Below, piece by piece: positions 1 through 44,565 of a DNA stretch of 44,565 nucleotides (positions are counted from its first letter, which is position 1; each line of letters opens with the position of its first letter). A program made the translations under genes and the position numbers. The stretch is from Planctomycetota bacterium (GTDB lineage Bacteria; Planctomycetota; UBA1135; UBA2386), in NCBI GenBank assembly GCA_016873195.1, contig VGXW01000005.1:1-44565 (forward strand), given 5' to 3'. The notes beneath the pieces are model-generated. The model ran no database searches. It saw only the letters and a list, made by a program, of their open reading frames with translations, and was not told the DNA's origin.

Positions 1-1
1 C

Positions 2-2755
2 GGCGGCGCGGGCAAGAGTTCGCTGATCGACGAACTGCTGCGGCGGTTCCTGCTCGACCTCCCGGACCTGCGCATCGCCGTGCTGTGCGTCGATCCGACG
101 CGGCGCAAGACCGGCGGCGCCTTGCTCGGCGACCGCATCCGCATGAACGCGGCCAGCGACAGCCGCGTGTTCGTGCGCTCGATGGCGACGCGCCGCGCGA
201 ACCTGGCCCTGTCCGAGTCGGTCCGCGACGCGCTGGCGGTGCTGAAGGCGGCGGACTTCGGCCTGATCCTGCTCGAGAGCAGCGGCATCGGCCAGAGCGA
301 CACCGAGATCGTCGAGTTCGCCGACGTGTCGCTCTACGTGATGACGCCCGAGTTCGGCGCGCAGAGCCAGCTCGAGAAGATCGACATGCTCGACTACGCG
401 GACCTCGTCGCGATCAACAAGTTCGATCGCCGCGGCGCCCGCGACGCGCTGCGCGACGTCCGGAAGCAGTACCAGCGCAACAAGAAGGCCTGGCACGTGC
501 CGGCCGAGCGGATGCCGGTCCACGGCACGATGGCCGCGACCTTCGCCGACCCGGGCACGAACGTGCTCTACCGCGCGGTCGCCGACGCGCTCGAGCAGCA
601 GCGCCCGGGCCGGTTCCGCGGCACGCTGCAGCTGCCCGCCGGCGAGCCGTCGACCGAACACGTGATCCCCGGCGAACGCGTGCGCTACCTCGCCGAGATC
701 GTCGAGAACAACCAGCGCTACGACCACTGGGCGGTGGCGCAGAGCGACCTCGCCGAGCGCGCCTACGTGCTGCGCGAGGCCGCCGCGGCGCTGCCGCCGG
801 CGGCCGGGGCGCGCGCGGAGCTCGAGGCCGCCGCCGCCGCGGCCGAACAGGCGCTGGCGCCCGAGTGCCGCGAACTGCTCGCCGGCTGGGACGAACTCGT
901 CGGCAGCCTCGGCGCGGAGCACTCCGTGTTCCGCGTGCGCGACAAGGAGGTCCGGGTCGCGAACCACACGCGGTCGCTGTCGGGCCTCGTGGTGCCGAAG
1001 GTCGCGACGCCGCGGTTCCGCTCGCTCGGCCAGCGGCTGCACTGGCTCCTGACCGAGAACGTGCCGGGCCGGTTCCCGTTCGCGGCCGGCGTCTACCCGT
1101 TCAAGCGCACCGGCGAGGACCCGACGCGGCAGTTCGCGGGCGAGGGCGGCCCCGAGCGCACGAACCGCCGCTTCCACTACCTCGCGCACGGCCAGCCGTC
1201 CCGGCGCCTGTCGACGGCGTTCGACAGCGTGACGCTCTACGGCGAGGACCCCGCACTGCGGCCGGACATCCACGGCAAGATCGGCAACGCCGGCGTGTCG
1301 ATCTGCACGCTCGACGACTGCAAGCGCCTCTACTCGGGCTTCGACCTGTGCGATCCGTTGACCTCCGTGTCGATGACGATCAACGGGCCGGCGCCGATGA
1401 TGCTCGCGTTCTTCCTGAACGCGGCGATCGACCAGCAGTGCGAGCAGTGGCTCGCGCGGCACGGCGCGGTCGCCGAGGCCGACGCGGCGATCGACCGCAT
1501 CTACGCCCAGCGGGGACTCGCCCGGCCGCGCTACCGCGCAGAGCTGCCCGACGGCCACGGCGGCCTCGGCACGCTGCTGCTCGGCGTCAGCGGCGACCAG
1601 GTCGTGCCGCCGGAGGTCTACGACCAGATCCGCGCCGAGACGCTCGCGACGGTGCGCGGCACCGTGCAGGCCGACATCCTCAAGGAGGACCAGGCGCAGA
1701 ACACCTGCATCTTCAGCACCGAGTTCGCGCTGCGCACGATGGGCGACGTGCAGGAGTTCTTCACGCGGAACAGGGTGCGCAACTTCTACTCGGTGTCGAT
1801 CTCCGGCTACCACATCGCCGAGGCCGGCGCGAACCCGATCACGCAGCTCGCCTTCACGCTGGCAAACGGGTTCACCTACGTCGAGTACTACCTGTCGCGC
1901 GGCATGGCGATCGACGACTTCGCGCCGAACCTGAGCTTCTTCTTCAGCAACGGCATCGACCCCGAGTACGCGGTGATCGGCCGCGTCGCGCGGCGCATCT
2001 GGTCGAAGGCGATCAAGCACAAGTACGGCGGCAACGAGCGCAGCCAGCTGCTGAAGTACCACATCCAGACCTCGGGCCGCTCGCTGCACGCGCAGGAGAT
2101 CGACTTCAACGACATCCGCACGACGCTGCAGGCGCTCTACGCGGTCTACGACAACTGCAACTCGCTGCACACGAACTCGTACGACGAGGCGATCACGACG
2201 CCGACCGAGCAGTCGGTGCGCCGCGCGCTGGCGATCCAGCTGATCGTCAACCGCGAACTCGGCCTGGCCAAGAACGAGAACCCGCTGCAGGGTTCGTTCG
2301 TGATCGAGGAGCTGACCGACCTCGTCGAGCAGGCGGTCTACGCGGAGTTCCTGCGCCTGTCGGAGCGCGGCGGCGTGCTCGGCGCGATGGAGACGATGTA
2401 CCAGCGCGGCCGGATCCAGGACGAGTCGCTGCACTACGAGACGTTGAAGTCGACCGGCGAGCTGCCGATCGTCGGCGTCAACACGTTCCTCGGCAAGGAC
2501 GGCTCGCCGATCCAGGTCGTGCACGAGGTCATGCGCAGCACCGACGCCGAGAAGCAGGCGCAGATCGACGGCCTGCGCCTCTGCCACGCGGCGGCCGGCG
2601 AGCGCGCGGACGCGGCGCGCAAGGCGCTGCAGCAGGCGGCGCTGACCGGCGGCAACGTGTTCGCGGCCCTGGTGGAGGCGGCGAAGGTCTGCTCGCTCGG
2701 CCAGATGTCGGCGGCGCTCTACGAGGTCGGCGGCCAGTACCGGCGCAACATGTGA
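2..2755 (+). CDS. icmF: Fused isobutyryl-CoA/methylmalonyl-CoA mutase (IcmF), 5'-truncated by window edge
   Basis: Frame open from base 2 ([13 protein letters not shown], MeaB-like G-domain P-loop) through KFDRRG to a mutase domain ([66 protein letters not shown]). G-domain followed by mutase is the IcmF architecture. Stop TGA 2753-2755. Confidence 0.93.
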
Positions 2756-2773
2756 CCGCGCCGGCGCGCCGGC

Positions 2774-3487
2774 TCACACCCACTGGCGCGTCCAGCCCGG
2801 CACGCGCTTGCCGAGTTCGTCGACCTTCGTCGCGAGGCACTCGCGCACGAGGTCGCGCGCGCGCATGTAGTGGCTGCGCAGCGTGACCTCCTTGATGCCG
2901 CCGAGCTCCGCCGAGATCTCGGCGAACGACAGTTCGCGCTGGCGCCGCATCTCGTAGACGGCGCGCATCTGCTTCGGCAGCTGCTGGGCGCACTCCTGCT
3001 CGGCCCTCTCGAGTTCGCGGAAGCGCACGATGCCGGTCGGGGTCTCGCCGCCGGCCGGCGCGTTGGCGACGATCGAGCCCGGGTTCGCGTCGCCGTCGCC
3101 GGCCGCGGTCTCGCCGCGGCCGACCAGGCCCAGCCGCCGGTCGCGGTCGAAGCGGCGCCACATGTCGCGCCACACGTTGCCGCCGATCGTCTGCACCCAG
3201 CGCCAGAACGAGTCGTGCCCGCGGTCCTCGTAGTTGTGGATCGAGGTCATCACCTTCGCCATCAGGTCGCTGACGAAGTCGTGGAACTCGGTGCCCGGCG
3301 GGAACGAGCAGTTGCCGAAGCGCGTGCGCAGGTAGTAGACGATCTTCGCCGACAGCGCGGTCCAGGCCCGCGCGGCTTCGCCGCTGACGGCCTCGCGGAC
3401 GAGGAACTGCGTCTCGCCGCCGGCCGGGGGCTGCTCCGCGACGGGCGCTGGTTGCGGTCCGGACGTGTTCTTCTTGGGCTTGGTCAT
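2774..3487 (-). CDS. ECF-like RNA polymerase sigma factor
   Basis: 237 aa; sigma-2-like FHDFVSDLMAKVMTSIHNYEDRGHDSFWRWVQTIGGNVWRDMWRR and sigma-4-like AVYEMRRQRELSFAEISAELGGIKEVTLRSHYMRARDLVRE. 18 bp downstream of tagF on the same strand. Confidence 0.85.
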   Translation of the reverse strand: MTKPKKNTSGPQPAPVAEQPPAGGETQFLVREAVSGEAARAWTALSAKIVYYLRTRFGNCSFPPGTEFHDFVSDLMAKVMTSIHNYEDRGHDSFWRWVQTIGGNVWRDMWRRFDRDRRLGLVGRGETAAGDGDANPGSIVANAPAGGETPTGIVRFRELERAEQECAQQLPKQMRAVYEMRRQRELSFAEISAELGGIKEVTLRSHYMRARDLVRECLATKVDELGKRVPGWTRQWV

Positions 3488-3505
3488 CGCGGGGCCCCGC
3501 GGCAG

Positions 3506-4366
3506 CTAGCGGCTCGTGAGGAAGCTCCCGAGGTCGGCGCCGGCTGCCGGCATCGGCGTGCGCGCGGCGAACGACGCCGGGATCGGCACCGCGCCGGGGT
3601 CGGTGTCGAAGGCTGCCCCGGACGCGCAATCATGCCACAGCAACGCCTCGAAGTGGCTCGGCACCGCGTAGTCGAACGACAGCCGCCAGGCGATGCCGCC
3701 GTCGGCCTCCTGCCAGAACAGCATGCCGGGCACCTGCTGGCCGAGCCGCTGCAGCAGCGCGGCGCCCGCCGCGAGATGGCGCAGATCGCCTTGCCACCGG
3801 CCGCGCAGCACGAAGTTCGGGCGGCGGCCGCCCGAGAACGCGTAGTCGATCGCGCGCAGGCGCGCCGGCAGCCCGCCCGGCGTGCCGTCGGCCCAGGCCG
3901 CGGCGGTGGTGGTGGCGAGCCAGGCCGCCTGCTGCGCCTCGCCGTCCGCGTCGAGCCCCGTGCGCAGCGAGCCGACGTGCTCGCGCAGTGCCGGCACGTC
4001 GAGGCCCGCGCGGCCGGCCTCGGCGACCGCCGTCGCGCGGGCGAAGAAGCCCGGCGCCGCGGCGAGCACCTGCGCGGTCGACTCGACCTCGCGCGCCGTG
4101 CCGAACACGAGCAGCGGGAACCGCCGGCCCGCGCGGTCGCGGCTCGGCACCAGCGCGCCGAACACCGCGAGCGCGGTGGCGGGCCGCTGCCAGACGAAGC
4201 GCACCGGGGCCTGCGGATCGGGACGCTGGCCGGCCAGCGCCAGGCGCGACCAGCCGTCGTGGAACCACTCGAGCGTGCGGCCGTCGGGGCCTTCCGCCGG
4301 CAGCCACTTCTGGAAGTCGCCCGCGGTGGGCAGCTTGCCGAAGAACCCGGTCCCGCAGAGGCGCAT
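3506..4366 (-). CDS. tagF: Type VI secretion system-associated protein TagF
   Basis: MRLCGTGFFGKLPTAGDFQKWLP...WFHDGWSRL matches the TagF/ImpM N-terminal pattern (GfFGKLPa.GDF). ATG at 4366 is internal to the listed longer ORF; adjacent to tssM. Confidence 0.88.
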   Translation of the reverse strand: MRLCGTGFFGKLPTAGDFQKWLPAEGPDGRTLEWFHDGWSRLALAGQRPDPQAPVRFVWQRPATALAVFGALVPSRDRAGRRFPLLVFGTAREVESTAQVLAAAPGFFARATAVAEAGRAGLDVPALREHVGSLRTGLDADGEAQQAAWLATTTAAAWADGTPGGLPARLRAIDYAFSGGRRPNFVLRGRWQGDLRHLAAGAALLQRLGQQVPGMLFWQEADGGIAWRLSFDYAVPSHFEALLWHDCASGAAFDTDPGAVPIPASFAARTPMPAAGADLGSFLTSR

Positions 4367-4368
4367 GG

Positions 4369-7300
4369 TCAGCGGTCCTTCCAGAGCCTGCGCGACAGCG
4401 TGTAGCTGTCGCCGGGCCAGGCCGGGTTGAACACCCGCGCGACCTCGGGCCGGCGGCACTGCACGATCAACAGCACCTTGTCGGGCCTGCCGATCAGCCC
4501 GATCTCGCTGAGCCACTCGCGGTCGTTCTCCTGCCGCACGTTGCCGATCGCGAACAGCCGCAGCAGGCTCCACAGCCCCGGCACGAGCCGCTGGCCGTTC
4601 AGCAGGTTCTCCGGCACCCGCTGGCGCCGCTCGTCGATGAGGTCCTTGATCGACAACGACACGCCCTGGCCGTCGACGAGTTCGACCGTCAGCGCGAGGC
4701 TCTCGGTCGCGCGCATCGACCAGTCGACCGGACGGCCGACCCCGAGCGCGCGGTTCTCGCCGTCGAGGCGCACGCTGCCGATCGCGCCGCCTTGCCTCTG
4801 GATCTCGAGCGTGCACTCGAGGTTCGGCGCCGGCTGCACGACCTGGCCGGCGTAGAGGATGTCGCACAGGTCACCGGCCGAGGCGGCGTCGGCGACGAAC
4901 TCGGGATCCGGCGCGAACGCGTCCTTCGGCTCGAGTTTCCCGATCGTCGCGGCAAGCGTGAGCATCGACTCGAGCGCGCGCGCCAGTTCCGCCGCGTCCG
5001 CCTCGTCCGCGGCGTCGCGCGCGAACGGGAAGCCGTTCTGCAGCTTCTCCCAGTCGGGGAACACGACCTTGTCCGCGTGCTGCTGGATCTCCGCGCGGCA
5101 CGCCGCGCGCTCGCGCGCGACCATCGCCTCGACCAGCGACAGTTCGAGTTCGAAGAACGGATCGCGCTGCGGCCCGGCGCTCCAGTTCAGGCCCTCGACG
5201 CGCGCGCGCTCGTCGGCGAGCCACTTCGCCGCCGCGCGCGCGCGGTCCACCACCTGCGCGAGCGTCGCCTCGGCGCGCGGGCGGCCGGGGCCCTTGTCCC
5301 AGGGTGGTTCGTTGACGAGCTGCATGCCCTGCAGCGACTCGACCATCGCGGCCAGCTCCTTGCTGCGCTCGGCGGCGAGCGGCCCGCGCTTGCCGAGCAC
5401 CTCGCCAGCGATGCGGTGCGCGGCGACGAGTTCGGGCACGATCCCGAGGCGCTTCGTGCCCTCGCCGTCGGCGGCCGCCGGGATCTCCTCGCGCGCCTTC
5501 GCGAGCGCCGCGAGTCCGCCCAGCAGCTGGCTCCAGCCGGCCTCGAAGTCGGTGGCGAGCACGCGCAGGAACTCCTCGCGTTGCTGCGCCACGTGGTCGA
5601 CCCAGCCGCCCCCGAGCAGGTCCGCGAGCGGCTGCCGCGACGCCGCGCCCGTCATCAGCTGCGCCTTCTGCACGTCGGCGTCGAGGTCGGCGAACAGCTG
5701 CTCGAGGGTCGGCGCCGTGGACTTCGCCGAAGCGCTGCCGAGCAGCGTGCCCGTGGCTTCGAGTTGCAGGGCCTTGCTGCTCCAGTTGCGCGCGACGGCC
5801 ACGTTGCAGTCGCCGAACCGCGTCCTGCGGTCCTTGGTGCCCGCCCACGCCTTCGGGAACAACTGCGCCGTCGTCAGTTCCTTGGCCTCGCGCAGGTCGC
5901 TCTGCTGCTCCTTGCCGAGCAGCGCCAGCAGCCGCTTGCGCGCATCGTCGAGCGCGACGCGCGCCTCCGGGATCGTCAGCTCGAGGTCGGCGGCCGCGAA
6001 CAGCCGTTCGAAGTGCTTCGTCTGGCTCTCGCCGTCGCCGACCGCCTTCCGCCAGATCGCTGCCGCGCTGTCCTTCTGCTCGGGACGCCGCCGGCGGAAC
6101 GCCTCCACACCCGCCGCGACGTCCGCCAGTTCGCGCTCGGCCGCGGCGGCCAGCTCGAAGCGCTGCTGCTTCTGCGGACCGTCGGCCGGCGCCGGCTCGC
6201 CCTCCGCCGGCAACTTCGCGACGGCGGCCGCCGCGGCTTTGGCCACGTGGGCGCCGAGCCGCCCGTTGGCGAACGCCTGCAGCGAGCGCCGGTAGTGCTG
6301 TTCGAGGTGGTCGATCACGCCCCCGCGCTCGAGGTGGTGGCTGCCGCTCTCGAGCAGCCGCAGTTGGGCGTCGAGCGCCGCGCGCAGCTCCTCCGGGCCG
6401 CTCTCCCCGGGCGCCGCGATCGCCGCCCGGATGCGGTCGGCATCCGCGGCGAACCCGCTGCGCGTGCCCCAGTCCCAGACGATCGTCGCGACCGCGGCGA
6501 GACCGAGCGCCGCCGCCGTGCCGAGGCGCAACCACTTCGCCTGCCGCGCCGCGCGCACGCTCGGCGCCGCGAGGCCGGCGTCCTCGAACACGACCTTCGT
6601 GAACAGGTCGTCGACGAAGTAGCAGCGCCGCGATTCCTCCGGCACGTCCTGCTCGAGGTCGGCGGGCCGCAGCACCTTCAGGATCTTGTCGATCGTCGTG
6701 CCTTCCTGCGTGCCGCTGGTGAAGTAGACGCCGCGGATCGGCGACACCTCCTGGTAGGGGTTGTCCTGCTGCAGCTGCGTCAGGAAAGCCTGCAGCCGTT
6801 CCTTCACGCGCAGGAACTGCAGCGGGAACGCGTAGAGCTGCGCCTTGCGCTTCTTGAAGTGGTCGCTCGCGAGCAGGTCGACGCGGCGCACGCACAGCGA
6901 CCGGTACAGCTCGTCGAACTCGCGGCCGAACTGCTCGGCCAGCGCGAAGTCCGCGCCGCGCTGGAACGGGAACGTGAAGCCCCAGACCTGCCGGCGCTGC
7001 TCCTTGTTCAGCGTGTCGAACGTCTCGACGAAACCGCGCAGGCGGTCGCACTTGGTGAACACGACGTAGATCGGGAACACCGTCTGCAACTCGCGAGTGA
7101 GCTCGTCGACGCGGTCGCGCACGCTCTCGGCGTGCGCCTGCATCTCGGCCTCGCTCGCCTCGATCAGCTCCGGCAGCCCGATCGCGACGATCGCGCCGTT
7201 GACGGGGCGATGCTTCCGGCCCCGTTTCAGCAGCTTCAGGAACGCCATCCACTCCTCGCGGTCCTCGGCTTCGGTCGTGTAGCGGCCGGCGGTGTCGAGC

Positions 7301-7815
7301 AGGATGCCGCGGTCGGCGAACCACCAGTCGCAGTTCTTGGTGCCGCCGAGCCCGCGGATCGCGCTGCGCCCTTTGGTCATGTACGGGAAACTGAGCCCGG
7401 ACTGCCGCAGCAGCGTGCTCTTGCCCGAACCCGGCGGGCCGATCAGCACGAACCACGGGATCGAGTGCAGCGCCGCGCGGCCCATCTTCGACTTGCGCAG
7501 CAGTTCGAGCGATTCGTCGAACTGGCTCTTCAGCTGCTCGAGGTCGGCGCGCTGGTCGGGGCGCGTGCCGCCGAGCTGCGAGTCGCCCTGCGCCCGGAGC
7601 GCCTGCTCGAGCGTCGACGCGGCCCTCGCGGCGGCGCGCTGCTGCAGCGCGACGGCGGCGGCGAACCCCGCGACCACGGCGCCCGCGGCGACGTGCAGCC
7701 AGGTCCAGTCGACGCCGGACAGGTAGCCGACGAAGTAGATCGCCAGCACGAGCAGCGCGACGACGAGCAGGCCGACGATGCGCTGCGACAGCAGGCCAAC
7801 GAGGAGCTTCGGCAT
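4369..7815 (-). CDS. tssM: Type VI secretion system membrane subunit TssM (IcmF/VasK)
   Basis: 1148 aa; N-terminal TM helices, Walker A VLIGPPGSGKSTLLRQSGLSFP, IcmF-type G-domain, long periplasmic region; located between tssL and tagF. Confidence 0.93.
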   Translation of the reverse strand: MPKLLVGLLSQRIVGLLVVALLVLAIYFVGYLSGVDWTWLHVAAGAVVAGFAAAVALQQRAAARAASTLEQALRAQGDSQLGGTRPDQRADLEQLKSQFDESLELLRKSKMGRAALHSIPWFVLIGPPGSGKSTLLRQSGLSFPYMTKGRSAIRGLGGTKNCDWWFADRGILLDTAGRYTTEAEDREEWMAFLKLLKRGRKHRPVNGAIVAIGLPELIEASEAEMQAHAESVRDRVDELTRELQTVFPIYVVFTKCDRLRGFVETFDTLNKEQRRQVWGFTFPFQRGADFALAEQFGREFDELYRSLCVRRVDLLASDHFKKRKAQLYAFPLQFLRVKERLQAFLTQLQQDNPYQEVSPIRGVYFTSGTQEGTTIDKILKVLRPADLEQDVPEESRRCYFVDDLFTKVVFEDAGLAAPSVRAARQAKWLRLGTAAALGLAAVATIVWDWGTRSGFAADADRIRAAIAAPGESGPEELRAALDAQLRLLESGSHHLERGGVIDHLEQHYRRSLQAFANGRLGAHVAKAAAAAVAKLPAEGEPAPADGPQKQQRFELAAAAERELADVAAGVEAFRRRRPEQKDSAAAIWRKAVGDGESQTKHFERLFAAADLELTIPEARVALDDARKRLLALLGKEQQSDLREAKELTTAQLFPKAWAGTKDRRTRFGDCNVAVARNWSSKALQLEATGTLLGSASAKSTAPTLEQLFADLDADVQKAQLMTGAASRQPLADLLGGGWVDHVAQQREEFLRVLATDFEAGWSQLLGGLAALAKAREEIPAAADGEGTKRLGIVPELVAAHRIAGEVLGKRGPLAAERSKELAAMVESLQGMQLVNEPPWDKGPGRPRAEATLAQVVDRARAAAKWLADERARVEGLNWSAGPQRDPFFELELSLVEAMVARERAACRAEIQQHADKVVFPDWEKLQNGFPFARDAADEADAAELARALESMLTLAATIGKLEPKDAFAPDPEFVADAASAGDLCDILYAGQVVQPAPNLECTLEIQRQGGAIGSVRLDGENRALGVGRPVDWSMRATESLALTVELVDGQGVSLSIKDLIDERRQRVPENLLNGQRLVPGLWSLLRLFAIGNVRQENDREWLSEIGLIGRPDKVLLIVQCRRPEVARVFNPAWPGDSYTLSRRLWKDR

Positions 7816-7819
7816 GGGG

Positions 7820-8527
7820 CTATCGGGTGGCGTCCCTCAGGGTCTGGCCGACGTCGAGCGCGTTCCACCAGGTCAACAGCTCGGAGATGCCGTGCAGCAG
7901 GCCGATCACGGCGAGCCCGGCGGCGACGATCAGCCAGGTCGGCAGCCGGCCGACGCTGCGCGCGACCGACTCCTTCTGCTCCCAGTGCGGCGCGAGCGGC
8001 GTCGTCTCGCGGCCCTCGTTGATGCGGCGGCTCACCGACCACAGGATCTCGCGCAGGCGTTCGGCGCCCGACGCGTCGATGTGCATGCCCTTGAAGCCGA
8101 GGCTCAGGCAGGTCGCGTGGACCTCCAGCACGGCGACCGTGTCGGCGCCGAGCCGGCCGCCGCGGCCGAGGTTCTCGAGCCGTTTGAAGAACTCCTCGCC
8201 GGCGTTGAACTCGGCGAACAGCTCGGCGGCGAGCGGCCGCCGCAGCCACTCCTCGCGCATGGCCCAACGGCTCGCCAGCACGACCTCGTCGAGCAGCGCG
8301 ACGATCGCGTACTTGGCCTGGTCGACGGTCTCCTTGGCGAAGCCGTGCTCGCGGCCGGCGGCGTCGAGCTGCGCCAGCAGTTCGCGCGCGCGCGCCGTCG
8401 TCGCGTCGTAACGCGGCGGTTCGGCGGCCTTCGACTCGACCGGGCCGGCCTGCAGCTCGACGACGAACGCGAAGAGGCCCGCGCAGAGGTCGCACAAGGT
8501 GGTGATGCGGTCGGCGGTCCGGGTCAT
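7820..8527 (-). CDS. tssL: Type VI secretion system protein TssL (DotU/IcmH), short form
   Basis: ATG at 8527 (MTRTADRITTLCDLCAGLFAFV); DotU-like AKYAIVALLDEVVLAS...FFKRLENL...LEVHATCLSLGFKG; C-terminal TM helix. Start overlaps tssK stop by 4 nt. Confidence 0.9.
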   Translation of the reverse strand: MTRTADRITTLCDLCAGLFAFVVELQAGPVESKAAEPPRYDATTARARELLAQLDAAGREHGFAKETVDQAKYAIVALLDEVVLASRWAMREEWLRRPLAAELFAEFNAGEEFFKRLENLGRGGRLGADTVAVLEVHATCLSLGFKGMHIDASGAERLREILWSVSRRINEGRETTPLAPHWEQKESVARSVGRLPTWLIVAAGLAVIGLLHGISELLTWWNALDVGQTLRDATR

Positions 8528-9870
8528 GGGCTCACCTTCTTCACGCACAGGCACTCGACCTGCACGTCCTCGAACTCGGTCGGCACCGAGATGCACAGCG
8601 TGCGCGCGTCGCGCACCGCGTCCCAGTGCCTGCCCTCGCGCGACAGCGCGAAGTAGTGGCAACCCGGCCGCTGCGGGATGTCGCTCGGCGGCACCGGCAC
8701 GTGCGTCAGCACGACGCCGCGAAGGTTCGCCATGCGGATCGCCTCCATCGACGCCGGCGAGGTCACGCGCACCTTGAACGGCGCCTCGCGGGTGAACTTG
8801 TCCGGCGACGACGGGCCCGACAGCACGAGGTAGAAGTCGGCGGCCAGCAGCGCGTCGTCCTCGATCAGGCCGAGCCACTCGTCCGGCGGCTTGCGCTTCA
8901 GCGGGATGCCGACGCAGCTCTCCGGCGCGATCGTCTGCGGCAGCTCGCGCAGGTGCTTGTCGAGCGCCTGGAACGTCGCCGTCAAGTCCTGGTGGTCGTA
9001 CGGCGGCACGCCGGCCGCCGACCTGTCGGGCGCGTAGGTGCACAGCGCCCCGGCCAGCGCCGCCAGCGTGGCGTAGGCCTGCTCGGGGTGCGTGCCCGGC
9101 GTGCGGCAGTGGTGCGCGACGAGCGGCAGGTGGCTGTTGACGGTGTGCCGCAGCCAGAAGCCCGCCGCGTCGGCCGAAGTGAACTGCACGCTGCCGCCGA
9201 TGCGCTGGCCACGCTTCTGCGCCAACTCCTCGCTCTTGCTGGCCAGGAACTCGGCCGTGCGTTTGAGCTGGTCGCGCAAGGTCTTCGCGGCACCGAGGCA
9301 CAGGCAGGTCGGCACGAAGGCCTTGTCGAGCTGGAACGCCGAGCCGCTGCGTCTGATGCGCGCGACCTCGAGCGCCTGGAAGCCGTCGAGCGCTTCGCCG
9401 TGCCACAGCACGCGCAGGTCGAGGTCGCCGACCGCCACGTCGCGCGTCGCGGTGCCGGCGAAGTCGTCGGTGATCTCGAGCTTGCGGCGGCGGTAGCGGC
9501 CGATCGCGCTGGCGTCGTCAGCGCGCGACAACATGCCGCCGGCGCGGCCTTCGCGCACCGCGAGGTGCACGCCGAGCACCTCGTGCCCGGGCCGCAACGC
9601 GTCGGCGAACCGGCGCCGGGCCGGCAGCGGGTCCAGCGACGGCGCGCGGAACACGAGCCCGTCGCGGAACACGCCGGCGGCCTGCAGCAGCACGAACTCG
9701 CCCTGCGCGATCGCCTCCTCGTCGATCTCGAGCGCGAGCAGCCCGTGGCCGTGCGGCGACAGCGCGCCGGCGCGGCCGTGCAGCTGCTGCAGCAGGTGGC
9801 GTTCGAAGGCCTGGAAGTGCTGCGGGCCGAGGAACATGCCCTCCTCCCACAGGATCTTCTCGTTGGTCAC
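8524..9870 (-). CDS. tssK: Type VI secretion system baseplate protein TssK
   Basis: 448 aa starting MTNEKILWEEGMFLGPQHFQAFERHLLQ, the characteristic TssK (ImpJ/VasE) N-terminus. Confidence 0.93.
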   Translation of the reverse strand: MTNEKILWEEGMFLGPQHFQAFERHLLQQLHGRAGALSPHGHGLLALEIDEEAIAQGEFVLLQAAGVFRDGLVFRAPSLDPLPARRRFADALRPGHEVLGVHLAVREGRAGGMLSRADDASAIGRYRRRKLEITDDFAGTATRDVAVGDLDLRVLWHGEALDGFQALEVARIRRSGSAFQLDKAFVPTCLCLGAAKTLRDQLKRTAEFLASKSEELAQKRGQRIGGSVQFTSADAAGFWLRHTVNSHLPLVAHHCRTPGTHPEQAYATLAALAGALCTYAPDRSAAGVPPYDHQDLTATFQALDKHLRELPQTIAPESCVGIPLKRKPPDEWLGLIEDDALLAADFYLVLSGPSSPDKFTREAPFKVRVTSPASMEAIRMANLRGVVLTHVPVPPSDIPQRPGCHYFALSREGRHWDAVRDARTLCISVPTEFEDVQVECLCVKKVSP

Positions 9871-9900
9871 GGCGTCGCCCTCCGCGCGGATTGCACCGGG

Positions 9901-10497
9901 TCAGCCGTCCGGGGACTTCGCACGCGCGGCCTCCTTGGGCTTCTCGGGCGGCGGCGGCACGGCCAGACGCTTGCCGTCGACGCGGAACGCGACGCTGCCG
10001 CCGGGCGCGGGCAGGCACAGGCGCCAGACCTCGTTCGGGTCGTCGTCGCGGTGGCCCTGGAAGTCGCCGACCAGCCCGACGCAGGCGACGTCGAGCGGCA
10101 CGGTGACCTGCGCGACGGTCGGCTCGGCCACACCGTCCTTCTGCGGCAGCACCTTGATCTTCTTGACGTCGACGACGTCGGCCGCGAGGAACGCGGGCCA
10201 GTTGCGATTCTCCCTGCGCACGTCCTCGGTCAGGAAGTCGTCGAGCCGCCGCTCCTTGCCCTCGAACGCCTCGCACTTCTTCAGGAAGAACGCGTAGACG
10301 TCGACCGGGGCGCTGACGTTGTTGCGGCTCGGGTTCATCGGCTCGCCCGGCGTCGCCAGCAGTCCGACCTCCTTGGTGGTCGCGCAGCCGCTGATGAAGA
10401 TGCAACCGCCGAGCAGGGCAGGCAGGGCCAGGGCCCAGAGCCTGCGGCGGGCCGGCGAGCCATTGTGGAGCGGGAGTCGATCGTGCGTCGTGTCCAT
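9901..10497 (-). CDS. tssJ: Type VI secretion system lipoprotein TssJ (VasD-like)
   Basis: 198 aa; lipobox-like signal (ALLGGCIFISGC), small beta-rich domain, and position between tssK and the FHA gene. Confidence 0.72.
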   Translation of the reverse strand: MDTTHDRLPLHNGSPARRRLWALALPALLGGCIFISGCATTKEVGLLATPGEPMNPSRNNVSAPVDVYAFFLKKCEAFEGKERRLDDFLTEDVRRENRNWPAFLAADVVDVKKIKVLPQKDGVAEPTVAQVTVPLDVACVGLVGDFQGHRDDDPNEVWRLCLPAPGGSVAFRVDGKRLAVPPPPEKPKEAARAKSPDG

Positions 10498-10504
10498 CGG
10501 ATCC

Positions 10505-13500
10505 TCAGGGCTGTTTCTTGTCGGCGTCGCGGCGGTCCTGCAGGCTCTTCTGCAGCAGGCGGTCGAGCTCGAGCTCGAATTGTTTGCCCTCGACCACCTC
10601 GTGGAAGGTCTCGACGTAGAGCTTCCACAGGTGCGAACCCGCCGCCAGGTTCGTCTTCAGGCCGCGGCCGATCTTCTCGACGAGCCGCTCGGGGTCCAGG
10701 CGGTCGCGGATGGCGCGGCGGATCGTCTGCGCGCCCGCGAGCAGCCCCTCCATCATCGCCTGCACGTCGCGGAAGAACTTGCCGAGCATGGCGCCGGACT
10801 GCTCCGGCGAGGCGGATCCGGCGGCCCAGGCCAGCAGCAGCTGGCGCAGGTCGGCCGCCGTGCGCACCGAACTCAGGCCGGTGGCGCCGGCGCTGGTCGC
10901 GCCGAGTTCGAGCTGCTGGCCGAGTTCGCGGCGCAGCAGCAGCGCGCCCTCGATCCACTTCGAGGTCGCCTCGACGAACTGGCCGAGCTTCGCCGCGAAC
11001 CGCTCGATCTCGTCGGGCCGCGTGAAGTCGCCGGCGCCGACGCACGCGGAGGCCAGCTGTGCCAGCGCCTTGTGCGCGCTGGCGAAGAACTTCGCGCCGA
11101 CCGGCTCCTTGCCGCCCGCCGCCGGCGCGGCCCCGCGCACGCGCTGCGCGATCTCGTCGACCTTGGCCAGCAGCCCGGCGGTGCCCAGCGCGCCCTTGGC
11201 GGCCAGCAGCACCTGCCGCAGCGCGTCCTTCTGCGCGACCGGGTCGGCCTGCAGCCGCGCGGCGTACTCGGCGAACACCTGGTCCGCGAGCCGGTCGGCC
11301 GACACGATCGACACGACCGACGTGACCTCGAGGCGGTCGGAGCCGTGGTGGAACACGAGCGTGAACGGCCGGATCCGGATCACCGAGCCGTCGTGCAGCG
11401 GCTGCGCGACCTCGCCGGGCAGGCGGATGCCGTCGACCTCGGTGCCGTTCGTGCTGTTGCGGTCGACGATCGCGTAGCCCTCGGCCTGCTTCTCGATCAC
11501 CGCGTGCGCCGACGAAACCATCGGGTCGTTGAGCCGCACGAGGTTCTCGACCTCGCGGCGGCCGATCGTGACCTGCTCGCGCGTGAAGTCGTACTGCTGC
11601 GGCGCCGGATCGCCGTCCTTCTGCACCGCCAGGCGGAACCCGCCCTGCGCACGCAGCGCGGCGCCGCCGCCGGTCGGCGCGCCCTCGTCGGGCCCGCGCA
11701 GCAGTTCGCCGCGCAGCTGCTCCTGCACCTCGGCGCAGGCGGCCGCGACGGCGGCGTCGCGCGCGCCGGCCGCGAACAGGTCGACGTAGAGCCGCGCGCG
11801 CACGGCTTCGACGTCCTGGTGCACCTGCTTCAACAGGAACGGCGAACTCTCGGCGTGGCTGTCGGCGTAGCTGTAGCCCGCGATCTGCGTCGTCAGCCGG
11901 AAGGCGACGTCGAGCAGGGCCTGCCACGAACCCGCGTCGACCGGCTCGCGGTCGCCCGTGCACGCGCGCTGGTAGACGGCGCGGTCGTCCCGGCGCTGCA
12001 GCACGTTCGCCGCCGCGAAGCGCGCGCGCACCTCCTTGCCGGCCACGAACTGCTGCACGCGCGCGAGCACGGCGCGGCCGTCGACCGGCCCGCCCGACAG
12101 TTCGTCGCGCAGCTTGCGCAGGCACCTGCCGACCACGTCCTCGACCTCGTCCATCGGCTGCTGGTCGTTCGCGAGCAGCGTGCGGAACAGCAGCATGCCG
12201 AGGCCGTAGAGGTCGACCGGCGGCCCGAAGTTGCGGAAGAAGGTGCACGCGGCCTCGAGCGACTTGCCGGCCCAGCGCACGCACGGATCGTCCCGGCCGA
12301 CCTCGGCGCTGGCGACGAAGCCCTTCGCCTGGATCTGCTCGAGGCGCGCCCACAGCGCCGACTCGGCGCCGAGCAGGCCCGCGCTCGGCACGAGGCAGAC
12401 CCAGTCGCCGGCGCGGAAGCGCTTCAGGTTGCTGCCGCCCTGCGCCTCGACGACGAGCCGCATCCGCTCGCCGGCCGGCTCGGCGGGCCGGAACCTGACG
12501 CTCAGCGTGCTGCCCTGGCCGTCGCTGTCCTGCAGGTCCGCCGCGTGGTACGGGCGCATGCGCAGGTCCTCGCGCGCCTCGGGCCCGGGCCCGAGCAGGT
12601 CGGGCGGCTGCCCCGCCCGCACCGGCGGCCGGAACCGCACGGCGCCGCCGAGGTCCAGCAGCTGCACCTCGCAGTTCCAGCGCGAGGGCGCGCTCCTGCC
12701 CGCGGGCAGCAGCCGCGCCATCACGTTCTGCGGCGCGAGGCCGAAGTGCGGCCGGCCGGTCGCCGCGTGCACGGCGCGCAGGCCCGCGACGACCTCCTGG
12801 AACGCCCCGAGCTTCTGCCGCAGCACCTCGAGCGGGAAGCGCAGGGCGTCGCCCTGGAACAGCCACTGCGCCGGCCCGGCGAACGCGGCCGCGTGCCGCT
12901 GCAGCAGCTGCTTCTGCGCCGGCTTGCCGGCGCCGAGCACGTCGGCGAAGTCGCCGCCGCCGAGCAGTTCGCAGAGCTGGTCGTAGTCGACGTCGAGCAG
13001 CTGCAGCGGCAGCGCGACGAAGTCGTAGAACGAGACCGCCTGCAGCTGGTCCTCGGCGGGGATCCGGCCGCTCCGGGCATCGGCGGGGAAGTCGGCGGGA
13101 AAGCAGGTCGCGCGGTGCTCGCAGTCGAGGCACGGCAGCACGCCCTGCGCACGCTGCACCGCGGCGTCGCCGGCCGCGCCGTTCACGAGCCGGCCGAAGT
13201 CGCGGAACAGGTCGGCGCCGATGCGCACGGTGACGCCGTCGCGCGGCCGTTCGCCGTTGGCGCCCGGCGTGCGGTAGAAGGTGCGCGACCGCCGCTCTGC
13301 CCCGCCGCCGTAGAGGTAGCGCCAGGAGTCCTGCGAGTACTCGACGAGACCCAGGTCGGCGAGGAATGCGTCGTCGCGGCAGACCGTGAGCGCCTCGCCG
13401 GTCTCGGCGCAGACGGGGTGGAAGTAGGCGTCGCGCCTCTCGCAGTGGATCACCGGCCGCGAGGCGCGCAGGCCCGGCGGGGCGGGCACGAGGCGCGCGA

Positions 13501-13834
13501 CGTGCGGCGAGTCGATCGCGGCGAGGTCGTGGCTCTCGCGCTGCCACAGTTCGTCGATGTCGGCGTTCGTGAGCCCCTGCCCGTGGCCCGGGCTCTGCGC
13601 CTTGTACTGGTCGCTCTGCACCTTCCCCGCGAACCGCAGCAACTCCGCGCCGCCTTCGGCGCGCAGTTCGGCCAGGAAGATGCGCGAGAAGCGGCCCTCG
13701 TGCAGCACGACGAAGCGCGCCATGCTGTCGGCCGGAGCGCGCACGAGCTGGAAGCGCAGGCCGGCCGCCGTGGATCCGAGCGTCGGGGTCGGCGCCGCGG
13801 CGCCCATGGGATGGCAGCTGTCGCGTCCCGGCAT
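10505..13834 (-). CDS. Kinase-like (probable pseudokinase) - FHA domain fusion, T6SS post-translational regulator
   Basis: 1109 aa. N-terminal kinase-like pieces: FAGKVQ (beta3 Lys), HFGLAPQNVM (degenerate HRDLKPxN), LLDLGGAV (DFG-like), VDLYGLGMLLFRTLL (alphaF). Central FHA domain: VTIGRREVENLVRLNDPMVSSAHAVIEKQAEGYAIVDRNSTNGTEVDG. Acidic/basic C-terminal helical domain. Confidence 0.85.
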   Translation of the reverse strand: MPGRDSCHPMGAAAPTPTLGSTAAGLRFQLVRAPADSMARFVVLHEGRFSRIFLAELRAEGGAELLRFAGKVQSDQYKAQSPGHGQGLTNADIDELWQRESHDLAAIDSPHVARLVPAPPGLRASRPVIHCERRDAYFHPVCAETGEALTVCRDDAFLADLGLVEYSQDSWRYLYGGGAERRSRTFYRTPGANGERPRDGVTVRIGADLFRDFGRLVNGAAGDAAVQRAQGVLPCLDCEHRATCFPADFPADARSGRIPAEDQLQAVSFYDFVALPLQLLDVDYDQLCELLGGGDFADVLGAGKPAQKQLLQRHAAAFAGPAQWLFQGDALRFPLEVLRQKLGAFQEVVAGLRAVHAATGRPHFGLAPQNVMARLLPAGRSAPSRWNCEVQLLDLGGAVRFRPPVRAGQPPDLLGPGPEAREDLRMRPYHAADLQDSDGQGSTLSVRFRPAEPAGERMRLVVEAQGGSNLKRFRAGDWVCLVPSAGLLGAESALWARLEQIQAKGFVASAEVGRDDPCVRWAGKSLEAACTFFRNFGPPVDLYGLGMLLFRTLLANDQQPMDEVEDVVGRCLRKLRDELSGGPVDGRAVLARVQQFVAGKEVRARFAAANVLQRRDDRAVYQRACTGDREPVDAGSWQALLDVAFRLTTQIAGYSYADSHAESSPFLLKQVHQDVEAVRARLYVDLFAAGARDAAVAAACAEVQEQLRGELLRGPDEGAPTGGGAALRAQGGFRLAVQKDGDPAPQQYDFTREQVTIGRREVENLVRLNDPMVSSAHAVIEKQAEGYAIVDRNSTNGTEVDGIRLPGEVAQPLHDGSVIRIRPFTLVFHHGSDRLEVTSVVSIVSADRLADQVFAEYAARLQADPVAQKDALRQVLLAAKGALGTAGLLAKVDEIAQRVRGAAPAAGGKEPVGAKFFASAHKALAQLASACVGAGDFTRPDEIERFAAKLGQFVEATSKWIEGALLLRRELGQQLELGATSAGATGLSSVRTAADLRQLLLAWAAGSASPEQSGAMLGKFFRDVQAMMEGLLAGAQTIRRAIRDRLDPERLVEKIGRGLKTNLAAGSHLWKLYVETFHEVVEGKQFELELDRLLQKSLQDRRDADKKQP

Positions 13835-14107
13835 GACCGGATGAGACGGGGGGTCGGGGGGTATGTCAACTCGAGCGGGCGGCTCACGGCCCGGCCGCGC
13901 CGACCATGCCCCGCGTGACGACCGGCTCGGTCCGCGCCACCGGCGGCCGCGCCATCTCGTCGCCTTCGGGGCCGTCCATCGCCAGGTTCACCGTCAGCAC
14001 CCCCACGTGCCGAGCGGCGGGTTCCTGCGACGCAACGGCCTGCGACGGGCACCGTCGTGGTAACCTGCCGGCGTGGGCGCAGGATCCTGCCCCGTCAACC
14101 GGCTGCC

Positions 14108-14335
14108 ATGGACAAGACGCGACAATTCACGGCCGTGATCGAACGCGAGGACGACATGTTCGTCGCCCTCTGCCCAGAGTTGGACGTTGCCAGCCAAGGG
14201 GTCACTGTGGAGGAGGCACGCCGCAACCTGGTCGAGGCCATCGAGTTGTTCTTCGAGAGCGCATCCCCGGAGGAAGTGAGACAACGGCTGCACGACGAGG
14301 TCTTCGTGACGCGCGTGGAGGTCCGGGTTGCCTAG
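14108..14335 (+). CDS. hicB: HicB-family antitoxin
   Basis: 75 aa FTAVIEREDDMFVALCPELDVASQGVTVEEARRNLVEAIELFFE: HicB partial-RNase-H fold pattern; overlaps downstream hicA. Confidence 0.9.
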   Translation: MDKTRQFTAVIEREDDMFVALCPELDVASQGVTVEEARRNLVEAIELFFESASPEEVRQRLHDEVFVTRVEVRVA

Positions 14336-14552
14336 ACTGCGCCGGCTCTCTGGCCGCGAGGTCTGCGCCATCCTCCAACGGCATGGCTTCGTGGTCGTGC
14401 GGCAGCGTGGCAGCCACCTGGTGATGCAGCGCGAGTCAGGGAACTCGACGATCACGGTGCCCGTCCCGGACCACAAGGAGCTGAAAACCGGCACGCTGCT
14501 GGCCATCGTGCGCCAGAGCCTCGTTCCGCGCGCGGAGTTCGAGTCGGACTAG
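14328..14552 (+). CDS. hicA: HicA-family mRNA interferase toxin
   Basis: 74 aa from a TTG start: [29 protein letters not shown]...[22 protein letters not shown]; contains the HicA G-S-H catalytic pattern. Confidence 0.92.
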
Positions 14553-14727
14553 TCGAGCGGCCGTCCCTGCGGGCCGCCCGTGGGCACCTGTGGCCCCCGG
14601 CACGCCCGGTACGCCCTTCGGCCACCGCACCGCCAGCTACGCCCAACCGCGCGCTGGTCCGGTGCCGCGGGCTCGTTATGGTCCCTCGTCCACCCTCCGC
14701 CTCTCCGCCCCTCCGCCCAACGCTCCC

Positions 14728-15603
14728 ATGACCGCCAGACTGATCAACGGCAAAGCCATCGCCGCCACCATCCACGAAGAAGTCCGCCGCGGTGCACAGG
14801 ATCTGCGCGCGCGCGGAGTGATCCCGGGCCTCGCCACCGTGCTCGTCGGCGACAACACGGCCTCGCACAAGTACGTCTCGATGAAGCGCAAGGCCTGCGC
14901 CGAGGTCGGCATCGAGAGCTTCCACCACGAACTGCCCGCGACCGCGACGCAGGCCGAAGTGCTCGCCCTCGTGCAGCGTCTGGGGGCCGACCGGAAGGTG
15001 CACGGCATCCTCGTGCAACTGCCGCTGCCCAAGCACATCGACGAGCGCGTGATCCTCGAGGCGGTGCCGATCGGCAAGGACGTCGACGGCTTCCACCCGC
15101 TGAACATCGGCGCCCTCGCGATGAAGGGCCGCGAGCCCGACTTCGTGCCGTGCACGCCCGCCGGCGTGATCGAACTGCTCGACCGCACGGGGGCGAAGAT
15201 CGACGGCGCCGACGCGGTCGTCGTCGGCCGTTCCAACATCGTCGGCATGCCCGTGGCGCTCTTGCTCATCGGCCGCAACGCGACGGTGACGGTCTGCCAC
15301 AGCAAGACCAAGGACCTGCCCGCGATGGTCAGGCGCGCCGACATCGTCGTCGCCGCGATCGGCAAGGCGCACTTCGTGAAGGCCGACTGGATCAGACCCG
15401 GCGCCACCGTGATCGACGTCGGCACCAACCCGGTCGACGACCCGGGCAAACCCGGCGGCAAGCGCCTCGTCGGCGACGTCGAGTTCGAGCCGGCGAAGCT
15501 CGTCGCCGGCGCGATCACGCCGGTGCCCGGCGGCGTGGGCCCGATGACGATCGCGATGCTGATGAAGAACACGCTGCGCAGCGCCGCGCGCGCCCGCGCC
15601 TGA
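14728..15603 (+). CDS. folD: Bifunctional methylenetetrahydrofolate dehydrogenase/methenyltetrahydrofolate cyclohydrolase
   Basis: [79 protein letters not shown]: diagnostic FolD motifs. Confidence 0.97.
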
Positions 15604-15683
15604 CGGTCGGCCCGTTCCCGCACCCCGCTCTTCCCCGCGTCCTGGAACCCCAACCGGCGCAGCCGTGCTGCGCCGCACTTCCC

Positions 15684-17372
15684 ATGTCCCTCAACGACCT
15701 CGAGATCGCCCGTTCCGTCCCGCTCCGCCCCCTGTCCGAAGTCGCGCGCGCCATGGGCCTCGTGCCCGAGGACCTCGAGCCCTACGGCCACACCAAGGCC
15801 AAGATCAAGCTCGACATGCTGAAGCAGCCGGCGACGCGCAAGCCCGGCAAGTACGTCGTCGTCACCGCGATCACGCCGACGCCGCTCGGCGAGGGCAAGA
15901 CGGTGCACACGGTCGGCATCAGCCAGGCGCTGAACCGCATCGGCAAACGCGCCTGCTGCGTGATCCGGCAGCCGTCGATGGGCCCGGTGTTCGGCATCAA
16001 GGGCGGCGCCGCCGGCGGCGGCTACTCGCAGGTCGTGCCGCCCGAGGAGATCAACCTGCACCTGACCGGCGACTTCCACGCCGTGACCGCCGCGCACAAC
16101 CTGCTCGCCGCGTTCGTCGACGCGCACCTGTTCCACGGCAACGAGCAGCAGATCGAGCAGGTCACGTGGCGCCGCGTGCTGGACATGAACGACCGCGCGC
16201 TGCGCGAGATCGAGCTGGCGCTCGGCGAGAAGAACGGTTCGCCGCGGCGTTCGGGCTTCGACATCACGTCGGCGTCCGAGATCATGGCGATCCTCGGCCT
16301 GTCCAAGGATCTGCACGACCTGCGCAAACGTCTGGGCGCCACGGTGGTCGGCTACAAGAAGGACGGCACGCCGGTCACCGCCGAGCAGGTCAAGGCCGCC
16401 GGCGCGATGACCGCGATCCTGAAGGACGCGCTGAAGCCGACGCTGATGCAGACCCTCGAGGGCACGCCGGCGATCGTGCACACGGGCCCGTTCGCGAACA
16501 TCGCGCACGGCAACAGCTCGATCGTCGCCGACTACGTGGCGCTGCGCTGCACGGACTACGTGGTCACCGAGGCGGGGTTCGGCGCCGACATGGGCGCCGA
16601 GAAGTTCTTCGACATCAAGTGCCGCGTCTCCGGGCTGCGGCCGAACGCCGCGCTGATCGTCGCGACGGTGCGCGCGCTCAAGATGCACAGCGGCCGCTTC
16701 ACGATCGTCGCCGGCAAGGACCTGCCCGAGGGGCTCAAGAAGGAGGACCTCGACGCGCTCGCCGCGGGCCTCTGCAACCTCGAGAAGCAGATCGAGAACG
16801 TGCGCGTGTTCGGCGTGCCGGTCGTCGTCGCGGTCAACCGTTTCCCCGGCGACACCGACGCCGAGGTCGAGATGGTGCGCAGGGCGGCACTCGGCGCCGG
16901 CGCGTTCGCGGCGCACGTGTCGACGGTGTTCGCCGACGGCGGCAAGGGCGGCGAACAGCTCGCGCACGCGCTGGTGGCGGCCTGCGAGCAGCCGAGCGAG
17001 TTCCGGCTGCTCTACCCCAACGACGCGAGCCTGAAGCAGAAGATCGAGACCGTCGCGGCGAAGATCTACGGTGCGTCGGGCGTCGACTACCTGCCGCCGG
17101 CCGAGGCGGCGCTGGCGAAGTTCGAGCGGTGCGGCTTCGGCAAGCTGCCGATCTGCATGGCGAAGACCCAGTACTCGCTGTCGCACGATCCGGCGCTGAA
17201 GGGCCGGCCGCGCGACTACCGCTTCGTCGTGCGCGACGCGCGCGTGTCGGTCGGCGCGGGGTTCGTCTATCCGCTCGCCGGCGAGATCATGACCATGCCG
17301 GGGCTCGGCAAGGTGCCGGGCGGCGCGCGCATGGACATCGACGAGAAGGGGAACGTGGTGGGGATGTTCTGA
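15684..17372 (+). CDS. fhs: Formate--tetrahydrofolate ligase
   Basis: 562 aa; TPTPLGEGKTVHTVGISQALNRIGKRACCVIRQPSMGPVFGIKGGAAGGGYSQVVPPEEINLHLTGDFHA; ends GEIMTMPGLGKVPGGARMDIDEKGNVVGMF. Confidence 0.97.
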   Translation: MSLNDLEIARSVPLRPLSEVARAMGLVPEDLEPYGHTKAKIKLDMLKQPATRKPGKYVVVTAITPTPLGEGKTVHTVGISQALNRIGKRACCVIRQPSMGPVFGIKGGAAGGGYSQVVPPEEINLHLTGDFHAVTAAHNLLAAFVDAHLFHGNEQQIEQVTWRRVLDMNDRALREIELALGEKNGSPRRSGFDITSASEIMAILGLSKDLHDLRKRLGATVVGYKKDGTPVTAEQVKAAGAMTAILKDALKPTLMQTLEGTPAIVHTGPFANIAHGNSSIVADYVALRCTDYVVTEAGFGADMGAEKFFDIKCRVSGLRPNAALIVATVRALKMHSGRFTIVAGKDLPEGLKKEDLDALAAGLCNLEKQIENVRVFGVPVVVAVNRFPGDTDAEVEMVRRAALGAGAFAAHVSTVFADGGKGGEQLAHALVAACEQPSEFRLLYPNDASLKQKIETVAAKIYGASGVDYLPPAEAALAKFERCGFGKLPICMAKTQYSLSHDPALKGRPRDYRFVVRDARVSVGAGFVYPLAGEIMTMPGLGKVPGGARMDIDEKGNVVGMF

Positions 17373-17622
17373 GCCCCCGTACGCCGCAACGCGGCGTCGC
17401 ACCAACCGACGAGACGCACCCCTGGCGCCGCTGCGACGTTTCCCCGGTAGCCGAGCGCGCGCCTGCGGCGCGAACCCGGTCAGGACCTCCCTCTTCTCCA
17501 GCGGGCGCCGCACGGCGCCCGCGGAGCATGGGTGACCGGTTCTGGACCGAAGCCTGGGGCCGGAAGCACCAGGCAAGGTCACGCGGGCGCGCGGGCCAGC
17601 CAGGCTGGAGAGACTACCTTCT

Positions 17623-17650
17623 GTGATACTATCATCGATGGTAGTATCAC
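17623..17650. promoter_or_regulatory. 28-bp near-perfect palindrome (candidate operator/promoter)
   Basis: GTGATACTATCATCGATGGTAGTATCAC; arms differ at one pair only. AT-rich island in very GC-rich DNA; ends 3 nt before the ATG of the downstream ATPase. Confidence 0.85.
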
Positions 17651-17653
17651 GGC

Positions 17654-19078
17654 ATGGAGCAAGACACCTTCGTCGGCCGCAGGCTCTACCTCGAACGCCT
17701 GCGCGCCCACCTGGACGCGGTGGTCGCCGACGGCAGGGGGCGCATGCTCGCGGTTCGCGGCCGGCGCCAGTGCGGCAAGTCGCGCCTCGTCTCCCGCTTC
17801 GTCGCCAAGGCGAAGCTCCCGGCGTTCTACTTCACCGGCTCCCGGCAGGCGACCGTGGCGGCCGACCTGCAGTCGTTCGTCGCCGACGCCGCCGAACGCT
17901 CCACGCTGCCCGGCCGCGACGCCTTCGCCGGCGCCGTGATGCCCGGGTGGGAGGCAGCTCTGCGCATGGTCGCCAACGCCCTGCCCAAGTCCGGTCCCGC
18001 GATCGTCGTGATCGACGAGCTGCCATGGCTGCTGGAAAGGGACCCCGGCCTCGAAGGCACCCTGCAGAAGCTGTGGGACACGGTGTTCCAGCACCTGCCA
18101 GTGCTGCTGATCCTGGTCGGTTCGGATCTGTCGATGATGGAGGCACTGCAGACTCACGGCCGCCCCCTCTTCGGGCGCCCGCACGAGATGGTGGTCGAGC
18201 CGTTCCACGTCGCCGACGTCGCCAGCATGCTCGGCCTGGACGATCCGGCCAGCGCATTCGACGCCTGGCTCGTCACCGGGGGATACCCGCGCCTGCTGCT
18301 CGAGTGGCGGCGAAGCCAGAGCCTGGGTCGCTTCCTCGATGCGCAGCTGCGCGACGAGAACTCGGACCTCATGGTCATCGGCGCGCGCGTGCTCGCCGCG
18401 GAGTTCCCGTTCGAGGTGCAGGCCCGCCATGTGCTGTCCAACCTGGGCAGCGGCGAACGCTCCTTCACCGCCTTGCAGTCGCTGGCCGGGATCCGGGCGG
18501 CAGCGCTGCAGCGGTCCCTGGAACTGCTGCGCACGCAGAAGCGCCTGGTCGAAGTGGACCTGCCGCTCTCCACCAGACCGTCGCGCGAGAGCCGCTACCG
18601 CGTCGCCGACCCCTACCTGCGCTTCTGGCTGCGCTTCCTGGAGCCTTCCGCGGCCGACATCGCGCGCGGCAGGCCTGACCTGGCACGCGCACGGTTCGAC
18701 CGCGACTGGACGACGTTCCGCGGCCGCGCGATCGAGCCCGTGGTCCGCACTTCGGTGCTGCGCCTGTGCGCCGGCCACCGCGAGTTCGCCGACGTGGGTG
18801 CCGTCGGCGGCTACTGGACGCGGACCAACGATGTCGAGGTGGACCTCGTCGGCGCCGACCGCGTGGGCACGGCGCGGCGCGTGGTGTTCGTCGGCTCGAT
18901 CAAGTGGCGAGAGCGAAGCCCCTTCGCCCGCCCGGACCTTGACGCGTTGCTGCACAACCGCGCCCGGGTGCCCGGCGGCGGCGCCGCCAAGGTGGTCGCC
19001 GTCGCGCGCGCCGGCGCGACCGTGCGTGGGCTCGATGCGTCGTTCTCCCCCGAGGACCTGCTCGTTGCCTGGAAGTAG
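17654..19078 (+). CDS. ATP-binding protein, archaeal-type ATPase with C-terminal DUF234/PD-(D/E)XK-like domain
   Basis: 474 aa; Walker A VRGRRQCGKSRLV, Walker B AIVVIDELPWLLE, C-terminal RVADPYLRFWLRFLEP and nuclease-like EVDLVGAD...VVFVGSIKW. Confidence 0.85.
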   Translation: MEQDTFVGRRLYLERLRAHLDAVVADGRGRMLAVRGRRQCGKSRLVSRFVAKAKLPAFYFTGSRQATVAADLQSFVADAAERSTLPGRDAFAGAVMPGWEAALRMVANALPKSGPAIVVIDELPWLLERDPGLEGTLQKLWDTVFQHLPVLLILVGSDLSMMEALQTHGRPLFGRPHEMVVEPFHVADVASMLGLDDPASAFDAWLVTGGYPRLLLEWRRSQSLGRFLDAQLRDENSDLMVIGARVLAAEFPFEVQARHVLSNLGSGERSFTALQSLAGIRAAALQRSLELLRTQKRLVEVDLPLSTRPSRESRYRVADPYLRFWLRFLEPSAADIARGRPDLARARFDRDWTTFRGRAIEPVVRTSVLRLCAGHREFADVGAVGGYWTRTNDVEVDLVGADRVGTARRVVFVGSIKWRERSPFARPDLDALLHNRARVPGGGAAKVVAVARAGATVRGLDASFSPEDLLVAWK

Positions 19079-19163
19079 CCCTCACGACGATTCCTGTCGG
19101 CGCCCCGGAACAGCCGATAGCATCGGTTCGCCGGTCCCCCGCGGCCGGCCCCGAGGATCCGCC

Positions 19164-20318
19164 ATGAGCAAGGCCAGAGCGGCGAAGAAGCCCGTCGCCC
19201 AGAACGGCACCCCGAACCCCGCGATCCGCAAGATCGGCATCAGCACCGGCGGCGGCGACGCGCCCGGCCTCAACGCCGTGATCCGCGCCGTCGTGCTCGC
19301 CGCGCACAACCACGGCTGGGAGTGCTGCGGCATCCGCGACGGCTACTCGGGCATGCTGTCGCCCGCGCGCTACCCGCAGGGCGGCATGATCCCGCTCAAC
19401 CCGCAGTCGGTGCGCGGCATCACGCACCTCGGCGGCACGCTGCTCGGCACGACGAACGTCGGCCACCCGCTGCACTACCCGACCCAGCTGCGCTCCGGCA
19501 AGATCGTCGAGCGCGATCGCTCCGACGAACTCGTGCAGGCGCTCGGCGAGGCCCGCATCGACGCGGTCGTGGCGATCGGCGGCGACGGGTCGCTCGGCAT
19601 CGCCAAGGTGCTCGCCGACAAGGGCGTGCGCGTCGTCGGCGTGCCGAAGACGATCGACAACGACCTCGACGGCACGGTGGTCACGTTCGGTTTCGACACC
19701 GCGGTCTCGTTCGCGACCGACTGCCTCGACCGGCTGCACACGACCGCCGCCTCGCACCACCGCATCATGGTCGTCGAGGTGATGGGCCGCTACGCGGGCT
19801 GGATCGCGCTGGCCGCGGGCGTCGCCGGCTCCGCGGACGCCGTGCTGATCCCCGAGATCCCCTACGACCTCGGCACCGTCGTCGACAAGGTGCAGAAGCG
19901 CGACCGCGCCGGTGCCGGCTTCTCGATCGTCGTCGTCGCCGAGGGTGCGATGCCCAGGGGCGGCAAGGCCTCCGTGATCGAGAAGCGGCTCGGCGCGATG
20001 GACCGGCTCGGTGGTGCCGGCGAACGCGTGGCCAAGGCCCTGCAGCAGACGACCGGCAAGGAGACGCGCCACGTCGTGCTCGGCCACCTGCTGCGCGGCG
20101 GCACGCCGACCGCGGCCGACCGCCAGATCTCGCTGCGTTTCGGCGCCGCGGCGGTGCGCGCGCTGGCCGAGGGCAAGAGCGGCGTGATGGTCGCGCTCGA
20201 CCCGCCGACCGTGCGCTACGTGCCGCTCGGGGTGGCGACGAAGCGCATGAAGGTCGTGCCGCTCGACTGCGACACGGTGCTGACCGCGCGCGAACTCGGC
20301 ATGTGCCTGGGCGACTAG
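19164..20318 (+). CDS. pfkA: 6-phosphofructokinase
   Basis: ISTGGGDAPGLNAVIRAVV, HLGGTLLGTTN, IGGDGSLG, VPKTIDNDLDGT, EVMGRYAGWIALAAG. Confidence 0.93.
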   Translation: MSKARAAKKPVAQNGTPNPAIRKIGISTGGGDAPGLNAVIRAVVLAAHNHGWECCGIRDGYSGMLSPARYPQGGMIPLNPQSVRGITHLGGTLLGTTNVGHPLHYPTQLRSGKIVERDRSDELVQALGEARIDAVVAIGGDGSLGIAKVLADKGVRVVGVPKTIDNDLDGTVVTFGFDTAVSFATDCLDRLHTTAASHHRIMVVEVMGRYAGWIALAAGVAGSADAVLIPEIPYDLGTVVDKVQKRDRAGAGFSIVVVAEGAMPRGGKASVIEKRLGAMDRLGGAGERVAKALQQTTGKETRHVVLGHLLRGGTPTAADRQISLRFGAAAVRALAEGKSGVMVALDPPTVRYVPLGVATKRMKVVPLDCDTVLTARELGMCLGD

Positions 20319-20487
20319 GCACGGCCGCCGGCTCGCCCGACCGCCCGCTGCCCGGCCGCCCCCCGCGCCGCCCGCCCCCGGACCCGGCCGCGGCTGCCGA
20401 AAAACGGGCCCGCCTACGTCTTCCGGCGGCTGCGCCGCGGCCCTCCGGCCGCGACCATCCGCGCTTTCCCAGCACCCCCTCCCACGC

Positions 20488-22014
20488 ATGAACCGCGACT
20501 TCCTGAAGGACCTCGGCATCGAGGCGAACAACTCCGGTGCCTTCGACGGCAAGTGGCTGCCCACCAAGGCCGGCCAACATCCCATCCGCTCGCCGATCGA
20601 CGGCAGCCTGATCGCCAACGTGATGGCGGGCGACGTCGACGACTACTGGCGCTGCAGCAAGGCGGCCCAGGCGGCGTTCCTGCGCTGGCGCGAGGTGCCG
20701 CCGCCCAAACGCGGCGACTACGTGCGGCGCATGGGCGACGCGTTCCGGGCGAAGAAGGAGCAGCTCGGCAAGCTGATCACGCTCGAGGGCGGCAAGATCG
20801 TGCAGGAAGGGCTCGGCGAGGTGCAGGAGTGCATCGACATCGCCGACTTCGCGGTCGGCCTGTCGCGCCAGCTCTACGGCCTCACGATCGCGAGCGAACG
20901 GCCGCAGCACCACATGCGCGAGACGTGGCACCCGCTCGGCTGCGTCGGCGTGATCACGGCCTTCAACTTCCCGATGGCGGTCTGGGCCTGGAACACGATG
21001 CTGGCACTGGTCTGCGGCGACCCGTGCCTGTGGAAGCCGTCGCACCGCACGCCGCTGTGCGCGATCGCGCTGACGAAGCTCGCCGCCGAGGTGCTCGGCC
21101 CCGAGTGGTCGGCGCTCGTGCCGATGATCCTCGGCCACGACAGCAAGGTCGGCCACGCGATGGTCGGCGACCCGAACATGGTGCTGATCTCGGCGACCGG
21201 CAGCACGCGCATGGGCAAGAACATCGGCCCGCGCGTCGCGGAGCGCTTCGGCCGCTCGCTGCTCGAACTCGGCGGCAACAACGCGATCGTCGTGCTCGCC
21301 GACGCGGACCTGGCACTGGCGACCCGCGCGATCCTGTTCGGCGCGGTCGGCACCGCGGGCCAGCGCTGCACCAGCACGCGGCGCCTGTTGATCGAGAAGC
21401 CGATCTACGACGACCTCGTCGGCCGGCTGATCAAGGCCTACGGGCAGTGCAAGGTCGGCGACCCGAGCGACGGCAAGACCCTGGTCGGCCCGCTGATCGA
21501 CCAGGACGCCGGCAAGACGTTCGACGAGGCGATCGCGACGATCAGGCAGCAGGGCGGCGAGATCCTGTGCGGCGGCAAGCGCGCGAAGGTGCCCGCCGCG
21601 CTGCAGGGCGGCGCCTACGTCGAGCCGACGATCGTGCGCGCGCATGCAGGCATGGCGATCGTCAAGGAGGAGACGTTCGCGCCGATCCTCTACGCGATCC
21701 CGGTCAAGGATGCCGACGAGGCGCTGCACCTGAACAACGACGTGCCGCAGGGGCTCTCTTCGTCGATCTTCACCAGCAACGTGCGCGAGGCGGAGCGCTT
21801 CCTGTCCGCGGCCGGCAGCGACTGCGGCATCGCCAACGTCAACATCGGCACCAGCGGTGCGGAGATCGGCGGCGCGTTCGGCGGCGACAAGGAGACCGGC
21901 GGCGGCCGCGAGTCGGGCAGCGACTGCTGGAAGATCTACATGCGCCGGCAGACCAGCACGGTGAACTGGGGCAAGGCGCTGCCGCTCGCGCAGGGCATCC
22001 ACTTCGGGGATTGA
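20488..22014 (+). CDS. Aldehyde dehydrogenase, ALDH7-like (alpha-aminoadipic semialdehyde / piperideine-6-carboxylate dehydrogenase type)
   Basis: 508 aa; HPLGCVGVITAFNFPMAVWAWNTMLALVCGDPCLWKPS, LLELGGNNAIVVLADADL, FGAVGTAGQRCTSTRRL, KEETFAPILY. Confidence 0.88.
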   Translation: MNRDFLKDLGIEANNSGAFDGKWLPTKAGQHPIRSPIDGSLIANVMAGDVDDYWRCSKAAQAAFLRWREVPPPKRGDYVRRMGDAFRAKKEQLGKLITLEGGKIVQEGLGEVQECIDIADFAVGLSRQLYGLTIASERPQHHMRETWHPLGCVGVITAFNFPMAVWAWNTMLALVCGDPCLWKPSHRTPLCAIALTKLAAEVLGPEWSALVPMILGHDSKVGHAMVGDPNMVLISATGSTRMGKNIGPRVAERFGRSLLELGGNNAIVVLADADLALATRAILFGAVGTAGQRCTSTRRLLIEKPIYDDLVGRLIKAYGQCKVGDPSDGKTLVGPLIDQDAGKTFDEAIATIRQQGGEILCGGKRAKVPAALQGGAYVEPTIVRAHAGMAIVKEETFAPILYAIPVKDADEALHLNNDVPQGLSSSIFTSNVREAERFLSAAGSDCGIANVNIGTSGAEIGGAFGGDKETGGGRESGSDCWKIYMRRQTSTVNWGKALPLAQGIHFGD

Positions 22015-22106
22015 GGCGGGCGGGGCAGCGTGGCGGGCGCGACCGGGGCGGCCGACCGCCCCGGTGGGCCCGTTCCCGGTTCCCGGCGCTGCTTCTCCGG
22101 CACGAG

Positions 22107-22337
22107 CTACGTGCTGGCGGGGTCGATCTGCGCGCGTCGCTCGCGCGCCGCAGCGAAGGCGAAGCACGCGAGCACGTCCGCGTGCGTCAACTGCGGGAAG
22201 TCCGCCAGCAGTTCCTGTTCGGTGCGGTCGCTGGCGAGGAAGTCGAGGATCTCGCCGACGGTCAGGCGCGTGCCCTTCACGCAGGCCTTGCCGAAGCGGA
22301 TGGCGGGGTCGATCGAGATCCGGTCCATTGGGTTCAT
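22107..22337 (-). CDS. DUF433 domain protein (VapB-like antitoxin type)
   Basis: MDRISIDPAIRFGKACVKGTRLTVGEILDFLASDRTEQELLADFPQLTHADVLACFAFAA: DUF433 consensus. Confidence 0.85.
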   Translation of the reverse strand: MNPMDRISIDPAIRFGKACVKGTRLTVGEILDFLASDRTEQELLADFPQLTHADVLACFAFAAARERRAQIDPAST

Positions 22338-22381
22338 GGTCTGGCTCGGAGCACAGAGTAGCGGACCGGGCCGCCACCCAC

Positions 22382-24577
22382 TCACCGCCGCGCCGACAGC
22401 TCCGCGCAGGAACTGAACCCCTGCGCGGGCGCGTCGCCGCACGCGGGCACGCCGACCACGCGCAGTTCGAGCGCCGCGACTGCCTCGGCGAGCCGCAGCG
22501 TGAACGACTGCCCGTCGGCGAGCGGCGGCCGCACCGTCCCGCCGGTCACCGGGTACTCGTCGAGTTCCCCCACCGTGCGCCACTCCCCGTCGGGCGACGC
22601 ACGCACCTGCACGCGCGGCTTGCCCCTGCTCGTGTCGAACCAGCCGCCGTCGTGGAAACAGTGGCCGTGCGCGAACGCGACCTCGCGGATCGTCTGCACG
22701 CCATCGAAGGCGATCGCGTACCAGTCCTCGGCCGCCGGTTTGCCGTCGTAGGTGACGACGAAGCTGTCGCGGTCGCCGTCGGCGATCGCGCCGCGCACGT
22801 TGCCGGCGCGGCTCCGCGCCTCGCGCGCGGGCACCACTTCGCCCGGCACGAGCCCCGGCAGCCACACGCGGTAGCTGCCGCCGTCGCGCCCCGCCTCGGC
22901 GAACGGCGCGAGTTCCACCGGCACCGCGCGCGCCCCGTCGAGCAGTTCGATGCCCACGCGCAGGTCCGGACCCGGCAGCAGCCGCGGCGCCACGGAGCCC
23001 ACGGCGAGGCGCCGCACGTCGTCCGCCGCCACCGGCAGCGCCAGCACGCACGGCCCCCACTGCAACGCCACGCGCGCCTCGTCGTGCGGATCGGACAGGC
23101 GCGTGATCCCGCAACGCAGCGCGAGTTCGACCCCCTCACCCGGCCGCCAGCCCCGCGCGGGGATCGCGACGAAGCCCGCGCGCTCGATGCGGCGTTCCTC
23201 GCCCGCGACCTTCAGCACGGCCGGCACGCCCCACTCGGGCATGCGGATCCGCACCGGGAACTCGGCCGGCAGGTCCCCCGAGAACCGCAGCGCGACGTCG
23301 CCCGTGCGCGGCAGGCCGCTCGCCAGCGAGAACGCCACCTGCTTGCCGCCGAGCGTCGCTTCGCCGTGCATCGCGTCGAGCAGGTTCAGCACCAGGGCCC
23401 CGTCCGCTGCCGTGAACGCCGCCGCGCGCGGCAGCAGCGCCATGCCGCGCGCCCCGCTCGACGAGCAGCACGTGATCGAGCCGTCGTAGGGTTTGGTGCC
23501 GCGGAGCGGCGTGTAGTAGCACCAGCGCGCGCCACCCGGATGCTGCGCGGCCGCGAGGTGATTCCAGGCGGTGCGTTCGATCTCGTCGCCGAAGCGCGCC
23601 TCGCCCAGCAGGCGCAGCAGCTCGAGGTTCAGTTGCAGCCACGTCACCGACACGCAGGTCTCGCCGAGGTTCGCGAGCGGCCCCGCGGGCAGCCGGCCGC
23701 CGCCGGTGAACAGTTCGTGCACGCTCATGCTGCCGGTCGGCAGCCGTTCGTGGGCGACAACGTCGCGCCATGCCGCGAGCACCGGCTCGAGCCATTGCCG
23801 CTCGCCGGTGGCCCGGACCAGCGCGCACAGGCCGACCAGGTTCGACAGCATCTCGTAGGCCTTGGCGTTCGCGGTGCGCGCGACGCGGCCGTGCTCGCGC
23901 AGCGCCGCGGCGATGCGCGGCCCGCCGGGCCCGTCCCAGCTCGCGACGATCGACCGCGCGAAGGTGAGGTAGCGGTCGTCGCGCGTCGCGAGATGGAGGC
24001 GCACGATCGGCTCGAGCACCGAGGTCGCCGCCATGCCGACGTGCGTGCCGGCGGTGACGATGCTGCGGCCGCCCGGCGGGAACGTGGCCAGCAGCAGGTC
24101 GGCGGCGCGCCGCGCGGCCGCGAGGGCTTCGGCGTTGCCGGTCTGTGCGTGCACTTCGAGCAGGCCGAGCAACGCGTACTTGATCGTCCAGACGTCCCAG
24201 TCCGCGCCCGGCAGCAGCTGGAAGCGCTGGGCGGGCAGGTAGGCGCCGAGGTAGCCGTCCGCTTCCTGCGTGGCGAGGAACGCGGGCACCGTGGCGTCGA
24301 GCCGCGCCTTCAGCACGGGGTCGCGCGACTCGGCCCACGCGAGCGCCGCGGCGTGCAGCCACTTGCCGAGGTGTTCGCCCATCCAGGCCTGCTTGGCGGG
24401 GCGGTGCGTGAACGGCGCGAGCCGTTCCTGCAGGTCGACGCGGTCGAGCCAGGCGGTGCGGTTGGCGTGCACGCGCGCGCCGAGGAAGCCGTCGAGGTGC
24501 ACGGCGGTGGCGGGCAGCGGTTCGAGGGCTTCTGGCGACTGGGCGGCGAGCGAGAGCGTGAGCAGCGCGGCGAACAT
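22382..24577 (-). CDS. Glycoside hydrolase family 127-like (beta-L-arabinofuranosidase, DUF1680)
   Basis: 731 aa with signal-like N-terminus MFAALLTLSLAAQ; HLGKWLHAAALAW, ADGYLGAYLP, WTIKYALLGLLEVHAQTG, VHELFTGGGRLP, GETCVSVTW and ITCCSSSGARG (Zn/Cys motifs of GH127). Confidence 0.88.
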   Translation of the reverse strand: MFAALLTLSLAAQSPEALEPLPATAVHLDGFLGARVHANRTAWLDRVDLQERLAPFTHRPAKQAWMGEHLGKWLHAAALAWAESRDPVLKARLDATVPAFLATQEADGYLGAYLPAQRFQLLPGADWDVWTIKYALLGLLEVHAQTGNAEALAAARRAADLLLATFPPGGRSIVTAGTHVGMAATSVLEPIVRLHLATRDDRYLTFARSIVASWDGPGGPRIAAALREHGRVARTANAKAYEMLSNLVGLCALVRATGERQWLEPVLAAWRDVVAHERLPTGSMSVHELFTGGGRLPAGPLANLGETCVSVTWLQLNLELLRLLGEARFGDEIERTAWNHLAAAQHPGGARWCYYTPLRGTKPYDGSITCCSSSGARGMALLPRAAAFTAADGALVLNLLDAMHGEATLGGKQVAFSLASGLPRTGDVALRFSGDLPAEFPVRIRMPEWGVPAVLKVAGEERRIERAGFVAIPARGWRPGEGVELALRCGITRLSDPHDEARVALQWGPCVLALPVAADDVRRLAVGSVAPRLLPGPDLRVGIELLDGARAVPVELAPFAEAGRDGGSYRVWLPGLVPGEVVPAREARSRAGNVRGAIADGDRDSFVVTYDGKPAAEDWYAIAFDGVQTIREVAFAHGHCFHDGGWFDTSRGKPRVQVRASPDGEWRTVGELDEYPVTGGTVRPPLADGQSFTLRLAEAVAALELRVVGVPACGDAPAQGFSSCAELSARR

Positions 24578-24655
24578 GCGCGCAGTGTCCTGCGCGGGGG
24601 CGCGGCCGTCGACGGCGGCGGCCGTGCCCATGGCGCGTAGGATGAGTTGCGGCGC

Positions 24656-25249
24656 ATGCCTCCTCGCGGAGTTGCACCAGAACGCAGCATGGTGAACCTG
24701 CTCGATCGCCTCGACCGGCTGGGCCCGGTGTGCTTCACGCTGACGCTCTACGTCGCTCGGTGGCTCGTGCTGCTGCCGATGATGCCGATCCTGTCGGCGC
24801 TGACGCCGTCGGGGCCCGCGAACCGCGCGCTCGTCGAGAAGCTGCAGAGTTTCCCTCTGGGCGGCCTGTTCCTGAGCACCGTGCTCGTTGCGCCGGTCCT
24901 GGAGACCCTGATCGAGTGCACCCTGCCCTGCCTGCTGCTGCAGCGATTGGCTGGCCCCCCGCGCAACCCACCCGCGAGGCTCAGGCGCCGGACGATGCTC
25001 CGCGAACCCCGCGGCCAGCGGCGGCCGCAGGAGCGGCCCTGGATTCTCGTCGGCTTCTCCGCAGCCATCATGGTGCTGCTGCATCCGCTGGAAGTGCGGG
25101 TGATCGTGCCGACGGCGATCACCGGTGCGTTCCTCGGCTACACCTACGGCCACCTGGTCGCGCGCGGTCACGTCACCGCGTTCCTCGCGACGACGGCCTT
25201 CCACGGCGGCATCAACATGGTCGGAGTCGCCATTCTGGCCTTCCAGTGA
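24656..25249 (+). CDS. CPBP-like (CAAX protease/bacteriocin-processing) membrane protein
   Basis: Hydrophobic segments with VAPVLETLIECTLPCLLLQR, IMVLLHP and TAFHGGINM, corresponding to the three CPBP motifs; motif 1 has ET instead of EE. Confidence 0.6.
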   Translation: MPPRGVAPERSMVNLLDRLDRLGPVCFTLTLYVARWLVLLPMMPILSALTPSGPANRALVEKLQSFPLGGLFLSTVLVAPVLETLIECTLPCLLLQRLAGPPRNPPARLRRRTMLREPRGQRRPQERPWILVGFSAAIMVLLHPLEVRVIVPTAITGAFLGYTYGHLVARGHVTAFLATTAFHGGINMVGVAILAFQ

Positions 25250-25386
25250 CGCGGCCTCGGGTGCCCGTGCCGAAGGACACGCGGCGAACGGGGCAGCGGT
25301 GCGGACCCGCGTCTGATTCGACGACGTCGCCGGCGCGACCGAGTCCAGGGCCGCAGTGGGAGAGGAAGCGGCGGCGCGGACGCCGG

Positions 25387-26061
25387 TCAATCCGCGAGAG
25401 CGGCCCGCAGATCCTCGCAGAACTGCGCGAACGCGCGGAGCGCAGCCAGGATGCCGAGGTCGACGCGCCTGGCCAGATCGGCACGCAGTTGTCCCGTCTG
25501 TTCCGTCCGTCGCGGTCGGTCGAGGCCCTCGGGAACGCGGTCATCGATCCAACTTCTCAGCTGGTCCTTGGCCTCACGGGGCTGCATCGACTCCGGATCC
25601 TGCGGCCGGTCGCGGTTGCCGAGCACCGCGACGACCGCTGCGTGGTCTGCGATCAGCCAGGCCTCGAACTCGCGCACCGGCACGGCGATCACGTGGGGCA
25701 GTTCAAGATCCGCAAGGTCTTGCAGCAGGCGGCGCCGTCGATCCCCGTGGCCGTCCTCGTCGACGAGCACGATGGCGACGTCGGGGCGCCGTGTCGGATC
25801 CGCGATCGTGAGCAGTCGCCTCAGGTTCTTCCGCACGAGCAGGTCGCTGCCTCGATGCGGCCTGGGCCCGAGGCGCAACGGGGAGAGGAACTGGACCGCG
25901 GCTTCCGGCAGGTTGCGGTCGCGAGCGACGACCCTGGCGACGAGAAGGTGGGCGGGACCGAGCATCTCCGCGGTGAGGAGTTCGCCCGGCTCGGGCAACC
26001 AGACCAGCGGACCGCGATCCTCGCCCGGGCCTTCCGCGTAGAGCAGGATGCGGGTCGACAT
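25387..26061 (-). CDS. DUF4276-family (TOPRIM-like) protein
   Basis: RILLYAEGPGED (acidic Glu strand), AIVLVDEDGHGD (DxD), VPVREFEAWLIADH (DUF4276 FEAWL motif); start overlaps upstream ATPase stop by 1 nt. Confidence 0.78.
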   Translation of the reverse strand: MSTRILLYAEGPGEDRGPLVWLPEPGELLTAEMLGPAHLLVARVVARDRNLPEAAVQFLSPLRLGPRPHRGSDLLVRKNLRRLLTIADPTRRPDVAIVLVDEDGHGDRRRRLLQDLADLELPHVIAVPVREFEAWLIADHAAVVAVLGNRDRPQDPESMQPREAKDQLRSWIDDRVPEGLDRPRRTEQTGQLRADLARRVDLGILAALRAFAQFCEDLRAALAD

Positions 26062-26978
26062 CAGCGCCCCGGAACTCCACCCAATCCGCCTGACAGCCAG
26101 AGATCGCCGAGCGAGTCGTCGTACTCCCTCAGCGTCTGCTTCCACGAGGGATCGTCGACCGGCGCCTCGCGCACGATGGTCTCGCCCGTGTCCTTCGAGC
26201 GGTTGAAGAAGCGCACCTCGCGTGGTTCGACGAACTCGAGCAGCTCGGCCGAGTGCGTCGCGAGCAGGACCTGCACGGGCCGCGGGCCCAGTTCGCCGTT
26301 CGCGAGCCGGCGCAAGGCCCCGACCAGCTGGCCCATGAGGTACGGGTGGAGGCCGCGCTCGGGTTCCTCGATGGCGATCACGTCGGGCGGCGGGGATTGG
26401 TAGGGCAGCAGCAGGAACGCGAGCAGCAGGATCGACCCGTCGGAGACCTGATGCGGCTCGTACCAGAGGGTCGGGTGCCAGCGATCCTGGAAGACGACGC
26501 GGTGGTTGCCCGCCGCGTGGGGGCGCACGGCGACGTCCGCGAAGAGCGGCACCAGGGTGCAGAACTGCCGGGCGATCTCGTCCTGTTCCTTGCGCGTCAG
26601 CGTGCCGAAGACGTTCGCCACGCCGTAGCCGTTCGTCGCGAGTTGGCGCATCTCCTGGAGTTGGTTGGCCTGTCGGATCAGCTGCAGGTCGAGTTGCAGG
26701 ACCATCGCGTGGGGGAAGTCGCGGGTGCCTTCCCACTTCTGTCCGCTCTGTGGAACATGCCGTTCGTCGGCTCGACCCGTTGCGTGCTCCGCGTGAACGC
26801 GAACGGTGACGGTGGCATCGCGCGCCCAGCGATCCACCGGGCTGAACGACGAACCCAGCGCTGCGAACACACTGCTTTTCCCGGTGCCGTTCGCCCCGAC
26901 GAGCACGGTGAGCGGTTCGAGGTTCATCGTCACCGCGCGCAGGCAGCGGTAGTTCTCGATCGTGAGCCGCCGGATCAT
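26061..26978 (-). CDS. AAA_15/AAA_21-type ABC-ATPase-like protein
   Basis: MIRRLTIENYRCLRAVTMNLEPLTVLVGANGTGKSSVFAAL (Walker A), VSDGSILLLAFLLLPY (signature-like), DVIAIEEPERGLHP (Walker B), VLLATHSAELLEFV (switch His). Confidence 0.92.
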   Translation of the reverse strand: MIRRLTIENYRCLRAVTMNLEPLTVLVGANGTGKSSVFAALGSSFSPVDRWARDATVTVRVHAEHATGRADERHVPQSGQKWEGTRDFPHAMVLQLDLQLIRQANQLQEMRQLATNGYGVANVFGTLTRKEQDEIARQFCTLVPLFADVAVRPHAAGNHRVVFQDRWHPTLWYEPHQVSDGSILLLAFLLLPYQSPPPDVIAIEEPERGLHPYLMGQLVGALRRLANGELGPRPVQVLLATHSAELLEFVEPREVRFFNRSKDTGETIVREAPVDDPSWKQTLREYDDSLGDLWLSGGLGGVPGR

Positions 26979-27108
26979 GGCCGACAGGCTACCACGCCCG
27001 GCGTGCCCGAGCCCGTTCGTCCACAGCTACAGCGAGTGAGCCGCGTGCCTGGGCGGCACGAGGGGACGCGACCGTCGCCAGCGACAGTGATCGCCGGTGA
27101 AACGTGCG

Positions 27109-27114
27109 TAGGAT
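27109..27114 (+). promoter_or_regulatory. Candidate -10 (TAGGAT) for small ORF, leaderless spacing
   Basis: TAGGAT at 27109-27114; GTG at 27121 lies 6 nt downstream. Confidence 0.4.
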
Positions 27115-27120
27115 GTGGCC

Positions 27121-27354
27121 GTGCGTGAGGACGACGCAGCGTTCGCCGCGCGCGCGGCGGCCCGGGCGGAATGGCCGGTGCGGGTCTTCCGGCTCGGCGA
27201 GGAACCACCCGAGGGGCTCGACACGACGCCCGAACAGCGCATCGAGATGATGTGGGAGATGGCGGTGCAGGCCTACGGCATGGCCGGCATCCCGATCCCG
27301 GACTACGACCGCGCCCACACGCCGATCCGGCTCGTGCGCCGGGGGGAACCATGA
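27121..27354 (+). CDS. Small conserved-looking hypothetical protein (EEPPEGLDTTPEQRIEMMWEMAVQAYGMAGIPIPDY)
   Basis: About 77 aa from GTG 27121 (GTG 27115 is the alternative); amino-acid composition unlike spurious GC-rich frames; stop overlaps a following ATG (ATGA). Confidence 0.65.
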   Translation: MREDDAAFAARAAARAEWPVRVFRLGEEPPEGLDTTPEQRIEMMWEMAVQAYGMAGIPIPDYDRAHTPIRLVRRGEP

Positions 27355-27398
27355 TCCGCATCGACGCTGTGTGCGCGGACTTCCAGAACATGGTGTAG
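27351..27398 (+). pseudogene. Possible remnant 5' end of a coupled downstream gene (MIRIDAVCADFQNMV*)
   Basis: ATG overlaps the upstream TGA but the frame closes after 15 codons; no continuing ORF on this strand. Confidence 0.35.
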
Positions 27399-27450
27399 CC
27401 GCTGTGCGGGACGAGGGCCGAGTTCGTCGTCAGCGGCCCCGCCCACCCCC

Positions 27451-29811
27451 TCAGAACGCCGCGTGCTCCGTGCGCGCGATGATCTCGTCCTGCAGCGCCT
27501 CCGACAGGTCGCAGAAGTAGTCGCTGTAACCCGCCACGCGCACGATCAGATCCCGGTGCGCGCCCGGGTCCGCCTTCGCCTCGCGCAGCTTCTGCGCGGT
27601 CACCACGTTGAACTGCACGTGGTGCCCGTCGAGCTTGAAGTAGGAGCGCACGAGTCCGCGCAGCCGCTCGATGCCCGGCTCGCCCTCGAGCAGGCCCGGC
27701 GTGAACTTCATGTTCAGCAGCGTGCCGCCCGTCTTGACGTGGTCCATCTTCGCCGCCGAGCGCAGCACCGCGGTCGGGCCGTTGCGGTCCGCGCCCTGCA
27801 CCGGGCTGATGCCCTCCGACAGCGGCGCGCCCGCGCGCCGGCCGTCCGCCGAGGCGAGGCAGACCTCGCCGAACCAGACGTGGCACGTGGTCGGCAGCAT
27901 CTCGAGCCGGTAGGCGCCGCCCTTGGTGTCGGGCCGCCCGTCGATCGACTCGAACAACAACCGGAACGTGCGCACCATCAGCGCGTCGGCCGCGTCGTCG
28001 TCATTGCCGTACTTCGGCATCTTGTGCACGAGCCGCGCGCGCAGCGCCGCGTCGTCCGCGCAGTCCCGGTCCAGCGCGCCGACGAGGCCCGCCAGTCCCA
28101 GTTCGCGCCGCTCGAACACGAGCCGCGCGATCGCCGCGAGGCTGTCGGTCACGCTGCCGATGCCGACCGCCTGCACGAACGTGTTGTTGTAGCGCGCGCC
28201 GCCGGCGTTGTAGTCGCGGCCCTTCGCGATGCAGTCGTCGGTGATCAGCGACAGGAACGTGTGCGGCATGCGCGTCGCATAGAGCCGCTCGATCAGCTGG
28301 TTGCCGCGGATCTTGACCTCGAGCACGTGGCGGAACTGCGCCGCGAACGCCGCGAACAGCGCGTCGAAGTCCGCGAACGACGCAAGATCGCCGGTATGCG
28401 GGCCGAGCTGCTTTTCCGTGCGCACGTCGAAACCGTCGTGCAGCGCGAGCTCGAGCATCTTCATCAGGTTGAAGTAGCCCGTCAGGATGTAGGCCTCCTT
28501 GCCGAACGCGCCGACCTCGACGCAGCCCGAGCAGCCGCCCTCGCGCGCGTCCTCGAGCGTCTTGCCCTGGCGCAGCTGCTCCTCGACCACCGCGTCGGCG
28601 TTGAACAGCGACGGGAAGCCGTAGCCCTTGCGGATCACGCGCAGCGCGTGCGCGAGCACCGCGTCGGGCGTCTTGCGCGAGACCTGCACGTTGCTGCTCG
28701 GCTGCAGCAGGTGGAAGTCGTCGATCACGTCGAGCAGCAGGTGCGTCAGCTCGTTGCTGCCGTCGCTGCCGTCGCGCAGCAGGCCCGCGAGGTTGATGTT
28801 CGCGAAGTCCGTGTAGGTGCCGCTCTCGGCCGCCGTGACGCCGACCTTCGGCGGGGCGGGATGGTTGTTGAACTTCACGAAGAAGCACTCGAGCAGTTCG
28901 CGCGCCGACTCGCGGCTCAGCGAGCCGTCGGCGAGGCCCCGCCGGTAGAACGGCAGCAGGTGCTGGTCGAGGTGGCCCGGGCTGAACGCGTCCCAGCCGT
29001 TCAGTTCGGTGATCACCGCGAGGTGGCAGAACCAGTAGGCCTGCAGCGCCTCGTGGAACGTGCGCGGCGCCTCGGCCGGCACGCGCCGGCAGATCCGCGC
29101 GATCGCCAGCAGTTCGTCGGCGCGCGCCGCGTCGCCGCAGCGGGCCGCCATCGCCTCGGCGAGATCGGCGTGCCGCGCGGCGAACAGGATCACCGCGTCG
29201 GCCGCGACCGCCATCGCGCGCAGCTGTTCGCGCTTGTCGAGCGCCAGCGGGTCGCGCGCGAAGTCGAGCGCCGCCTCGGCGCGCGCGCACTCGGCCTGCA
29301 GGTCGAGCAGACCCTGCCGGTAGAGCTTGCCGTCGGCCACCGTGTGGCCCGGCGCGCGCTGTTCCATGAACTCCGTGAAGCAGCCCGCCGCGTAGGCGTC
29401 GCGCCACTCCTGCGGCAGCTCGGCGAACATCTGGTCGCGCAGCGAACGGCCGCGCCAGAACGGGATCACCTCGCGTTCGTAGGCCGCGATCATCTCCGCG
29501 GCGACGCGGTAGCTCGTCTTCGGCCGCGAGTCGAGGATGCGCAGATCCTCGGCGCTGTGGCAGGTCAGCTCCGGATAGGTCGGCACCGCCTTCGGCCGCG
29601 GTCCGCGTTCGCCGACGATCAGCTCGTCGTCGCCGATCCAGATCGTCTTGTGCGCGCACAGGTGGTGGAAGTTCCGCGCGCGCAGGAGCGGCGCGCTGTG
29701 GCGGCCCAGGTTCTCGCGGTGGAAGGCCGTGGTCAGCAGCGCCCGTTCGGCGTCGAGGCACGGGATCGCGTCGAGGCTCGCCTCGCGCAGACGGTCGGTG
29801 CGTTCGGTCAT
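27451..29811 (-). CDS. Glycyl radical enzyme, HypD-like (trans-4-hydroxy-L-proline dehydratase family)
   Basis: 786 aa; active-site GCSGCVEVGAFGKEAYILTGYFN, glycyl loop LIVRVAGYSDYF, GPTAVLRSAAKMDHVKTGGTLLN, MEQRAPGHTV; activase gene immediately upstream. Confidence 0.85.
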   Translation of the reverse strand: MTERTDRLREASLDAIPCLDAERALLTTAFHRENLGRHSAPLLRARNFHHLCAHKTIWIGDDELIVGERGPRPKAVPTYPELTCHSAEDLRILDSRPKTSYRVAAEMIAAYEREVIPFWRGRSLRDQMFAELPQEWRDAYAAGCFTEFMEQRAPGHTVADGKLYRQGLLDLQAECARAEAALDFARDPLALDKREQLRAMAVAADAVILFAARHADLAEAMAARCGDAARADELLAIARICRRVPAEAPRTFHEALQAYWFCHLAVITELNGWDAFSPGHLDQHLLPFYRRGLADGSLSRESARELLECFFVKFNNHPAPPKVGVTAAESGTYTDFANINLAGLLRDGSDGSNELTHLLLDVIDDFHLLQPSSNVQVSRKTPDAVLAHALRVIRKGYGFPSLFNADAVVEEQLRQGKTLEDAREGGCSGCVEVGAFGKEAYILTGYFNLMKMLELALHDGFDVRTEKQLGPHTGDLASFADFDALFAAFAAQFRHVLEVKIRGNQLIERLYATRMPHTFLSLITDDCIAKGRDYNAGGARYNNTFVQAVGIGSVTDSLAAIARLVFERRELGLAGLVGALDRDCADDAALRARLVHKMPKYGNDDDAADALMVRTFRLLFESIDGRPDTKGGAYRLEMLPTTCHVWFGEVCLASADGRRAGAPLSEGISPVQGADRNGPTAVLRSAAKMDHVKTGGTLLNMKFTPGLLEGEPGIERLRGLVRSYFKLDGHHVQFNVVTAQKLREAKADPGAHRDLIVRVAGYSDYFCDLSEALQDEIIARTEHAAF

Positions 29812-30698
29812 GGGTTTCCTCCGAAGGTCGTGAGGCCCGCGTCGCGGAACGGCGCCGCGAGTGCCGCGAGTCGCGCGCGGTCGGGCGTCTGGGTGCCGCG
29901 CACCGCGCATTCCATGCCGAGGCGGGCGAACTTGGCCTCGCCGGTCGGATGGTAGGGCAGGAGTTCGACGCGCTCGATGCCGCGCAGCGGCGCCAGGAAC
30001 GCCGCCGTCTCCCGCAGGTTCGCCGCGTCGTCGTTCGTGCCGGGCACGATCGGCACGCGGATCCACAGCCGCGCGCCGGCCGCCGCGAGTGCTTGCAGGT
30101 TGTCGAGGATCCGCCGGTTCGAGGCCCCGGTCGCCGCGCGGTGCCGCGCCTCGTCGAGCAGCTTCAGGTCGTAGAGCACGAGGTCCGCGGCCGCCGCAGC
30201 CAGGAGCAGCACGTCGCGCGCGACCGCGCCGCAGGTGTCGAGCGCCGTGTGCACGCCTTCGGCCCGCAACGCCCGCAGCAGCGCCGTCGCGAACGCCGCC
30301 TGCGCGAGCGGTTCGCCGCCCGACAGCGTGACGCCGCCGCCCGACTCCTCGAAGAACACGCGGTCGTGCAGCAGTTCGGCGGCGAGCGCCGCGACCGACC
30401 ACGTGGTGCCGATCGCCTGCAGCGCGCCGGTCGGGCAGCGGTCGGCGTCCTCGGCCCCGCGCCCGTGCACCACGGGATCGGCGAGTTCCTGCTCGCTGCA
30501 GCGGCCGCAGCGCATGCAGCGGTGCGACAGGCGCACGAACTCCGGCTGGTCCGACTGGCTCTCGGGGTTGTGGCACCAGAGGCAGTGCAGCGGGCAGCCC
30601 TTCAGGAACACCGTGCTGCGCAGGCCGGGCCCGTCGTGCAGCGAGAACCGCTGCACGTGGAACACGAGGCCGGCCGGCGCGCCGTTCATGCCGGCCAT
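29808..30698 (-). CDS. Glycyl-radical enzyme activating enzyme (radical SAM)
   Basis: VQRFSLHDGPGLRSTVFLKGCPLHCLWCHNPES (CxxxCxxC), one auxiliary Cys set CMRCGRC...CPTGAL, GGGVTLSGGEPLAQ, DLKLLDEARHR; 4-nt overlap with the GRE start. Confidence 0.95.
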   Translation of the reverse strand: MAGMNGAPAGLVFHVQRFSLHDGPGLRSTVFLKGCPLHCLWCHNPESQSDQPEFVRLSHRCMRCGRCSEQELADPVVHGRGAEDADRCPTGALQAIGTTWSVAALAAELLHDRVFFEESGGGVTLSGGEPLAQAAFATALLRALRAEGVHTALDTCGAVARDVLLLAAAAADLVLYDLKLLDEARHRAATGASNRRILDNLQALAAAGARLWIRVPIVPGTNDDAANLRETAAFLAPLRGIERVELLPYHPTGEAKFARLGMECAVRGTQTPDRARLAALAAPFRDAGLTTFGGNP

Positions 30699-30753
30699 TG
30701 TCGGCCCCGCGCACGGCGCGAGAAGTCGCCGAAGGGCGCAGGCGGCGGGCCGG

Positions 30754-32259
30754 TCACCTGCCGCCGCACACGTGCAGGACCATGCGCAAGATCGCGTCCT
30801 GGCACACCGGGCAGAACCCGCCCTCGGCGTTGCTGAACATCAGGCACTCGAGACTCGGCCGATAGAGGCCCTTCGCCGCGTAGCCGGCTCCCTCGAACGC
30901 GCCGACCTTGCCGCGCAGCGGGGCGAGCCGCTCCGCCCGCGCCTTCTGCGCCTTCGCCAGTTCCTCGAGCCGCGGCTGGAAGCCGTCCGCGAGGGCTTTC
31001 AGCTCCGCCTCGCCCTTGCCCTCCTGCTTCGCCTTCGCCACTGCCTGCTGCCGCTCCGCCGCGAGTTCCTGCATCGCCTGGGTCAGCCGGTCGCGCTCCT
31101 GCTGCTCCCACGGCGTCGGCAGTTCGAGCCCCGCCGACACGAGCCCCGCCCACTTCGGCCGGCCCGCCACCAGCAGCGCGGTGAGGTTCGGCTCGAGCGG
31201 TTCCTGGCCCGCCGGGTAGAAGTCGTTGTAGGCGACCTCCGAGGTGAAGTACTCGTCGCCGAGGCCCGCGAAGCTGTGGCCGAACTCGTGCAGGAACACC
31301 TTCCTGCTCAGCGCGTGGTCCGCGGTCGACGCCGCGTAGTCCTGGTAGATGCCGCCGCCGCCGTAGCGCTCGCTGTTGACGAGCAGCACCAGCGTGTCGT
31401 GCGGCGCGGCCGAGGCGATCGTGCGCAGCGCCTCGTCGTCCTCGGTCAGCAGGTAGCGGTCGAGCCCCAGCGCGTTGAAGCTGGCGCCGACGGCCGTGCG
31501 GCGGAAGCGGCCCTGCCGCGGCTCGGACACGCCGCGCTCCTGGCTCGCACGGAACACCGCGTAGACGTTGAAGCGGTCCCTGAGCGAGGCGTAGGGCTCG
31601 CAAGCCCACAGGGCCGCGAGCATCTTCTCGACGTCCTCGGCGAACGCCGCGCGGTCGTCGGCCGTGTAACCCTCGGCGACGAACGCGAGGTCGACCTTGT
31701 CGGCCGGCGCGCCGCTCTGCTGCACCGCGGTGACCGCGACGTCGGCTGGCGGCGGCAACCGGAACACCTCGGGCGCCTGCGGGTCGACGGTGCGCACGAA
31801 GACCGGCTGCAGCAGGTTCGCCCGGTCGCGCGAGGCGAGCACCACACGCACGCTTGCCTTCGGCAGCGGCACGCAGAGCCCGCGGCGGTACGCGCGCTTC
31901 TCGCCCTGCTGGGCCGGCGTCGTCGTGCGGTACTCGCCGAACAGCCCGTCGAAACCCTGCGCGTAGAGCAGCCGGTTCGTCGCGAGGTCGTAGAGCGAGA
32001 TCGCGTAGCGGCCGTAGTCGAACGGTTGGTGCAGCCCCGTGCGCGGGCCGGCCCACGGGCCCTGCACGCGCAGCCGGTCGAGGCTCACGATCTCGGTCTT
32101 CTGGTCGACGGTGAACGTGAAGTCCAGGCGCAGCGTCGCGTCGGCGAAGACCTCGGCGAACGGCGGCGGCGCGGCGCCGGGCAGCCCCGGCGCGGTCTGG
32201 GCAAGGGCGGGGAGGCTCGCGAGCGCGAGCAAGAGCACGGCAGCGAGGCGGTCGTTCAT
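30754..32259 (-). CDS. Secreted M64-family (IgA peptidase M64-like) metallopeptidase
   Basis: Signal peptide; KVDLAFVAEGYTADD, FNVYAVFRASQERGVSEP, LVLLVNSERYGGGGIY, HEFGHSFAGLGDEY zinc motif. Confidence 0.88.
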   Translation of the reverse strand: MNDRLAAVLLLALASLPALAQTAPGLPGAAPPPFAEVFADATLRLDFTFTVDQKTEIVSLDRLRVQGPWAGPRTGLHQPFDYGRYAISLYDLATNRLLYAQGFDGLFGEYRTTTPAQQGEKRAYRRGLCVPLPKASVRVVLASRDRANLLQPVFVRTVDPQAPEVFRLPPPADVAVTAVQQSGAPADKVDLAFVAEGYTADDRAAFAEDVEKMLAALWACEPYASLRDRFNVYAVFRASQERGVSEPRQGRFRRTAVGASFNALGLDRYLLTEDDEALRTIASAAPHDTLVLLVNSERYGGGGIYQDYAASTADHALSRKVFLHEFGHSFAGLGDEYFTSEVAYNDFYPAGQEPLEPNLTALLVAGRPKWAGLVSAGLELPTPWEQQERDRLTQAMQELAAERQQAVAKAKQEGKGEAELKALADGFQPRLEELAKAQKARAERLAPLRGKVGAFEGAGYAAKGLYRPSLECLMFSNAEGGFCPVCQDAILRMVLHVCGGR

Positions 32260-32326
32260 GGCACGCGTCCATGTATAGCCGCGGCCGGCCCGCCGTTCCC
32301 GCGCCGCGGCGCCCGGCGCGTGCCGC

Positions 32327-33970
32327 TCAATGGAAACGGACCTCGCGATCGCTGAAGTCGTTCGCGGGGAACGGTTCGGTCGCGCCCACGGGCTGTCCGT
32401 CGACGGTCGCCGTGACGGTGGCCGCGCGCCAGCCTTCGAGCGCGACGAGGGCCGCGAGCAGGCAGAGCCCGAGGCGGGCCGAGCCGAGCCGCGGCCAGCG
32501 GCGCAGCGCAGAGGCCAGCAGCGAGCCGACGCCGAGCGCGACGACCGGCACGCACGTCACCCCGTGGCGCGCGTGGCCGAAGAACACCAGCAGCACGGCG
32601 AGCGAGATCGCGGCGAAGGCGAACAGCGGCCACAGCCCACGGTTCCGCCGCAGCCGGAACAGCCCCACCGCCGCGGCGGCGAGCACGAGGCAGCGCCAGA
32701 CCGCCGCCCACGCGCCCTCCGGCGCGACCAGGTCGACCGGCCGCCGTTGGCCCGACAGGCCGATCGGCAGCGCGTATCCGCCGATGCCGCCCGTGGCGCC
32801 CGCGAGGCCCTGCCACAGCTTGCGCAGCAGACGCCGGCCCGTGCCGCCGGGATCCGCGAGCATCTCCTCGAGACCGAGCCGGTAGCCGTGCAGCGCGATC
32901 GCGAGGTGCGGCGGGTGGCCGAGCGAGAAGCGGCGCCGCTGGCCGGGCAGCAGGCGCAGCGAGGCCGGGTAACGATCCGCACCGCCCGAGAGCGGCGGGT
33001 CGCGGTCGTAGGCCGCGCGCGAGAAGTAGCCGGTCGACTCGCGCGAGTTGGCGAGGAAGAAGTTGTAGGGCCCGTAGAGCGCGATCAGCGGCACCGGCAG
33101 CCGCTCGGGCCAGCAGCCGAACGCCTCGCGCACGATCTCGAGGTCCGGGGCGCGCACCGCGGTGCCGCCGCGGTGCCGCACCGTCGCGTCGACGACTTCC
33201 CAGACCGTGCGCTGCGCGAAGGACGGCAGTTCGCGCACGCGTTCGCGCGCCGCCTCCTCCCACGGCAGCGACAGCGGCGGCGGCGGCGGCGGTGGCCGGT
33301 CCTGGAATGCGGTCACCCGACGCGCGGCTTCGACCTGCCACGGCGCGATCACCGCGGCGCAGGCGACCGCGGCGAGCAACAGCGACCGCCAGCGCACGCC
33401 GGTCGACTTCGCGACCACGGCGAGCACCACGAACACGAGCACGTTCTCCGAACGTACGAGGCAGACGAGGCCGTGCAGAGCGCCCCACCGCAGCGGCAGC
33501 CACACCGAATGCGGCGACGACAGCCGCGCCTGGTCGCACAGTCCGAGCAGCGCGAGCGCGAGGTAGAGCCCGTTCGCGTGCAGGCCGGCCGACGTCAGCA
33601 GCAGGTTGCTCGACGCCCCGCAGATCGCGGCCGCGAGCACGGCGGTCGTGCCGTCGACCTTTTGGCGCAGCAGGAGCCAGCACAGCGGCGCCACCGCGGC
33701 ACCGGCGACCACGAACAGGAGCCGCACCGGCCATTGCACGGGCCCGCCGTCCCACAGCGCCGACACGAACCACAGCATGCCCGGCGAGCGCCACGGCAGC
33801 AGCAGCTCGGCGTCGGGCGTGCCGTTCGCGAGCCGCAGGGCCTGGTCCTGCCAGACCGGGGCGTCGCCCTGGAGACCGACGTGCCAGCCGAGGCCGCCGT
33901 CCGGGCCGCCGAGCCAGAACAGCACCCGCAGCACGAGCCCGAAGGCGAACAGGAGCCACGCGACGCGCAC
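32327..33970 (-). CDS. Polytopic membrane protein, PMT/ArnT-like glycosyltransferase family
   Basis: Approximately 547 aa from GTG 33970; many hydrophobic helices, early GDAPVWQDQALRL and LPWRSPGMLWF motifs typical of dolichyl-phosphate-mannose mannosyltransferase-like proteins. Confidence 0.65.
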   Translation of the reverse strand: MRVAWLLFAFGLVLRVLFWLGGPDGGLGWHVGLQGDAPVWQDQALRLANGTPDAELLLPWRSPGMLWFVSALWDGGPVQWPVRLLFVVAGAAVAPLCWLLLRQKVDGTTAVLAAAICGASSNLLLTSAGLHANGLYLALALLGLCDQARLSSPHSVWLPLRWGALHGLVCLVRSENVLVFVVLAVVAKSTGVRWRSLLLAAVACAAVIAPWQVEAARRVTAFQDRPPPPPPPLSLPWEEAARERVRELPSFAQRTVWEVVDATVRHRGGTAVRAPDLEIVREAFGCWPERLPVPLIALYGPYNFFLANSRESTGYFSRAAYDRDPPLSGGADRYPASLRLLPGQRRRFSLGHPPHLAIALHGYRLGLEEMLADPGGTGRRLLRKLWQGLAGATGGIGGYALPIGLSGQRRPVDLVAPEGAWAAVWRCLVLAAAAVGLFRLRRNRGLWPLFAFAAISLAVLLVFFGHARHGVTCVPVVALGVGSLLASALRRWPRLGSARLGLCLLAALVALEGWRAATVTATVDGQPVGATEPFPANDFSDREVRFH

Positions 33971-34052
33971 GCGGCCCTTGTAGCGCGGTGCGCGGGGTCC
34001 GTCACGGGCCCGCGGGACGGGGCCTGCCGAGGCAACGCCGCAGCGGCGTCGG

Positions 34053-34467
34053 GTGCGTAGACCGCCGCGGCGTGGAGTTCGCTCGTGCTGGTGTTGACCT
34101 CGTTCGGGAAGTTGTAGTTCGCGACGCCGCCCGAGATCGTCCACTCGTCGACCTTGCGCGAGTACTCAGGCAGCAGGTCGATCTCGGTCACCTTGCCGTC
34201 CTTGTCGGCCGGGAAGACGCTCTCGTCCCCCTGCGCGGACAGGTTCATGTTCGCCCAGGCGGTGACGGACCAGGTGGCGCCGTCGTCGGTGACCGCCATG
34301 CGCAGATCGCCCTGCAGCACGCCGTCGGTGGCCTGCGGCACGCCGCGGAAGACGTAGCTGCTGCCGACCATCAGGCTGGCGCTGGCGCTCGGCGGCTCTG
34401 TGACGCTGGCGCAGCCGGCCAGCAGGGTGGACGCGCAGAGAAGGGCGCAGCGGGTCGTGGTGTTCAT
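34053..34467 (-). pseudogene. 3'-truncated outer-membrane beta-barrel/lipoprotein gene
   Basis: MNTTTRCALLCASTLLAGCASVTEPPSASASLMVGSSYVFRGVPQATDGVLQGDLRMAVTDDGATWSVTAWANMNL...EWTISGGVANYNFPNEVNTSTSELHAAAVY, then an out-of-frame-looking R/S/C/A-rich tail running over the start of the next gene. Confidence 0.6.
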
Positions 34468-34570
34468 TCCCGGGGTCTTCGCTCGGGGTGCGGGCGTCGG
34501 CCTGCGCCATGGAGATCGAGCGCCTGGGTGATGCGATCGCAGTTGCCGAGGGCCGTTCCGCGGCAACTCG

Positions 34571-35887
34571 TCAGGCTACGGCGTGCCCACCCCGCTTCCA
34601 GAGCCGGACGATGAACCTCGCGTCCTCTTCCACGAGGTCCGGCTCGGTGCCGTTGTGGGCCCGCATGCCCTCGATGATCTTGCGCGGCACTCCGAGGCCC
34701 GTTGCCTCGATGTAGCGATAGTCACGCAGCACTTCCTTGACCAACTCGTTGCGCGAGGCCCGGTAGCCAGCGCGCATCTTGTCGACGGTCACGGTGTTCG
34801 GCAGGCGTCCGGGTGAGATGACCTCCAGGCGGTCTTCGTACAGGGACAACTCGATGTCCATGACGGTGATCGTGTAGTCGCGGTGCGCGACCGCATTGAC
34901 GATCGCCTCCCGCACCGCCTCCAGGGGATACTCCCACCGCTCCTGGCGTCGTCCGCCCGCGTCGATCTCCGCAACGACCGCCATGTTCCGTCGCACGAAG
35001 CTCATCGCCTGTTCGATCACACCCGCGTCCACCGCCTGGGCGATCGCCGAGGAACCGCCGGCAGCCGGTAGCCCCTGGTCCGTGCCTGCCGGTGGGAACA
35101 ACGAGACCACCGCGCCGCGCAGCGAGGCCCGCTCCCTCGCGGAGTAGTCCTTCTCCCTCCCGAGGTAGGCCACGGCGGTGATGCCCGACTGCGGCAACCA
35201 CCGCTTCGGGTTCTTGCCGAAGAGCAGCACGCCGCCGACTCCGGGCACGACCCGCCCATTGCTCTCGTGCATCAACTCGGTGTTGATCAACTGCCGGGTC
35301 CACGCTGCCCGAGAGACAGCATACGCCGGTGACTCCGGGGGCTCGATGCTCGGGCAACTCTGTTGGCGCACGTCGCGGAAGTAGTTGACCAGCCTGCGCA
35401 TGTCGAAGTCGTCGAGGCTGCCACCCGGCACGGGCTTTCGGTCGTACTGCAGCGTGCCGGCCTGCATGTAGAGGCGGGCCTCTTCCTCCTTGGTCGCGTC
35501 CCGGGTCGTGGTGCCGACCCGCATCTGCGTCACCCAGGCGGATCCTCTCTTGGCCTTGTAGGGCTTGTCGGGAGCATCCGACGACAGGGTGATGATCCCG
35601 ACGATCCTGCCAGCGCCCCAATCGATGGTCTCCCAGAACGGGATGCAGGCCGGCTGGAGGTTGTTGCCCGCGACCTGCATCACCCACTCCTCGGCCTTGT
35701 CGACGGGTCGGGTCAGCCCGGTGACCGTGCCGTCCTTCTCGACGCCGAGCAGGACGTGCCCACCTTCGAAGTTGAGCAAGGCCGCGACGTCCTTGGCCAG
35801 TTTGTCGGGATGCACGTCGTCGCGTTCGAACTCCACGCCCGACGGCTCGCCGTTGCGGATCAGATCAGCCAGTTCGGTGCGATTCAT
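34571..35887 (-). CDS. AlbA_2/Schlafen-type ATP-binding regulator with HATPase_c_4-like C-terminus
   Basis: 438 aa; GVEFERDDVHPDKLAKDVAALLNFEGGHVLLGVEKDGTVTGL (AlbA_2), EAVREAIVNAVAHRDYT...LEVISPGRLPNTVTVDKMRAG (HATPase_c_4-like). Confidence 0.88.
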   Translation of the reverse strand: MNRTELADLIRNGEPSGVEFERDDVHPDKLAKDVAALLNFEGGHVLLGVEKDGTVTGLTRPVDKAEEWVMQVAGNNLQPACIPFWETIDWGAGRIVGIITLSSDAPDKPYKAKRGSAWVTQMRVGTTTRDATKEEEARLYMQAGTLQYDRKPVPGGSLDDFDMRRLVNYFRDVRQQSCPSIEPPESPAYAVSRAAWTRQLINTELMHESNGRVVPGVGGVLLFGKNPKRWLPQSGITAVAYLGREKDYSARERASLRGAVVSLFPPAGTDQGLPAAGGSSAIAQAVDAGVIEQAMSFVRRNMAVVAEIDAGGRRQERWEYPLEAVREAIVNAVAHRDYTITVMDIELSLYEDRLEVISPGRLPNTVTVDKMRAGYRASRNELVKEVLRDYRYIEATGLGVPRKIIEGMRAHNGTEPDLVEEDARFIVRLWKRGGHAVA

Positions 35888-36234
35888 GGTTCAGGATCCG
35901 TACTTGCGGCGCCGCCGCTTGCCTCGCTCCTCGTCGGCGATTCCTCGATCGACTCGGCAGCGTCGTGGTCCGTGGGCGCCAGCACCGAGATGCCGAGTTC
36001 GCGGCGACTGTCGACCATCGTCCTGACTTGCTCGGCCGGGGCGCCGCCACCGGACCGTCCGTGAAGCCCGGCGAGGAAGTCGTGCGGGTTCACCTGCAGT
36101 GCACAGCGGTGGCAGCGATTGCCGTTCGACAGGCGGCGGGCAGGCAGGTGCAGGTCGGCGGTCATCGGGCGGTCGTGTTGGCAGCGAACGCAAGAACCAT
36201 GCTTACTCCTCGTCCTCTTCGGAGAACAGGCCAC
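35884..36234 (-). CDS. Small zinc-ribbon-like protein upstream of and overlapping the AlbA_2 gene (start uncertain: GTG 36234 or ATG 36165)
   Basis: Reads ...HGSCVRCQHDRPMTADLHLPARRLSNGNRCHRCALQVNPHDFLAGLHG (CxxC-x23-CxxC); ATGA overlap with AlbA_2 start at 35887. Confidence 0.55.
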   Translation of the reverse strand: MACSPKRTRSKHGSCVRCQHDRPMTADLHLPARRLSNGNRCHRCALQVNPHDFLAGLHGRSGGGAPAEQVRTMVDSRRELGISVLAPTDHDAAESIEESPTRSEASGGAASTDPEP

Positions 36235-36271
36235 GCCGCCGTTCCCGCCGCCGGCGAACGCCGCGAGGCCG

Positions 36272-39187
36272 TCAGCGGCCGAGCACCGCCAGCAGGCCCT
36301 GGCTCGCCGCGAGACCCGGCAGCGCGGTTCCGGCGGCATCGACGACCAGCGCCTGCGCGGCGATCCCGAGGCCGACGAACGCGGGATCGTTGGGCACCGC
36401 GAGGCCGTAGCCTGCCTCGCCGAGTCCGTTCGCGCCGGTGAGCACCGCGACCGCGCCGCCGCCGAGGTGCAGCACGCAGCCGCCCTGCAGCACCGTGGTC
36501 GCCCGGCCCACCGAGAAGCCGAACAGGCACGGGGCGAACGCGCGCGCGCGGCGCAGTTGGTAGCCGATCTGCCCGCCGAGCCGCGGCGTGCCCGCCGCGA
36601 GTTCGGGCAGGCCCGCGGCCCCCGCGCAGCCGATGCCCAGCGACTCGAGCGCGGGATTGCCGACGACGCCGAGCGGCATGCTGCCCGGCTCCATGCCCGT
36701 GACCCCGTCGTCGGCGAGGTAGTAGAGGCGTTCGCCGGCGACGCCGAGGAACTGCGGGTTGCTGCTGCCGCCGCCGGGCGCGAGGTCGGCGATGCGCAAG
36801 GTGCCCGCGGCCGTGCCGTCGCTGACGTAGGGTTCGAGCCCGTCCAGCCCGTCGCTCGCGGCGAGCAGGACCCGGTCGCCGAGCGCGGTGCCGGATACCG
36901 CCGCGACGCCGTGCTGGAACCCGGGCGCGAGGTCGGTCACGCGCAGGGTGCCGGCGGCCGTGCCGTCGCTGCGCCACAGTTCGCGGCCGTGTTGCGGATC
37001 CTCGGCGACCACGTAGACGAAGGCGCCGGCGAACGCGCTCGACAGCGCATCGCCCGGCAGCGGCAGCACCGTCCGCGTGGTGCCCGCGACGGTGCCGTCG
37101 GTGACGACCAGTTCGGTGCCCTGCAGCCGCGCGAGGCCGTTCTTCCACGGCCGCAGGCTGCCGGCCGTCGCGGCGCCCGCGACCGACCCGAGCAGCTGCT
37201 GGGTGCCGGCGACGGTGCCGTCGGTGACCCAGAGCGGTGGGTTCTGGCCGCCCCCTGTGTAGCCGAAGAACACGATGCGGTCGCCGAGCCGCGTGCAGCC
37301 GCTCGGCCAGGGGCCGGGCAGCGCCCAGGTTCCCGCGGCCGTGCCGTCGGTGCGCCAGAGCGAGTGGTTGGCACCCGCAGCCACGACGACGCCGTTGGCG
37401 ACGCCGAAGGAGAGGTAGAGGAAGTGGTAGGTGAGCAGGTTCCCCGTCACGGGGACGGTGCCCGCCACCGTGCCGTCGGTGCGCAGCACGGTGAGCCGCG
37501 TGCCGAGCGGGTCGAAGTCCGCGAAGTAGAGTCCGTGGCCCTCGGCCTGCAGCTGGCCCGGCGCGCCGCCCTGTGCGCCGAGTGCGTCGTAGACGCAGGT
37601 GGTGCCGCTGGCCGTGCCGTCGCTGCGCCACAGCGCCATGCCCGTGGCCGGCGTCAGCGCCGTGAAGTAGACGACGCCGTCGAGCGCGAGGATCTCGGAG
37701 TAGCTGCCGATGCTGCCGTCCTGGCCGGGATACAGGTCGGCGACCATGTACGTGCCGGCCGCCGTGCCGTCGCTGCGCCACGGTTCGAGCCCGTGCACGC
37801 CGTCCCTGGCGAACGTGAAGAGCACGCCGTTGCACGTGACGCTCTTCTGCACCGTGTTGCCGCTGCGCGCCGACGGGGTCCACAGGGTCTGCGTGCCCGC
37901 CGCGGTCCCGTCGCTGATCGCGAGGAACGGGGTGCCCTGGCCGCCCAGGTTGAGCCCCATCACGAGCATGCGGCTGCCGAGCCGCAGCAGGCCCGGCGCG
38001 TTCGTGCCGGGCACGTTCGCCGTGGTCGTGCCGGCGGCGGTGCCGTCGCTCGCGACGACCGTGAGGCCCGTGCCGTAGCTGGAGCAGGCGAGCATCGCCC
38101 GGCCCTGGTGCACGAAGCTGCGCCAGAGCACCATGCGCGGCGGCGCCAGGACGGCGCCGAGGTCGACCACGAACTGCGTCCCCGCGACGGTGCCGTCGCT
38201 GCGCCACAGCTGCGAGCCGCAGACGGCGAACGCCGTGGTGCCGTCGCTGACGAGTCCGCCCACCGGATTGCTGCCCGCGGGCAGCAGCAGCGCGGTTCCG
38301 GCCAGGGTGCCGTCGCTGCGCCACAGGGCACCGCCGAGCACGGCCAGCAGCGACCCGCCCGCGCGCACGAGCCGTTCGGTCGACGAGGTGTTGCGCACGA
38401 AGCCCGTCGCCACGACGAGCTGCGTGCCCGCCGGCGTGCCGTCGGTGCGCCACAGCTCCGCGGTGCCCGCGGCCCCGGTCGCCAGGAAGTAGACGTGGTT
38501 GCCGAACGGCGTGAACCAGTCGGGCGAGGAACCCATCGTGGGATGGACGTCCGCGAGCCGCAGCGTGCCCGCCGCAGCACCGTCGGTGACCCACGGTTCG
38601 TTGCCGGCCGCGTCGCCGACGCCCTGGAACACGAGGCGGTTGCCGAGGCTGCCGCTCTGCACGTAGGTGCCGCGGACCTGCACGGCGGCCACCTGCACGG
38701 TCCCCGCCGCCGTGAGGTCGCTCGCCCACAGCTCCATGCCGCCGAAGATCGCGCGCCCCTGCAGCACGCCGAGCCCGCGGAAGGAGCCGGGCGAGGACGG
38801 CGCGTCGCTGACCGGCACGGTCCCGGCCGGCGTGCCGTCCGTGACCCAGAGGCGCCCGCGCTGCAGGCCGGAGCGCGTCGCCAGCAGCAGGCGGTTGCCG
38901 ACCCACTGGATCGGTTCGGGCCCGCTGCTCGCGGCACCGGGGACCAGGTCGCGCAGGAGCCGTGTGCCGGCCACGGTGCCGTCGGTGACCCACGGCTCGA
39001 TGCCGCCGTCCTGGCTCCAGCCGTCGAAGCAGGCCCGTTGGCCGTCGCTGCTGGCGAACTGCAGGCTGCCGTAGGCCAGTTCGCCGGTGTAGGGCGTCTG
39101 GTTGACGTCGCGCGCGAGCTGCTGCGCGGGCAGGGCAACGACCAGAAACACCGTCGCGAGGCAACGGGTCGACGGGTGGGCGAGCAT
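36272..39187 (-). CDS. Secreted multi-repeat protein with about 17 'W/V-x-[SDT]-DGTxxGT' (ELWxxDGTxxGT-type) repeats and a C-terminal domain
   Basis: MLAHPSTRCLATVFLVVALPAQQLARD signal peptide; repeated LWRSDGTAAGT/VTDGTVAGT units every about 40-50 aa. Confidence 0.9.
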   Translation of the reverse strand: MLAHPSTRCLATVFLVVALPAQQLARDVNQTPYTGELAYGSLQFASSDGQRACFDGWSQDGGIEPWVTDGTVAGTRLLRDLVPGAASSGPEPIQWVGNRLLLATRSGLQRGRLWVTDGTPAGTVPVSDAPSSPGSFRGLGVLQGRAIFGGMELWASDLTAAGTVQVAAVQVRGTYVQSGSLGNRLVFQGVGDAAGNEPWVTDGAAAGTLRLADVHPTMGSSPDWFTPFGNHVYFLATGAAGTAELWRTDGTPAGTQLVVATGFVRNTSSTERLVRAGGSLLAVLGGALWRSDGTLAGTALLLPAGSNPVGGLVSDGTTAFAVCGSQLWRSDGTVAGTQFVVDLGAVLAPPRMVLWRSFVHQGRAMLACSSYGTGLTVVASDGTAAGTTTANVPGTNAPGLLRLGSRMLVMGLNLGGQGTPFLAISDGTAAGTQTLWTPSARSGNTVQKSVTCNGVLFTFARDGVHGLEPWRSDGTAAGTYMVADLYPGQDGSIGSYSEILALDGVVYFTALTPATGMALWRSDGTASGTTCVYDALGAQGGAPGQLQAEGHGLYFADFDPLGTRLTVLRTDGTVAGTVPVTGNLLTYHFLYLSFGVANGVVVAAGANHSLWRTDGTAAGTWALPGPWPSGCTRLGDRIVFFGYTGGGQNPPLWVTDGTVAGTQQLLGSVAGAATAGSLRPWKNGLARLQGTELVVTDGTVAGTTRTVLPLPGDALSSAFAGAFVYVVAEDPQHGRELWRSDGTAAGTLRVTDLAPGFQHGVAAVSGTALGDRVLLAASDGLDGLEPYVSDGTAAGTLRIADLAPGGGSSNPQFLGVAGERLYYLADDGVTGMEPGSMPLGVVGNPALESLGIGCAGAAGLPELAAGTPRLGGQIGYQLRRARAFAPCLFGFSVGRATTVLQGGCVLHLGGGAVAVLTGANGLGEAGYGLAVPNDPAFVGLGIAAQALVVDAAGTALPGLAASQGLLAVLGR
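36795..38990 (-). repeat. Coding tandem repeats, period about 120-160 bp
   Basis: Plus-strand motif gtgcc(g/c)gcNNcNgtgccgtcg(c/g)tg recurs at about 36802, 36946, 37079, 37204, 37330, 37458, 37592, 37753, 37889, 38027, 38177, 38296, 38423, 38561, 38700, 38820 and 38964. Confidence 0.85.
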
Positions 39188-39294
39188 GCTGGGTTCCTCG
39201 GCGGAGGGAGGCGACCGGGAACGCGAGGAGCCCAGTCTAGCGGCGATCGGGGCCGCGGTAACGGGGCGAGGCCGCCGCGGGCACCGCCCCCCTG

Positions 39295-41421
39295 CTACCG
39301 GCTGCGTTCGATCTCGTCGACCACGCGCGCCGCACCGTAGACGTGCCGCAGCGCCTGCAGGATGCCCTGCGAGTGCACCGAGATCGTGCGGTTGCCCCGG
39401 TCCGGCGCGAAGATGAAGTCGCCCGGCAGGCCCTCCGCGTTGCCGTCGAACGCGAGCCCGACGATCTGCTTGTCGCGGTTGATCACCGGGCTGCCCGAGT
39501 TGCCGCCGATGATGTCGCAGGTCGACACGAAGTTCATCGGCGTGCCGAGGTCGAACGCGACCGGCGGATTGCGCCACCGCTCGGGCAGGCCGAAGGCGTT
39601 GCCGTTCATCAGCGCGTCCCACGCGTCGGGCACCTGCGCGAACGAACGGTTGCGGTCCAGCATGCCGTAGAACGTCGTGAAGGGCGGCGCGACGGTGCCG
39701 TTGTAGACGTAGCCGTCGACCACGCCGTCGGAGATGCGCAGCGTGAACGTCGCGTCCGGCGGGATGCCGTTGCCGTAGACCTTGTAGAGCGCTTCGCCGA
39801 GCCGCTGGCTCTTCTGCTCCAGTTCCTGCGCCAACGGCGCGGTCGCCGCGGCCGCCGCCCCGTTGCGCGCGACCATGACGCGGGCGAGCCGCACGAGCGG
39901 GTCCTGGTTGTCTTCGAGCGAGGTGGCATCGAGCAGTTGGGCCAGCCGCCCCTCGTCGCCGAGCACGGTCTCGCCGAGCAGGCGCGCGGCCGCGGCTTCG
40001 GCGGTGCCGCCGGCCAGCGTCTGCTGCAGCAGCGGATCGCCGGCGGGCAGCATCTGCTGCATCATCCGCAGCTGCGCGGCCAGCGCCGCGGCTTCCCGTT
40101 GTGCGTCGACCGCGAGCGGCTTCTGCAGCCGCCGGCGCTGCGCCGCCGCGCCCGTGCCGCGCAGCTCCGCAGCGCGTTCCGCCTCGGGTCTGCCCATCTG
40201 CTCGCAGTAGCCGACGATCGCCGCGGCGCGGCGCAGGTACTCGCTGGTGCCGCGGCCGGCGGGCCGCAGGGCCTGCAGATCGGGCGCGTGCTGCCGCAGC
40301 TTGCCGACCAGGGCGGCGACGTCGTCCCACAGCGAGCCGTACTCGGCCTCGAGCACCGGGTCCTTGCGGATCGCCTCGCGCGTCTGCCGGTCGAAGGCCC
40401 GGCGCCGCGCGATCAGTTCCGCGTCGCGCAGCCCGAGCAGCCGGCCCGTGTAGGCCTCCTGCGAGTTCACGATGCCGAAGTACTCGTCGAACGCCGCGTC
40501 GGCGGTCTCGGGATCGGCGCGGATCGCCTGCCGCGCGCCCGCCATCATGTTGTCCAGCATCGCGACGACGAACGGGGCGCGGAAGTCGCGCTCGAACTCG
40601 AGCATCTCGGCCGTGACGAGACGGCCGGTGCGGCCCGGATTGCCGACGACGAAGACCGGCTCGCCCGGCGCGGCGCCGTTCTGGCTCCAGCGGAACCAGT
40701 GCGGCGTCGCGAGCGGCTTGCCGCCCTCGTAGACGCGGAACAGGTCGCAGTCGAACGAGTAGCGCGGATAGGCCCAGAAGTCGTAGATGCCGCCGAAGAA
40801 CGCGAACGCGAGCTCGCTCGAGAACACGAGGCGCACGTCGTCGTACTTGCGGTAGCGGTAGGCCGCGAACTTCGCCCCGTGGTAGAAGGTCACGACCTGG
40901 CAGCGCAGCGGGGCCTCGGTCAGGCGCTGCTCGATCGCGGCGATCGCCGCGGTCCGCGCGGCCAGCGCGGCCTTGTGGTCCGCGGCGCCGTTCGTCGCCC
41001 CGAGCACTTCGCCGGTCACGTCCTGGATCTCGACCAGCTGCTCGACGAACAGGCCGGGCACCTTGCGTTCCTGCTCGAGCGTCGCGGCGTAGAAGCCGTC
41101 GCGCCGCAGGTTCTCGCCGTCGCGCGTGACCGCCTTCACGCCGTCGAGGCCGCAGTGGAAGTTCGTCATCACGAGCCCCTCGGCGCTGACGAACGAGGCC
41201 GAACAGTGGTTGGCGAAGCGAAGCGCCGACATGCGCACGTCGTCGAACCAGGCGGCGTCCGGCGCGAAGCCGTAGGCCTCGGCGAAGCGCGCGGTCGGCG
41301 GATGGTCGAAGGTCCACATCGTGCCGTTGAGCAGCACGGGCTTCTGGTCGGTTTGCGCGAGCGCCGCGGCGCCGAGGCAGGCGGCGGCGAGCAGGACGGA
41401 GACGAGGGAGCTTGGCTTCAT
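39295..41421 (-). CDS. Peptidase S46 family (DPP7/DPP11-like dipeptidyl-peptidase)
   Basis: 708 aa; MWTFDHPP, NHCSASFVSAEGLVMTNFHCG (His region), FVVGNPGRTGRL, DIIGGNSGSPVINRDKQIVGLAFDGN (Ser region). Confidence 0.92.
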   Translation of the reverse strand: MKPSSLVSVLLAAACLGAAALAQTDQKPVLLNGTMWTFDHPPTARFAEAYGFAPDAAWFDDVRMSALRFANHCSASFVSAEGLVMTNFHCGLDGVKAVTRDGENLRRDGFYAATLEQERKVPGLFVEQLVEIQDVTGEVLGATNGAADHKAALAARTAAIAAIEQRLTEAPLRCQVVTFYHGAKFAAYRYRKYDDVRLVFSSELAFAFFGGIYDFWAYPRYSFDCDLFRVYEGGKPLATPHWFRWSQNGAAPGEPVFVVGNPGRTGRLVTAEMLEFERDFRAPFVVAMLDNMMAGARQAIRADPETADAAFDEYFGIVNSQEAYTGRLLGLRDAELIARRRAFDRQTREAIRKDPVLEAEYGSLWDDVAALVGKLRQHAPDLQALRPAGRGTSEYLRRAAAIVGYCEQMGRPEAERAAELRGTGAAAQRRRLQKPLAVDAQREAAALAAQLRMMQQMLPAGDPLLQQTLAGGTAEAAAARLLGETVLGDEGRLAQLLDATSLEDNQDPLVRLARVMVARNGAAAAATAPLAQELEQKSQRLGEALYKVYGNGIPPDATFTLRISDGVVDGYVYNGTVAPPFTTFYGMLDRNRSFAQVPDAWDALMNGNAFGLPERWRNPPVAFDLGTPMNFVSTCDIIGGNSGSPVINRDKQIVGLAFDGNAEGLPGDFIFAPDRGNRTISVHSQGILQALRHVYGAARVVDEIERSR

Positions 41422-41612
41422 GGGTCGGGGGTCGTGGCGACCGGGGGTGGCGCGAGGCGGCCGAGGGGAGGTTGCCCGCGCGAGCGAGTGTAGCCCCGGT
41501 CGCGGCCGGGTTCCGCAGGCGAGCGGGGAGGGTTCCCGACGCAATGGAGCTTCGCGACGCAAGCGCCGTGGCCGCGCATCGCCTAGGCTGCGAGCGAGCC
41601 GTGACGCCCAGG

Positions 41613-41641
41613 TTGCCTGCCTCGCGGGGCTGCCCTAGCAT
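41613..41641 (+). promoter_or_regulatory. Candidate sigma70-type promoter: TTGCCT - 17 bp - TAGCAT
   Basis: TTGCCT 41613-41618, spacer 41619-41635 (17 nt), TAGCAT 41636-41641, upstream of the CDS at 41702. Confidence 0.5.
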
Positions 41642-41701
41642 GCGCCGCCCCCCCCGCCCGCCCGCCGGGCCGTCCCCCGAGGAAGCCTCGAAGGAGCACC
41701 C

Positions 41702-43405
41702 ATGAGAATGCGCATCCTTGCTGCACTCGTCACCACGATCGCCGTGGCCACGGCCCAGACCGACTGGCCGCAGTACCAGGGCAACCCACAGCACACGGGC
41801 TACCTGCCCGTGACCCTGAACCCGGCGACCCTGGTGCCGCGCTACACCGTGCAGGTGGCGCCGAGCGCGTGGCTCGAGCCGGTCACGGTCGCCGACGGCA
41901 AGGTCTTCGTCAGCAGCACCGACCGCTACCTGCGCACGCTCACGGCCAGCACGGGCGCGCCGCTCTGGCAGATCCAGTTTCCGGGCGTCTTCTCGGTCAA
42001 CCCGCCGAGCTACCACCAGGGCAAGGTCTACCTGCAGACGGGCAACCACGGCTCGGACACCTACCTGCGCTGCTACCACGCGAACACGGGCCAGCTCGTG
42101 TTCCAGTCGGCCCACGCAGCGCAGTGGGAGTCCTACTACGCGCCGACGATCCGCGACGGCGCGGTGTGGGTGAACGGCGGCTACTACGGCGGCATGTACT
42201 CGTTCGACGCCGCGAACGGCCAGCAGCGCTGGTTCGTGCCCCTGCCGCAGTACGACGAATGGACGCCCGCGGTCGACGGGGACACGGCCTACGGCTACGT
42301 CGGCGGCACCTTGTTCGCGCTGAACCGCGACACGGGCGCCGAGCGTTACCGCATCCTCGACCCGGGCTTCAGCTGGCAGGGATGGTCGATGGGCCTGGCA
42401 CCGGTGCTCGGCGGGCAGAACGACGTGCTCGTGATCCAGAGCGCACGCATGCTGCGCTTCGATCTGCAGAGCCGCACCATCGCCTGGCAGCTCCCGGGCA
42501 GCTTCACCGGCCAGCCCGCGGTGCACGCCAACACCGTGTTCGCCATCAACTCGAACAGCCTGCAGGCGCGCGCGCAGGACACGGGCGCCCTGCTGTGGTC
42601 GTGGGCCCGTCCCGGCGAGACGCTGTCGGGCAACGTCGTGGTCACGGCCCAGCACGTGCTCGTGCGCAGCGCGACGAAGACGTTCCTGATCGACCGCACG
42701 ACGCACGCCGCCGTCTACGAGATCGCGGCCGCGGGCCACATCACGATCGGCGAGGGCGCGATCTACATCGCGCGCACCGACGGCCACCTGACCTGCGTGG
42801 GCTTCGCGACGCTGCCGACGGCGCTCGCGGTGACCCCCGCGCAGCGCGACTACACGGCGCCGCCGGCCCTCGTGACGATCCACGGCACCGGCTTCGCGGC
42901 CGGCACGGGCCTCACGGTCCACTTCGGCGCGCTGCCCGCCACGCAGGTGACGGTCGTCGACGACCAGACGGTGACCTGTGTGCCGCCAGCGCACGGTCCC
43001 GGGGTGGTCGCGGTGGTCGTGGAGAACAGCAACGGCCGCACTTCGCGCCCGCGCGCGTTCGCGTTCACGCCGGCGATCGACCACGCCGGCGACGCCTTCC
43101 CGGGCTCGACGCCGACGATCGCCTTCCACCAGCCCACAGGGCGGCAGGTGCTCGCTGGTTGGGGGCTCGGCCCGCGCACGGCGCTGGCGTTCCCGCCGCT
43201 GGTCGGCGTGCTGGAGATCCACCCGGCGTGGAACCTGTTCTGGACGCCGCACTGGTCGACGAACCGCTTCGACCTGCCGCTGCCGATCCCCGCGAACCCG
43301 GCGCTCACGGGCACCACCCTGCTGTTCCAGTCGCTGGTCGGCTCGAGCCTGTTCAGCAGCGCGCAGGGCACGTTCGCGAACTGCTACGCGCTGACGATCC
43401 AGTGA
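41702..43405 (+). CDS. Secreted PQQ-like beta-propeller protein with IPT/TIG domain and C-terminal domain
   Basis: Signal peptide; DWPQYQGNPQHTGYLP, repeated propeller strands (ANGQQRW, RDTGAERYR, QDTGALLWSW), IPT/TIG-like LVTIHGTGFAAGTGLTVHFGALPATQVTVVDDQTVTCVPPAHGPGVVAVVVENSNG. Confidence 0.85.
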   Translation: MRMRILAALVTTIAVATAQTDWPQYQGNPQHTGYLPVTLNPATLVPRYTVQVAPSAWLEPVTVADGKVFVSSTDRYLRTLTASTGAPLWQIQFPGVFSVNPPSYHQGKVYLQTGNHGSDTYLRCYHANTGQLVFQSAHAAQWESYYAPTIRDGAVWVNGGYYGGMYSFDAANGQQRWFVPLPQYDEWTPAVDGDTAYGYVGGTLFALNRDTGAERYRILDPGFSWQGWSMGLAPVLGGQNDVLVIQSARMLRFDLQSRTIAWQLPGSFTGQPAVHANTVFAINSNSLQARAQDTGALLWSWARPGETLSGNVVVTAQHVLVRSATKTFLIDRTTHAAVYEIAAAGHITIGEGAIYIARTDGHLTCVGFATLPTALAVTPAQRDYTAPPALVTIHGTGFAAGTGLTVHFGALPATQVTVVDDQTVTCVPPAHGPGVVAVVVENSNGRTSRPRAFAFTPAIDHAGDAFPGSTPTIAFHQPTGRQVLAGWGLGPRTALAFPPLVGVLEIHPAWNLFWTPHWSTNRFDLPLPIPANPALTGTTLLFQSLVGSSLFSSAQGTFANCYALTIQ

Positions 43406-43474
43406 CGCGCGGGCACGTCGACCGCGAGGCTCCCCGGGCTGCCGGTTGGCGCGAGGTCCTCGCGGCGGCCACCG

Positions 43475-44143
43475 CTACTTCGCGCCGCGGCCACCCAGCA
43501 GCGCGCCGAGGCAGGCCATCACCGTGCCGGCCACGATCGTGATCGCCGGCCAGAACGTGACCTGCGGCATCGCCAGCACGGTGAACAGTTCCTCCGGGGC
43601 CGGCGCCGGCAGGCCCGGCGGCAGTTTCACGTAGTGCGTCTCCCAGCCGAACTCGAGGGCCAACCAGGTGACGGCGAGCACGGGGATCCGCGCCAGCACC
43701 GCGTAGACGAACAGCAGCAGCGCCATGCGCGGCCAGGCGCAGGCGGCGATCACCACGCCGAGCGCGGCGAGACAGATGAACCACGACATGCCGCGCACCG
43801 GACCGGGGTGGTCGGCGTCGGGGAACCAGACGAGGTCGAGAGCGCGGCAGAGGGCCAAGCCGCCGAACATCACGGCGACCGCCAAGGCACTGATGGCCAG
43901 GGCCCTGCCCCGCGACCGCACGCCGGCGCCCGAGCGCTGCACGCGGAAACCGAACCAGAGGCCGAAGACGAAGATCAGCCAGCCGATGCCGACGATCGCC
44001 ATGCTGCCGCCGGCCTCGGGCAGGCCGAAGAACCTCGGGCTCCACCCGGCGAGCTGACCGACCAGGCGCAGCACCGTGACGAGCAGCGTCAGAAGCGAGG
44101 GAACGAGCACCAACGAGAGCAGCCGCGGCGGTTTCTGGTCCAT
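43475..44143 (-). CDS. Hypothetical polytopic membrane protein
   Basis: 222 aa from ATG 44143 with several hydrophobic helices ([54 protein letters not shown]). Confidence 0.6.
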
Positions 44144-44243
44144 CGGCGGAAGCCTACGCGCCGGGGCCGCCGCCGGGAATGCCGCGATGCTGCGCGCGCC
44201 ATGGCGCCGCGGCGCGGCCACGCGGCTACATTGCGGCCGCCCG

Positions 44244-44565
44244 ATGAACCCGCGCCCCGACTTCACGAAGATCCCCTACGGCTTCGCCGAGTTCGCACCC
44301 GCCACCGCCGCCGACTGGCAAGCCGCCGCCGGCCCCACCGCGCCGTGGTCCTCGCCCGAAGGCATCGCCCACCGGATCCTGCACCAAGCCGCCGACGCGC
44401 AGGTCCCGCACGCGGGCTCCCTGCCCGGCCTGCCGCCGTTCCTCGGCGGCCCCTACGCGACGATGTTCGCGCGGAAGCCGTGGACGATCCGCCAGTACGC
44501 CGGCTTCTCCACCGCCGAGGCGACCAACCAGTTCTATCGCAAGGCGCTCGCCGCGGGACAGCCCC
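44244..44565 (+). CDS. Methylmalonyl-CoA mutase large subunit, 3'-truncated by window edge
   Basis: ATG 44244; [14 protein letters not shown]...[10 protein letters not shown]...[48 protein letters not shown]. Not in the supplied ORF list because it runs off the edge. Confidence 0.92.

Follow-up and report, generated by a model that had tools for sequence, protein, structure and literature searches.

In a 44,565-nucleotide stretch of planctomycete DNA (the window), a type VI secretion system (T6SS) operon begins with a gene for one polypeptide in which a kinase-like domain without the catalytic aspartate is fused to an FHA protein. On balance, this protein is probably a T6SS regulator and scaffold, formed by a pseudokinase joined to an Fha/TagH-type protein. 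A preliminary description of the window had placed a kinase-like fold and an FHA domain in one polypeptide at the head of a tssJ-tssK-tssL-tssM operon. Both points were borne out, the fold by AlphaFold2, Foldseek and hhalign, the FHA domain by PF00498 and the four tss genes by their Pfam/NCBIfam matches (Table 1). New beyond that description are a T6SS-associated planctomycete kinase-like family, repeated loss of the catalytic Asp within it, an FHA fusion in one clade, and persistence of the fusion in genomes without T6SS.

The fusion gene lies on the minus strand, and its GC content by codon position (0.77/0.49/0.97) is typical of a real gene, with the 97% of the third position matching the neighbouring genes. 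Seven genes in the same direction, with tight or overlapping spacing, follow one another in the order fusion, tssJ, tssK, tssL, tssM, tagF and ECF sigma factor. The window genome is a fragmented Planctomycetota MAG assembly (809 contigs, 89% complete), in which the remaining T6SS genes (TssA, TssC, ImpE, TssE, TssF, TssG and ClpV) are found on contig C7, the contig of the sheath and baseplate genes. Canonical kinases (PF00069) are absent from contigs C4, C5 and C7, and a phosphatase search of this genome with the PP2C_2 family gave its sole match on contig C8 and none on C4, C5 or C7.

Table 1. Features of the fusion gene and its operon in window coordinates, with the evidence for each.
Feature	Coordinates	Strand	Evidence
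Pseudokinase-FHA-T6SS_FHA_C fusion gene	10505..13834	-	1109 aa; ORF and codon-position GC; same single frame in 12 other genomes
Kinase-fold region, residues 1-712, two large inserts	11699..13834	-	AlphaFold2 pLDDT 85.8, Foldseek, hhalign with shuffles
β3 Lys71 (FAGK)	13622..13624	-	Nearly invariant in family alignment
αC Glu100 (WQRE)	13535..13537	-	Nearly invariant; helix 90-106 in model
Cys-rich N-lobe insert, residues about 107-262, three spaced Cys and CxxCx5C	13049..13516	-	Cys conserved through most of family
Catalytic loop H363-F-G-L-A-P-Q-N370, Gly365 at HRD Asp	12725..12748	-	Ungapped profile alignment to HRDVKPGN; deep homologues HLDLKPEN
DFG-type motif D394-L-G	12647..12655	-	Family alignment; strand 388-392 directly before in model
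β-barrel insert, activation segment, residues about 440-533	12236..12517	-	Model strands; segment missing from G238 homologue
αF helix with Asp541 (DLYGLGMLLFR)	12173..12217	-	D541 invariant; helix 540-554
FHA domain, residues 755-821, GRR, SSxH and STNGT motifs	11372..11572	-	PF00498 E 4.7e-13; motifs conserved in fused clade
T6SS_FHA_C domain, residues 940-1084	10583..11017	-	PF20232 E 1.5e-6, above curated cut-off
tssJ (lipoprotein)	9901..10497	-	TIGR03352 E 5.3e-7, PF12790 E 0.0026, both below cut-off; lipobox-like LLGGC; operon position
tssK	8524..9870	-	PF05936 E 1.1e-108
tssL (DotU)	7820..8527	-	PF09850 E 6.5e-41
tssM (IcmF)	4369..7815	-	TIGR03348 435 bits, above cut-off
tagF	3506..4366	-	PF09867 E 1.7e-12 in enclosing ORF
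ECF-type sigma factor, operon end	2774..3487	-	TIGR02937 E 1.2e-11; orthologue beside fusion with and without T6SS

Pfam and NCBIfam gave no kinase or other match in residues 1-735 of the fusion protein, and the protein is not among the 31 kinase matches listed in a whole-genome PF00069 search. The kinase fold, which spans residues about 25-710, emerged from two of the checks that the preliminary description had proposed, structure prediction with Foldseek and alignment to Hanks-type kinases, both of which recovered protein kinases. An AlphaFold2 model of residues 1-712, based on an alignment of 14 homologues, reached a pTM of 0.86 and places β3 (64-73), αC (90-106), αE (333-359), the catalytic loop (363-370), two short strands, the DLG motif (394-396), αF (540-554) and a helical C-lobe in succession; that is, the bilobal fold and motif order of an ePK. 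Foldseek matched the model to JAK2, JAK3, TYK2, SRPK1 and Sky1p with probabilities of 0.97-1.00 and target TM values of mostly 0.45-0.56, and because of the inserts these alignments stretch over 640-700 columns for kinases of 290-360 residues. Several of the top matches by E-value are non-kinase proteins (e.g., Setx, E 2e-4, TM near 0.12), possibly matched through the β-barrel insert, and the kinase call therefore rests on the group of kinase matches together with the profile evidence. In hhalign, the family was aligned to eight canonical kinases of the window genome at 96.5%, and at 94.0% when only the Asp-less rows from the window's taxonomic family were used, against at most 1.5% for 60 column shuffles and 0.1% for the reversed profile. 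When PDB sequences were searched with a profile of the family, the matches were weak and mostly to kinases (best LegK4, E 0.007). Absence of a kinase fold is ruled out by the model, the Foldseek matches and the hhalign comparison with its shuffles.

Domain libraries probably overlook the kinase because the two inserts interrupt its domain. The β-barrel insert comprises about 95 residues. The Cys-rich insert carries one more Cys (CPxC) in several deep family members; modelled alone it gave a pLDDT of 79.6, and the isolated model found no match in the PDB that would identify its fold. That it holds a zinc site is a guess.

At the catalytic site, the HRD Asp had been described as replaced by Gly with the β3 Lys and the loop Asn kept, and the profile alignment agrees: hhalign sets HFGLAPQN on HRDVKPGN without a gap, which puts Gly365 at the Asp position. 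The same ungapped alignment rules out a catalytic Asp elsewhere in the loop, which contains no other acidic residue, and the Lys of HRDLKPEN is Ala in this protein. Alignment also confirmed the other motif positions proposed or implied earlier, so that the nucleotide- and metal-site residues K71 (β3 Lys), E100 (αC Glu), N370 (catalytic-loop Asn) and D394 (DFG Asp) are all present, as is D541. The Gly-rich loop departs from GxGxxG (HEGRFSR, with G47 as the only invariant Gly), which makes even ATP binding uncertain. Ten fused sequences have a complete catalytic loop, and each of them carries Gly or Ala in place of the Asp, with K71, E100 and most of D394/N370 retained.

This retention across most of the fused clade despite the loss of Asp favours an atypical active enzyme, which would use ATP through K71, D394 and N370 for slow phosphorylation or SelO-like AMP transfer to T6SS or FHA targets. 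Some activity may remain, given that K71 and D394 are kept and that other activities are known for certain kinase folds that lack the HRD Asp: SelO, a protein of this kind, AMPylates, and both SelO and SidJ are active in spite of having no canonical HRD motif (PMC12599244). However, the residue at the Asp position drifts (Gly, Ala, and Asn elsewhere in the family), the Lys that follows is gone, and further active-site residues have been lost from the copies in G010 and G032 and from a stand-alone copy in G016, which looks like relaxed constraint and not like a new active site. An active enzyme is considered unlikely.

The C-terminal part of the protein is of the Fha/TagH type. Its FHA domain has the usual motifs and is a predicted phosphothreonine reader, and it is followed by a T6SS_FHA_C domain, additional to those reported earlier; both score above the Pfam cut-off and lie in a T6SS locus. 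The TIGR03354 equivalog model gave 51.8 bits against a cut-off of 120.25. No T6SS_FHA_C domain was found in the C-termini of FHA-less deep members of the family, either by its own profile or by hhalign. The order of FHA and T6SS_FHA_C, and the position of the gene directly before tssJ, are those of Fha1/TagH (TIGR03354, PF20232), from which the planctomycete fusion differs by its 735-residue N-terminal kinase-like extension.

The closest known arrangement is the PpkA-Fha pathway of Pseudomonas and Agrobacterium, in which a kinase fold and an FHA protein are likewise encoded in a T6SS locus with TagF and TssL beside them. PpkA phosphorylates Fha1 or TssL, Fha binds phosphothreonine, and the kinase catalytic residues of PpkA are required for TssL phosphorylation (PMC3953482). 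PpkA is catalytic and separate, whereas the kinase of the planctomycete fusion, a diverged form with two inserts and no Asp, is one polypeptide with the FHA protein. The fusion gene shares the T6SS-locus position of PpkA but has no PF00069-recognised kinase domain and no partner phosphatase (PppA) of the PP2C_2 family in the locus, and the T6SS contigs of the window genome, unlike the PpkA-Fha pathway, are without a PP2C_2 phosphatase. A canonical PpkA fused to Fha is ruled out, as there is no Pkinase match and the family is distinct. Functional parallels only are provided by EssB/YukC with EssC/YukB in T7SSb, where a pseudokinase and FHA serve as a secretion-system scaffold (PMC9436818, PMC12599244), and by mycobacterial MviN with FhaA, where a pseudokinase with FHA recruitment is a regulatory principle (PMC12599244). 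T7SSb is another secretion system with two proteins and with all catalytic motifs of EssB degraded, whereas the planctomycete fusion is one T6SS protein; in mycobacteria, MviN stands apart from FhaA as its own protein and is a substrate of PknB.

The kinase-like family was searched for within Planctomycetota, in 61 relatives and across 392 genomes from this phylum, and 25 members were usable in a tree. Judged by multi-region matches, 14 of the 392 genomes were counted as having clear members; five further weak matches were set aside, a choice made after the matches were seen. TssK is present in 13 of the 14 family-positive genomes, compared with 82 of 392 overall (Fisher p about 8e-9, treating as independent genomes that are related by ancestry), and in 15 if all 19 matches are counted, the weak ones included. 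Since 69 of the 82 TssK-positive genomes have no clear member, the family is an optional part of T6SS and not a universal one. Eight member-less TssK loci were examined; an FHA or FHA_C gene stands alone before tssJ in two, and a canonical kinase was seen in none. Many members of the family have no fused FHA. The kinase-like gene precedes tssJ-K-L-M in distant families, and lies upstream of tssK and tssM in the same direction in G179, G193, G164, G130, G265 and G238. Between it and the tss genes lies a separate FHA gene in G238; in G265 this place is taken by a short gene that matches FHA_C close to the threshold. A search for related loci with a closer subset of the alignment gave eight MAG loci (six Planctomycetota, one Candidatus Kuenenia and one labelled 'bacterium'). 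Among titles and abstracts, no literature on a planctomycete T6SS kinase was found, and a 2025 review of bacterial pseudokinases mentions neither Planctomycetota nor T6SS.

Within this family the catalytic Asp has been lost repeatedly. The deep members in G152 and G129 keep HLDLKPEN, and the G152 protein gives a PF00069 match (E 5.5e-6, below cut-off) that covers this loop. Asp is also present in G015, the sister to the fused clade, in which FHA is a separate gene. Stand-alone copies of about 720-730 aa in G010 (L063 5961-8120) and G016 (L062 7380-9539, on a T6SS contig) have kept Asp and lost the catalytic-loop Asn. On the 25-protein tree, the state at this position changes at least three times, or four times if Asp is ancestral and never regained, counts that are approximate because the root is a midpoint and several deep forks are weakly supported.

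Thirteen genomes encode the kinase-like and FHA parts in a single frame; all belong to the window's own taxonomic family, the only one in which the fusion was found. These parts are encoded by side-by-side genes in G015, G017 and G238, and the fusion therefore plausibly joined two neighbouring genes. To this extent the earlier suggestion of a PpkA-Fha pathway collapsed into one protein stands, but the kinase concerned is not a canonical PpkA and belongs to a diverged family with two inserts. The domain may also, as suggested there, be inactive and sense a ligand. In the proposed survey of how often the fusion precedes tss genes, these lie directly downstream in five of the 13 genomes (G000, G001, G004, G018 and G023), but an ECF sigma gene adjoins the fusion instead in seven (G010, G027, G028, G029, G030, G031 and G032); the distance between the two is 18-120 bases in the five cases measured, and 1.2 kb in G027. 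The fusion of G016 adjoins neither. In G000, G001, G004 and G018 the operon closes with the same sigma orthologue. Neither TssK nor VipB was found genome-wide in G027 to G032 (completeness 72-93%). The gene order suggests a deletion of tssJ-K-L-M-tagF from between the fusion and the sigma gene, a reading that the truncated copy in G010 (L049 7319-10291) fits. This copy ends after FHA beside the sigma gene, has no catalytic Asp, loop Asn, DFG Asp, C-terminus or adjoining tss genes, and looks like a deletion remnant. An S15-family peptidase gene lies directly before the fusion in T6SS-free genomes (L050 833-2722, L052 3364-6147, L053 5776-7647 and L056 8608-10524), and in G026 (L108 4672-6573) such a gene adjoins the sigma gene.

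The ECF sigma factor, with orthologues in 17 of the 61 genomes searched, may be a regulator of the fusion locus or only a flanking gene. Should it be a partner, the fusion would couple transcription to a signal, which might be the state of the T6SS or damage to the envelope, and the T6SS link would be partial or secondary. Such a coupling would suit an orthologue that ends the operon in four genomes and adjoins the fusion in the seven without adjoining tss genes, six of which lack both TssK and VipB. However, the gene persists without an adjoining fusion in G024 and G026, and it does so on other contigs in G017, G023 and G002. The pairing may thus reflect location alone, with the sigma gene a stable neighbour that stayed in place when the tss genes were deleted; the deeper family members adjoin tss genes, and no orthologue of the sigma gene was found beside them. 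A sigma-factor partnership is rated as distinctly improbable. The least probable account, a poor prospect, is that function resides in the FHA/FHA_C half, beside a kinase-like part that is a remnant in decay: catalytic residues are repeatedly lost, up to the state of the G010 fused copy, and most planctomycete T6SS genomes manage without the family, but throughout the fused clade the kinase-like region keeps its full length and 35-53% identity to the window copy, and 19 columns are invariant over 14 family sequences.

The operon has FHA, TssL and TagF, and the T6SS contigs have no canonical kinase or PP2C_2. In the simplest account, that of a T6SS regulator and scaffold, the pseudokinase would bind nucleotide or a partner and work as a docking switch, contributing docking or a nucleotide-dependent conformation instead of phosphate, and the FHA domain would read phosphothreonine placed by an ordinary Hanks kinase of the genome. 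As with known Fha proteins, FHA/FHA_C may connect the pseudokinase to TssL/TssM and may be restrained by TagF, which is reported to repress T6SS through Fha (PMC5995506); contacts of Fha with TagF (PMC5995506) and TssL (PMC3953482) are reported for other bacteria. Counting against the scaffold are the fusion copies, most of which do not adjoin tss genes, the six genomes that keep the fusion without T6SS, and the large share of planctomycete T6SS genomes without a family member. In those six genomes no T6SS was detected, yet the fusion persists next to the ECF sigma orthologue; the protein may therefore also act without T6SS, and in this sublineage it may serve another pathway.

More tentatively, and with considerable doubt, the whole history may be that of an optional planctomycete T6SS part with a Cys-rich, possibly metal-binding insert, which passed from active kinase to scaffold, was fused to FHA once and was kept beside an ECF sigma gene, as a signalling protein in its own right, after T6SS was lost. 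The family forms a natural series from an active-looking kinase (HLDLKPEN) through side-by-side kinase-like and FHA genes to a pseudokinase and FHA domain in one protein. Almost the whole series is linked to the same machine, and a non-catalytic structural role for the kinase of the T6SS threonine pathway thereby becomes testable. It is also an addition to the bacterial pseudokinase families, and one missed by standard libraries.

Elsewhere in the window, positions 34571-35887 encode an SLFN/AlbA_2 and HATPase_c_4 protein (E 3.6e-19) with no visible tie to the T6SS operon, a 2326-aa open frame occupies 36272-43252 on the minus strand, and a single frame at 80-2755 unites a MeaB-like GTPase part with methylmalonyl-CoA mutase.
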